A program made the position numbers and the translations under genes. Below, in pieces: positions 1 to 64,000 of a stretch of 64,000 bases of DNA (position 1 is its first letter; every line of letters begins with the position of its first letter). Under the pieces are notes generated by a model. The model was not told where the DNA came from. It made no database searches and saw only the letters and a list, made by a program, of their open reading frames with translations. Source of the DNA: Roridomyces roridus (taxonomy: Eukaryota > Basidiomycota > Agaricomycetes > Agaricales > Mycenaceae); assembly GCA_029378245.1 (NCBI GenBank), contig JARKIF010000059.1, positions 180,964 to 244,963 of the forward strand, read 5' to 3'.

Positions 1-646
1 CCACATCCATTCGGTACTGTATGATATTTTTCCGGCCCGGCTCCGAGGTATCAAGCCTCGCCGCTGGGCTCCAAAACCTCTTTAAATTGGGAAGACAGCG
101 GGGTGGCAACCGAATGGGTCCAGAGCTGACAATCGTAAAGAGTACTAGCTCTTCAATTGCCGACTGTTCCTCCAAGAACTCTAGCAGGTGGGGATCCGAC
201 ATATAGAACCCACTCGCAAAGGTCTTCAACCGAAATGGCCAGTTGAAGCCGGTGAGGATGCCCTCCGCCGACGACAAGGGGTATCTGAAGTCCTTGTACG
301 TAGCCACGTACACCCAATGTGCGGGTTGGTGGGAAAATTCCAACGCCTCGAGTGATGGGAGGCGGGAGAGAGTCAGCGCGATTGCGCGCTGTTGAGGCAA
401 TGCTACTCCCCCCGAGATTTCGATGGAGAGGCGCCGGACGAAGGATGCGACAGGCTGTGACACCGGCTTGGTCACCGCTTCGCAGAATCGTACGACGGCG
501 AAGCTGCTAAGCGCCACGTCATCGTACAATCGCCGTTGTGCTTCAGGGAGAAAGCTCCGGGCCACAAGGCAGAGCTCGAGGAGTGACGACTTGTCGTCGA
601 CGTGGGAGAGGATGGGCTGCAAGAGATCCAGAGGCAGAGGGGTCAT
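1..646 (-). CDS. F-box/LRR-like protein, C-terminus cut by window edge
   Basis: An uninterrupted minus-strand frame of 215 codons starts at the ATG complementary to 644-646 and runs off the left edge without a stop. The N-terminus (MTPLPLDLLQPILSHVDD, then LCLVARSFLPEAQRRLY) has the Leu/Pro-rich F-box-like pattern seen in Agaricomycete F-box proteins. It is followed by leucine-rich stretches (LSRLPSLEALEF, EELVLFTIV) that suggest LRR-type repeats. Such proteins usually bind Skp1 through the F-box and select substrates for SCF ubiquitin ligases through the C-terminal part. That role is inferred from the family and not shown here. No intron is needed in the visible part. It is one of seven F-box-type genes in the window. 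Confidence 0.7.
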   Translation of the reverse strand, partial: MTPLPLDLLQPILSHVDDKSSLLELCLVARSFLPEAQRRLYDDVALSSFAVVRFCEAVTKPVSQPVASFVRRLSIEISGGVALPQQRAIALTLSRLPSLEALEFSHQPAHWVYVATYKDFRYPLSSAEGILTGFNWPFRLKTFASGFYMSDPHLLEFLEEQSAIEELVLFTIVSSGPIRLPPRCLPNLKRFWSPAARLDTSEPGRKNIIQYRMDV

Positions 647-2008
647 GGTGGAAGGAAAGGGAGGATTTTGTCTCAAATTGAGTCGCCGCATTTGATTCAG
701 GGTTGCCGGCAGTGTCAAGATCGCGATCACTGGCTCATATGGCACTCCGGCACGCATTTCCCATCCCAACCGTGGTCCATGTTGCAAGAGAAACGCTGAT
801 ACAAGTATCCAGAGTCCAGAATCCACAGAATCATGACGCTAGGCATTTCCTGATACGCGACTGGCAGAGGAATCAAAATCGAACCCAAGATATCCCTGAT
901 TTACCTTTCGCGTGCAGAACAGTGACGATGTGATGCAGACTTTTAATTAATGTTGAACTTGATCACAACTGAGATTTGCAGGTTCTTTCCCTAACCGAAC
1001 GTGGACGTTTGATCTTCGCGCGGCCAGAGTCGGCGACCCGGGGTTCGATGTGAACCTAAATCGGGACTGGACAATGTCGAAGAGGCCATGTTCCGTCCCT
1101 GGTCAAACGGCATGCTGTGCATTTCTACTGTCATCAACGCCGACCCCATCGCAGTTGGTTCAAACTGACCAGTGCAATTCCGCCAATAAGTAAGTAAAGT
1201 CCCTAGCCCAATGGTAGCGCGGGACGCTGTTGGTTTCAGTTATTCTGAAAATCACGTAGCACAGGAATGACAAAACAACCACTGGTCTCTCATCTTGGCC
1301 CGCCGCCGCCGCAAACTCCCATAAACCGTCGTCATCTTTCTGCGGGCCGCCCCTTGGGGGATGTCTATCATTCCCTCCATCACGGTCGCCTACATACACA
1401 GCTTTCGACGGGCGGTGTACTGAATGATCGCCTTGAGAACTCGAGGCAATGGCATAGGCCTCGGATGTAGATGGACCGATGCATTCCAGCTCTTCGTGGC
1501 TCACGGGCGAAACGCCATGTGGCCTGCACATAATTAAATCTGCTATACGTACCGCAGCGCCAACAGTGGTATAGACGGAGACCGAGATACAATCTCCGTA
1601 CTGTGCAGATCCGGTAATGCATTACACCCTTTAAGCGTGCGGTCTTTCATTTTGTTGACTTTAAGCAGATGCCATCGTGGTAAGTATCAATCAGCCAGGC
1701 TGTTCGATTATGGGCGGCCCTGGAGTCCATGCTCGGCCGGCGGTCTCACTGTTCACGGATCCCACTGCGAAGAAACGACATGATACTTCCGATATCAACA
1801 CTGGCATCCATATTTTGCGACAAGCGCCGACACTGAGCCGTTTGGAACGACAACAACATCCGCCGTGAGCGGTCATGATGCCAACCTATGGTCTGAATTG
1901 ACGAGGCAAGTTGGGATTGTGGTGGTGAGCAGTGTATTGTGTGCTGTAGTAGCGGCCCCGTCGTTGCTTTGCTTTGCTCACACGCGTTTAGATTCAGCGG
2001 CCCTCGAA
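647..2008. other. intergenic, no supported gene
   Basis: The stretch lies between the divergent F-box gene and the Zn2Cys6 gene. Open frames of up to 123 codons occur on the minus strand (1160-1531), but they show no recognisable domain, no convincing intron pattern and an ordinary composition. Upstream regulatory DNA for both flanking genes is the most likely content. Confidence 0.4.
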
Positions 2009-2010
2009 TA

Positions 2011-2016
2011 TATAAA
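2011..2016 (+). promoter_or_regulatory. TATA box of the Zn2Cys6 gene
   Basis: TATAAA lies inside TATATAAAG about 50 bp before the start codon at 2062. This is a usual spacing for a fungal core promoter with a short 5' UTR. Confidence 0.5.
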
Positions 2017-2061
2017 GTGCTCTCGCTCTAATGACTGACTGCTCAAACCCTCTTCTCCCAA

Positions 2062-2866
2062 ATGTCCACTCCAGCCTCATCCTCAGGATCGCGGAAGCGC
2101 ATATACGTCGCGTGCACTCAGTGCCGCCAACGAAAGATCAAAGTCCTCCTTCTTTCAATGTTTCACATTCGATTCTGATTCCTTGACATAGTGCGTTACT
2201 GCGAGTACACTGGAATTCCCGGACACACCTTGTGAACGATGTGCGCGTAAAGGACTGCAGTGCGACTACATGTCAGTGGGAGAGCAATACGCCGTTCCCC
2301 CGCCGGCTGCTCCTCTGTCTGGGCATCCCGGACGGTCTCGAACCCCTGCACCGCGCGCTCCAGATACACGGAGACCGCCGTCTGGTACCTATCCCGGACC
2401 ACCGCCGTCACAACCACAACGACCTCCGTCCCGCTTCTCGCACTCGCACTCGAATTCAAACTTACACCCGCACCCGCACCCGCACTCTAATTCATTCAAT
2501 CATAATGCAATGCCCGCGCAATACAACCAACAACAGCTGAATGCCTACACCCAATACCCAGATCAACAATACGGGTACGACGGGCTGGCCCCTCATGCGG
2601 GACAGCCGCCCAACTTCTACTCTTCCGCGGGCGCCCCGTATCCGATGTCAGGGCAAATGATGCAGTCGGACTATTACGGAGCTCAAGACCAGAGTCAGTA
2701 CGTTAACGATCCCGCCAACTATAATCCGAGCTTCAATTATGATCCTAATACGTATACTGGGTGAGTTTGGCCCGCTTCTTCTTTTATGGCGAGTGAACAT
2801 GTGAACTTATGGGTTTGCAGACAATGTATATGCCCCCCAGGGCCGTGCTATTGTGGCATGCGGTAG
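2062..2866 (+). CDS. small Zn(II)2Cys6 transcription regulator
   Basis: Three exons (2062-2142, 2192-2760, 2821-2866) encode 231 aa. Joining exons 1 and 2 creates a complete binuclear zinc cluster at about residues 18-50: CTQCRQRKIKC, a 12-residue loop, then CERCARKGLQC. The spacing is C-x2-C-x6-C-loop-C-x2-C-x6-C, which identifies a fungal Gal4-type DNA-binding domain. The rest is Pro/Ser/His/Gln/Tyr-rich low complexity and probably an activation region. There is no fungal-specific middle homology region, so the protein is much shorter than Gal4-type regulators. The last exon gives a Cys-rich tail (CICPPGPCYCGMR). It should act in the nucleus; its targets are unknown. A TATA box lies about 50 bp upstream. 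Confidence 0.88.
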
Positions 2867-3668
2867 GAGGACGACTGGCATACCCGATACATGCTATTAT
2901 TATTATTTTATTATTTCAACACCGAGGGGATTTCTTCAATAGAGGTGTTTACTTTCGGCTTCACTTTGCTTTTCAACGTGAGAACGAAGTTCAACGAACC
3001 CAGTAATTCATCGTGAAAATCAATCCAATCTTTTTGCAAGGCTGTGAGATCTACGGCTAGCACCGCCCGCTGCCTGGTTTGCCCGCAATGCAAGCCGGAG
3101 CTAATTACTGTGACTCTGAGTACTATAACCTCGAGGCAGCAATATATCACGGACATGAGACGTCTGTTGGTGACGTATCTGTGATTCTTCCTTGATCCTT
3201 CGTAACGCGGATGGTCGTCGACTGGGCAAACCAGCCCCATGCATCCAGGTCGAAATAAGTGTTCGGGCGGTTTCCGGGCGGCAACAGTTTGAAGTTTGAC
3301 TGGGAACAGCGACACGAATCAGATCAATGATCGCCGGTTCGTTACTTCGTTTCCGCTGGCATTGGATTTCGTTGGTGAACTTGATGATTTTCACCCAGGG
3401 CCGTGCAAGGGCCGTGATGGTCTAATTCTGTCGCAATCCGTTGGTTCTTCACGCGTGGAACCCATGAAATTGGTCGCTGTGTTTGACATCCGTAGGAATA
3501 ATTGTTCATCTACCAAGGTCAATCAGGTATTTGGGTATCCACGAGGGCAGTCGAAGAGAAACGTCCGCTATGCGACAATGTAAGCGGATTGATGCCGAAC
3601 TCTGCCGCAGCGTCCGGTCTTCCATTGATCGCCGATCAAAACGCCACGTTTTTTCTCCTTCTGCCACC
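2867..3668. other. intergenic, no supported gene
   Basis: An AT-rich run near 2895-2925 (ATTATTATT-like) probably belongs to the 3' region of the Zn2Cys6 gene. The rest is the likely promoter of the F-box gene at 3669. Minus-strand frames of about 100-134 codons show no domain. Confidence 0.4.
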
Positions 3669-4772
3669 ATGTCGACGACGAACTCCCTCGTTGATCTCCC
3701 GACCGAGCTTCTCGTGGAAATTGTCTCTTACTATCCTCATCCTCATGACTTTCTCTCCCCCCTCCTCCGCCACGAGCACGGCCTTCAGGAACGCCAAGAC
3801 CGACAGCAGGTCCTTCGATCACTTTCCCAGACGTGTGGAGTCTTGCGCAGGCTCTTTCTACCCGCTCTCTGGGAACGGTTGGAGGTTTCAAAGGTGTCTC
3901 TCCTCCGAGAGGAAGCAGTCAGCAGCGAGGTCGCGACGTCATTGCTGTCCTATGTCAAGTGTGTCTCTGTCTGTACACCCTGTCCTTCTTTCTCACAGAA
4001 ACATCCAGATCCGTCCACGTGTCCACTGCGGAATGGCCCGCGTCCGATATTGAACCCATATTCCTCCTCGTCAACCTACTCAAAGCCCTCCCGAACGTCA
4101 CCGGCCTGCAGATCTACCACAATATCGCGTGGGAGTTGGTAGCCGCTTTCGCATACGCGTTTGCGGAGGCCAGCTTCCCTAGTATCACGGAACTAGCGGT
4201 GCCCGATGTGCTCGAGCAGATGTTCCCTTCCTTTCCCAACGTCAAGACACTTGCTTGCCCCGCCATCTACGCGCACAGCCGAGTGCTCTCTCCCGCCCAA
4301 CAGTATTTTCCCCATCTCGAAGGCATCTCAGGACTTCGTCTCTCCAAAATGTTGATTAACCGTGCGTGTTTTTTCATCATCTTCTATGTTGGCGCTCAGC
4401 TTATCTACAGAGGTCCGCCAGCACTTGCCCAAGCTACGTGCAATATCTGTCAGCAGCGTCGTGCCACCAGAAGACTCGGACGGGCGTTCCCACAATCACC
4501 AGCCGGTCGAAGACGACGAGGACTGTCGTCCAATGTTCACCGACCTTGCCTTGCTCCGCGATTTCAAGCACCTCGAAGAGCTGTCGCTCATTTACGCCTG
4601 TGCAGAACGGGACGCTCTGTCACTCCCTGCGCTCATTAGCGCAGGTAAGGACGTCCTGCAGCATACCAGTTCAAAGACGTTCAACAAGAAGCTGTTGAGG
4701 GTGTGGGATTGGGATTGGAGCAAGGGCTTCGATGTCCATCCTCGGGTTGTGTATTTGGAGGCAACTGTGTGA
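3669..4772 (+). CDS. F-box/LRR-like protein
   Basis: Three exons (3669-3958, 4009-4361, 4411-4772) encode 334 aa. The N-terminus (MSTTNSLVDLPTELLVEIVS) is an F-box helix with the conserved LP-x-E-hydrophobic pattern, followed by LSQTCGVLRRLFLPALWERL, also characteristic of basidiomycete F-box proteins. Downstream leucine-rich segments (LLKALPNVTGLQIYH, LRDFKHLEELSLIYAC) fit LRR repeats. The introns are 50 and 49 nt. The first uses the second CAG after the pyrimidine tract, because the nearer CAG would create an in-frame stop. The likely role is substrate recognition in an SCF complex, inferred from family. The start ATG has a good context (CCACCATGT). Confidence 0.82.
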
Positions 4773-6203
4773 TTGTCTGAATTAGATTTTCTGTTCGGCC
4801 CTCGTTCTCGCAGCGTCCTGAACGGAAAGTTTCCTTCCGCAATCGATGATGGATCTGTTTGGTGGACAGGTAAGTGCCGATTTTCCGACCAGGCATCTGT
4901 CGAAAACAGCGGTTGTTTCGAACCAGCTATTCCTACCCGTGTTCAGTATTGGTTCAGTGTGAGTTTGTACAGAACTAGGTACGGACTTGATCCTATTCCG
5001 TCAATACATTTTCCGTCTTTCTTCCTGGTCGTCATTGTCTACCTATTGCCGTTTCAAAACACCGGCTCATGGTTGCCGGTGGGTCCTTGCCGGACCTGAC
5101 GATCAGAGGGTGATACGTGAGTTGCAAGCTATTCTTAGTGTCAAGGTTTTTTCAATTCCTATTAGTGTTCAGCCCGGCTGCGTTGAAAACCCGCTTTTCA
5201 ATCCCGACTTTGGATGGTGCTGAACTCGGTATTCAAACCGTGGCCGTAGAGGGAGATGCATCTCAGGGAGGTTCACGTATACTGAGAAATGCATGAATCA
5301 AAGCGGCAGTTTCAACTTTTTCTAGCGCTACTTCAGACGGCAGTGATGCAGGTGACTACCGATTATAGCGTGGAAAGAACGAGGTACAAAATCAACCCGA
5401 ACTGAACGCAGAATAGGATTTGGGCCATTCGGGAAAGTGGGATGTCGATTCTTCTGAGCGACCTGAAACGGAGTGATTCAAGTTGTTGTGTATGGATCTT
5501 GAGTTGACTTTCACTCACCGCTGCACGACTCCGCAGCCTCAATTTCACAATTCCGATAATACTTACAGGTCATCTCCCGTCCTCCCGCGTATCCACTCCC
5601 GATCATAAGCATTGGCGTTACAGGAGTTTGCGCAACGCGGGTGGATAAATCGACCTTGGGGAAACCAGGCAGACGACGCTTGGTTGAGACCACGGCTCGC
5701 TGACACCCATCCCGAGTCGACGATCCACCACCCCTGAAATATGCAGCTGGTCCCAAATGACTTGCCTAAACACGTCCTGACAGCTGAACCGCGGATATCC
5801 CTCGTGACCGGTGGCGAAATTGTGGCAGAGGCAGCACACAGGAGTGCCACCGGGTGAGGGACGAAACCAGAAGTTGCAATCGTGGAGGGACTGGGTGGTC
5901 ACCGCGCAGGAGAAATCAGAATCGAAGGTGCTTTGCGTTTGTCACGGGTACTCGTGAGGGCTAACTGTGCCCGTACGCGTACCCGCCCAGATCCCGTCAA
6001 CCCGCGCGGGTATCTGCTACATCTACAGCTTGCGGGCTTCGAGAAGGAACGGGCTCTCTCGATCCATGCCGCCGGCGCTCCCAAAGCTGTCATGGGAAAC
6101 CCGTGCTGGCCCGAGTTCTTTGCAGCCGTGACAACTCAGCCATGCTGTAAGGAAGGACAAACGCACACAAAAGTCCAAATCCTACCTGGAAACTTCACTC
6201 CCA
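4773..6203. other. intergenic with an unresolved Cys-rich minus-strand frame
   Basis: Most of this 1.4 kb shows nothing. On the minus strand around 5618-5930 a frame contains DCNFWFRPSPGG and several Cys (CCLCHN, FSCQDVF). It begins without a clear start and is interrupted near 5618. It resembles either a small Cys-rich secreted protein or a broken exon of the DCTFW-containing pseudokinase family seen at 23670, and I cannot decide between them. A GT-like donor (GTAAGT) lies near 5560 on the minus strand. No intact model could be built. Confidence 0.3.
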
Positions 6204-7164
6204 ATGGCCCACCTGCCTCCCGAAATCATCGACGCCATTATCTGCAAAGTGGAGGACCCAGCCACTCTCAAATCCTGCTCGCTCGTCAGCTCAGCTTTAT
6301 TCCGCTACCCCAGTCAGCGCCGCCTATTCCGCTTCTTGACCCTCAACGGATGGGCTACTCCACCCAACTACAATGCGGTGTCCACTCTCCTCGACGAATC
6401 ACCTCACATCGCGGCATACTTCACCCATCTGCGCGTCGTCCTCCCCGACGAAGGGCCATCCATCCCAGACATTGGGAGCCTCAAACACGCGCTCAGCAAA
6501 ATATCCCACGTGCGTTGGTGCATGCTCGACGGCGGTAGGCTAGCGTGGACACCCGCATTCCATGCTCCATTCCTCCGCTTCCTCGCTCGGCAGAGGTCGT
6601 TGCGCGAGCTGCACATCGACTCGTTCTCGGCCATCCCACAGGACGTGATGCTGGAGATCCTCACCGCTGCACCGGGCCTATCCTTCAAATCCACGTCCGT
6701 CGACACTGCGTCCAGCCTGCGGTGCCGCTCACCCCCGAATTGGGCGCGCATCTTTTCACGCCCAATCGAGCGGTTGGCGGTCGAAGCGGACTCGAGCAGC
6801 GTCGTCGAATTAATGAACGGGGGGCAATTGGCAAAGTTGGTGGGACAGATGCGGTTCCTCTCTGCTGTCTCCGACTGTGAGGAAAGCATGCGTCTCGTTC
6901 AAGGCTGCGCGGAGACACTGGAGCACCTTCGGTTTAACGGGATCGGTATGGACGGCTTCTCCTTGCGAAGATGTCTGCTGATTGAAGTTAGCTGAGAGCT
7001 CCACTTTACAACTGAGTGTTCACTTGCCGTCGTTGCGGTCGGTGGAGCTCGTCCTCTCGTCAGACGACCTGACTTCCGGGTGGCTTGTCGAGACTACTTT
7101 CCCCCTTGCACCGCGCCTCTCACGCATAACTCTGACTGTCTCGTGTGCGGCGCAGCCCGACTGA
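6204..7164 (+). CDS. F-box/LRR-like protein, possibly shortened
   Basis: Two exons (6204-6945, 6992-7164) encode 304 aa. MAHLPPEIIDAIICKVEDPA followed by LKSCSLVSSALFRYPSQRRL is a clear F-box signature with the usual Agaricomycete CSLVS motif. Leu-rich segments follow throughout, including SVHLPSLRSVELVLSS after the intron. Presumably it is a substrate receptor of an SCF ubiquitin ligase, which is an inference. Immediately after the TGA at 7162-7164 the same frame stays open for another 29 codons (starting PALDAGFLASLNAI), which hints that the stop may be recent. The intron is 46 nt with good splice sites. Confidence 0.82.
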
Positions 7165-8075
7165 CCGGCCCTGGATGCCGGGTTTTTAGCGAGCTTGAAT
7201 GCGATTCGATGTTCCAGAAGCAACGGACGTGCACATGCAACAGCTATATGATTGTGTGCGGAAGGGAATGCCGAAGGGCAGTGAGAAAGGGAGACTCGTA
7301 TTGGAGCAGTTAGAGGAGGAGGATGATTGGTATTTATACCCTCGAAGTTGTTCAGCCGGATGAATAACCATGATAAGCAATAGTATTTGCTTACCCTCTT
7401 TCATTTCCAAGCCACGTCCTCTGGTATGACACACCGCCGTCCTGATGAGCGCCTCCCCGGATACACTGATATTGGGTAAAGTAGATGACCCGTAGATCTG
7501 CATAAAGGTGGAATGACTGCGCGGGCGAGGGTTAGTTTCTAACCAAAGATATCAAACATCCCTCACCGGAGGGTTGAATACAAAGATAGGTGATGTTTCT
7601 ACGTTTGACGCACACCACCGCTTCGTTCAGACTGCCGCCGTGTAACCGCGCCGGAGCCACGGTCAAGTCGGATTTCTCGTATCAAGTCAACGCCCCCAAA
7701 GGAGATTATCTTGAAATCCCCAGAAGTTAGCTCACCGGCCAAAGTATTATTCGTTATAGTGGTGAAGTTGCCGCCCGAAATGAAGGATTCTTTCGTACGG
7801 GGGAAGAAGGCGCCTATGCATTGGCTGTGTTGGCGTCTGTTGGCATCGAGTCTCGCGAATGCGCTCGGGCTGCTCGGCTGTCTGTGTGCTCGTGGATGGA
7901 GAAGGAGAGGATCTAGAGAACTTGGCGCCGTACAGCCGTCGGGGGAGAGATTCGAATCGCTTGACGCTCATAGAAGCGCCCAGGCTGTGGCTGACCGTCT
8001 CGGACGCCGCCCGAGCATTTAGCCCTGGATGTGTAGTATGATTCGCCGTAGTCACTGGCCATAAGCTCAAACTAG
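7165..8075. other. intergenic, no supported gene
   Basis: Open frames here are short and overlap on both strands without domains. The segment lies between an F-box gene and a MITE. Confidence 0.4.
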
Positions 8076-8077
8076 TA

Positions 8078-8270
8078 GAGCGTATTGGATGTCGATGAAA
8101 AGTGGAAATTCTGTCAAGTGAAATCCTTCACAGATTTAAGCGAGTCTCGCAGGATTGATCCCACTGGAGCCCACTGGGCGCGTCCCATTAGCCCAACTTC
8201 TCGTGAGATTCGCTCCACTTTTAAGCGAAATCTCGCTTAAATCCACTTTCTGTCGACATCCAATACGCTC
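8078..8270. mobile_element. MITE with TA target-site duplication
   Basis: The 193-bp element has inverted ends: GAGCGTATTGGATGTCGA at the left is matched by TCGACATCCAATACGCTC at the right, and both are flanked directly by TA (8076-8077 and 8271-8272). The inverted pairing continues inwards: an AAGTGGA-like segment lies next to each end, and GATTTAAGCGAG faces CTCGCTTAAATC. There is no coding capacity. A TA duplication with such ends is the signature of a non-autonomous Tc1/mariner-type element. No autonomous partner is visible in the window. Confidence 0.72.
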
Positions 8271-8321
8271 TAGTACATAGGCTCCATCAGGCTCGCGAAG
8301 GTCCAAGGATGGTGATCAAAA

Positions 8322-8983
8322 TCAAACCTTGAGAATGACTGATCCCCCCGTCAATATATCATCCAGCTCCATGATCTTGCCCAAAGTCCAGAGAGCGACG
8401 AGCTGGGGCAGAGGCGGAGGCGTGTCGACTGGCGCTGTGCCGTGCGTAGCGATGGCCCGCCGGCGGATGAGGTAGTGTGGACACACTTGCGCAAGTGAAA
8501 AGGAGAGACAGCGGACAAGGGGGACGCACCCAGTAGGATCTCGACAATGAGCTTGAAGCAGCGTATCCCCCACAAGTGGTCCGCAGGTAAACGAGACAAC
8601 GGCCTCACTCAGACAACTCGTCAACAGCTCGACAAACTCGGGGGATGGCCCTCTCCTCGGCACAAAGAAGAGGACTTTTTAACCAAATTAGGCTGGCTGT
8701 GAGCTGTGAGATGGGCTTCGTACGCACGCATGTCACATGAGGATCCGGTAGATAACACAGACCAACGGCAAACGCAAGTGAGGGCCCGCCCGCCGTCGAG
8801 CGGGTTGCCGGATCAACGTTTCTGAGAGGAGAGATTCGTCGGAAGGAGCGCACAGCAAGGCCAGGTGGTATTGTAAGCCGCGTCTAGGCAAACGATTCAG
8901 CGGGCATGCGCGGCATGGCATGATGCGGGCGAGCGTCCACCAGACAAAGGCGCAGTGGACGACGGAAATGGCGAGTCCCAGGT
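8322..8983 (-). pseudogene. decayed copy of a multi-pass membrane protein family (copy A)
   Basis: This is recognisable by comparison with two better copies in this window (29855-30652 and 47281-48075). Shared landmarks are DLGLAISVVH after a CAG acceptor, RRRAGPH...VIYRIL, a PSPEFVELL segment, and the C-terminus RRRAIATHGTAPVDTPPP...LWTLGKIMELDD...LKV. The exon encoding YRxFLEYNxxGAVYSxFIWAML is missing. The frame shifts by one base in a run of five G (minus strand) before FKLIVEILLG, and the central splice donor is not in phase. The family appears to be a membrane protein with hydrophobic helices and a short cytosolic tail; its function is unknown. Confidence 0.65.
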
Positions 8984-10141
8984 CTGCATAGTATCTTTGG
9001 TAACAGCCAGAGGGAAGGAATTGACCATAAACTGTAGAGGCATTGCAGAAGTTAAGTTTTTTCATGGAGGAAGAAGAGCCGCTTGGCACGTGATGCCACT
9101 GCGATTGCGTGACAATCGATCGATCTGCCCAGATCCGAGATCGCTGCCGAAGCCTCCCGAAAGTCCGAGATTTGGAATAACCGCAGAACCGGTGCCACGG
9201 TGTTCTCACGGTGCGGCAGCCATCACGGCCAGCAAAGTCTTGATCATGATGCGCTCTGGCGGGCTCATCCCGCCCGACTCCGCCTGCATGATCCCTATCT
9301 TGAATTCATGTATATACTGATATAAGAATAACAATTTCTACTGTATAACTATAAGTAATGAATGGCGGGCGGGGCGCAAAATACTCGCAATCGCACGCGT
9401 GGGTTCCTTAGGTTGGGGTACGGTGCCGTACGCGCAGCGACGAAGAGTAGGCGGATGGGGAGTAGCTGATGGCGGGCTGGTGCTATGACGGGATGCCCAT
9501 GACGCGGCGAGCTCGAGTGCAATACGTCGTGGTGAGGCGCGAAGGAAGGCATCATCAGGAATATGCAGTGCTGCATAGTGCTATGCAGCGCCTCCAGTTT
9601 TCCTGATGATTGCGCCGCGAGGGAAAGCGGTGTGGTGGAGGCCATGTACATATGGCGTGTACAAAGCTGACGGCAGTGGCGACTGTGAGTCGGGCAAGGA
9701 CGGTGAGGGTGCCGAGACGATCTTCACCCGACCGTGACGCGGCGTTTAAAGACTGGGGCGGTGGCGTTGGCGTTGGCATTAGCTGTAGGCGTGGTGAGAA
9801 CAGGGAGTGACGGGGAGTGGGAGCAATGAGCGAGCTAGACAACAACGGGCGGACGAGGACGACGAGGAGGCGGCTGAGACAGGTGGAAAGGGGCTGACAA
9901 ACCTTGATCCGTGATGGCATCACCACTGAGATCACTGAGACAACCGGGATCACCACCGAACAACCGGGATCAGCACCCCGGTTCTGCGGTTATCCCAATT
10001 CCCGGACGCTCTCCCCGAAGGGCCAGTTAAATTTCCAATCAAAATGTCCATAACTCTGCGGCATAATTCATAGATACGAGCAAACTACGAGACACATCGT
10101 CCTTGTTCCGCATTCGGCGCCCATTCGACGTGGGTCACTGT
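8984..10141. other. intergenic, no supported gene
   Basis: There is no gene I can support. Around 9900-9990 the motif CAACCGGGATCA occurs twice, with related CACTGAGATCACTGAG repeats beside it, forming a short imperfect tandem array. Confidence 0.35.
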
Positions 10142-11612
10142 TCAAATAAGCCCACAACCCCCATCCGTTCTTTGCTGCTGGTCGTGCACGTGATCGACGT
10201 TGTATTCTGGCGGCGGCGCGTCCCCACGGCGCGCCTCCGAAATGTCGGCCTCCAACCGGCGCACCCTTGCTTCACACATCTCATTCCGCCCTCGCAGGCG
10301 CGAAATAGCCACTTCTGATTCGTCTCTCAGGCTGGCCGTGGGTACGGGTGCCATGGATTCGTGTCCCATCGGATTATTATCCACGACGCCGGAGGACGTG
10401 ACGTCCCTGCTTGAAAATGGCCAAATGTGCGTAATCCCCTCTCGTGCGAGTCGTAATTTGTTTGGTAGCCATTCTTGGCGCAGTGTGTCGTGGGACTCGG
10501 GACGCACGTGGGCGGGATACGGGGTCACGGTTATATTCCTCTCCCTGTCCTCCACCATGAGATTGGCTGGCGGGTACGATACCAAAGCGAGATTGGGTGG
10601 CATCCGTGGCCTGCGACGTCTGAAAAAGAGTAGAAAGACGACTATCAGAGGTACGACAATTCCAAACACGATCCCGACGATAGCTCCCCTTGGTAATGGG
10701 TGGGTACGGGATATTGTGTCCGGTGGGTTCAAAACGCTGGGTAGCGCCGTCGACGGGGAAAGGCCTGTGTTTGGAAAGTCAACCAGCGTACATGAGGCAG
10801 GGCTGGCTGACAGCGACGTACTCGTCGATGAGAGTGAAATGGGCTTTGATAGTGCGAGACTCGAGGCTGCGGCGGCATCGAAAGTTGTCGGCTGCCCACG
10901 AGTTCGTTAAACCAGTCAACAGATAAAACGCTACTCACCAAAGGTGTCGCAGAGACCATGGCAAAGAGCCAAGGTGGGAGCTCCCCAGCTCCCGCTCAAT
11001 TGAACCTCAAATTTCTAAGAGCGGTACGAAGAGAAAGGCTCACAAGGCAAGGGCGACGGAAACGTTCTATTTAGTTGAACGCGATCAGCCATCATCTATA
11101 CATCCAGTCAAAAAGACGACGTACGACTCGATCTTGACCCCGCACTCGTTTTGCTGAAGGAATTCGGGTACACTACAAGGCTTCACGTCAACTCGAAATG
11201 GCCGCGGGTCAGAGCGACCTACCTCGAGGTGCTGCGATTCGCACAGAACTCGCACGCAGTCACAGTGAAATATGCAGCGGTGCTGCAGTTACACTGTAAT
11301 GATTTACCGGCCGCCAGCGTACAGAAAGCACTTCCAAAGACGCAAGGGCCATTGCCGGCTTCGTTTTGCAGCTAGATGGCAAGGATGAGAGTGAGCGGGG
11401 AATGAAGGGATGTGTAATACACATACCGGTGCGCAAGTAGTAATCCCTGGGCTCAGGACCTTTGGTCGGGACGGCCTGGTTTGGCCACCGAATCCAGAGT
11501 TGGGCGCTTTGTGTTTTGGCCTGAAGCCCGGCATGATCGACTTCCACCCCAAATCCTGGATGATAGCGGGAGAATCAGCCCACTGCTGTATGTCAGGGGC
11601 GTTCGCTTGAAC
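10142..11612 (-). CDS. single-pass membrane protein with Cys-rich ectodomain (5' end unresolved)
   Basis: The last coding exon (10142-10891) gives a Ser/Thr-rich stalk (ISLSSTSTSLSASPAS), one transmembrane helix (GAIVGIVFGIVVPLIVVFLL) with a strong FFRRRRPR stop-transfer, then a cytosolic tail with a short coiled coil (SRLRGRNEMCEARVRRLEAD) and a PPPEY motif. Upstream, a well-spliced exon (11223-11371) carries a Cys-rich ectodomain (CVFGSAFCTLAAG, LQCNCSTAAYF, ACEFCANRS), and 11427-11612 is open in phase with it. This Cys-rich region plus stalk, TM and PPPEY tail layout is common in uncharacterised Agaricomycete surface proteins. Exons between 10939 and 11222, and the start and signal peptide, could not be fixed. 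It may be a receptor or wall sensor, which is an inference. Confidence 0.62.
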
Positions 11613-12764
11613 CTGTAGTCGAACAAAGGGAGAGAATGGACAGGGTACTCGCAGAGCACACCGTAGTGGGAAAAGCAAGAGTGGAAACAGGGCTCAGTCG
11701 AGGGGATATTTTGTGGTGGTATCAGAGGCAACGACCTTTTACGAAAAAGATGATTCCGGAATCGTTTGACAGGAATGGGGCACAGATTTTTGGGGGCTAG
11801 AGAAAGAACTCACACAGTTAGAAGATGTGGAGCAGGCTTAGCAGAGCTCCAGCTGTTCGTTGCCACAGAATAGTCAGGAATAAGCGCCAGTCTGCCTGGG
11901 GAGTCGAGACACCGTCGCGACTCGCAAGAGAAGCACTCGTGTAACGAGGACCGGATATTATCGAGGGATAATCAGGACGTCGTGCACGAGGGTACTTAGA
12001 TCGCACGTTTGCTGGTGGTGGGGGCAAGGTGGGGAAGAAGAGAAGTGGCGGGCACGTGCAAATCAAAGCAGTTTTGATGGCCGCATCAGATGTCGCTTGT
12101 CTGGCGCATCAAAGTGGCTTCCCACCACAACGTCCACAGACTCGGATTCCGCGAAGAGGCCTATCCCGTATTAGGAGCTGGTCGACGTCATCGTAAAATA
12201 AACTCGGAGGAGACACCCTCAGCCTCAGGTCTTGCTCCATCCGGGTCCCAAAACAGCCAGCCTCTTTCAAGCGCAGAATTCTGCGTCCTCACGGCAGAGA
12301 CGACGATCACTTTGGAGAATTACTAATCTCGCCCTGCTTGGGTAATGTCGGAGCCAGACGCTCTCATTGAATCTCTCATACTTCGGGCTACAACGGACCT
12401 CGTGGTCCTTGAATCTCTCACACTTCGCGCTGTCATCCGCCGGCGGGCGCTCGAATGAATCTCTTTTTACTGGCAAGCTTGCGCGGGTTGGATCTCTACT
12501 TATGAGAGCTCCGCGCCCAATTATCTCTTGTGCTCACTACTATCCATCTTTCCCGTCTTTACCGATGGGACTCTCGATTCAACGTCGAGCTTTTCTCCTG
12601 CGCGATTTCAATTTCGGGCCTCCAAATCAGCACTCTATGCCCACCCCCGCTCACTCGCAGAACGTCCTAACTTGACACCCTCTCATACTTATTACGCTGT
12701 GTGAAATGCACCACAGCATCCTCGTGACCGCTTCCGGAATCATTCCTTCCCCAACTACGAACAC
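11613..12764. other. 5' part of the membrane-protein gene and intergenic DNA
   Basis: The first exon(s) of the minus-strand membrane protein probably lie before about 12066, but competing frames prevented a firm call. From 12090 to 12764 I see no gene. A TGAATCTCTCAYACTTCG-like word occurs twice near 12368-12430. Confidence 0.35.
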
Positions 12765-13625
12765 ATGTCTTCAAATAACAAGGAAAATTACGTTGGACGG
12801 CCATATGTATGAACAATCTACATATCTACCTCGGGCCCGACGGGACGATTTCACGTTCAATAATAATACTTAATTGTGCAGTCCATGTGCATTCCTCCAG
12901 CAGCATCTGGTCAGGTGCTTGAAGATTCGGCCGGGAGGCCACCTCGGGACGCCAACGTTCCAATTATTACCGAATATAGCCTAGGGCGCTGCATGCATCT
13001 CGAGACTACGGAAAGATCAGTTGCTGATGTCGTGAGATTACTTGGAAATTGCCGAATTCAAGTCGGGTCAAACGCCGTTGGTGAAGGACTCGATCTTATT
13101 GCTCAAATGCGCAGGCTCTCCGCTGGCTTCACAGGCTGGTATTTCGAATTCTCTCTATATTTTTCGAATGCCAGTCAAGTGATTCACTGCTCCCTGTTAT
13201 CCGTGAAGAATCGTTACCTACACACATCACTGACAGACGCACATGTCTCAGCGGACTCTTGTCGCCGCCTTCGAATAGACTTTCCTCGCGTGTACACGCC
13301 GGTAAGAAGCCACTGGCTGTGGTCATGGGATCTCCCCTTGTGGTCCCGTGGGATGTATTCCGAGTCTTCCTTACCCGCCCGAACTTCTTGCATGCGGCTT
13401 CTTGGCGGCTTCGATCGAGTCTCCATTTATCTTCCAGCGGGACCGGAGCGAGGTTTCTTGCGTGCCACATCTGGACAGACTCGGAGAATACGTAGCACGC
13501 CAGGCAGGCAAATCATGACAAACTTCTTTATGCGTTCTCGCTGTCCAAACCATTTTACGTGGCGACGCATGCAAGTGCATATCTTTGTCTACGACATTAG
13601 AATGAAGAACCGCGAGGAATCCTAG
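12765..13625 (+). CDS. hypothetical protein, weak model
   Basis: A short first exon (12765-12806, starting MSSNNKENYVGRPY) splices in phase across a 75-nt intron to a long frame (12882-13625), giving 261 aa. The first third (IITEYSLGRCMHLETTERS, VVRLLGNCRIQVG, LIAQMRRL) looks protein-like and helical. After about residue 105 the composition becomes irregular and may be non-coding, so the true 3' exons may differ. I recognise no domain. A CAG at the LSAGF point could mark an intron boundary. Confidence 0.33.
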
Positions 13626-13892
13626 GACAAGATAACACAAGGAAGCAGAAACAATCGCTCGAACTGTCAACATTTCGCCGCCAGCGCACGCAAGTTGGAG
13701 CGATTGTACATGCGGACGAAGACTTAAATTTAGGCACTTATCTCCCATCATGCTAACTATAGAATAAGCAGCACGGCTCGGCTAGATGAAGCCAACCTTC
13801 TATCAAGGATGGCATGCGGATTGGGTAGATCGAAGCATGTTTGCCTGGCGAGCTCGGTCACCAAGCTGGAAGTACAATGAATTCAATTCGAG

Positions 13893-13900
13893 TATAAAAA
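13893..13900 (+). promoter_or_regulatory. TATA box of the aspartic protease gene
   Basis: TATAAAAA lies 70 bp upstream of the protease start codon, followed by a C-rich leader (CACCCACCTCACCTCACACACC). This is the core-promoter layout of well expressed basidiomycete genes. Confidence 0.6.
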
Positions 13901-13962
13901 GTACAACCTCGTTGCAGAGAGTCTCCAGCAGCATCCGCTCCACCCACCTCACCTCACACACC

Positions 13963-15279
13963 ATGGTCCGCATCGCTATCCAAACCGCCTTCGTCGCCGC
14001 CGTCATTGGCTATGCTTCCGCCATGACCATCGACCAGCGCGCTGCCACCATCATCAAGGCGCCGCTCAAGAAGGTCAACACCGTGACCAACATCGCCAAC
14101 ATCGTCGCCCACGACAACGCCCGGCTCAACGGCTACTTCAAGAAGAACGCCGAGAGCAACGTCGAGGAGCGCTCGTCGGTGATCAACGAGATCTTCAGTT
14201 ACATCGCCGAGACCACCGTCGGGTCGCAGACGTTCGATTTGATTGTTGATACCGTGAGTAGTGTTTCGTTGGCTGCTGGCTGGTGGTATTCACACGCATC
14301 GTCGAATAGGGTTCTTCGAACACTTGGGTTGGCTCTGGGACCAAGTTCACTGCTGGTTCCACCGGTGTGAGCACTGGCGCATCTGTGTCAGTTTCCTACG
14401 GCTCCGGAGAATTCTCGTACGTTCCTCCTGCCAGTCCAATTCGTCTTCTTATGTCGGAACAGTGGAACCGAGTTCACGGACACCGTGTCAGTCGGTGGCG
14501 GAATTACCGCGACGAAGCAATCCATCGGTGTGGCAAAATCCTCCGAAGGGTTTGAGGGAACGGATGGTATCATCGGCTTCGGGCCGGAGGAGCTGACGGA
14601 GGACACTGTCAGCGGCGTCAGCGAGGTGCCCACCTTTATGCAGAACTTGGTTTCCCAGTGAGTATCCGCCGCACGCTCCCTTCCTCGCACTCATCGTGCT
14701 TCCAGGGGTATCATCAGCACCAACGTCCTCGGTGTATCCTTCGCCCCGCTGACGGGCTCCGACGAAGAAGACACCAACGGCGAGCTCACCTTTGGCGGCA
14801 CCGACTCGACCAAGTTCACCGGCTCCATCACGTACACCACCCGCATCGCTCCCTACTGGGGTGTATCTGCCAGCAAATTCGCGTTCGGGGGCACCAGCCT
14901 CGGAACCAGCACCGCCTCCGGCATCGTTGACACCGGCACGACTTTGATCTACATTCCCACGACCCTCTACACCAAATTCCTCAGCACCGCCGGTGGCAAG
15001 CTCGACAACGCATCCGGCCTGGTCAAGTTCACGACCAAGCCGACCGCCAACTTCACCTTTGTGATCGGCGGCACGACGTTCACGCTGACCCCGACGCAGT
15101 ACCTCGTCCCGACGGCGCAGTACGACAACTGGGAGATTTCGGGCAGTGGCTTCTACACGTACATTGCTGACGGTGGAAGCGAGGCGCCCAACATGATCTT
15201 GGGTATGACGTTCCTCGAGAACTTCTACTCTGTCTTTGATACGACGAACAACCGGGTTGGGCTTGCGCCGGCGGCTTGA
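13963..15279 (+). CDS. secreted pepsin-type aspartic protease (family A1)
   Basis: Four exons (13963-14253, 14310-14416, 14463-14657, 14706-15279) encode 388 aa. A hydrophobic N-terminus (MVRIAIQTAFVAAVIGYASA) is a signal peptide, followed by a propeptide of roughly 60-70 residues. Both catalytic aspartates are present: VDTGSSNTW (Asp96, formed across intron 1) and GIVDTGTTLIYIP (Asp273). The flap-region pattern SYGSGEFSG and the C-terminal MTFLENFYSVFD are also typical. The enzyme cleaves proteins extracellularly, usually at acidic pH, and is commonly used for nutrient acquisition. Length and exon phases are normal and the gene looks intact. Codons are strongly C-ending in exon 1, consistent with high expression. 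Confidence 0.95.
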
Positions 15280-16125
15280 TTTCTGTTGGGGATTTACTAC
15301 ATTTCTTTTGTACAAAAAAATCATCGAACAATGTAAAGTGATTTTGGTCTTTTCCGGTAGAGCGAGGACTCGGGAGTGGGGAGACCATGGTGGTCGGATA
15401 CAAGTGCCACATGATTGCGGCTGCTTATAAATTGATAATCACTTCTTGCTCTCAACCATGCCGCCGAGCTCTCTTCTGAATGAATCAAATCGGCCGCAAT
15501 AGCTCCAACTGGCTCCTTATGGTGGTGGACGAAACTTCATGTCACGTCACAATTTTGGGAATTTCGACCTCGGATCTTGCCCGGCAGCCCCCAATACCCC
15601 AAGAGTGGACGAAATCCGAAAGTTTGGGCCGTGGGAAAACCCCATCAATTGATGGCCAAACTGGCCTCGGTCGAACAACTTTGGTGAGCGCTTTTTCGAT
15701 GTTTGAGTGCCTGTGGGTCAAGAGTTGTGGTGGAAAACATTGCATTCACTCTTGCCAATGCTTCTCCCCTCCATTTATTGGTGTTCAGTCACTTCCCTCA
15801 CTCCCTTTTTTGGGAAGTCCTTCCATTTTAGGATGTGATTGATGGCAACAATGATCAAATGATGGCCAAATTGACCCCAAAAATTTCAAATTTTAGATTT
15901 TCACTATTCTGCTCCATGGAATGTCAAGACCCATTGAAAACAATGTGAATTATGCAGTTTCGGGGTGTCTGAGGGTTTGTGGCAAGAGTTATTGGCTGTT
16001 CAAGATCAGTGATGCAGACTTGTCACGAAGTGACGTCCACCACCATATGGACGAATCGGCGGTACCGGCGCGGAATGGAATCAGGATCTAAAAACAAGAC
16101 GCCGGTCCCTCTTTTCTCACCCACC
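15280..16125. other. intergenic, no supported gene
   Basis: This holds the 3' UTR region of the protease and the promoter of the next F-box gene. The word TGATGGCCAAA occurs twice (near 15651 and 15861) about 210 bp apart in otherwise AT-richer DNA, possibly an old repeat fragment. No ORF here has a domain. Confidence 0.35.
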
Positions 16126-17925
16126 ATGGTCCTCGACCTCGGCTCTCTCTCGCGTGGCAAGGGAGCAACCATCTCACGAGGAAACAACGTACCTGTCTGC
16201 ACGCACGCTCAACCTCACCTTCCGGGAGAGATTTTTCTCACCATTTCCGAGTTCCTTGGCAATGCGGAGACCCTGGCATTGAGCATATCGGTGCTGCGCC
16301 TTCGCTCACGATTCATCGACTTCAGCTGACGTGCTTGTTGCAGTGCTCTGACTTGCGTACCCTCCTCATGCCAGCGATGTACAGGACGGTGGAATTGCAG
16401 TCTAATCGGGCGTGCAGATTGGGCCTCGTCATGTTCCGACAACATCCCCACCTTTGCGCCTTCATCCGAACGCTTATCGTCCGCCCAAACAGCCCCGTCC
16501 CATCCTGGCCGCGCCTAAATGGGTGGATGAACGAAGTCCAGCTGACGTTACTCATCGAGGAGCTCTCAAGTCGGCTGAACAACCTCCGCAAATTCGAGTG
16601 GGGTGGATTGGAGCTGCCAGACGGAGGCATGTGGGCGGCGCTTAGAAGTTGGTATGTCAATCTAACTAGCCGTCCGCTGATACGCCCAACTGCCACCGTA
16701 GCTGTCCGCTGCTCAAGACAATCCATTCCACGGTCGGATCTAAATACCTCGAGCCGCAATGCGAAGTTAGTGCGTTCATCCTTCCGAGATGCATCTTGTC
16801 CAACTTGAGCAGCTGTTTAGATTCGAGAACTTGAAGAGCTTCTCGTTGTGCGCTCATCCTGGCCAGAGAAGTGCGTCTTCTTCTCTGTTTCAATCCTTGT
16901 CATACTGAATGACGTACCCAAAAGATCTCTCTGAGATGCCGCTTCCTTCTCAGCTCTGGGAAATGCTTATCGAACGCTGTCCCAAACTTGAGGAGCTCAC
17001 TCTCCGCCTGTTCCACTCTCCCCACAGCCTCCGCGAACTTGATACCCTAACATCCTGCACATTCCCCTCTCTTCGCGCATTTCACATAGAAATTTGGCTA
17101 TCATCTACTGACCCTGGCCTCTCGTCACCCTCCCTTCCGTGTTTCGGTAAATTTCTCTCGGCCCACCCCAACCTCCTTGATCTCAGTATCCTGCCCTATG
17201 CAAATACTCGACCTTCGAGCGCCCTGCCTCTCTTCCTTGCTTCCACGGCGCTACCCCGCCTGCAGTCGTTTGTAGGAGTAGCTGAGCATCTCGCGGAGCT
17301 CCCAAACCCTGCCTCAATAACAGTACTCGATCTCACCGGAGATCCTGTAGACGAAACGGGCGTTAACTCTGTGGCCTCCCTGCTCAAACGCCTCGTATCT
17401 CTGCACACGCTCGACATTCGCATCGCGCATCCTAGCCTGCTCGTATCCATCCTCGTCGGGGTTCCCGCGCTGTCCACACTGCGCGTTATGTTCCCCTGTG
17501 GCTTCAATACGGTATGTCAGACTCGGAATATTCCGCCAACTTACGAAATCCAGAAAACCCTGAACGAAATATCATTTGCTCTCCACGAGCGCCTGCCGTG
17601 CCTCCGCTCGTTCACACTGTACAAGATCCATCACCGCATGGACGCCTCGATGCTGCGGAGCGCCCTCGTGCTCTTTGCAAAGAACCCGCGCTTCGAACGG
17701 GTCGACCTAGCCTGGTTCACAGCTGCACGCTTCCAGCGGAAGCAAAATGGTAGCTATGTCGTTGTACGAAGGCGAGGGGTGGAATATTTGGATGTTTGGG
17801 AGCGTGGGATCCGCACTGGCATTGGCGGTCGGCTCACTCAGCGTTCGTTCCAGCGCCGGTTTCAGTATCACTTCGAGGACCATTGGTGGGGCTTTGTGCG
17901 GGACTGGGTGCGAAATCGGTGGTGA
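16126..17925 (+). CDS. F-box/LRR-like protein
   Basis: Exons 16126-16290, 16344-16651, 16702-16765, 16813-16870 and 16925-17925 are all in phase and give 531 aa. A further 42-nt stretch (17512-17553, GTATGT...CAG) may be an extra intron of exactly 14 codons, giving 517 aa. The F-box-like helix is HAQPHLPGEIFLTISEFL, then leucine-rich repeats follow: LIERCPKLEELTLRLF, LSAHPNLLDLSIL, LLKRLVSLHTLDIRI, LVGVPALSTLRVMF. Their periodicity is the clearest LRR array in the window. It is presumably an SCF substrate receptor by family analogy. The last exon ends with an unusually aromatic tail (FQYHFEDHWWGFVRDW). Confidence 0.82.
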
Positions 17926-18276
17926 GATTCGTACGTTGTCTTGCCACCGTATCCTGGCGAAGGCGCTGAAATTAATTCGTTGCGCAGCGTCGGCCTTGTT
18001 TAACTGGCTTCTTGTTTTCTAGAATCGTTCCTCAAATTGAAATTTTGAACATCTTCCGGTCATCGGGCCGCATGATGATTCCCGCCCCTATCATGAAATC
18101 AGTGCCCCTGAATTGCCCTGGTGATGGCTGCACAAGACGCATGCCATCTTGATGCCATCCCACGCGCGAATCAATATCCGAAACTCAATCCAGGGCGATT
18201 GGAAATTTCAAACGGGATCAGCCGAGGGCTATTTGAATGGGGCTCTGCAGATCTCCCGCTCTTGCTTGCTGGTACC
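17926..18276. other. short intergenic spacer
   Basis: Probably 3' UTR of the F-box gene plus promoter and leader of the hydrolase gene. Nothing else is recognised. Confidence 0.4.
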
Positions 18277-19581
18277 ATGCCCTCCCTCGACCTCCCCACC
18301 GCAAACGGCCTTGGACGCTTTCACTACACACTGTCTACGCCCGAGGATGCCGACGCCACGGCCATCGTCGCGGGGCTCCCGACGCTCGTCTTGCTGCATC
18401 CGGTCTACATCGGGTCCCACATTTTCCACCGTATGAAGTCTCGCTATTCTTCCCGCAGTGCTGCCACTGATCAGGACTGTCTTCAGCCATATTTGCGGAC
18501 CCACGGCTACGACGATTCAACCTCGTCACGATGGATTTGCGGGGGCATGGACAGACGTCGGCGGATGTGGAGGATACGTATGGGCGTGAAACGGGTGCCA
18601 AGGATGTTTTGAATCTCATGGTGCGTGGCTCCAATTTCACTCCTATACGTTGAAATTCACGGACCCGTGTGACAGGCGGCGCTCAAACTCCCCGCATGCC
18701 ACCTTATGGGTGTGTCGATGGGTGCTTGTATGGCGCTTCAAGTCGCCGCCCTCGATCCAGAGAAGGTCCTTTCGATGTTCATGCTCTCGCCTCTTCCGCT
18801 CCAGGAGGTGCGTTTCTTCTGTCGAAATTGTTCTGTGAGTTTCTGACTGTCCTGTCTTCTCAAGCCGCCCGAATCCGCCGAGGGACGGCAGGAAATATAC
18901 GACTGCTGGGTCGCTGGATTCGCAGACTACCCCGATCGTGTGGACGATAGCGCGCTCGAAGATGCCGTCTACGGTGCCGTTCAATTGGCGTTCAACAACC
19001 AAAATACGAACCTCGGCAGCGCGTGCGTGTCCGCCCTTCCGTTCACCCATTAATTCTCATTTCATATAGCCTCATATCACACGCCCTCCCTTCGGGAATC
19101 CGCAACTGGTCCCCGGACAAATTCTCTGCCTTCCACACCGCCAGCGTCAAATTCTTCCTCAACCGCTTCCCGCTCCCAAAATCTCAACTCGAACGCATCC
19201 GCGCGCCGATCGCCCTCGTTCACTGCTCCGATGACGTCGCATACCCGATCTCGTACTCGGAGGAGCTGCTGACCTCGTTGAGGAGCGCACAGCTTGATGC
19301 GAGGATATATACCATTGAGGGGGCGCCGCATTTTGGCAATGTTACGCATGTGAAGGAGTGAGTTTTGTCTGCTTTTCTTTTCTTGGCTACGGGGCATCTG
19401 ACTGATGAACTATTGCAGGACCAATACCATGTTGTACGATTTTGTGCTGTCGAATTTGACGCCCGGTATCGCCATACCGGCTGCACAGTCTGGGGTGAAA
19501 TCTCCGTTTGCGGCTGATTTGATGGCGTTCGGGTTGGAGGAAGGGGACGGGGAAAGTGATAGCGACGAGGGTGATTACTGA
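18277..19581 (+). CDS. alpha/beta-hydrolase fold protein
   Basis: Six exons (18277-18430, 18487-18620, 18676-18807, 18865-19022, 19070-19357, 19419-19581) encode 342 aa. The oxyanion-region motif LLHPVYIGSHIF is followed by NLVTMDLRGHGQTSA, and the nucleophile elbow GVSMGACMAL (GxSxG, Ser110) follows in exon 3. A plausible catalytic acid lies in HCSDDVAYPIS and the His in GAPHFGNVTH. There is no signal peptide, so it is probably cytosolic. The tail is acidic (EEGDGESDSDEGDY). The substrate cannot be told from sequence; this fold covers esterases, epoxide hydrolases and carbon-carbon hydrolases. The gene appears intact, with intron lengths of 45-61 nt. Confidence 0.9.
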
Positions 19582-20205
19582 GTGGACATTTGTGTATCTA
19601 GATCTGTACGTGCGATATTATATTCCTTGTGTATAAAGTTCAACGCAGGATGGAACGTAAGTAATACCCTGTGGGGTGGGCATTCCCCGCGCGGAACCGT
19701 GTGTCCTATATCATCCGTTTTTCCCCAGAGATGTAGGTCATAGTTCGCCACGAGGCGAAGTACTGATAAAAATACAGCTTAGACAAGCCGGACGTAAGAG
19801 TGGGTGACCTCATACTCTCATTGTGTTCGTTATCAACACCTCCTCTGCTAAATGCGTTCCAAAAACGACCAGCTTGTGCAGATAAAAGACCAGAATCACC
19901 TCGAGAGCTTTCGCTCTAGATCTTTGAAGCCCGATTCCCTCCTCGGTCGACTGAACTTGAACATTGGAACTTGTCGACTGCCGGATTGGTCGGTGGATTC
20001 AAATGTCGATGTCTAATTCCTCCGTTTCAGACCGTGCGTGACCTCGTGCTTGCTGTGTCACCCACGATTTCGAGAATCAAGGTTGGAGTCTGATGCATTA
20101 TACATACACCGAGCGCATTTGCTCCGTGTCCGCTATCTTCCGTGGCCATGGAAAACGCGAATTTAAAACCCACGCGAACCGACCTCTGAGTTCACCGCCT
20201 TTCCC
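19582..20205. other. intergenic, no supported gene
   Basis: About 0.6 kb between convergently arranged 3' and 5' regions. I see no ORF or repeat worth annotating. Confidence 0.4.
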
Positions 20206-21660
20206 ATGACCGCTACCCAAAACTCTCTCTCTCGCCCTCTTCGCAAGCTCTTCCGGCGGACGACGACGACGAATCCATACCCGAATTTGAAGCATCTAAC
20301 GGTATTCAAGAGGGCTCGGCCCCACCGTATCCTCCCATCAGAAGTCTGGGACAGCATCCTCGCAGACCTATCGGATGACTTCCTGCTCCTCGCCGCAGGC
20401 GTCTGCAGCACCTTCAACGAGCGCTGTATAGTCGAATACCTCCACCGCCACGGCGTCTCTCGCCAAGACCTGCGCTCTCACAGCACCCTCACCCTCCCCG
20501 CGGACTTGCTGCCCGTCTTTGCGCTCTCGGTGCAGACGATGCCTCAGGCACACACGCTCGTGTGTACCTTTTTGGCGTTCCACGACGTCCCGAGGGAGCT
20601 CCGCTATCTGCAGCAGTTCATCAGCCGAGCTGATGCTGGGCAAGTCCAACAGCTCGATCTGCGGTTCGATGGGAATGTGCTGGGGACAAACACCCCGTAC
20701 TCACAGCAGGAGCTGTTGACGGAATTGGAGGGTGTGTTAAAGGCGATAGTGGGAAAGACGCCGGGCGGGCCCGTCGCGGTGTTGGACGGGTCAGATATCC
20801 ACTTGGTTGGTCCGCGGTTCAGTTTGGCGTCGGTCAAGGCGGATCCGACGACATGTCGGCTGGTATGGGAGCACAAGACGCGGCTGCTCCTCCGGGACAT
20901 CACGTCCATCCACTGCTCTGTAGCTGGACTGGGGACGTCCCAGCCTTTCACCCTCGTCGTTTTCAATCACCAGGCTGAGCCAACCGTGCGCTTCGGAGCC
21001 AAATTTCGCACCCAACAGACGGAGCTCAATGCCCTTCTGCCGCACATCAACTTTCCCGGCGCATTGGCACGTGTACGCATCGCAGCGCTCGTGAATCCTG
21101 CTGTACTCGCCTCGTTCGTCACCCGACACCCCACAATCCAGTTCATCCACTCCGAGCTCAGCTCCAAGCTCCCGCCGCGCCGGTTGCTGACAGAGCCCCT
21201 GGCACTCCCGAGCCTCACACAAATCGAGTCCAAGCACGTCGCACATCTGCCCGCGCTGATGGAGGCCTTTGGGGGTGCCCCACTTCTCGAAACTATCAGC
21301 CTCCCCATCCACCGACGTACCCCGGGGGAGGTAGTCGTGCTCACCGAGGCGCTTCGAGGCCTAGCGACTCTGCCCGGTGGAGAGCTCCGTATGAGCCTCT
21401 GCGCCTGGGACATCGGGCGGCATGCATGGGAGCCCATTACAGAGGCAGAGCGCGAGGTCGTCGAGAGCCTGGATAGGATCACGGCGGTGTCGATCGAGGC
21501 GGATTCTGTGGGAGATGTGATGTGCCAGCTGCCCTGGCTTGCGATGCTTCCTGCGCTGGAGAGTGTGAAGGTGCGAATCTTTGAACGGTGGGCGTCGTTG
21601 GCGGGTGAGGTGCGTGCTGGGCTGCCGGGCGTTGCGGAGATTGAGGTGGTGCAAAGATAG
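20206..21660 (+). CDS. F-box protein, intronless, 484 aa
   Basis: A single uninterrupted frame begins with a basic Ser/Arg/Thr-rich leader (SRPLRKLFRRTTTT) and then an F-box-like helix (RILPSEVWDSILADLSDDF, followed by LAAGVCSTFNERCIVEYL). The remaining 400 residues are mixed alpha/beta with Leu-rich segments (FLAFHDVPRELRYLQQFI, VAHLPALMEAFGGAPLLETI) typical of the divergent C-terminal region of fungal F-box proteins. Unlike its neighbours it has no intron. The frame ends with VAEIEVVQR. Its role as an SCF adaptor is inferred. Confidence 0.83.
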   Translation: MTATQNSLSRPLRKLFRRTTTTNPYPNLKHLTVFKRARPHRILPSEVWDSILADLSDDFLLLAAGVCSTFNERCIVEYLHRHGVSRQDLRSHSTLTLPADLLPVFALSVQTMPQAHTLVCTFLAFHDVPRELRYLQQFISRADAGQVQQLDLRFDGNVLGTNTPYSQQELLTELEGVLKAIVGKTPGGPVAVLDGSDIHLVGPRFSLASVKADPTTCRLVWEHKTRLLLRDITSIHCSVAGLGTSQPFTLVVFNHQAEPTVRFGAKFRTQQTELNALLPHINFPGALARVRIAALVNPAVLASFVTRHPTIQFIHSELSSKLPPRRLLTEPLALPSLTQIESKHVAHLPALMEAFGGAPLLETISLPIHRRTPGEVVVLTEALRGLATLPGGELRMSLCAWDIGRHAWEPITEAEREVVESLDRITAVSIEADSVGDVMCQLPWLAMLPALESVKVRIFERWASLAGEVRAGLPGVAEIEVVQR

Positions 21661-21998
21661 TTGTGTAACAATTTTTTGTGATGACTTCGACGATCGTTTG
21701 TAACGTTAGTTGTATCTGCGAGGAATGGGACTTTGTACGATTATCTTTTCAGGAAGGCCAAGTGTGATACCGATGAATCGGAACTTGCCAGGTCTTGGTC
21801 GGAGTGAAAGGATAAGGATCGAAAGGCTCCAGAGTGCTCACATATCAAGAAGGATGTTTTACTCCGTCGCAAAGAGCGCTCTCATTCATTCAATCGTCGA
21901 AGATGATCTTTTGTAGGACGATGACACGATTGCGTCATTACAGCATCTCGGTATACCATGGTATGTATGGCTCCGTCTCAGAATCTGCAAGCCAAGTC
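21661..21998. other. convergent 3' spacer
   Basis: The space lies between two convergent F-box genes and probably holds both 3' UTRs. No terminator-like structure stands out. Confidence 0.4.
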
Positions 21999-23192
21999 TC
22001 AGTACAACGAAGAAAAAGAAAGCAAGCACGACGCACTGCATCGCACAATGATACTCGGATCCAGATTCCACCGATACGCACGAAAATCCTTCCAGAACAA
22101 CTCGACCTGCTGCGTGTTGAAGTTTTCCGGAGGCCTCAAGCTGAGCACCACCACCCTCAGGTGCTGGAAATGTTCGTGGAGGGTGGATAGCTCCGTATCC
22201 AGCACAGGCAGATCGACTTGTGGAAATTCCTCTTCTTGGAATCGAATGGCCAAGATACGATTCCGCACGTCTGGATCCATCAAGCGAATCATTCGAAAGT
22301 TGTGAAACAATCCGGCGTGCCAGTTGTTTAGGATATCGAGTTGAGTAACGGCGCGGAGATGAGTAAGATGGTGGGCTCTCGCGCCATGTGCCTGCAAGTA
22401 CCAGGTTAGTGGGCGTGAGAAGACCTTTGAGTGACGCACAACGAATGAAATGATTGTTATGGTGTCGAGCGCGGGCGAAAGAACATCGAGGAGGTCCTGT
22501 CCGATTTTGAAAAAGATTCTCAATGCCTTGAGCCCGCGGACGCTAAATGGGCACCTGGGATCTCGCAACCACGAGACAGAGTCCGCAGGGAACGCCTTTG
22601 ACTTGAAAGATTCTAGCTGTATCCGCTTGTGCATCCCCACCGAATCGCTCGCAGGAGGCACATGTACATGCGCTAGTGACTTGATCACGAGGTCGCAGGA
22701 CAGATGTCTGATATTTGCAGAACATCCATCCCACATTCGGGCGAGTTGATCCCAGGTTCCAATGACAGGGTCCACGGTCACCGAAATGAGGGACGGAATG
22801 GCGAGCAAAGGTGCAATGACATCCGCTGCGCCCATCCACTCATGAGTAGTGGCAACGAGCTCGAGGGTGGTCAGATGGGGGAATGAAACGGCAGCTAGTC
22901 TTCGTAAAGGGAAAAACTGTGGATCTTCGTCAAAGCGGATGCCGAGTGTCTTTACGAAGGCAGCAAGATGAGAGGAAGTCTCCAAGGCGGCCGACAACGC
23001 CTCGCACTGAGCGATGAGGTGGATATTGATGGATGAAAAGAGTCGCGACTGGCCAGGATGGACCCAAGCCCGACTGACGAGGGCGCATGCGCGGAGATCG
23101 CGCCGGGCGTGGACAAAGCTCAGGGTAACGTCCAGGAGCTCTGGGATGTGTAGAGGTCCACGTTGGACGCTCATGCGGGCTGTAGAAGGCAT
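21999..23192 (-). CDS. F-box/LRR-like protein, intronless, 397 aa
   Basis: A continuous minus-strand frame starts MPSTARMSVQRG; the second Met is an equally plausible start. PLHIPELLDVTLSFVHARRD followed by LRACALVSRAWVHPGQSRLF is a classic basidiomycete F-box signature (CALVSRAW...RLF). Later segments (SFPHLTTLELVATTHEWM, AIPSLISVTVDPVIG, VRGLKALRIFFKIG) behave as LRR-like repeats. The C-terminus (VELFWKDFRAYRW) is conserved in style with other family members. It shares a 0.5-kb divergent promoter region with the pseudokinase gene. Function as an SCF substrate receptor is inferred. Confidence 0.85.
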   Translation of the reverse strand: MPSTARMSVQRGPLHIPELLDVTLSFVHARRDLRACALVSRAWVHPGQSRLFSSINIHLIAQCEALSAALETSSHLAAFVKTLGIRFDEDPQFFPLRRLAAVSFPHLTTLELVATTHEWMGAADVIAPLLAIPSLISVTVDPVIGTWDQLARMWDGCSANIRHLSCDLVIKSLAHVHVPPASDSVGMHKRIQLESFKSKAFPADSVSWLRDPRCPFSVRGLKALRIFFKIGQDLLDVLSPALDTITIISFVVRHSKVFSRPLTWYLQAHGARAHHLTHLRAVTQLDILNNWHAGLFHNFRMIRLMDPDVRNRILAIRFQEEEFPQVDLPVLDTELSTLHEHFQHLRVVVLSLRPPENFNTQQVELFWKDFRAYRWNLDPSIIVRCSASCLLSFSSLY

Positions 23193-23669
23193 TGGGTACG
23201 GTGAGTCGATCGCAAGAGGTCAAGGCACACACGATGCAGTGTCGTTGCAGGTCGTTGTGGGCGGAAGCAAAAGAAGCTGGGTCATGTGATGCGAAAGCCC
23301 GCATCATGACCTGATCCGAATCATCCGATCCTCCTCCACAGTTCTCCACCGACTCAACTTGCTTCTCCATTGCGCATTGGTAATTTGTAAAGCGTTTCTA
23401 CCCAGACAAAGAATTTTTTCCACTGATCCTGCGTACTTGGACCGCTGTTTGACCACTGCAAACCTCGGCCTCCCTCCGCCCAGGACCGCCGCATCCCGAT
23501 TGCTTCGATTCTCCACTCTCTTGGATTGAATCCTTTCGACCAGCCTGTTTCTCGTCGCTGGACGCGGTGTGTCATACTCTTCCTTCGTCGTGACGTGTGA
23601 ATTGTGATTGAAAGCACCAGTGCCCCAAGGCTGTACAGGCGCCTCATAGCTCTTTCCCTCACTTTGTCC
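23193..23669. promoter_or_regulatory. divergent intergenic promoter region
   Basis: The 477 bp between the divergent starts at 23192 (minus) and 23670 (plus) must contain both promoters. The region is pyrimidine-rich on the plus strand near the second start. No defined operator was recognised. Confidence 0.4.
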
Positions 23670-25785
23670 ATGGAGCCTTCAAGTGAATCCCAATACGAGT
23701 CGGCCATGTAAGTAATTCTCCTTTGTTGTTAGGACCCGGTTGCCGAGATCCATGCAGCTTTACGGGCGCCTTCTTCCCCCAATCGAGAGGACTCGTCATC
23801 TCGGGCGGCACTTTCCTCAGCGTCACGGAAAATCGAAATCATCCACCCCCGAGCCCGGAATACCACCGTTTTTCTATCGCAGACGTTGACCTGATTCGTG
23901 AGATTCGCCTCGATACGAGTTCACGAGTCGTTGCACGCCGCACTTCACCTGGCACCGGTCTTCGCCGCATGTACTCGGCCACGGTCAACCGCGCAGCGCA
24001 GGGAATGACGGTTGCTATGTATCAGGGTCCTGGTTCTGCGAAAGTATGGTGGCTCGTTGCATCTGTGGTGTCCTTCAAGCTGACTTGCGGAAGAAATGGC
24101 GGAAAGATATATCACTGCACTCAATGTTTCGGTGAGACCACTGACAAAAGATTTGCTTTCGGCATTCGTTGACTCTCAATTCAGGCATCCCAACTTTGTT
24201 CAGATATACGGTGCTGCTAGCTCGACCAACATCCATGCAATTATATTCAATGACAGTGAGTCCCTCTTGTCATTGCACGCAGCGGCGGTTCTCATACTTC
24301 TAGATCTTGTACCCTTTGAGCAGCATCTGCAACTCCACGGACAATCCCACTTCTCCGCAATCTACATATTTGAATGGGCGGTAAGTTCCCACTCGATCTC
24401 TTAATCCCGCACTGGCTGAGGATTGGTCAGAATCGGGAGTTACGCGTAGGTTCAAATCCAGACCCAGCGGCACTGCACGCTCACAAAAATCACAGAACGC
24501 ATTCGAATATTTCACACACGTCTCCGGGGAAACGCGTCTAGTGGGTCCATGGTTCCGCTGCCGCACCTATTCTTGATATCTGGTTCCGCAGTCTGTTCGC
24601 GACTGCACGTTCTGGCATCGTCCTGCAACCGACAGACTCTGCCTGGACCTCACGCCGAAAGCGAGAACCTGGGGCCCCAGTCCCCTTCACGGTTCCAACA
24701 AAGAAGCAATCTCCTCCGATGTCCCTCGTGAAGAAACGGAAATCATCGATTCCTTGGATCTTGGCCATTATCTCTCACTTTGCTGCAGCCATCTTGCCCG
24801 AGAGCACAGACTCATGATGCTACGTGATGGGGAATTCGACCTTGGCTCGGTAATCCATTGGCCTGCAGGATCGCAGCTAGAAGAGGATGCCGCTCCGATA
24901 GCGTTCTGCCAGGGTATGCGGATGACGGTATTGGGAAATGGCTGGGTACCGTATGGAAGACCTCAACCCTGGCAGGACATAGACATCTCGAATCCCTACT
25001 CGTGGATTCCCTGCGATCATGTTTCACAGAGTTTCTATTCTGCAGATGTCTATGGAACGACGATCTCGGCCCGCCTCCACAATCCGGGTACCTACACTGG
25101 AGGCACATCCATCTCTGCCCCGGCTGCCTGGCTTTCGCGTGCCAATGAAATCTTCGATACGTTACAGATCGACTCTAAACTCGAAGATTACGGTGCGCAT
25201 CACATTACCCTGGCTTCACCTTTTGCTGAGTTGAGGGGACAGTACTTCTAACCGAAGTCCATGTTCTTCTCGATGTCGGGACACCCTCGCATTCAGCATC
25301 TTCACCCGAAGGCTACCTGATTCTTTGTCCACCAAATGCGCTCATCACACCAGATTCATCCAAGTTCCGATGGCCAGTTCTGCCTTATTATTGGTCCAGA
25401 GACCCATTTGGTGAACAGCGTCTGGCAATGGACGAGGCGGAGAAGCTGGGATTCCCCGCCATAACTTGTCGGGGACACATTGACGGCAAGTCTTGGGATG
25501 CGAGCGTGTACGAGGGGGTCCGCCGGTTCATCGACGTGAAAGCTGGCAGTCGGGAGCTTCTGGAGGACGATAAATGGCCGTCCTTCCATCTAGGTGCGAG
25601 GTAAAAGTTGTGTTGCTGCCGGGCTGATTCGCAGAAATGTAGGAATCCACCGCGACAAGTTGAAGGCTTCTGGCGCTGAGGCCCATTGGGCAGACGAAAC
25701 ATTCGACTCGATGGACTTGAGTGAGCAGATATTCCACACTCCGCAGCTCGTTTGTTCAACTACTCATACTTGTTTGCAGGGCTAA
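23670..25785 (+). CDS. pseudokinase-like protein with kinase N-lobe resemblance
   Basis: Nine in-phase exons were built: 23670-23707, 23758-24043, 24094-24131, 24185-24255, 24304-24380, 24421-24540, 24592-25192, 25231-25589, then 25639-25785, whose end is less certain (an alternative stop lies at 25604 or 25642). The order is: ISGGTFLSVTENRNH, FSIADVDLIREIRLDT, a kinase-like beta3 strand MTVAMYQG with no Lys, DISLHSMFRHPNFVQIYGAA (alphaC-beta4-like), then DCTFWHRPATDRLCLDLTP, a long central region, and SPEGYLILCPP...GKSWDASVYEGVRRF. Such proteins form a large uncharacterised Agaricomycete family that keeps a kinase N-lobe but lacks HRD and DFG motifs. It is probably a non-catalytic scaffold or regulator, which is an inference. 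Confidence 0.72.
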
Positions 25786-26547
25786 CGCTTGAAAGTGCGT
25801 ATTACTTCGTGAGCAATGTCCCATGAAAGACATGAAATACATACGTCCACGCCCGAGTCAGGATATGAGTACTTTGATCAAGCTGGATACTTACTTGAGG
25901 AACTTTCCGCTGAATTGACTCTCAGCCTAGTGCGGCGACTGTGGTTCCAGTTCTAGCCAGAAATTGTCAATTGAACGCGTCCAGAGTTCAGATTTGATCA
26001 GATCCCAGTTGAATCCGCAGGCCCATAGGATACGTCGCCCGCCAACAGGAATCAATTGCGAATAGTGTTGGAAGTTGGAGCAAACCGAGCACGAGGCTGC
26101 GCACAGCCCGTAGTCGAACATGCCCGAGGCATGCCCGAACATAGCCATAGCTGAACTATGGCAACACTCCATTTCGTCGCTCCCGTTGCTATTCCCTATC
26201 GTTCTACTACATTCTACTGCTTTCTATCTGACTCTTACTTTGTAGACTATTTGTTCTATTGTTCTCTGTAGAGGTATAAAAGCCTCGTCGTAGTTAGCTC
26301 GAATATAGAATTACATCCCCCCAACTTTCTACAAATAGCGTAACTGAGGGACGGCGCGGGCCTTTCTCCACGGTCAGAGCGCCCAGTTGTCTCGGCTCGC
26401 TACGTATCTCCTTCTCATGGATTCAATAGGCTCGTCTGGCTGACCCATTTTATTTGGTGAGTTAATTTTAATTTTCCACAGACCTCCAATATAAACTCAG
26501 AGGAGACCAGGTTTCTCGCCGCCTGCTACACGTCCGCCGTTCCTACC
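25786..26547. other. intergenic region before the terpene cyclase
   Basis: It is AT-richer than the genes and contains CTATTGTTCT/CTACTACATTCTACT-like repeats near 26200-26260. A TATAAAA (26275-26281) lies 267 bp before the cyclase start. A palindromic-looking cluster (CATGCCCGAGGCATGCCCGA) occurs near 26120. Confidence 0.4.
26275..26281 (+). promoter_or_regulatory. possible TATA box of the terpene cyclase gene
   Basis: TATAAAA in an AT-rich stretch is the only good TATA match upstream of the cyclase. Its distance of 267 bp to the ATG implies a long 5' UTR or a leader intron. Confidence 0.35.
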
Positions 26548-27787
26548 ATGGACAGGTGGGTGACATCCTTACTGCGGCCCTCAAGTTTCGCTGAGAATCC
26601 AGTGGTTTTCAAGCCACCCAGGTGCAGCACGGCACCGAGAATCCCATCCACATCCGGGGTATCATACAATCGTTTCTGGACGGCGTCTGCTATGAGTCTC
26701 CCCGCAATGTGTTGGGCCCTGGGATTGAAAACGCTATTGAAACACTACGGCACGACATCAACGAGCAAGTCAAGTTGTGGGCCGTGGACGACGCTGAGAT
26801 GAAAGTTTTCGACGCGTTTTCCAAAAAAGCTGCGTCCGTCGTTGAGGTGCGTGCATCCAATACCGTCCTAGCCGTGATACTCTTCTCAAGATAAGCAGTT
26901 CTTTTACTATCACCATCCGTATGAAATCAAGCTCGATTTCTCGTTTTACGCATGGTCATTATCGTTCCAGGACTATTTCCCCTCAAAACTCTGCTGAGCG
27001 CTGATCTTTCATGCAGGTTCTTCTTCTACCTCGATGACATGGCTCCCCGCGCTTCTCTCGAGGCATTCCAACGTATGCTCATGAGCGGACGCGCCGCTGA
27101 CATACCTGGACCACTCGCGCATCTGCCGGATATGCTGGCCTTGCTGTACAAGCATTGGGCTCCCGTCCTCGCCAACTCTATGGGAACCGCCGTGTTGGAC
27201 GCTATCAGCGCCACCGTCCTGGAGAGCGGGCAAGATATAATTGAAATGGAGAATCGCGTGACAGCGCGTGGTTGGCCGTGGTATATGCGGACGAAGACCG
27301 GCCTGGCTCCGGGATTCTCTTGCACGATATTCCCACTTGTCGCCCACCCAGATATCACGGCGTATATACAGGCGTTGCCGGACATGGACAAGCAAATCTG
27401 TTTCATTAACGACATTCTTTCGTGCGTGTCTTTTGGCTATGAGGAGAATTCCGAAGCATACTGAGCGTTGTTAGATTCTACAAAGAAGAATTAGCGGGTG
27501 AAGAAACCAACTATGTTTCCTTGCGTGCCAAAGTTGAGGGCAAGGACTCCAAGCGCGTCTTGGTGGAGATGGTGGAAGAAACTGCTGTTTTACACCAAAG
27601 TATCGGCGCTACTCTCGATGGCCAATGCGAGGCGCTGGCGGCCTGCGGCGCATTTCAAAACGGTTACATGTACGTGACTCGGTAGCCTCAGGTCCTCGAA
27701 GCTTGAAGTTGAAATGTTCCTTGCAGTGCCTGGCATCTCTCGGTGGATAGATATAAATTGGGGACAGATTTAGGATTTAATTGGTAG
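26548..27787 (+). CDS. trichodiene-synthase-type sesquiterpene cyclase
   Basis: Six exons (26548-26555, 26603-26846, 26896-26963, 27017-27421, 27475-27669, 27727-27787) encode 326 aa, a normal length for this family. The first exon codes only two and two-thirds codons. The aspartate-rich metal-binding motif is FYLDDMAP (Asp113-Asp114). The NSE/DTE motif is NDILSFYKEE (Asn238, Ser242, Glu246), created by splicing of intron 4. The C-terminus WHLSVDRYKLG matches the family. The enzyme would ionise and cyclise farnesyl diphosphate with Mg2+ in the cytosol; the product cannot be predicted. An SDR follows 228 bp downstream on the same strand, so the pair may form a small terpenoid cluster. Confidence 0.92.
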
Positions 27788-28015
27788 TGTCCAGCGACAT
27801 TGTCGTAGTTCAGCCTGCCATCAGTAGTATTAGTAGATTCAACCAGTAGATGCCGTGATCGGCCATCAAGGCCACAGTAGAAACATCATACCATCACGTC
27901 AGCATGATTATTTCCCGCCGCTTAGACGGCGCCGTCTACGGCGCCGACGACGACGATCGCCCAGGCCATAGAATGTCTTAAAAGGGACCCAAACGAGCGC
28001 TCCAACTCAACAGCC

Positions 28016-29315
28016 ATGCAGCCCGGCCGCAGTATCATCCTCAAAGACCAGCGCGCGAAGCAGTCGCCCGTCTTCAAAGAAGACCTCACAGGCAAGACCG
28101 TCTGCGTCCTTGGCGCCAACATCGGACTCGGCTTCGAGACATGCAAGCATTTGGCGTCCATGAATGCTGGAAGGATTATCCTTGCGTGTCGGAGCCAGGC
28201 CAAGGGTGACGAGGCCGTGACGAGTGCGTGGCGGGGACTCGCTTCATCCTACACATCCAGCTGACTGCGGCATCCCAGAAATCCGACAAGACACGGGATA
28301 CACCAAGGCCGAGACTTGGGTTGTCGACTTTGCTGACTTTGCGTCAATCAAGCGCTTTGCAGACCGTTGGGAGCAGGACGGTGGGCGTTTAGATATCCTC
28401 ATCGCTAACGCTGCTGCTGAGCCCGGCCGGTACGTTCCGACCAAGGATGGCTGGGAGACGACGTGTGTTGCATCTCTCTTTTGCTTTTTCTTGAGACTGA
28501 AGAGGGGCGTGCAGTCTCGGAGTCAACTACCTCGGCGTGTCCCTTACTGGGCTCCTCCTCGTCCCGCGTCTGCTTCAAACCGGCGAAGCAAACGGCAGCA
28601 TCTCGCGCCTCGTCTTCGTTTCCAGCATCTTGCACTACGATTTTGTGATCGACAAAGAGACGCTTTCCAAGAAAGGCCAGGTCCTCAAGACGCTGGGCAG
28701 CGAGGAGTATTGCAAGGATGCCAAGTGCGCTGTGCTTTCATAACTTTCGTGTTCTCAATTCTAACCTCCTCGCAGGCGGATGCGGATGCATTATTCTATC
28801 ACAAAAAGTACGGCTATCATCGATTCATTCAAACTAAACTCACACTCGATCCTCAGTCCTAAACGTGTTCTTCACCCGCGCCCTCAGCCAGCGCCTCGGT
28901 CCCTCCGCACCACTTGCCGTAACAGTCGTCGCGCCTGGGTTCTGTGTCTCCAACCTCCGGCGGGACTTTAAAGGTGGATTGGCCATCTTCCTCAAGGTTC
29001 GTCTCCCAACACTCCTTCGGTCTTTCCTGAATTCCATTTCACCAGATAATGGAAAGCATGATCGCCTTCCCAACGGAAGTCGGCTCTAGACGACTCGTCT
29101 ACGCTGCTCTGGGGCCTGCGAACCAACTGCGGGGCGAGTACGTCGATTGGGGGTGCGAGGTACATGAGCCGTCGGATTTCATTGTTGGGAAGGGTCAGAA
29201 TGGGGTCAATGGTGGGATTGCGTTGCAGGATGCCATTTGGGAGGAGACGATTGCGATTTTTGGACAAGTGGATGCGAGGGTGGGTGGAATTGTGCAGAGG
29301 TACTTGAGGGCTTGA
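28016..29315 (+). CDS. short-chain dehydrogenase/reductase
   Basis: Six exons (28016-28223, 28279-28462, 28515-28724, 28776-28807, 28857-28996, 29046-29315) encode 347 aa. The Rossmann motif is GKTVCVLGANIGLG (Gly33, Gly37, Gly39), then ILIANAAAEPG (the NAG-type beta4 motif), VFVSSILH with the catalytic Ser region, and YSITK, the YxxxK pair (Tyr207, Lys211) contributed by a 32-nt exon. LNVFFTRALSQRL and VVAPGFCVSNL follow as in WW-domain-oxidoreductase/retinol-dehydrogenase-like fungal SDRs. It would oxidise or reduce an alcohol/ketone with NAD(P)(H). Its position just after the terpene cyclase suggests it may oxidise the cyclase product, an inference from proximity only. Confidence 0.92.
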
Positions 29316-29416
29316 GGACGAGGTGATTCCATTTATTCCTTTCCAATAAATCGATCCGAGTCAATGGTTCTATAGATTTCACTAGGACAATATCGTTGTT
29401 TCTCCCTCCTTCAGCC

Positions 29417-29660
29417 TCAAGTATTCGAACTGTATCTCGTGTCCGGGGTATGAGCAGTGGTCATGGAGCAATACACGCTTTCAAATTTCAAGTGCCGTGT
29501 CTGGAGATAAGGAATTGAGCGAACGAGCTCTGGGCAGTGAGATATCTGCTCACTCAAATCGACCGAGTGCAATGTAGCTGCCCAATCCGTAACTCCAGCA
29601 ATCTCTGGCCTAGCATCCCTGTCACGGTCAGCTTGAACCAATCAGCCCAGAAACGACACT
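29417..29660 (-). pseudogene. isolated exon-like fragment related to the pseudokinase gene end
   Basis: This minus-strand frame contains WAATLHSVDLSEQISHCPEL, which matches WADETFDSMDLSEQIFHTPQ at about 25700-25760 in the pseudokinase gene. No start, splice partner or downstream exon is evident in the 540 bp between the SDR and the next membrane gene. It is probably a relic of a second family member or a dispersed exon. Confidence 0.4.
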
Positions 29661-29854
29661 ACTTTGTTGCCACGAATTGACACACCTGGGTGGAAGGACG
29701 GCATCGGGGTCCTCCATGGCCAGAAGCTCTACATTTCAGGATCACAACAACCTCAGCGCCGGACTCTTCCCCACCGAGTTCTCCGAGTCACAGCAAGCTA
29801 ACATTTGTTCAAAGAAAGTGAAAGACATTGGTGGTCCGCGGACAAAACCTGTAA

Positions 29855-30652
29855 TCACACCTTGAGGTCGATGGAGCCCTCTCCCTGCTCATCATCCAAC
29901 TCCATAATTTCACCCAACTTCCAGGCGGCGACGAGCTTGGGCGGCGGCGGAGGCGTGTCGACTTGAGCCGTGCCGTGTTTCGCAATGGCCCGCGTGCGGA
30001 TGAGGAAAGCGATGGCGCCGGCTGCACGTGCGAATCAGTACATGGTGAGCTTGGTAGGGGCCAAGATATTCGGGCTCACCCAGGAAGAGCTCGGTGACAG
30101 GAAACACAATGGTCATACCAAGCGGAGCGCAGGTACCCGACAACAAAGCGGCCTCGCGCAAACAGTGGCTGGCCATCGCTGTAAATTCGGAGGAGGGCTT
30201 GCTGACGCCGAGGAACATTACTGTTAGTAATCGAATCAGGGAACATCGTGTGAGTTGGGCTGGTATCCTACCAAGGAGGATGCGGTAAACAATAAAAATT
30301 CGTAGCACCAGAAAGTGGGTGCCGGCGCGCTTCTGTTGCGGTTCCCCGCGTTTCCAGCGAGCATTAATAATGCTAAAGCGAAATGAGTGTTAGGAACGTT
30401 AGGATCCTGGACAGCGAGAGTAAGGCGTACAGCATGGCCCAAATGAAGGTACTGTACACGGCGCCAAAGGAATTATACTCCAAAAAGGAGCGATAACCTG
30501 TGAACAGAAAGTCATCAGTCAAATTTGACTCGGATGAAGGGTGCTCGTACTCATGGGACCCTCGGAGTCGTCGCGTTGACTGCCGGTGGGCATGCGAGCT
30601 ATCGTCCACAAGCCGACAGACCACTGTATAATGGAGACAGCGAGCCCCAGGT
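29855..30652 (-). CDS. multi-pass membrane protein family, copy B (5' exon unresolved)
   Basis: Six consecutive in-phase exons on the minus strand were recovered (30652-30551, 30497-30413, 30372-30272, 30220-30080, 30021-29855; the first exon upstream of 30652 is not fixed). Hydrophobic segments include LGLAVSIIQWSVGLWTIA, FGAVYSTFIWAMLYALLSL, FLVLRIFIVYRILLVMF and GMTIVFPVTELFLAGAIAFL. The protein ends in a Pro-rich cytosolic tail (QVDTPPPPPKLVAAWKLGEI) and an acidic C-terminus ending DLKV. Exon lengths 102, 85, 101 and 141 are identical to copy C at 47281-48075, proving common descent. I do not recognise the family or its function. It is probably an integral membrane protein with at least four helices. 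Confidence 0.68.
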
Positions 30653-30879
30653 CTAGGCGCCGTAATCGCCGGCAACCACAGCCTCCAACCATCTTCTCAC
30701 GCACTGACCACTTGATATTTTGGCGTTAAGTAAGTACTTGTTAAAGCGTCGGGCGAATGAATATTAATGTTGAATGAGAGCCGCCGACTCACTGTCGTTG
30801 CTATAGTTGCAACTAGCAGCACGGGATGCCTGAAATATAAGAGTCAACGAATACTGAAGCCAATCTTTCGTAAGATCCC

Positions 30880-31163
30880 ACCCGGCGCTAGTCAGCTCTG
30901 CGGCGCGGGGATACAGACTCCGACCATTAACTTCTCCGCGCCGGGCGGTGTCGGCCCCAACCTCTCCCATCCCCTTGGAGTCCGAGTCTAGATTCTGATA
31001 TTTACGCGCAACCCACCTTTGTTTACACCGTCGTCGACACCGTGCTGTGTGTATGCATACTTACTGAATTTAACCGTCTATAGGTGCTGAAATGACCTTT
31101 ACGCTCAATCCCACCGCGTCGCAGACTTATGCGCAGTTTGACGCCAACGCGGGCGCGTCTTGA
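30880..31163 (+). pseudogene. C-terminal fragment of an unidentified gene
   Basis: The plus strand carries a coherent run (INFSAPGGVGPNLSHPL, then in another frame LDSDIYAQPTFVYTVVDT, then after a splice-like TAG acceptor AEMTFTLNPTASQTYAQFD) ending at a TGA. The frame change between the first two parts and the absence of upstream exons suggest a broken or remnant gene overlapping the 5' region of copy B on the opposite strand. No family was identified. Confidence 0.28.
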
Positions 31164-32635
31164 AGCATTGAAATAATGGCTGGAAATCGGGTTGTTGTGT
31201 CTTTTGTATTATTATGTACGGGTTTTTGAGTGAAATGAATTGGTTCGAATCGTGAAGCGGGTCTTTCAAAGGAGACTGAAAGCCCTTCAACTGTGAATTC
31301 GTCAGTGTGTGGTTTCCAGAATTCTGTCCCCTAAATTTCCAAGCTCACCCTACGGAGCAGCAGATGCGGGTCGACGATGGGGCCGAAAGTACGAGAAGAT
31401 GCCGAACGTGCCCGTACTTATTGAGCATGAAGGATTTTCCATGGGGATACATACACTGACGAGTTTCGTGGTTGAGAGAGCGCCGAGTGGGAGGATATCA
31501 GAGAACCTTAGTTGCGAGTGAGATCGCCGCTCGTTCTTAGGATCGAAAAGAGACTGCCCTTCATTTTCTCCAGCCAAAATCGCGCACTTGACTCCGAGTC
31601 TTTGTCCGTTGCCACCGCCTCTAGAGTCTATAGCTTCCAGTCCCCCTGCGTACTGCTGCGGCTCCGGTGCGCAGTACAACCTGATTCGTGCGCTCCATTC
31701 GAGGGCTTTGAGGCGCGTCAGTCTCACGCCTCAACAGTGCAATGGAGCTCACTAGCCTTCTGGCCTCCATTCCTGACTGACCTCAACGTCACACCGCCCG
31801 AGCATTCTTGCCTTGGACTCTCCGCCGTGAGTGGAAGCAGGCAGGCTCCACTCGGTTGGAGTTGCCTCGTCGGGCGCCTCTATGACGACTCGGACTCCAT
31901 TTTGCCCTGGCTGGTGACTGGTCAGGCGGTTTCCACGCAACGCAACGGGTCCGTTCTCGCGTCCCTGCCAGTGTTGTCCCTGCGAGCGAGCTGTTTGCTA
32001 CCACTGCCCAGTGGAGTGATTAGCATCGTAGCCAGCGGGCGCCTCTTTGGTCACCATCCATGCCAGCACCGTTGAGACGCGTCGCAGGTCGTCAGATTAT
32101 GTACCGCCGAGTTTTGAGTTGGAAATTTAGTTTCTACTTTTGTGGTATTGTTTTTCGGCATGAGTCATTCCGGGTCCGGCGTCGATCTTTCCGTCCACCT
32201 TTTTGCTGCGGCTTGCCAATGCCCGAGTCTTACCAGCGATCCTTCCGCGGGACCTAACAGCAGTGACCCTGAAATGGACATCTGTTGCTGTGCGACGTCG
32301 ACATGAAAGAAGCTGGGGTCGATGTGACGTGAATTCTTTGTTTGATTCTCCTTGGCTGATGTGCCAGCTGCAAGCTCCCTGCGACTCGGATCAAGTACTT
32401 ATACTTGGTCAGAGCGCTCATTCCATCTACCTGCACGACCAGCGACGACAAGCCCAGCAGTAGAAGGAAACCAGCAAGAAACCACGACGACGACGACGAG
32501 CGAAGTGATCGGTCGTAATAGCATCTCCACACACGACATCATATCCCCCGGTCCTCTTTCTTCTTCTCGTCTTCATTCCTTCCCTTTTCTTTGACCCGAC
32601 CCGACTGGGCTTCCATTTTGTGCGGGCCATAGCCG
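31164..32635. other. intergenic, no supported gene
   Basis: This 1.5-kb gap contains a 187-codon plus-strand frame (31512-32075) that opens with GTG and shows no domain, so it is not called. The part near 32450-32600 carries CGACGACGACGA and TTCTTCTCGTCTTC simple-sequence runs typical of a promoter/leader. Confidence 0.4.
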
Positions 32636-32642
32636 TATAAAA
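32636..32642 (+). promoter_or_regulatory. TATA box of the MLKL-like kinase gene
   Basis: TATAAAA lies 35 bp upstream of the start codon at 32677. This close spacing implies a very short 5' UTR or a start slightly downstream. Confidence 0.45.
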
Positions 32643-32676
32643 GACCTTACACGTCTTTCAGGCTGTGGCAGCTGCG

Positions 32677-35600
32677 ATGTCCGACTCCCCTACGACTCCA
32701 CCATCCGCCTCGAAAGCAGCAGCTTTGGGACCCAGAATCTCATCTCCTCTTAATCCGACACGGTCTCCACACAACTCGTTACCTCCAGGCGAAAGCCCAC
32801 CTGCGATCCCGACTCCCCCGGGAGGACGGCCTCGGGGCCACTCGCTTTCCTCGATGCGCGGTGGGAAAAGTCGGGCTCGGTCTCCCCAATCCACAGGCTC
32901 GTCTACACCTCGTTCCGTTTCCTCCCAGCGCACAGAAACTCCCGGCGTCGAGTCACCACTGAGCATTCCACGGATGCAGCTCAGTCCTTCCAACGAGCAT
33001 TCCCCAATATCAGACGCTACCTCTGTCTCTCGCTCACGCTCGCGTTCCCCAGCCCACGAACGCGTCATCGCGAGCGCGATCCTCGAAAATCAGCCTCCCA
33101 CGCCACCGAATGCACCACCCTCGACGTGGTGGGGACGGTCTCTCCAACGTGATCGGCCCTGGCGCGATGCAGCCCCGTCTTCGTCGGCACATTCGTCTCC
33201 GACGGGATCGCCTCAGATGACTTCACGGCCTGCGGGGAGGAAGCTCGTCAAGTCCGAGAGCGCCAGGAAGCAGAAGGAGGCGTCAGACGAGTGGGATGAC
33301 GACGAGCACAGTATGCTCTTTGGTGCGTTGAAGAGGCGCGAGACGGCTGCGACTGTTCCAAAGGAGCATACGGAGGGCTGGGAGCGGACGCGTGAGGTAC
33401 GTCGTCATTTCATTCTTTGTGGAGATAATTTCCTTTCTGATTGGACTCGGTCGATGTAGCGCGTTGCGGAAGCATTGAAGGAGATTGTCCCCGTCGCGAT
33501 GCTCATCACGCATGATTTGCTCGAGGTTGGCGCCGAGGTCCTCAAATTCGCGCCCATCCCCGGGCTGGACATCGCCGCTACCCTATTGCTCAATATCTGG
33601 GACAGCGTGCAGGCAGTGGACGTACGTGGCCCTCCCCACTCTCTCTTAACCCATTCTCATCCTGCTGTATAGATCAATCGTCTAGCATGCCTGCGTCTCG
33701 CAGAGCGATGTGCCAACCTCTTCCTTTCCGTCCGAGAAGAGGTCCACGGGATGGGAGGCAGGGTGCAGATGGAGATGGAGAAACCCCTGGAGAAGCTCGT
33801 CGAGTGCGTTGGCTTGTCTTTCTTTCAAAAGATTGCGCTGACTGTAGATTAAGGACATTCACTCAAGTGCACGAGTTCCTACTCAAGCAGGCCCACCGCC
33901 CGTTCTTGAAGCGTTATCTCAAGCGGGAGGAGGTGCTACGCTCCATCTCAGCTTGCGACACGGCGCTGACGGACGCGCTGGGGATGTTCTCGGTGCGTTC
34001 CACGTCATTTCGCTGGCATATACTAACGAGCCATATAGCTATCCGTACAGCTGCGTATTCTACGTCAAGTGCAAGAGACGGAGGCGCAGAATGTGGAGAA
34101 TCGTCGCCTCCTCGATGCCTTTACGCATGCCGCCCAGCAACAACAGGCTGGGAATGCCCTCGGCCTCTTTGAGAACGCGCCGCCTGATCAGCAAACGACG
34201 CCTCGAGCTCAGCTTCACTCGCTCCCAGAATGCGATGACGAGGAGGAGGGCGACGTGTTCCCCGCGCTCTGCAAACTGCACTCGACGCAGAATACGCTCG
34301 ACTTTGCGCATGATACGGCCGATTTGCGGGGTCTCATGCGGGAGGCGTTGGCGCAGAGCAGTGATGTCGAGATGCTTAGGGTGCTTCAGGTGTGTTTGGC
34401 TCCTTGCTTTCCTTGGATGAGATGCTTAAAGAGTGTGCATTAGGTACGGAGGGACGAGATGCCCGAAGCCCTCAAGACTATGCAACGTGCGCTGGAGCGG
34501 GTAGGAGTGGTACCGCAGGCCCCTGCGCTCGCGGCCAATGCTCAGTCTCAAATGGGGTCGCCCGAGATGCCGTATGTGTCTGCGCCTCCGGGTTACACGC
34601 CTAGAGCACCGCTCGTGCGGTCTGCGACGCTCTCGAGCTCGGAGAGTAGTGGTAGTACCAGCGGGACTTCGGGCTTTGTGCGCGATACGCTCGATCGGGA
34701 GTTTATTGAGGGTGGGATTGACGCGTTGAGGAGGATGAGCAAGGGTGGGGAGATGTTGCCCAGCTGGACGATTACGCGGTGCGTCTTCCTTCCCTCCTTT
34801 TCACTATCTGCGCAGGGAGGCTGAGACTGAGATAGGTATGAAGTCGACCGGGATAGCAAGATTGGGATCGGTTTCTTCAGCAGCGTGTACAAGGGGACGT
34901 GGCGAGGGCGGACAGTCGCTATCAAGTGTCTTGCTCCTCAGACGCCCCGGGATCTCTTCCTTCGCGAGGTGAACATCTGGCGCTCGCTCAAGCACCCGAA
35001 TGTGCTTGATTTGTACGGTGCCAGCGGGGCGAGTGGGGACGGGCCGTGGTTCTTTGTGTGTCCGTATGAGCGCTTTGGGAGTTTGAGCGGGTTTTTGAGG
35101 AGGGTGGCCATGGAGGGGGAGAAGGGGATGGATGGTAGGGAGGGCGATCTTTTGAGGTTCATGCATGAGATTGCGAAGGGGATGGAGTATTTGCATGAGC
35201 AGGGTGTGCTTCATGGGGATCTCAAGGTATGTATAGTGGGTTTTTGCTGCGTCTGGAGCTGACGTCATTTACAGGCGGCGAATGTTCTTGTCGACGACCG
35301 GATACATTGTCTCGTTGCGGACTTTGGGCAGAGCGAGATGAAGTCCGAGGCGTACCGGATTAGTGGTACCGCTCCACCACGTACGTCTCCCTTCATTGCA
35401 CAGTGCTGGACTTGGGCTGACAGAACTTGATACAGACGGCGGGACACTCCGCTGGCAAGCACCGGAGCTCATGCTCGGATCGAGCGTCCTCACACCCGAG
35501 ATGGACGTCTACTCGTTCGCTATATGCTGCATTGAGATCCTGATGCTGGGTCGGATGCCGTGGCCTCTCATGAGCGACGAGGCTGTGCGTAACTTTGTCC

Positions 35601-37350
35601 TCAGTGCGTTCCTCTCTCCTCGTTTTCCTTTATTCTTGCTTACCATCATCAAGGGGACAAGACTCGGCCGCAGATCCCGCAGACGCCCTTTACTACTCCT
35701 GCGTTGCAGGAGCTCATGCGACTCTGCTGGGCGGAGAGTCCAGCTCTCCGGCCTCCGTTCCAAGCTATCGTCAAGGAGCTCAAAAAGCAGCGCAGGGACG
35801 CCGAGCGTCCGCTTGAAGGGCATGACGAACTCGTATCGCCTCCCGTATCGCCACACATCCCTAGCTGGGAGGACCTCGAGGATTCGGCAACGACTCGCCT
35901 TTCGCCCGACATGCACCCTGTGCCACTACCCAAAACTCCACGTACGTCACCCATTCTTGACCAAATAACACGTATTGATAATGCTTTTAGCCATGGACAT
36001 TCCTCAAGCCGTGCCCTTCCCACATAAGGCTTCCTCACCGGAGGCGGCGTCTTCGAGCGACTCGTACCATACTGTGGCGCAGTCATGGCCACCTGCAGGC
36101 CCGCTCCATTCACACGAGGAGGACACGGTGTCGTCGTCTGAATCAGACGTCTCTGAGCCGGTGGTTTACACGTCCTCCATCAGGAGCCGCGCGTCCTCCA
36201 TCTTCACGCCGAGCACCAAGAGCTCTTCGACCGAAGACCTCGCAGCGCTGCTTGATCTGAGTCTCGGTGGGTACGAGTCACCGACGCCTGTGGACGAGCG
36301 GATTGCGGCGATTCGGAACGAGTCGCGGTATCGCTTGTTGCTCGTGCATGACTTTCATCCTTCGTGTATGTCACTTCTACTTGCCTCATTTCTGCATACT
36401 CACCATTGGCTGTAGTGACCCTTCCCCTATGGAACCCCGTGCCCATCTCCCTCGGCGCAGTCGGCTTCCTAGACCGCCTCTCAGGCGAATTCGTCACCCT
36501 CCTCAACTGCTTCTACCCGGACAAGGCAGTTAACGGGGGTGGAGATGGTATGCCGTCGGTGTATGGGTACGGGCGGGTCACGACGGGGAACCAGAGGCAG
36601 GATAAGCGTACGGCGGCGCAGCGCGGGTTGGAGATGATTGCGGGGTTGCTTACGTTCAATCGCAAGTCGACGGTGGATAGTAGTGGGCCGATTACGTACG
36701 TCTTCTCCTCCCCCTCCCTCCTTCCCTCCTCATTCAATTGCTGATGTACATACAGGCAAAATGTGAGCCGGAGGTACTCGGTCCCGCTGCGGAGCGGCCA
36801 CAAGACGGCGTACATGTGCACCGAGTCGACTATGTATCGGTACATTGAGAACTTGGACGCGCCGAAAAAGTGGTTCAGGGCGAATGTGGATACGATCATG
36901 GCGAGATATGGGGCGAGGTACCAGTTGCAGAAGGAGGATTTGAGGCTTGGCGGGTCTTTTTTGTCCTTCTTCCTTTGGATGCTGACCATGTCTATAGTGA
37001 TTGGCACGCTTGACGCGCCGGACTATGCGCTCTTCGTTAGTCACAATCACCCCGATGGACATGTGCGTCTCTCCTCTCCTCTTCCCTCTCCTCCCCTCCT
37101 ACCAAACTGACGCGCCCTTCTTTAGCTACACTTCAATGTCTACTCGGCACCCAAGTCCGGCCAGCCATGGGGCACATTCACGACAGACACCCTACCCGAG
37201 GGGTCAACGGGCGGACCGTCCTACCACGAGCCTATTCATGGCAATCCGCTCTCGGCTTCGCGGGTCTCGCACGCCGGGGGGCAGTGGGATACCGTGCTTG
37301 TGGCAAGGCTGCGGTTTAAGCCTGATGTGCTTGAGCCTACGTCGCTTTGA
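32677..37350 (+). CDS. TKL-type kinase with MLKL/HeLo-like N-terminal helical region
   Basis: Fifteen exons give 1311 aa: 32677-33396, 33460-33621, 33673-33803, 33848-33992, 34039-34389, 34444-34778, 34836-35226, 35275-35380, 35436-35603, 35654-35941, 35991-36365, 36416-36695, 36756-36949, 36998-37062, 37126-37350. Residues 1-240 are a Ser/Pro-rich disordered tail. Residues 241-440 form an amphipathic helical block (ALKEIVPVAMLITHDLLE, FAPIPGLDIAATLLLNIWDS, EKLVELRTFTQVHEFL) like the fungal MLKL-type four-helix adaptor. The kinase has the G-loop GIGFFSSVYKG, VAIK (Lys645), HGDLK (Asp743), DFG (Asp761) and APE (Glu791). Residues about 1040-1311 form a C-terminal domain (LPLWNPVPISLGAVGFL, HKTAYMCTES, VIGTLDAPDYALFVSHNHPD) found in other Agaricomycete proteins. 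Cell-death or defence signalling is inferred from the MLKL resemblance only. Confidence 0.88.
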
Positions 37351-37394
37351 TCTTGAGAAGATCTGTGGACTGTATGCGTGTACATAGATGTAGA

Positions 37395-38045
37395 TGTAGT
37401 GTACGATCTCCTCCCGCATATTCTTGCATCGGCCTGGACCTTACTTACTCATCACTCACGTACCCCCCTTACTTACACGGCTCTGTAGTACATCTTGAAA
37501 TGGAAGACTTGTACAGTTGTACTTGTTCCTTTCTGGACAGCTGCCGGCAATGCGCATGCAGAGTCGAGCAGAGTCAGAGCTGTTGAGGGCGGCGGCATGG
37601 AGATTGAAGACTTGTTTGTACTCGTTCTTTGGACAGCTGCCGTGCCAAGCAATGCGCAGTCGAGCACAGAGCTGTTGAGAGCGGACCGTCCTCCCGCATA
37701 TCTTGGACCTTACTCATCACTCACGTACCCTTACTTACACGGCTCTGTAGTATGGAAACCGAGGACTTGTTTGTATTACTCGTTCTTTGGACAGCTGCCG
37801 TGCCAAGCAATGCGCAGTCGAGCACAGAGCTGTTGAGGGCGGCGGCACCGCGGGATGTTCGCACTAGATGTCGCCTTGTGGAACACTCACGTATCCCCTA
37901 CTTAGTGACACGGCTGGAATTGGAAGACTTGTACTTTAGTCTTGAACACCCTGCCCTGCCATGGCAATGCGCAGTCGGGCAGAGTCAGCGCTGTCGAGGG
38001 CGGCGGCACCGCGGGATGGTGTCCACTCGATTGGACGTCACCTTG
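37395..38045. repeat. degenerate tandem repeats downstream of the kinase gene
   Basis: About four diverged copies of one unit recur: GAAGACTTGT near 37504, 37605, 37759 (as GAGGACTTGT) and 37923; GACAGCTGCCG near 37536, 37632 and 37791; a GCGCAGTCGAGCACAGAGCT-like block near 37552, 37657, 37810 and 37970; GGGCGGCGGC closing three of them. TCCTCCCGCATAT plus TTACTTACACGGCTCTGTAG also repeats (about 37400-37485 and 37690-37748). Unit lengths vary from about 100 to 160 bp. No long frame uses the repeats. Confidence 0.65.
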
Positions 38046-38215
38046 TGGAGATACGCATGGTCCGTTATTTTTGTGTGAGGGAGAAGTACTAGTACTGCTG
38101 GCAATACAATTTGGTAGCTTCGAAATGACATGATGATACTGGTAGTAATACAATGGATGCAAAAAACCCCAGAGGAAGACGATGGATGGTGAGAGTCAGT
38201 GAGAAGTACTTATTA

Positions 38216-39154
38216 TTATGGAGAGAGTGGGAGATCACGGATGAACCGTTTCTTGTATACGGCTGACCACTGGTCCGTGTCGGAAATCTCGAAAATCACG
38301 TCGACGAGGAATTTAGTGTCGATGGCGCCGTTGATACCCAGACGCTGGAATTGGTATCAAGCCAATCATCAAGTTAAAGACGGACTGGGACGCACGACAC
38401 GGGAGTGATTACGGAGATAATAAGCCTCTGAACGGGGACCAAGGAAGCTGGGATGCATTTGGACGGCGTCTGCGGTAGGGATTATCATCCCGTCGCGGTC
38501 GTTCATGGCAATGTACAGCTGTGAATGAATGAAAGACCGAATTAATCAATCAAACCGACTACGAGTAGACCAAGGGAACCCACCGCATCGTTCCGTACAC
38601 ATAGAAGCGCGTGCTGCCGGCCCAGAGCCGTCTGGCCTGTGGGGACATTGAGATACCCATTATCTGGGTCATTCACGCGTTCCCGTCCGTGACTGTGGCC
38701 GTGGCCGTGGCTGGCTCGACCAATGACTACGGGGTTGCCCCCGTCGACGAGGTAGATGGTCTTTGGATCAAACTGCGCAAAGAGCTTCCCAGTGTGATCG
38801 ACGTCGGTCGAGGGCGGTGGCGTCAGATGGATGTATTTGCCATTGCCGTTTCTGCTGGGAGTAGGGGAATCCCAATCGCACAGCATGGCAGCGGGCTGTT
38901 GGATCTGAACTGCGACGCCTTGTCAGTTAGCGTAGATGTGCAGTCTGAAAAAGACGTACAGGCTAGTTACAGCTTGAATTCGACGCGTCACTGTCCCTGG
39001 CGCCTAGTGTGGGCGTCGTGCCCGTCGTTCTCCAACGATAATAAAGTCGACTCGGCGCGTTCTGTTGAGAGGATATACGAGGAGAGCGCCCAGGCTCTTT
39101 GTGTGTGGCCAGAAGAAACAAAAGGTCAATTACACCGCCTTCGGATGATGGCAT
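38216..39154 (-). CDS. small FHA-like domain protein
   Basis: Four minus-strand exons (39154-38971, 38918-38584, 38518-38396, 38344-38216) encode 256 aa with all phases consistent. Central residues resemble a forkhead-associated domain: FDPKTIYLVDGGNPVVIGRA, a variable His/Gly loop (SHGHGHSHGRERVN), DNGYLNVPTGQTALGRQHAL in place of the usual S-x-x-H strand, then ALYIAMNDRDGMIIPTADAV. FHA domains bind phosphothreonine peptides. The C-terminal part (RLGINGAIDTKFLVDVIFEI) forms further strands. The canonical Arg and His are present in GR and RQH, but the Ser is replaced, so phosphopeptide binding is uncertain. It lies between two kinase genes, which fits a reader of phosphorylation, but that is only context. 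Confidence 0.66.
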
Positions 39155-40012
39155 ATCACCAGCTGATGTCTCACACCACCGACCAGCGGTTGGCGGGTAT
39201 AGAGGTGAGATTGTGGTTCCTGTTACTTCCAACCGCTGTTGAACATTTTTTGTGGATCTCTGCCCCTAATCGAGATTCGACTCCTCTCCGCGTGGATGGT
39301 GCGCCAAGCCATCATTTTCTTCTCATTCCTCTCCGAGGACCGAGTCTTCGCCCAGTGCTCCAAACCCAAACCCGCGCCGTCCACTGTACCTACTTCACAT
39401 GAATTGGCTCAGTCCGGGACAGCCCTGAAGTTCCCTTCCAATTCACAGATTTAGACCACAAGCGCTCTTCGAAGCTTCACGACCTGCCACTCTCCCTCTC
39501 GACGCGCTCGGGAGTCGGACTGAACAACTCATCTCAACTCGCGGGGAATTCATTATCCACCAGGAACCGCTGTCTCCTGATCACTCGGAGGTGCGGGAGA
39601 AGCCCAAGGAATGCGCAGCCCGTGAGAAGACGACGGCCATGCTTGTCCACCGCCGACGTCGATCTACGTAGGCTGCAATTAGGCCCGTTATGGCTTCTCC
39701 CAGTGCTCGGATTCGGCAGAACTGCTGTTATCGTGATGTCGGCTTGTCGGCGCAACAGCCACGACAGTGGGAACGGGGCTAAAACTAGCTAGTCCAGCTT
39801 TCACGCGTGCATCGGCCGCCGCTGTTACTTCTAGAATCCGACCCGACCAGTGCATTTCGCCAAATTGGGGCGCGCGACGGAGCTATTTACCGACGGACTT
39901 CCAGAACACAAAGTGGCTTCCATCTCGGTTTGCTGTGTATTATAATGGCGGGACCAAAGGTATAGCTACTTGCTTCCCGCCGTCGACTCATTGTCCTGGC
40001 ATCCTAACCATT
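39155..40012. other. intergenic, divergent promoter region
   Basis: The region holds the promoters of the FHA-like gene (minus) and the VHS-kinase gene (plus). Open frames on both strands are short and without domains. Confidence 0.4.
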
Positions 40013-43000
40013 ATGCGCCTCTTTGGCCGCGAGACACCCCGAGTCGCGCTGCGGCCTACGCCCTTTCTCCGCCGGTTGTCGGTGAGTCGACCTTGCTCAT
40101 GTCCACACGGAAGAGCTAACCCACGACGCAGGGAGAAGCTTGGCAGCCGCCAGATGTCACCGCGGCGTCGCCCTCCACAGCATCACCCATCTCGACGACG
40201 CAGACATGGGCGCCAGTCAACACCGTCGCCAACCACGACGATGTCCATGAGCTGATCAATAGGATACGTACGTCAAGCCCAATTTTATTACCGTGCTCTC
40301 TTCATGATACTGCCATGCAGGGTTCCTCTCCTCCATGGGTACGGACGACGACCGGCCTTTGATTTTGGAAGTCTGCGATAGAGTCAACAGCGACGCTACT
40401 TCGCGTGAGGCTGTCCGCGCACTGAGCCACGAATTCAAGTGAGCCGACGTCGCGCCATGCTCGGGACCGATCGCTAACCGAGGTGACAGACACGGATCCG
40501 CTGCAGCGCAGCTCTCCGCAGCCCGTGTACGTCCCTTGTTCCCATTCCAATCCCTTACCCATCTAATTCGCTGTGTTACCTCAGCTATGGGCTATCCTCC
40601 TGCGCAACTCCTCTACTTCATTCGTCGCACAGTCCACCGCCCCTGATTTCTTGGAGACCATCGCCGAAGTGATTCGCTCGCCGCAAACTGCACAGGTCGT
40701 CAGACATCGGGTTCTTCGGGTTCTTGGGGATGCGGTATACAGCAATCCTGGTAGTGCGTATACTCTTTTCTGACTAAATAAATAAATTGAACCGACCCCA
40801 TCTACAGGCGATGCGTTTCGTGCACTTTGGGTACAGGTCAAGCCGGCTGACCAGCCTGAACATGTACGGCTATCTTTGCGTCGAATTTCATCAACCTTTC
40901 ACTAATTTATTCTGTAGGGCTCGCCATACAACGACCACGACGCGACTCTCCGGCCATCTTTGCGCCATCAGTTCCGCCCACAATCTATTCTCGATCGACT
41001 CAGTCCCCCGGCCAATTCGTACGGATATCAGGGTATCGACTCGAGATTCCCGTACGAATGGGAGGCGCCACCGCCCTCGTATGAAGCTTCTACTGGGACT
41101 TTCATTAGTACCAGCAGCGGCAACGATAGCACTCCTTCTAGCCCCGTCAGCCCCTCCTCGGCCCGGTCCTCTGTGCAACAGATTCAGTCTCAGGAAAGAC
41201 GCACATCATCTCAGTCCGACTATTCCGACACGTTTTTGGATATTGAGAGTGATGGAGAAGGGGATGATGGGGTGGGTGACTCGGTATCGTCGGAGGCGTG
41301 GAGTATCGTCGCGTTGAGGTCGGCATCGCCCCCGTCAAATTCGTCGACCAGTTCGAGTTCGAGTTCGCATCAGGCTATGCCCGTCGCTACGCCTCCGCCT
41401 GTACCTGTACCTGTCACTGTCCAAGCGCATGCGCATGAACAGCTGATGGTGGTTAACACGCCCCCGAGAGGACCCAGGCTGAAAATCAGTACCCCGAGGC
41501 TGCGTCAGGGCAATGCCTCGGCTTCGCCTTCACCAGTGTCGGTAAGTCCTTCGATTGCTCTTCTCCGAGGTGGGACGTTATATCTTACTTATATATGTAC
41601 AGTCGCCCGAGTCGCCGACGCCGAATACCGCTCGACCTGGTGGGACTCCCATTCGACGGCTTCGTGAGTGCACTACACCCGGTATTTATTTCGTGTAGGA
41701 TGCTGATTCTTTTGGCAGCTCCCATTGGACCGGCCAACGTGAACCGTACGCCGACTTTGCCAGCAGCCGAGACTCTACCACCCCTTCCGTCGTTGCATTT
41801 CCAATCCTTTTCGGTGAATGAGCAATCAGTTCCCTTTCCGATACCCGCAGCTCGCCGTCTACGTGAGCATTCTCTTTCTTTTGTCTGTATCTTCTCGCTC
41901 ACACTTTGAATTTAGCTCTTATCCAGGCAAGTGGCAGCAGGACGAATATCCCTCACGAGGCACCTGCACCGTCTTCGTCACTGCGTCGAAGATCTACGCC
42001 GGCCAGTCCTTTTCACAAGGAAAAGGGAATATATCTGGTGCGACTTTCAAACCCATCGCCTAGGATCTCACTCATTCCCCGCACAGTGTACTTTCCGATA
42101 CCTAAAGAGCGTAGCCTCGGACGACCAACATCGTGGTGCCCTCGCGAGTCTCCAAGTGTTCAAACGTGTCATGGGCGATATCGACACAGTCTCCTCTCTG
42201 GTGTATTCCTGGAAATACCGGGATACTTTGATCCAGGTTTCAAACACCCTGGGTGTGGCGGAGGACCCGGAACTCAAGGATGCGTTAGAGGAAGATCAAG
42301 CTGGGGTGGCTGATATCTTGTTGGACGTTTTGTACTCTCCTGCGGATGAAGCGGCCGTGTTGGCGCTTGATGGGGATGCAGCGCAATCTGTTCTTGATAT
42401 CGTTCAAGACGTGAGTCTCTCTCTCTTGTGATCCAGTCTAATCTAACTGCCCGACCATGTAGACACTCGACAGGGCACTTTTGAACTCTCGAGAAGCTAC
42501 ATCCAAAGCGCGAAGGCTCATCGGCAAGCTGGCGAAAGCGTGCAATAAGCTGCCTTCGTCCCTCATCATATCTGGAGTCACGGACCGAGACGAGGATGCT
42601 TCTTTTTCTGGGGGCTTTGGTGACGTCTACAAAGCCATTTACCGAGGCAAACCGGTCGCATTGAAGAAAATGCGGATGTTTCAGACTACGGACCAGCAGG
42701 ATATACGTCGTGTCAGTCTTTACTCGAATGTTTTTTCCAAGCGAGTCAAATTGACCATCTTTCCACAGAAATTCTTCCGAGAGGCTCTGACTTGGAAACG
42801 CCTCTCTCATGCATATATTATGCCGCTGATCGGCATTGACACGGAGAGTTTTCCCTCGTGTCTTTCCATGGTTTCGCCGTGGATGAAGAATGGCACGGTC
42901 GTCAAATACCTGTCGGGCATTTCGGACCCTTTGCAGCGACAGAGGACTGTCGATCGCTTGATCCAGGAAATCGCTCAAGGACTGGCTTTTCTGCATGACC

Positions 43001-44804
43001 AAAAGGTCGTACATGGGGATCTTCGAGGGGTGCGTTCGACTTTTTCATTCATTCATGAATATGAACGCTGATTTTTTATCAAGTCGAACATCTTAGTTGA
43101 CGACGATGGGCACGCACAATTGGCGGATTTCGGACTCACCGTCCTATCCGACTCCACCACTACCCAAACCAATAACGGCGCGGGAAGTGTACGGTGGATG
43201 GCTCCAGAACCTCTACATCCCGAGGCTTGTGGGCTTCCCGACTTTGTCCGCAGACCGCCGAGCGATATTTATGCCTTTGGTTGTGTGTGTCTCGAGGTGA
43301 GTTTACGCCTCCCACCATGTAGTTGTCAACTCAGTTCTGACTCGACCTGTCTTCCTAGCTGTATACTGGGTACCCGCCATTTCATCATGAGCTTCTGCAT
43401 GACGCCCCAGTTATGCTTCAAGTCATGGCGCGGTGTCGGCCCAGCCGTCCAGCAGGGCACGTTATCCCAGACCAGATTTGGAATATCATGCAACGATGTT
43501 GGGCACATGAATATGCTCAGCGTCCCAGTATCATTGACATCGTCTTGGAATTGGGTGTTTCTCAGATCAATGCAGGTATGCTTTGTTGTGTGTTTGAACC
43601 AGTCGAGTTGATTGCTGAGCGTGTTTTCTCATAGACGATGGGATGGATGTTGATTCCCCGGACATCCGGGAAGACGTTTGGATGAATTCACCCAGTGCTG
43701 ATTCGGACGACCAATACGAAGGCTGGGTCGCACGGGCCGTTTCACCACTCACCGAATTCATCGACATGGCAGTCAATCCCCGACATCATTATCTCGATCT
43801 TCAGGAAATCGCCGACGGCCCTGGTGGGACGACGCTGTACGTCGCAAGGCTGGCAGAGGACAGGTACGAAGAGCTGACACTGCCCGACTCCATTCGGGCG
43901 GGGGATCAAAAGAACATTCAAGCCCGGCGTCCGACGTTCGTAGCTATCAAGGCTGTTCCTATAATGCCTACGGGCAGCACGAAGCTCGTTGAGGTGCTGA
44001 GGGAGTTGCGGACCATGCGGGGTGTTGAGTGTGGGAATATTCTGGGGATGGATGCGTTGTACGTCGACCCTGTGGAGGACCAGCTTTGGATTCGGATGGA
44101 GCTCATGACGAGGACACTTTCGAGTGTTGTTGCGCTCAATGCGGCTGGTTTGATTCTCTCCGATCGGATTATCGCTGGGTGTATCAAAGATGTACGTTAG
44201 CCTCGTTCTTGTCCTTGTGGTTGGAACTGACGCAATGCACAGGTTTTGTTGGCACTCGAAAATCTCGCTGCGAAGGGTGTCACACCGAGGGATTTACGCG
44301 CAGAGAACGTGCTGATCAACAGCGAGGGCGTGTTGAAACTAAGTACGAGTCCTGTACCTCCCGCAATCTGGGCCACAGACTGACGACATTCCAGCGAAAC
44401 TCGCGCATACGATTCAAATCCGCGAATTAGAAACTTCCTGGCGACCGAGATTCTCGGGGCCGAGGTCACTCGGTGCGCTCGTACGGGAACTGGCTTCTGG
44501 CCGTCGTCCACCGCTCAGCGCTGAAAGACACAACACGGAGGACTGGCTATCGCATCCCTCGCTAGCCAGCCGCAGCCCGTCGTTCCACGAGTTTATACGG
44601 ATGTGCGAGGATTTCGATGTGAGAAATTCGGGATACCGCAAGCTCATTGAGGTGCGTTTATTCCCTTGCCTTACCTTCGGGGCTGATTGGTTTGTATAGA
44701 CTTCTTTCGTACAAAACGCATGTGAGAGGCCGGCTCTTGCCCAGCTTTTGGTGCAGTGTACTGCTTTCGAGGGTCGGCTCCGCGAACAAAGGCGTCGGGG
44801 GTGA
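40013..44804 (+). CDS. VHS-domain / TKL kinase / PAK-like pseudokinase fusion
   Basis: Nineteen exons give 1271 aa: 40013-40081, 40132-40267, 40321-40438, 40490-40526, 40585-40750, 40808-40863, 40918-41541, 41603-41663, 41719-41862, 41916-42037, 42087-42410, 42463-42711, 42769-43029, 43084-43296, 43359-43575, 43635-44191, 44243-44342, 44395-44651, 44700-44804. Residues about 55-194 form a VHS-like superhelix (LILEVCDRVNSDATSREAV, FLETIAEVIRSPQTAQVV). A disordered linker follows to about 510, then a helical block common before such kinases (LALDGDAAQSVLDIVQD). The kinase has GGFGDVYKA, VALKK (Lys687), VVHGDLRGSN, ADFG and WMAPE. After a phase-1 intron a second, PAK-like kinase follows (LWIRMELMTRTLSSVV, VTPRDLRAENVLINSEG) in which DFG is replaced by KLA, so it is probably a pseudokinase. 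Endosomal targeting of signalling is inferred from VHS. Confidence 0.9.
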
Positions 44805-44920
44805 AGAAAAGAGAATTAATCGTATCGTAATGTTAATAATAACTAGCATCGGACTTTTGAACACACGCTGCATACCACTTTGTATTGAATAACACATAAT
44901 GTTTCCATGTCTCCGCTTTC

Positions 44921-44982
44921 TATGGAAGGCCGGACAGTCAAGCTTGTCAATCAGACGTCGGCTCACATTTTCGGTAATCGGA
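44921..44982 (+). repeat. left arm of a 2.1-kb inverted repeat
   Basis: TATGGAAGGCCGGACAGTCA and the following 40 bp recur in inverted orientation at 47023-47085 with only a few mismatches. The arm also contains GGCTCACATTTTCGG, versus GGCTCACGTTTTCGG in the other arm. It lies just downstream of the VHS-kinase stop codon. Confidence 0.75.
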
Positions 44983-45159
44983 CCTGGGAACCTCCCGCTT
45001 AGATTTACGTTCGGATCAAGACTACATCATGATGCAAACTTGAGTTGCATGGATTCGGCAGTTGGGTGACGGACTGTTACGGAGTGGGTGAACGATCACG
45101 TGACCCGACGTAAGTAACGCGAGATGCCACGCGCCTGTGGGTGCTTTGCTGACCGTGTG
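44983..45159. other. spacer between inverted-repeat arm and MITE
   Basis: There is no coding signal. It ends with ACCGTGTG (45152-45159), the left copy of the hAT-type target-site duplication. Confidence 0.4.
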
Positions 45160-45775
45160 TAGTGTTTTGCCGGCTACGGCTTGAAGCCCGAAGCCGGCAA
45201 AGCCGGGGTCCGGCTTAGCCGGGCCAAGCCAAGCCCAAGCCGGGTGCGTACCCCGGCTTACGGCTCCGGCTTGGGATTTCTCAAGCCCCAAGCCGGCGGC
45301 TAAGCCCCGGCTTCCGAGGCCAACTTCAGAGTCATCTCGGGAATGTCTTGAGCAGACCATTCGCCACCCAATGTAACTCAAAAAATACTCAAGATCAGCC
45401 ATTACTGGACTTTCAATTTCTCGAGTCCAACGATAGTGGAAACATTGACGGCTGATGATCATTATGATCCCATCAGCTGCCGGCTGGTAATCCGACTCTC
45501 AGAAACACCTCAGAAATACAAATTGCAACCCTTATTTTGGCTTTGGATCTGTTGAATGTAGCATACAGGAGTATATATTCATAGTACTTCATCTGTAGAG
45601 GGTCAAAAAACACGATTAAAAAAATAGACCAAAGCCGCCGGCTAAGCCGGAGCCGGGCCCAAGCCGGCCGGCATATCCGGCTCCGGCTTGGGCTTGGAGA
45701 TTTCCAAAGCCGGAGCCGGGTCAAGCCAAGCCCAAGCCGGCGGCTTCAAGCCAAGCCGGAGCCGGGAAAACACTA
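45160..45775. mobile_element. hAT-type MITE with 8-bp target-site duplication
   Basis: The 616-bp element starts TAGTGTTTTGCCGGCTACGG and ends with the inverse of TAGTGTTTTCCCGGCTCCGG. It is flanked on both sides by a perfect ACCGTGTG (45152-45159 and 45776-45783). TAGTG-type ends plus an 8-bp duplication are diagnostic of the hAT superfamily. The subterminal 150 bp on each side are packed with direct and inverted copies of AAGCCGG, CGGCTTGG and CCGGCTCCGG, which could bind a transposase or form long hairpins. The central 300 bp are AT-rich and carry no transposase frame, so the element is non-autonomous. The intact duplication suggests a fairly recent insertion. Confidence 0.85.
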
Positions 45776-45783
45776 ACCGTGTG

Positions 45784-47022
45784 TTCCTGATAAGTGAAAC
45801 CCGCCGCGAATGAATTACCGCACGTACTGCGGATTCGCTGAGCAACGGCAGGTAACAATATCGAGCACGTACCGAGAATTACGAGGCACACGAGTATTCA
45901 GCCGACCTAATGCTATCCATTCACATAAGAACAACAGGACGGCGGCAGCGAAGAATGGAGTTACAAGAGGAAGAAGGATGGGAGTGAAGGAGTGGACTCT
46001 GCAATATCTAGTTCCCTTGTGTGTATATAAGCTGCATGCCGCGTAATGTACCAAATACTCACAGGAGGATTAGTCTCAGGAGCAGGTAGGGACGATTCAA
46101 TGATTGGGTGGAGGAAGGCTTGACGAATATGGGCATCAGTTGCTGAACACGCGCGTTCTGCGCAGCATCATGAGCGGCGCGGACAGCCTTGCGCTATGTG
46201 AGAATCTTGCTGGTCATCATCTTCACCGCCCGAGTGGTTGTCGTCTTGGTCATTCGCGCCCTCGGGAAACACGCGCATACAGGGTTTGGGAGAAGAGGAA
46301 GATCGGGGAGAATGAACACGCACGCAATGAGCCACTTGAGTGCCTCCGTGACCCAAGCCTCCTCGTCATCGTTCGTTTCGAGGGGTGAGTCACATACTCA
46401 CAGCGTACAAGCATGCACTCTGACAATAAATATCGTCTGAGAGCGTGCACTTGTAAGTAGGAGGTCAATTTATCTGCAAGTCTGCCAGAAAATACGGAGC
46501 AAACATGAATATATGCGCCCAAGAGAGATGAAGGAGTCACTCACTGACAGCATCGGCACCATAAACCTCCTACACATCCTCCACTCCCGCGGGCAACGTC
46601 CACGGTGCACTGAAGCGATGATCTCGTTTCACACTCCACATTTTGATTTCGATGCAGCGTCGGCGTTGACGTATTAGATGGCAGGAAATAAACACTACCC
46701 GGCGGATGTCGTGGTGCAAGTTGCGCATCAGTATTGCAGTTTCGTACCTGAGCGCCAGCTGCAGTGGCGGCTAGTACCGGTCTCCCTTCTTCGCCCTGCA
46801 GGCTGCATAGCGACGTCCATGAGCACTCAAGCTCTCATCGGCGGAGGAGTTTGGATTGGCTCTTTGAGGGTATGTTGGTCAGGGACGCTGAGAGCGCTAA
46901 AAAGGCCGTAGGTACAAGCTTTTGACAAATTTGGTGATGGTTGTGAATCAGAGTGATCAGGCTGAGATTCAGAAAAGGGCATGAGCCCGACACGTGAGGT
47001 GATAGCAAAGGGAGTTTTCGGG
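45784..47022. other. unresolved region upstream of membrane copy C
   Basis: The stretch contains a hydrophobic plus-strand run (RILLVIIFTARVVVVLVI, about 46195-46255) followed by basic residues, and another near 46820-46870 (QALIGGGVWIGSL). These could be 5' exons of copy C or relics. No in-phase model connects them. Confidence 0.3.
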
Positions 47023-47085
47023 GTCCCGTTACCGAAAACGTGAGCCGACGTCTGATTGACAAGCTTGACTGTCCGACCTTCCATA
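47023..47085 (-). repeat. right arm of a 2.1-kb inverted repeat
   Basis: This is the reverse complement of the segment at 44921-44982. It sits immediately upstream of the word ATATCAAGTGGTCAGTGCGT, which is itself shared with the upstream part of copy B (minus strand near 30690-30720). The arm therefore landed next to an ancestral part of the membrane-protein gene. Confidence 0.75.
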
Positions 47086-47280
47086 GCTTTCCGCGTTCAG
47101 GCATGAGAAATATATCAAGTGGTCAGTGCGTGAGAAGATGGTTGGATAAAGGTTGACGCCGACTGATCCTCATCTCCTCTTGCCTCGACTCTCCATGTTC
47201 TCCACCATGAGAATCCTGAATCTTTACAGTTCGTGACGGTCCCCTGGCTTGACATACTCCAAGCTGAATACCCTGTCTAG

Positions 47281-48075
47281 ACCTCGGGCTCGTTCTCTCG
47301 GTCATACAGTTGTCCGTCGCCGGGTGGACGGTAGCTCGCATGCCCACCGGCAGTCAAGGCGACGAGCCTGAGAGTTCCATCAGTACGAGCATCCTTCCTC
47401 CGAGTGAGATTCGACTCATGACTTTCTATTCACTGCATAGATTATCGTGACTTTTTGGAGTATAATCTCCTTGGCGCAGTGTACAGTATCTTCATTTGGG
47501 CCATGCTGTACGCCTCACTCTTGTTGTCCAGGATTTTCACATTCATTCCACTCTAGCATTTTCATAGCTCGCTGGAAACGCGGACAACCACAACAGAAGC
47601 GCGCCGGCACCCACTTTCTGGTGGTACAAATTTATATTGTGTACCGCATCTTCCTTGGTAAGATACCGGCCCAACTCACACATACGCATGTTCCCTGATT
47701 CCATTGGCAGTAATGCTTGTCGCCTTCAGAAAACCCACCCCCGAATTCACAGCGATGGCCACCCATTGTCTGCGCGGGGTCGCCTTCCTCTCGGGTACCT
47801 GCGCTCCGCTTGGGGTAGCTGTTGTGTTTCCTGTTGTCGAGCTCTTGCTGGGTGAGCTAGCCTGGGTGCCTCATCCCCCTGCTCAGTACTGATGCATATG
47901 CACAGCCGGTGCGATCGCTTTTCTCATCCGGAATCGGGCCATTGCGAGACACGGCAGGGCTCAGGTCGACATGCCGCCGCCGCCGCCCAAGCTCGTTCCT
48001 GCCTGGACGCTGGGCGAAATTATGGGGTTGGATGATGATGAGCAGGAAGAGGGCTCCGTCGGTCTCAAGGTTTGA
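47281..48075 (+). CDS. multi-pass membrane protein family, copy C (5' exon unresolved)
   Basis: Exons 47281-47382, 47441-47525, 47557-47657, 47711-47851 and 47906-48075 are in phase. Their lengths 102, 85, 101 and 141 equal those of copy B; only the last exon is one codon longer. Hydrophobic segments include LGLVLSVIQLSVAGWTVA, LLGAVYSIFIWAMLYASLL, VVQIYIVYRIFLVM and GVAVVFPVVELLLAGAIAFL. The tail (QVDMPPPPPKLVPAWTLGEI, acidic stretch, GLKV) matches the other copies. Intron 2 is only 31 nt, unusually short even here, so the gene may be starting to decay or may use another site. A start codon upstream of 47281 was not found, perhaps because of the inverted-repeat rearrangement just upstream. 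Confidence 0.6.
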
Positions 48076-48505
48076 TTTCGAGTTTTGTCTACGGACCACC
48101 ACTGTCTTTTCACTTCTTTGAATAAATGTTGGCTTGCTGTGAGTACTCGGCGGGGAAGAATCAGGCGCCGAGGATCTCGCTGTATGCATTCAATATTCCC
48201 AATTAGAATCAATGCAAGTAGATAACACCCAAAAGTGGTTTATCCTTTGCGACGTCGACCTCTTGGACAACTCGAGAATCTTGCGAGAATCATAAGATAC
48301 TTAGGCTGAAGTTCAACTTGGCAGCTTTAAAAAGTGCCCGACGAAACAGAGCTCAATCAGGACACATTGGAGCGGGAGACATCGGTGATCCGCGCCGCCG
48401 CATCAATCTTTCACTCACACCACCATCGTCTCTGCAGTCCAGGCGAGTAACAGTCCTCCCTCGCTCTCGGATCTCATCCAATGCTCCCTCTCGAGCCTCC
48501 AACAG
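48076..48505. other. intergenic spacer
   Basis: Promoter and leader of the next F-box gene. Nothing else is recognised. Confidence 0.4.
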
Positions 48506-49484
48506 ATGTCAGAACCCGTTCGCGCACCAATCCTACCGCCGGAGCTGGAGCAAGCCATCTTTGAAGTGGCTGCATACGAGGAGCCACCGTGTGTCCCGCG
48601 ACTAATGCTGGTGGCCTGGCGCGTCAAGGAATGGTCAGGACTCGTTGCATCCGAATATCTCTCACTTATTTCTTCAGGGTCGAGCGATATCTATATCGGA
48701 TTCTCCTCTTCAGCGACGTCCCATCACCGGGTCTGCATGGAGTCTACGCATACCCGTATGACGCCTCCGAAGATGAGGACGAAATCCTCCTCCATACGCA
48801 CATTACCTCTCTTCCAATTGATCTCCTCAAGAGCTCGGTCCAACATCTCTGTGTGAGGGACTACGGCGAGCTGACGCAATTTTTACTTTCCACCTGCTCC
48901 TCTGTCGAGGACTTTTGGGGATCCCCACTCGGTGAACACGAGCGCTTGGGCAGCCTCCCGTTGAAACGTCTCCACTGCTCACTCTTCGACGTATTCGAGC
49001 CCACACCGGTCGACTTCTCCCATGCTTTGTTCTCCCACGTAACACATCTGGAGATTTTTGACCGCAGCATGACGGTGGACCTCCCGTCCTGGTCTGGTCT
49101 CGCTTCCATTCCGCACCTAACTCATCTCGCCTTGGATGAGGTAGATTTCCTCTCCATCGTTTCGGAGCTATTAGGCATGTGTGCATCCCTCCGTGTCTTG
49201 ATAATTCTCGTACCCGCTTCGTCGACGATTCCCGATGTGTCGCTAGACTTTAGGCGGGATCCGCGCTTGGTTGTCATGCAATGCAGCGAATATATCAAGG
49301 ATTGGCATATGGGCGCTTTGACGGGTGTCGATTTCTGGTCACGGGCGGAGGATTTTGTCGAGAAGCGGAGGGCGGGAGAGGTCGATCGTAAGTCCTAAAC
49401 ATCCGCATCCTTTTCTTCATTTGACTAGCTTTTCTAGGTTTGCAGTGCGTTATCGAGGTGGATGCAAGTACACTTCTTCCGTGA
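48506..49484 (+). CDS. F-box/LRR-like protein
   Basis: Three exons (48506-48633, 48678-49387, 49438-49484) encode 294 aa. ILPPELEQAIFEVAAYEEPP followed by CVPRLMLVAWRVKEWVERYL is the F-box-like signature (P-x-E...I.E.A, then LVAWRVKEW) shared by many basidiomycete genes. Leu-rich segments include LLSTCSSVEDFWGSP, SHALFSHVTHLEIFD, GLASIPHLTHLALDEVDF and LGMCASLRVLIILVPA. If the last intron is not removed, the frame would stop a few codons after exon 2 at VDRKS. Function as an SCF receptor is inferred. Confidence 0.8.
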
Positions 49485-49910
49485 TGTGTATGTACATACT
49501 TGGTTTTATTTCTCGCTCGGCACTGGCGGGTTCCACGATTTCGTTTCAAACATTTCCATCTGCCACGTGGCCGCGAGCCCATCCGTTCGATTGCGCTCTA
49601 TACAATCACAACATCGTCGCATCGACTAGTAACAGTGTGGGTGCAGATTCAATGTGTTCTTGTCTTGCCATCTTCCCCTATCTTCTCATGTCTTTACCGG
49701 ATCTAGACTCAAGTGAAGTTTCCATTTTCTCTTCACAACCTCACGTCCATTGTGCCGAGGCCACTAAATCGAGACCTCCGAAGACGACCACCGCCTACGA
49801 AACCTCAAACGAAATCTACCCCTGATCATGAATGTCGATCCTGACTTAATGTCGATGATGCCTCAAGAACAGAACGGCTACGACTCTGTAGAAACGACAA
49901 TCTCCCCGCC
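49485..49910. other. intergenic spacer
   Basis: The space lies before the decayed membrane gene. Several ATGs at 49828-49860 are in a frame that does not continue into the membrane protein. Confidence 0.4.
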
Positions 49911-51468
49911 ATGGGACACATGTATGCCGAGCCAGCTCCTCAGCGTTCGGGTGTCTGGGTCGTTCTTACCGGTGTGGCGATCGTGTTTGCCATCCTCCTC
50001 ATTACTGCAGGCGTCCTCGTCGAAGTTTTCGTAATCGGCACATACCAGCTCGACGCTGTCAACCGCGCTATACTCACGACGGCGCCTCTGAATCGTATTC
50101 TTACGATTGCTCATTGGTCGTCCAACGTCTTCTCCATGACGGTCCCCGTAACGACTGGATTGAGCGCCTATTTTTTCGCGGGGAGGTGGCGATGTGAATA
50201 TGCCGACGCCATACCAGTGAGTGATTCTGTCTCTTTCTGTCCTCGCGACTAAGGGCATTTGGCAGACTCGCTATTATGATTCGCACTCTCAAAGGTGCGG
50301 GTCTCGTATCCCTGTGGAATAGCGCCAGCTATATTGCTGGGCGTGGAAGCATCCCAGGCGGGACCAACCTAGCGAGACCTCCCATCTGCGACACGCCGTC
50401 TCCCTCGTTATCTTCCTCCTCGTCCTGGGCTACGCACTTAGCGGGGTGGAAACCTGGCTCGGCGCAACCTCCACCGCTTTCCTGTATCCCCTCACGACAA
50501 TCGGCCCAGGGACCGGCTCGCAATATCAGTTCTCAGCGGGCTCATAGCTGGGTGCGTGTACTTTATTTATCGGGCTTGGCTTTCGTCTCATACAATCACG
50601 CAGGAGCGGCGGTAATGGGATGGCCCAGGCACCGCGGTACAATACGATGAATGGGATTTCAACTGAGACCGTCATCGCATTTACCAACGACGCAACGGCC
50701 ATCATGGTCCCCCCAGCTTTACAACTTCATCCGTGTGTACGTTCTGCAGTCTTGATAACCTGCGACGTGAAATCGCTCAACGTGACATACCACTACTTCA
50801 ACAGCAGCTACACGCTTCTCGGCAGCGAGCCGACGAACGTTGACCAAGCGTGGCGTGTTGAAGACGGCTCATGGGCCGTCGTGTACTACGGCACTGCGCC
50901 TATCGATACCGGACTGTACTCGGGCAACTACACGGAAGCGTTCGCTAAACAGTTGTCGTCAATCAGCTTGGCTAGTATGAGTCATGACGGCCTACGTCGT
51001 CGAGGAGGCACCTGTCCTCGAGTCTGAATCCACCGTGACGTACATCGGTTCCTGGCTTCCTATTGCGCCGTTCTTGCTATTGATCCTCATCCCGGTCATA
51101 TACGCGTACGTACTTCATCTCGTCCATCCGCTGATTACAGCTCAACCACTGCCAGCATCGGTGTCACTGTGATCACCCTCCTCGCCGTCATCGAACACAG
51201 CAGGTCCCCACATGCTGAATTTGCGCGCGGAATCCTCGTCGAACCTGCTACGGTACGTTTCTATATTTCTTTCCAATTCACTCCCCCTCATTTCACGCCA
51301 TAGGTGGTCTCGGCGGCATGGGTTCCGGAAGCAGCCAGACGTTTGGCTGCGCGTACCATGCTTGAGCTGTTTGGCAATGAGACGTCGGAAGATCGGTTGG
51401 TGCTTGCGGTGGATCGTGTGCCCGATGGGTCGCCTGTTATGCGACAGCGGCGTGCACTGTCGAGATGA
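49911..51468 (+). pseudogene. decayed multi-pass membrane protein
   Basis: Strongly protein-like blocks occur in the right order but in different frames: GVWVVLTGVAIVFAILLI (TM), VFSMTVPVTTGLSAYFFAG (TM), then shifted to MPTPYQLAIMIRTLKGAGLV and GGTNLARPP, shifted again to LRHAVSLVIFLLVLGYALSG (TM) which runs into a TAG, then AFTNDATAIMVPPALQ, SYTLLGSEPTNVDQAWRVED, shifted to ESTVTYIGSWLPIAPFLLL (TM), and an intact C-terminus VVSAAWVPEAARRLAARTML...RALSR. At least three one-base shifts and one stop are needed. The blocks match an uncharacterised Agaricomycete membrane family with one large extracellular loop. It is either a pseudogene or carries several sequencing errors; the clean frames of neighbouring long genes favour decay. 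Confidence 0.68.
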
Positions 51469-52217
51469 TTGTATTGGAGACAAGGAAATTGCGGGAAGTC
51501 CACGAATATCATTGCACAACCCTGTAAATCAATTTCCGCGAGTTCCGTGAATCCTAGGCTGGAAGTGCTGGAAGTTGAGATTTGGTTGAGACAAGGTTGA
51601 GACGGTGACTGGTTGTGTGACCAAGTTTGGACGAAGTCGTGACACAGTGATTGCCGCGAACTGGATCCGGATGACTAATCTCCTCTCTCTCCTCCACCTT
51701 GGTCTTGCGATGGCTGCGCAACTCATTACCACTATAATGCGTTGAGAGCCTTTCTTCATCTTCATTTCTTCATGAATATCTGGACGACTTCCCTCCAGTC
51801 AGCTGAAGACTCAAGTGCTGCCAGTGGCGCTGTACTGCGACTGTCTGAGGCGCAGACAAGGTCTTGAGCTGTATGTGACGTATACTACTCTTTCGACTGC
51901 TAAGTATCTCTTTGGTGACATCCAGTCTCGACAAATCTCGTGTTCTCTCAGAATGAGATTCAAATTCCTTTTGGTGCCGGGCCCGAGCTCAAACGCGCCT
52001 TGGGAAAAGCCGGTTCCCCATTACGATGCATCACGGCCTGGCCACTGGCCAGGGAGGTACTATTAGTGTTCCGTCATCAACGAATGATGCGCCACAGTGA
52101 TCAATCGGCGTCTCCTTTTGCGAATAGCGGCCGCCGTCATTGCCGCCGCACTAACGCGGTGTCGACCCTCATTCACGTTTATAAATCGAAACATGCTCTC
52201 CCCCAACCGCAACCTCC
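51469..52217. other. intergenic, promoter of the P450 gene
   Basis: A TTATAAAT motif near 52180 could be the TATA element of the P450 gene. Repeated words GGTTGAGAC and GACTGGTTG occur near 51580-51620. No gene is supported. Confidence 0.4.
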
Positions 52218-54339
52218 ATGAATACCGTCGCAGCGAAACCCAGCAGCACTGCCCTCCTCTTTCTTCTCAATGGATTACGGGAACGACTTCAGTCGACCAA
52301 GCCTTTCACTGCATTCTTCTACAGCCTTGTAGTGGCCGCCTTGGTTTCCGCGCTGCGGCAACGGCGCCGACAGGTACGTAGCACTCGATCGCGCCATCCC
52401 CCACTGAAATTAAACTCCACTGACAGCGAACGACCATTCCCGCCGTGACTGGGACTGGCAACATCTTCTCTTCCTACATGGCGGGGTATTACTACCTTAC
52501 GAACACGTCGGACGTGATCCAGCAGGGCTACGCTCAATACCCCAACGCCGTCTTCCGCGTCCCAACGCTCTCGCGGTGGGACTACGTCGCCACCGCACCG
52601 CAGCACGTCCGTGAGATTGCGTCGGCTCCGGAGAGCGTTTTGTCGTTTGCAGATTCTGCGCGGGATGTGCGTCCTCCTTTCTCATTTTGCGCATCCGTTG
52701 AAAAACCGTGAGTAGTCCCTCGAGTCGGATTACACTATGGGCCCCGACTTTTTGGAGAATCCGTACCACGTCAAGTGCATCCGCAACGGCCTGACTCGCA
52801 ACTTGGCGCGTACCTACCCCGATCTCCTCGATGAGATTGTCGTCAGTTTGAATGACGTCCTGGAGCTTCAGGGCAACGGTGCGTGGTGTCGTTTCCGCAT
52901 CATTTCCGCCTAACATTCTTCCTGGCAGAGTGGAAAGCATTCCACGTCCTGCCCAACATGCGCCAAGTCATCGCCCGTATCACGAATCGTATTTTCATCG
53001 GGCTGCCTCTTTGCAGAAACCAAGAGTTCCTCGACCTCAACATCAACTATGTCCTGGATATTTTCACTCGCGGGTCGATCATCGGTCTCCTTCCTGGGTT
53101 CCTCAAACCGTGAGTTCCTGACTCTATTTCTTACTCTATCGGACACCAATCCGGAAACAGAGTCTTTGGCCCTCTCATCTCGAGCCGCAAGAGCTCCCTC
53201 CGCCGGCAAATGAAGTTCGTCGCGCCTATGATCGAGGAGCGTCTCGCGAATGAGGCCAAGTACGGTCCTAATTGGCAGGAGCGGCCGGTGCGTTCATTTC
53301 CTCTCACCTGCAAGGCCGCTGAACAAAGCTGACGCAGAACGATTTAATTACCTGGCTGCTTGACGAAGCGAGGGGCGACGAGCGTTCAGTGCCGCGTCTC
53401 GCGAATCGGATTCTCGGCGGGAACTTGGCGGTGCGTTTGGCGGTACATGCTTGATGAATGCTGAAGGTTCACCTGACATAGGCTATCCATATGACCACTA
53501 GCGTTCGTCTTTATCCCTTGCTCTGCGAAAGAGTTCTCATACTCTACATAGGCAATGACGGCAGTCCTCTTCGACCTCGTCGCAAACCCCGAATACATCC
53601 AACCCCTACGTGAAGAGGCTGAGCACGTCGTTGCGGAGGAGGGCTGGTCCAAAGCCGCGCTGGGAAGTATGGTCAAAATCGACAGCTTCATCCGGGAATC
53701 ACAGCGCCTGGGAGCTGCATCTCGTTCGTGTCTTGTCTCCCTCTTTTTCACTTCCCTAGATTCGAAACCCAATTTCTGCAGTGGGAATTGTACGCAGGGT
53801 TACCGACCCGGAAGGCTTCGTCTTTTCCGACGGCACGCGTCTCCCGCACGGCGTCTTTGTCGGCGTGCCGAGCACGGCTATTCATTACAATGAAGGTGCG
53901 CTCCCTGATCCTCTGTGTCACTTTGAACTTATCATGACAAAGCCAACTTTGAAAATGCCTCTCAATTCGACGGATACCGATACTCCCGCGTCCGTAAAGA
54001 TAACGAGAACGACGGCGAGGCGGCAGGCGCGCCGACAGTGTTCAACCGGCAGATGGTCGTGACCAGCGCAGACCACCTTTCCTGGGGTCATGGCAAACAT
54101 GGGTGCCCCGGCAGGTGCGTGCTTCTTCACGTTCCTTCCATCCCCTCTCTTGCTCACCCGAATCGGCCCGCAGATTCCTGGCTGCGACGGAAATTAAAAC
54201 AATCCTCGCACATATGCTCATCAACTACGACATCAAAGCCGAGGTCGACGGCGTGCGGCCTAAGGATGTGTGGTTTGGGATTATGCGGATGCCGAGTTTG
54301 GAGGGACGGATCATGATTAGGAAGCGTAAGGTGGATTGA
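52218..54339 (+). CDS. cytochrome P450 monooxygenase
   Basis: Eleven exons (52218-52373, 52427-52666, 52716-52878, 52929-53109, 53161-53287, 53338-53430, 53482-53502, 53552-53723, 53782-53895, 53943-54114, 54174-54339) encode 534 aa. Exon 7 is only 21 nt, yet keeps the phase. A hydrophobic N-terminal anchor (FFYSLVVAALVSALRQRRRQ) directs it to the ER membrane. The K-helix ExxR motif is RESQRLGA (Glu376-Arg379). The heme loop is WGHGKHGCPGRF with the thiolate Cys477. The I-helix region reads AIHMTTSAMTAVLFDL. It would hydroxylate an organic substrate with NADPH and a P450 reductase. The substrate is unknown; terpenoid tailoring is possible, but the terpene cyclase is 25 kb away. Confidence 0.93.
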
Positions 54340-55446
54340 GGGAGGCGCCTGTTGGCCTACACATAATCTATCCTTATTTCCCACAGACATAGATACCTTT
54401 ATTCTACTTCTCACAAGGCGCGACCGGGCTGTACATGTAGACTTCTACCGTGCCATTGCCGATCGATTTCAATTTTCACGGCTACAGCCTTCGCCGAAGC
54501 ACGGTGGCTTTTGGTGGGACAGACCCCAGTTCACTCTCCGCCTATGACTCGGGTCCCTGTAAGGAATCACATAAAGCTGTTGAGGGCCGAGGCGTGTCCT
54601 GTTCATGGCCGTTCAAAAGAATGGACGGCGGAAGGCACACACCCCAAAGTTCCGTAAAAGCACGAACAAGATGGGATGTCATGCACGTTGCTGTTGAGTG
54701 AGTCAAGTCCGGGGAACTTGCACATTGATATGTATGTACGTATGCAGCGTGAGTTCAAACCTTCTTCACAAACTTGCCGGTTTCGGACCATGAAGCACGC
54801 TAGTGTATGCCTTTTGGAAGAAGTGCAACCTGGGTCTAGAGGCCACAAGATGTTGAACATAAATATTGATACCATGGATGTTCTATTGTTCAATTTCTCG
54901 CACTTTCACATTGTTCTATTGTTGCATTTCCACCCCCTCCAACTATGGGTTTATTCGATCAGGGGCCGGGCGGCTGTGGATTGGAAGGCTGCCAAGATGA
55001 TCCAGTGTCAATGTGCTGTTTCGTGGAGCTGTTAAACTGACCCGTGATGAAGACGGCTCTTGTGTGACTCAAAAGAAATCTTCAATAGACCAACCTCAAA
55101 CTGCACCTGGCATTTACAAAACATTTGCCAGCGGCGACAGACTTTGAGCTCAGCAAGTCGCAGCTCATTTCAGACTCTCTTAGTACCCCATCAACGATCA
55201 TGGCCGTACAACAAGCCCACAGAATGGGACGGCAACCCGGCGGCGTGAACTGGAATCATCGGAACAAACAGCCCTACCGCTTGGAAGAGCTTTTAATGGT
55301 CTTTATCGGTTCTTTCCTGAAGTCTGATAGATCCTATGGGAGTACCGTGGCTTCTTTACCTCACATCTCCAATCAAGCGCCGGGTTATCTCTGTAGGAGA
55401 TTCTTCAAATGTTGGCCAAATTTACTGTGGCGTATGAGTCTGGGTG
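54340..55446. other. CpG-poor intergenic region
   Basis: Composition changes here to AT-richer and CpG-poor DNA, which continues through the kinase paralogue downstream. Open frames of 60-119 codons have no domain. No repeat element with clear ends was found. Confidence 0.4.
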
Positions 55447-55452
55447 TATAAA
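55447..55452 (+). promoter_or_regulatory. TATA box of the VHS-kinase paralogue
   Basis: TATAAA lies 60 bp upstream of the start codon at 55507, a normal core-promoter spacing, and supports expression of the paralogue. Confidence 0.5.
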
Positions 55453-55506
55453 GAGTGGGCAGAGCCCCCCCCCATTTCTTGTGGCACCCGGCACCATATC
55501 CATACC

Positions 55507-58500
55507 ATGCGCCGCTTCTTCACCCGTAAACCAGTCCAACATCCCTTGCAACCAACACCATTCCCATCTCTTCAGGTAGGAACCATTCAACATTAAGCTC
55601 ACTATCTGGAGTCCTTGCAGAGAAATGAAACAGCATCATCAACATCCCAAACATCCCCCACTTCTACTCGCAAAACCTGGGCACCAGTCAACACTTTGAC
55701 AAATCAAGATAGTGTTCAAGTACTCATCATCCGCATGATTCGTGAGTTGAACACTGAAATTCTTGCGGAAAATTCAACCACCTGTGATTTGCAGAGTTAC
55801 TCACAACAGAGGGTTCCGCAGACCGCTCCTCGATATTGGAGGTGTGCGACCGGGTGTCCAAAGAGGAAACTGCCCGCCAGGCCATTCGCACATTGATGCA
55901 AGAGTTTCAGTGAGAGAACTGTCGTTCTACAGTGAAAATTTGTTGATTTATAGCAACAGGCAGGGGACCACTGCGGCACAACTCTCTGCAGCCAGTGTTG
56001 GTGTCTCTTTATTTCAATCAAATTAGCAACCCACATTTGCTCCAGCTATGGGGCATCCTTCTTCACAACTCTTCTACTGTGTTCATTTCACAGTCCGGCG
56101 CTCCAGATTTTCTTGAAACACTTGAGGCATTGGTGTTATCTCCACAAACTACAGAGGCAGTGCGGGCTCGTGTGCTCCAGGTACTCGGGGACACTGTATA
56201 CCGAAATCCAACTCGTGTGTATTTCTTGCTGTTCAAAATTCACTGAGTGCTGACTTTTCTTCCTAAATGGCAGGGGATGTGTTCCATAGACTCTGGGTCA
56301 GACTGAAACCCTCTGACCAGCCGGAAAAGGCATGTTAATTCATTCTTTATCAAGTTATAGCCTAAGACGTGGATTGGTTAGGGATCACCATACAGTGATT
56401 GTGATGACATCCTTCGCCCTTCAGCATCCCATCCCAGTGCAGGGACAAGTACCAATCACAGCAGTGCCCAGCAGTCCATCCTGGATCGGGCCAGCTCCCC
56501 AGTAGATACACACCTGGACCTGCGGTTTCCTCCCACTTGGGAGCCCCCACCCACCTATGAGAGCTCATTCATACATTCCACCAATGCCGAAGCATCCTCT
56601 ACTCATGATTTCAGCTCCGTATCTGACTCCGAGGACTGCCCAATGGAGCACCCAATGACAGCTTTGACCCCATTGAGGAGTGACCAATCACATATTCATG
56701 GTTCAAGAAATCGGCAGCAGCCTTTACCTTTTCCGCCAATGGTGCACACATCTATTTTTCACCTGTTTCAACTGAACTGATTGGAATACAGTCTCCTCCA
56801 TTGCCACTTGTACCAAGGCCTACATTCCGGCAACGCCAACGTGAGATTTTTTGACACTTTCTACCAGTGGTTGTGTTGGTTCTAGTACAAGCCTCTTACA
56901 GAAACCAACCTCGAAGGATCCCTGGTGAGCACAAGTCAATTTTTCGTCATTGGGTATAAGCTCATCATTCTTGTTTATAGAATGCACAGTTGCATGAATA
57001 TTCCAATTCCCCGACAAGTGGAGATGCTCCAATGCGAACCAGAAGTCGGAGTAGCCCAGCACAAAGACGTTTACGTGAGTACACTCGGAGAAATTGGCTT
57101 GCATATGCACCGTCAACTCACAGAACAATATTTAGCCCTTGCCCCGGGAGGAAGCAGATCTAATACAACAATGCTTCCTGAAGCCTCTCACAAATTTTCT
57201 GGGGCAACTATGGCTCTTGAGGAGGACAAGACATTGATATACCATGTATGCAATAAGGGAACTCGCAACTCTACCCATGATTGAATATTTGTGCTTCTAG
57301 CGTACTTTCAACTACCTTCAAAGTGTTGCATTTGCGAGGAGTAATCTAGAGTAAGACTTGCCCTTACTAATGTGACACTTGATGCTAATCATTGAACAGT
57401 GCAATGTCTCGATTGGAAAACCTGGGAAGGACTGAAAGGCCCAACACATTGGATTCGGCTGTCAATGTTTTGAAATACCGCGGCATTCTGATGGAGGTGA
57501 GTCCGGCCATCTTTATCTTGTACTCATCATATATTGAACCGGCTTAGATCTCTACTTCACTGGAGGTGACCAATGACCCGGACCTTGAAGCCATATGCAA
57601 TGAGGATCAAGTCATTGTTGTTGACATCTTGTTGTCCATTTTATCTTCGGTCACTGACCAACATGCCACATTGCTGGCATTGGATGGGCAATCTGCTCTG
57701 TCAATTCTGGATATCATGCAAGATGTGTGTATTTTTTGTGGGACATTCAGTGGTGAACTAATCAGGAATTAGACACTCGACAAATGCCTCTTGATTGATG
57801 AACATGTGAAACTGAAGGCACAAAAAACGATTGAAAAACTTGTTAGAAGCTCTCACAGGTTTCCTTCATCGCTCTTCATATCTGGTGTTACACAGAGGGA
57901 ACATATGGACACTTGTTTTGGGGTATCATCAATTTCATTGCTCACCCATAAAAGATTCACTGAATAAATTACAGGGCTTCGGAGATGTTTACAAAGCAAT
58001 GTATCAAGGAAGTGCAGTGGCTCTCAAGCTCCTGCGAGGAATCCAGAGTTCCAAACAACAACATGTACTACGTGTGAGCTTTCCTTAGGATCAGCCTACA
58101 AAACAATGTAACAACATCTGTTTGTAGCAATTTCGTCGAGAGGCTCTTGTCTGGAAGCGTCTGTGCCATCCAAATATTGTCCCACTCCTGGGGATAGACA
58201 AAGAGACCTTTGACCCCTTTCCCTGCATGGTCTCGCCTTGGATGCCGAATGGGACAGTCATTGAATATTTGTCTAAATTTCAACACAGTCAACGACAGAA
58301 AATTGTTGATCAGCTGGTCCGTACTCTGAGCTCCTTCCAGACTGGATACTTATTTTGGATAGATCCCTGAGATTGCTCAAGGCCTGGCATTCCTTCATGA
58401 ACAGAATGTGGTACATGGAGACCTCCGCGGAGTCAGTTCACTGTATTATTGTTGAGCATATTTGGGTAAAGCTAACCATGGTTTTTAGTCCAACATACTA

Positions 58501-60186
58501 GTGAACGGTGCTGGGCATGCCTGTTTAACAGATTTTGGGCTTTCTGTGATTACCGATATGACAGCAAGCTCACAGACCAATCATGGCCATGGAAGTGTGA
58601 GGTGGATGGCTCCAGAGGTATTCCAACCACCGGAAGACTATGACCTTGAAACTACAGCAAGAAGATCACCCAGCGATGTGTACGCATTCGGTTGTGTTTG
58701 TCTGGAGGTCAGTAGCTTTGAAAACTGCCCTGAATACCATTTTACGTGGATACCCCAGCTGCACACTGGGCTTCCACCATTCCATGGCACAATTGTGAAT
58801 AACAATACAGTGATACTGCGGGTCATGCTAGGGAGCCGACCAAGTCGCCCACCTGGAAACCTCATTTCTGACCAGCTCTGGGAAACCATGACCCGCTGCT
58901 GGTCTGCTGAAATTGCTCAACGCCCCAGCATCATCGATATCCTCCTTGGGCTTGGAAGTTTGCCTTCCTCACTCATCATTCAAAGGGTGACTCAACGAGA
59001 AGATAATTCGTCCAGTGGGGTAAATATGCCTTCAATCATGGGATTTTTATTTCATCACATTGTCAGCCCTACTCGGATGTTTACAAGGCAGTTCATCAGG
59101 GCAAATCAGTGGCCCTGAGACGAATGCGAATGACAGAACACTTCCATGTCCGTTCTGTGAGTAGAGCCAAGATGCTCGGACCAGACACTTACTTCTGTTA
59201 GAAATTCTGTCGAGAAGCTATTGAATGGAAGCGTCTCAGGCATGACTATATTGTACCGTTGTTGGGTATTGATGCGGAAAGTTTCACCACATCTTTGTGC
59301 ATGGTGTCACCATGGATGCAGCACGGGACAGTAATTCATTATCTGTCTACAATCACGGAGTCACACCAGTGGCAATCCACTGTCAATAATTTTGTCAGTT
59401 TATTTCATCTTGATCCTACCCCCCAGGCTCATGTTGAATTTCATTAGATCTCTGAGATTGCTCAAGGACTTTCCTTTTTACATGTCCACAATATTGTACA
59501 TGGAGACCTCCGAGGAGTCAGTGGCCTTCCTGATATGATAACCTGAGCCTGCAAACTGAAAATGCTTCCAGTGCAATGTATTGGTCACTGATAGTGGCCA
59601 TGCTTGTTTAACCGACTTCGGTCTTGCGGGTTTGTTGGATACTACAACGAGCACACTTGAAAGTTTTCAATGGACAGCACCTGAAGTCCTGCAACCGGAG
59701 GCTCATGGTCTTGAAAAATCTGTCCGAGGAACACCATCCGACATCTATGCCCTCGGATGTGTTTGTTTGGAAGTGAGTGGCTTTGACTGACAACTTGATC
59801 CTGGTGAATATGAAATGCTGACGGTTTCCCAGCTTCACACAGGAAAACCACCATTTCATGGAGTACCTTTAAGCCACGCAACATTGATAATGCAAATCAC
59901 AGTTGGACTCCGTCCGCCTCGTCCACCTGGGCACATTATCTCAGATCAACTATGGAATATTATCCAAAAGTGCTGGCTCAAAAAGTTTTCTCAACGCCTC
60001 AGTATACAGGATGTGATTCAAGAACTGATCCTGATCCAAGTACCTTCTAGTTGTCTCCCCAAAATCCATGATGTTCACCTTTTCTTTCTGAAGGACTTCA
60101 ATGAAATGCATTTTCGACATCCAGTTGCTCTGGCAAGAAGGCACGGGATGCTAGTAAACACCGGCAGCATCCAGGTTTGGGACTGA
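55507..60186 (+). CDS. VHS-domain protein with tandem TKL kinase domains (paralogue)
   Basis: Twenty-five in-phase exons give 1145 aa: 55507-55575, 55621-55741, 55795-55909, 55954-55996, 56046-56214, 56274-56329, 56382-56741, 56792-56840, 56902-56924, 56981-57074, 57124-57245, 57301-57350, 57400-57496, 57548-57724, 57773-57922, 57975-58073, 58128-58316, 58363-58431, 58489-58707, 58759-59019, 59067-59156, 59202-59393, 59448-59516, 59572-59772, 59833-60186. The N-terminal VHS-like region (KTWAPVNTLTNQD, SILEVCDRVSKEE, LWGILLHNSSTVF) aligns with the gene at 40013, with near-identical early exon lengths. Kinase 1 keeps GGFGDVYKA, VALK, HGDLRG, DFG and APE. Kinase 2 begins inside exon 20 (LPSSLIIQRVTQRE) as a tandem copy, but its glycine loop became GPYSDVYKA and the lysine became VALRR; HGDLRG, DFG and APE remain. 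Catalysis by domain 2 is doubtful. Confidence 0.88.
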
Positions 60187-61100
60187 TGGGGGACATGAAT
60201 TGGCCGGAACTGGGCAATGGACATGTGCAAATGAATAATGTGGGCAGCATTGTGCAGCGTATAATACTTGGAACATACACGTCCTTTTTTGGCTTCTGTA
60301 ACATTGTTGTGGTAGTAATGCCGGGCCTACTTACTGCTGGTGTGGCATTATAAGTACTTGGTGTGATTTAGGAGTTGGACAGCGGCCCCTGAAATGATTG
60401 CATGTGCGCCGGTGACGGTGAGAAACAGTCATTGATGAAAATCATAATCTGAATGATGCCATCAGACTGCGCATGAAATGATTCAATAATAGAGGATCAA
60501 TTCAGCGCTGATAGATGACGGTGGCCTCTGAAGACTTCTGGCTGAAATATGCATCTGCGCCTGCAGTCGGTGATGGCAATCATGATCCGATCGATGTCAT
60601 CAGACTCCAGGGAAATGATGCAATGGCGGATCTGATGAACATCTGGTTCGATTCCAACTTCGCTCCCAGTATTGATCGGCTGTTGCCTGTACGGCTGATA
60701 ATTGCACTCAAGGCACCCAAATGGGGAGCAGCATGGGTGAGAAATCTAGCATCCATTGAGTGCCACAAATGTTCGGCTGGGCGATGTGTAGCAAGGGGCA
60801 AAGATGGATTCATTATCAGTTGAACTTTGTGAATTCTTGGCCGAAGCGCACAAGAACCGCAAGTGAACTGCGCCATTGCGGTTAGTTGATGAACTTCAGA
60901 GATGATCGGCTGTTGCTCGTCCACTCCATATTTGCACCAACTACATCTGTTTCTCTTCCCTGTTTATGGTTAAAGGTTGTTCTGACGATTAGAATCAACC
61001 AGCGCTCAAGCAATGTCAATCATACTAAACTCTGTTCGTACGATACCCACTAAACATAGGTATCAAATTGAACAAGGTTAAATGTCACTGAGAGGAAGGG
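60187..61100. other. intergenic, no supported gene
   Basis: A 102-codon frame (60515-60823) has no domain. Words such as GATGCCATCAGACTGCGC recur in part near 60460 and 60595. It probably holds the 3' region of the kinase paralogue and the promoter of the peptide-precursor gene. Confidence 0.4.
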
Positions 61101-61106
61101 TATAAA
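61101..61106 (+). promoter_or_regulatory. TATA box of the repeat-peptide precursor gene
   Basis: TATAAA is placed 80 bp before the start codon and is followed by a pyrimidine-containing leader (TTTACCCTCTTTCCACAG). This is a strong core-promoter arrangement for a small secreted-protein gene. Confidence 0.6.
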
Positions 61107-61180
61107 GTGCCTGTGGTGCAGGTTTACCCTCTTTCCACAGAACCTCGCAAATTCAATCCGACGCTCAAGCAACCTTCAAC

Positions 61181-61769
61181 ATGCGCTTCTACCTGACCCT
61201 CCTCGTCGCCGCGGCACTCAGTGGACTACCTGCCTTTGCGGCACCCGCTGGTGCTATTGCTCGCCAGGTCCCCGAGGAGCAAGCCACGTATGTTGCCCGA
61301 TCACATACATCGCATGAGCTGACATTCTATTCTTTTTAGGACAGGAAAGAATGGAGTCATTGTGCCGTACGGCAAGAGGCAGACCCCGGAAGAGGATCCG
61401 ACGTACGACCTTTTCCTTTGTATGAGACCCAGCCTTACTTATCATCCATCGTGCGGAATGAATACAGCAAGAGCCCGAATGGTGTCATCATAATCTACGG
61501 AAAGAGGCAGATTCCTGAGGAAGAACCCACGTAAGTCACCACTTGCTGAACTTCTATCAAAATGAATGCATCATGACCGAATGTAGGATGGGAAACAACG
61601 GGCAGATCGTACCCTACGGTCGCAAGAGACAGGTCCCGGAGGAACAGGCTACGTACATGATACTTCTCCTTTCCTACTTTCAAGTTTGCTGAATGTTCTT
61701 CCAAGAACTGGCACAAACGGCCAGGTCGAACCTTACGGTATCGGCAAGCGGGAGATCCATGCGGCCTGA
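61181..61769 (+). CDS. secreted Kex2-processed repeat-peptide precursor
   Basis: Five exons (61181-61287, 61340-61402, 61468-61530, 61587-61652, 61706-61769) encode 120 aa. MRFYLTLLVAAALSGLPAFA is a signal peptide with a good AFA-A cleavage site. The rest is four tandem units, each beginning Q-x-P-E-E, passing through a Thr and N-G-x-(I/V), and ending Y-G-(x)-K-R: units close with NGVIVPYGKR, NGVIIIYGKR, NGQIVPYGRKR and NGQVEPYGIGKR, then a short EIHAA tail. Lys-Arg sites are cleaved by the Golgi protease Kex2, so about four peptides of 19-25 residues with N-terminal Gln (possible pyroglutamate) and a conserved Tyr-Gly end are expected. All four introns are phase 2 and split the same Thr codon, so each unit is carried by an exon cassette. 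There are no Cys and no CaaX box. It resembles fungal repeat precursors of signalling peptides and of cyclic RiPPs; which one is unknown. Confidence 0.85.
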
Positions 61770-62448
61770 CTCCTGTAGAACTGTGAATCTCCGTGGTTTA
61801 ATATGAATATGATCGGTAGTGTTGAATGTGAATTGTACTTCAAGTTGGCGCGATTTGCACTGGAGTGGAATTGAATCTCACCCTGCTTGCCCAATCACAT
61901 TCATCGTGATGCGTCTCAACGTGTTGCCCGTGGCATATCAATGACCACCTCTGTGTGTTCCACCGCTGGGAATGCCAGAGTGCCATGTAAATGCTAAATT
62001 GAGGGATTTACCACAGAAGAGTCGAGACCCCCTAAACTGTGATATCAACTTGCTCATAGTAAGACGGACATCAAAAATACCGCAGATCTTGTGGTCCGTT
62101 GTTGTACAGTCTCGCATCGCAGCACAGGAATCAGGATGCCCGAGAGGTCCCTGATAGTGGTGCGGCCGAGGAAGGTGCTCCGAGAGTGAGTGTCCAAGTT
62201 CTCTTTCAATTTGGAGCGGCGACTACGCGTAGCACAGTGTAACAGTCAAGGCGCGCCGAAGAGGTGTCCGAGGTCCCGGTCAAAGCCACTGTTCCTGACG
62301 TTCCCGGACGTTTAACTCTCGTCATCCGAGTTGTGCTAATCAACTACGTACTCGCGGAGTCCAGACAGCCTGAGAAGGGGGAATCGCGTGCCAGCACACA
62401 ACCGACAGCTTATCGTCTCCCCTCACCTTGATCCCCTCACTTCACTTC
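61770..62448. other. intergenic with a duplicated exon fragment
   Basis: The segment 62041-62096 (ATATCAACTTGCTCATAGTA and following bases) closely matches 62939-63000 inside the adjacent membrane-protein gene, so part of that gene (intron end plus exon start) was copied upstream. Otherwise nothing coding is seen. Confidence 0.5.
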
Positions 62449-63975
62449 ATGCCATCTGTGAACGTGAGCGTCGATGTTACCAGCCCACTTATCAACTATG
62501 CTGGAAACTGGCAATTGGGAGGTGCGGATGGGGACCCGGGCACGGTCAAGTAAGCTCCCACAGATACACACACACCGTTAGCTCCTGACTCCTCCCGCTC
62601 AGTTATTCGATGCAAACTTTCCAGTACTGCCAAGTCGTACCGTGTACAGCAAGTATCCTGTTCAACGGGTCTGAAGTTCACTTTGTCGGTGCCTGGCGGG
62701 GGAATAGCGGGCCCTGGCAGGTGGATCTGGACGAGACAACGTATGGGCCGTTTGCCCCTGCGATAAACCAGCCGCCCTGGGGAATATTCCAAGTGGACAA
62801 ATACAACAGGACGGGGCTGTCTTCATCTGGGCCGCACATGTTCACAGTGGGAAATCTGCCACCGACGGTTTCTGCACAGAATACAATCGACCTGGACTAA
62901 GTGCGTCGGGATAATCCAGACTCCAGATACTTACTCTGATATCAACTTGCTCGTAGTTCTGGTGGACGACGGACATCAACAATACCGCAGATTTCGTGAT
63001 TCAAGACGACAGCCACGCGTTCTCATATTCGCCCGTAACACAGTGGGATGCCGACCTCGCTATATTGGCTCTCACCGATTTCAGCCAAAATACAGGACAG
63101 TGCGTACCTTTCGCTCTCAAGAATCCGTTCCTATTGCTCATTTTGTAGTGTCACCTCGGCGAACGGCGCAGAAGCCACACTGGAATTCATGGTAAGTAGG
63201 AATCGAGACTTCCGGCTGCTGGAATCTCACTGGTTGAAAGGGGGACCGGGTAGCATTATACGGCGCGGTCGGCGACATCGGCGGTCATACAGCGTCTCCA
63301 TCGACGGGGGCAGCCCCGCCTTGTACTCCTCCAAGACCAAGTCTGCACGGTGGAAACCTAACACAGCAGATGATCTTTTACGCCGACCATCTCCCGGCGG
63401 GGAATCACACCCTCACGCTGACCTCGGAGGCTAGTTCGTCGAGTGATTTCATTTCGATTGATTTCGCTATTGTGATGGTACGTGAGTGCTTGGAAATTGT
63501 AGGAGAGAGATCGACAACTCTGCATGGTTCCAAATAGGTCAATACAGGTGCCACTGCTCCGCCTGCACCATCGTAAGTTCAATATTCGCTGTCCCAAGGC
63601 AAGTTCATCTAACTCGTTCGGAGCCTTCACCTTCAGAAATCCACAGCTTATCCAAAGGAGCCCCGCGGGGATCATCGCCGTACAGCACTCGCCATATCCT
63701 CCATCTGCCTACTTCTCCTCGTCCTCTGGCGCCGCCGCCGACGCGGTGCAGTGAAACTCGACCTCACCGAACCGGAGGAAAATCACAACGGCGAAGGCGG
63801 TGCCAATGTTGGGTACATCCCGTACCTCGTTACGCCGTTTGAGGAAGGCCGCGGTGCAGATCCGCGAGGTACGACGCGCTTTCGAATGTCGGGTGGGATA
63901 CGTCGAGCCGAGACGCCGTGGGGCTCGTTAGCAGGGCCTCGCGTGGGAAGGGGGATTCTAGTCTGTATGTTGTAG
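62449..63975 (+). pseudogene. decayed single-pass membrane protein with beta-rich ectodomain
   Basis: The start MPSVNVSVDVTSPLINYAGN and a first intron (62551-62602 approximately) are clean. The ectodomain continues FVGAWRGNSGPWQVDLDE and FTVGNLPPTVSAQN, then LD followed by TAA exactly at a splice donor (GAC TAA GTGCGT). The next exon reads FWWTTDINNTADFVIQDDSH in the expected phase. Further on, VALYGAVGDIGGH is followed by SVSIDGGSPALYSS one base out of frame, and MIFYADHLPAGNHTLTLTSE returns to the first frame. The end has a TM helix (AISSICLLLLVLW) with RRRRRGAVKLDL as stop-transfer and an acidic cytosolic tail. Two ectodomain modules, a TM helix and a tail are the usual Agaricomycete layout. 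One nonsense codon and two shifts suggest loss of function. Confidence 0.62.
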
Positions 63976-64000
63976 GAAATTGAGGCCGAGTTGAGCTCGA

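Follow-up and report, generated by a model that had tools for sequence, protein, structure and literature searches.

Mushroom peptides released from repeat precursors

The closest described relative of the gene reported here is the precursor KEP 497993 of Coprinopsis cinerea, a KEX2-processed repeat protein (KEP). Mass spectrometry detected pyro-QVPVDEPA, pyro-QIPAELPTKSINGNIEPY and a form ending in ...PYK in C. cinerea, all from this precursor, and a ...PYKV form was seen after expression in Pichia (PMC9769878). These peptides are described as linear, with an N-terminal pyroglutamate (pyroGlu), and are no longer detectable in the knockout (PMC9769878). According to the same report, only pyroGlu forms could be confirmed in C. 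cinerea, the genome of which contains a putative glutaminyl cyclase, and at least 13 agaricomycete homologues of KEP 497993 exist. Processing of the C. cinerea KEP peptides is said there to persist in kex knockouts; six kep knockouts, including that of 497993, had a normal appearance and no visible phenotype, and synthetic KEP peptides had no antibacterial activity (PMC9769878). Among the papers listed in a literature search, which left subscription papers and preprints outside its scope, no other one dealt with the function of the KEP 497993 family.

KEPs have also been classified across fungal genera by Umemura. As described there, type G-1/P-2 (#7) is the KEP type present in most genera, with 64 KEPs from 62 strains and 49 genera; its Tyr content is high, and none of the 64 has a DUF3328 neighbour (PMC7329392). 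The G-1 genera include Coprinopsis, Pleurotus, Hypsizygus and Panaeolus (PMC7329392), and KEP 497993 or a homologue is reported from these four and from Lentinula (PMC9769878). Lentinula, for which Vogt reports the homologue, is yet absent from the G-1 genus list. We infer that type G-1 corresponds to the KEP 497993 family, the two having been compared by description.

A four-unit precursor gene in Roridomyces roridus

The stretch of Roridomyces roridus DNA analysed here, called the window, is 64,000 nucleotides long (C457:180964-244963), and its end is the end of the contig. Unless a contig is named, positions are those of the window. The five-exon model of the earlier note, lying at 61181-61769 on the plus strand, was rebuilt and again gives a 120-aa precursor with four repeat units, its four introns all being GT-AG and of phase 2; the splicing is predicted from the DNA. 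Exon 1 (61181-61287) would encode a likely signal peptide, a short linker ending in a single Arg, and the start of unit 1, QVPEEQAT. After intron 1 (61288-61339, 52 nt, with a CTGAC branch-like site), exon 2 (61340-61402) carries the end of unit 1, NGVIVPYG-KR, and the start of unit 2, QTPEEDPT. Intron 2 (61403-61467, 65 nt) is followed by exon 3 (61468-61530), with NGVIIIYG-KR closing unit 2 and QIPEEEPT opening unit 3, and intron 3 (61531-61586, 56 nt) by exon 4 (61587-61652), with NGQIVPYG-RKR and the start of unit 4, QVPEEQAT. Intron 4 (61653-61705, 53 nt) leads to exon 5 (61706-61769), which holds NGQVEPYGIG-KR, the tail EIHAA and the stop codon TGA. Each of exons 2 to 4 joins the end of one unit to the start of the next, each mature peptide is encoded across two exons, and each of the four introns splits the Thr codon at one and the same place in the unit. 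A consensus search gave branch-site-like motifs in introns 1 and 2 and none in introns 3 and 4. A TATAAA box on the plus strand (61101-61106), 80 nt upstream of the ATG, is a consensus match only.

The precursor runs from a hydrophobic N-terminus through a linker ending in a single Arg and four units to the five-residue tail EIHAA. Residues 4-21 have a mean Kyte-Doolittle hydropathy of 1.78. The units and their sites are QVPEEQATTGKNGVIVPYG-KR, QTPEEDPTKSPNGVIIIYG-KR, QIPEEEPTMGNNGQIVPYG-RKR and QVPEEQATTGTNGQVEPYGIG-KR, and the site that precedes unit 1 is a single Arg, not dibasic. KEPs are defined by tandem similar units split by Kex2 sites, and here three units are followed by KR and one by RKR, which supports the Kex2-cut repeat build first proposed for this protein. 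Tyr-Gly stands before the basic Kex2-type site in units 1-3 and Tyr-Gly-Ile-Gly in unit 4. The layout given previously can be refined, with QxPEE at the start of each mature unit and NGx(I/V)xxYG at its end. No Pfam family matched the precursor at E <= 0.01. A CaaX-type pheromone precursor was considered and rejected, the C-terminus of the protein being EIHAA.

A second copy of the gene lies at C124:439041-439626. Over 60801-62300, C124 and C457 are identical at 1500 of 1501 positions and the gene itself does not differ; for the flank 47086-63999, identity to C124 is 99.5%. The C124 copy looks like the other nucleus of a dikaryon or a duplicate contig and, being near-identical, adds no comparative information. 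A stretch of about 2.2 kb (44920-47086) is found on C457 and is absent from the otherwise collinear C124; either an insertion or a difference in assembly could account for it.

Ten proteins were scanned against Pfam, namely the precursor and a selection of nine from the many reading frames around it, and four of them, the precursor included, were left without a family. The neighbours matched LURP-one, IBR (under cut-off), GH5 cellulase and two tyrosine-kinase-like pieces (one under cut-off). The tyrosine-kinase-like pieces lie upstream of the precursor at 58489-60186 and 42463-44200; PF07714 matched at 58489-59115 and weakly at 59791-60183, the remaining pieces having been read by eye. Downstream, at about 62450-63975 and at the contig end, is a gene whose product looks by eye like a secreted or single-pass membrane protein.

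Match to a published C. cinerea peptide

Over a stretch of 18 residues, each of the four units aligns with pyro-QIPAELPTKSINGNIEPY of KEP 497993 with no gap. Units 1-4 scored 42, 43, 53 and 53, whereas shuffled sequences averaged 15 to 17, and 0, 1, 0 and 0 of 5000 shuffles reached these scores. By eye, the start of pyro-QVPVDEPA resembles that of the precursor units as well. The precursor had been called undescribed-looking, a description that fails because its units match a published peptide. Most likely it is a new member of the known KEP 497993 kind of linear mushroom peptides, a membership judged from a single published peptide some 20 residues long. Linear peptides with N-terminal pyroGlu, an option in the earlier note, gain support from the same match. 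A large protein search with the precursor gave 99 word-sharing candidates, none at E <= 10, and the strings NGVIVPYG, NGVIELY and ATKSNGG stood in none of the papers listed in a literature search, subscription papers and preprints being outside its scope.

Age of the repeats and a probable relative in the same genome

Of the 19 positions in a unit, nine do not vary (Q1, P3, E4, E5, T8, N12, G13, Y18 and G19). Differences between units over 114 codon pairs number 31, 22 and 74 at codon positions 1, 2 and 3, and units 1 and 4 have 15 of 19 residues in common with only 4 codons identical. Across the six unit pairs, dN ranges from 0.14 to 0.50; dS came out at 2.55 and 2.05 for two pairs and could not be calculated for the other four, which we take as synonymous sites at or near saturation. 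Since the units are conserved while synonymous sites appear near-saturated, the repeats are old and have been preserved as protein sequence. Chance reading frames were considered and rejected, given the codon-position pattern and the four introns in the same unit codon, and the gene appears genuine. The coding similarity of the unit pairs was reached by 0, 0, 0, 0, 2 and 0 of 300 shuffles. Similarity between intron pairs is weaker (79, 23, 47, 2, 1 and 10 of 300 shuffles); part of it must stem from the splice sites, and the introns may to some extent share an origin.

A degenerate DNA pattern for NGx(I/V)xxYG-K-R gave four matches in the 90.8 Mb genome (501 contigs), namely exons 2 and 3 of the precursor gene on C457 and on C124, and its reversed control gave none genome-wide. 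An earlier DNA pattern search was uninformative, with 12 matches against 12 for the control and the precursor gene not among them.

One weak match within the genome (E 0.0055) is a frame that contains nine ATKS units, for example NNIPEQEATKSNGGGVIELYNR. The place is C491:1685237-1688563 on the minus strand, the 301-aa frame lies at about C491:1686317-1687219, and there is one copy in the assembly. It has (I/V)P, Thr, Gly, Ile and Tyr in the same order as most Roridomyces units, and TKS is common to its units, unit 2 and the C. cinerea peptide. Scores of three C491 unit variants against the four precursor units were reached by 0 to 27 of 2000 shuffles, and those of four variants against the C. 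cinerea peptide by 1 to 18 of 5000. The 301-aa frame contains no dibasic site, its units being bounded by single Arg. From these comparisons the C491 frame is probably a divergent relative of the precursor. A further search with the pattern (P/A)TKSx(N/D/S/G)GxI found three places, of which two are one sequence present on two contigs, and none is a KEP by eye. This pattern cannot match the precursor gene, where an intron splits the Thr codon, or most units of C491, with their one extra residue, and the search therefore excludes only intron-free relatives with the C. cinerea spacing. Another weak match, on C335 (E 0.28), showed no repeat by eye and was rejected.

It is quite improbable that the precursor is an unrelated KEP that converged on the KEP 497993 motif and forms a separate family with its own function. 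Short repeats can converge, the comparison with KEP 497993 is limited to one peptide, and the C491 frame shares the core motif yet lacks dibasic sites; the 18-residue match, however, reaches beyond the core in every unit.

Proposed processing route

Membership of the KEP 497993 kind suggests a route to the mature peptides. The precursor would enter the secretory pathway, where cleavage by Kex2-type proteases would follow each Lys-Arg as well as the lone Arg ahead of unit 1. The basic residues would then be removed by a Kex1-type carboxypeptidase, and the new N-terminal Gln would become pyroglutamate. The predicted products are four linear 19- to 21-residue peptides, pyroQ-x-PEE-x-(P/A)-T-xxx-NG-x-(I/V)-xx-YG, that of unit 4 carrying a further Ile-Gly; they may be trimmed further to ...Y. 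For the linear pyroGlu forms of units 1 to 4, the calculated [M+2H]2+ values are 985.497, 1021.010 and 1028.470 with the end YG and 1079.500 with the end YGIG of unit 4; with the end Y they are 956.986, 992.499, 999.959 and 965.937. Most likely the peptides would serve as an extracellular signal directed at other organisms or at hyphae nearby. We give the whole account, a KEP of the 497993 kind yielding linear peptides by the Kex2, Kex1 and pyroGlu route that serve as an extracellular signal, a probability of roughly 0.86.

Profile searches of the genome bear on the enzymes. The Kex2-type P domain (P_proprotein) matches at two places on C480. S10, the family of Kex1, has 82 match pieces in the genome, although the family is not specific to Kex1. 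The glutaminyl cyclase family PF05096 has no match in the genome. An M28 exon with the stretch FFDGEEAFEQWTDTDSIYG, from a gene at C480:1746378-1747230, minus strand, is glutaminyl-cyclase-like: its best solved relative is 3si2_A, a glutaminyl-peptide cyclotransferase (E 8e-16), and the 34 solved relatives that reach E <= 0.001 carry the name of a glutaminyl cyclase or are CG32412/CG5976 chains, but for one peptide hydrolase (1.6e-6). The presence of these enzyme families makes the processing route possible, and is not proof of it.

Cyclic and amidated products

Kex2-cut repeats are the usual precursor build of dikaritin-like RiPPs (PMC9233826, PMC7329392), and epichloecyclins are described as Ile-Tyr crosslinked (PMC9233826). 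The precursor could accordingly be read as a dikaritin- or epichloecyclin-like RiPP, with UstYa/DUF3328 enzymes from genes elsewhere in the genome crosslinking the Tyr of each core. This Tyr is invariant, every core also contains Ile or Val, and the genome contains PF11807 (UstYa, DUF3328) with at least 28 match pieces, such counts being lower bounds. A P450 fragment also lies about 7 kb upstream of the precursor gene (E 0.00036, under cut-off); nothing ties it to the precursor peptide. However, none of the PF11807 match pieces is on C124 (1.12 Mb), where about 439 kb and 682 kb flank the gene on its two sides, or on C457. The earlier note had seen no UstYa-type gene nearby, and this holds well beyond the window. 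KEPs with DUF3328 neighbours are reported to have them at a mean distance of 3.09 genes, and 103 of 1680 basidiomycete KEPs (6.1%) have such a neighbour (PMC7329392). The nearest relative, KEP 497993, yields peptides described as linear (PMC9769878). Dikaritins have a UstYa/DUF3328 gene close to the precursor; the absence of one from both gene-bearing contigs makes dikaritin-like cyclisation, entertained before, very unlikely. Elsewhere in the genome, UstYa/DUF3328 pieces are clustered, with two to three each at C1:2513021-2516444, C334:2126181-2127836 and C57:1497777-1507105, and these places are possible RiPP loci.

C-terminal amidation, by which the Gly before the basic site would become an amide as in animal neuropeptide precursors, is very unlikely: Gly directly precedes the site in four of four units (YG-KR, YG-KR, YG-RKR and IG-KR), even in unit 4 with its two extra residues, but the amidating enzyme is missing throughout fungi according to a review (PMC6529398), the related C. 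cinerea peptides as reported have no such Gly (PMC9769878), and PF03712 and PF01082 have no match in the Roridomyces genome, an absence weakly shown because no control genome gave a match either.

Significance and comparison with known systems

The precursor gene is a clearly resolved addition to a mushroom peptide family, with a single unit boundary in each exon and near-saturated synonymous change between its units, and it names four exact peptides for synthesis and testing. From the conservation of four non-identical units it would seem that the fungus benefits from the peptides, although the C. cinerea knockout looked normal. Their most likely role would be a signal in biotic interactions. 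A wider proposal, which we consider unlikely, is that this gene and the rest of the 497993 family make up the Tyr-rich KEP type of some 49 mostly agaricomycete genera and represent an ancient endogenous mushroom peptide hormone, with the non-identical units as distinct ligands and the C491 product, cut at single Arg, as a parallel ligand.

Among systems known for Kex2 processing, ascomycete alpha-factor type precursors also release tandem peptides by Kex2. Judged by eye, the Roridomyces units differ in lacking Trp and in starting without a Ste13 site of the X-Ala or X-Pro kind, Pro being third and not second. The comparison also draws on a remark on WXW in PMC7329392. The XSDW motif of Le Marquer 2019, reported as conserved in Basidiomycota (PMC6339444), differs from the unit motif found here. 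In the G-1 profile, as described, Tyr often has Asp nearby (PMC7329392), whereas the Roridomyces units are mostly without such an Asp.

The protein resembles the precursor of the epichloecyclins (GigA) in that it is likely cut by Kex2 and carries several cores as imperfect repeats containing Ile and Tyr (PMC9233826). Epichloecyclins, however, are cyclic nonapeptides, whereas the Roridomyces units have 19-21 residues, no UstYa-type match near them and a linear relative. With the dikaritins (ustiloxin, phomopsin, asperipin) it shares Kex2-cut repeats with a core Tyr; dikaritins are described as having UstYa-type crosslinking and clustered genes (PMC9233826, PMC7329392), and no such gene is found on C124 or C457.

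The likeness to KEP 497993 covers the Kex2-type repeat precursor, Gln-initial units and a similar unit length. The Roridomyces units end in Tyr-Gly (Tyr-Gly-Ile-Gly in unit 4), whereas the C. cinerea peptides end in ...PY, ...PYK or ...PYKV, without Gly. Common to the C. cinerea peptide and the units is Q-x-P-x-E-x-(P/A)-T-xxx-NG-x-(I/V)-xx-Y, to which unit 2 adds PTKS.
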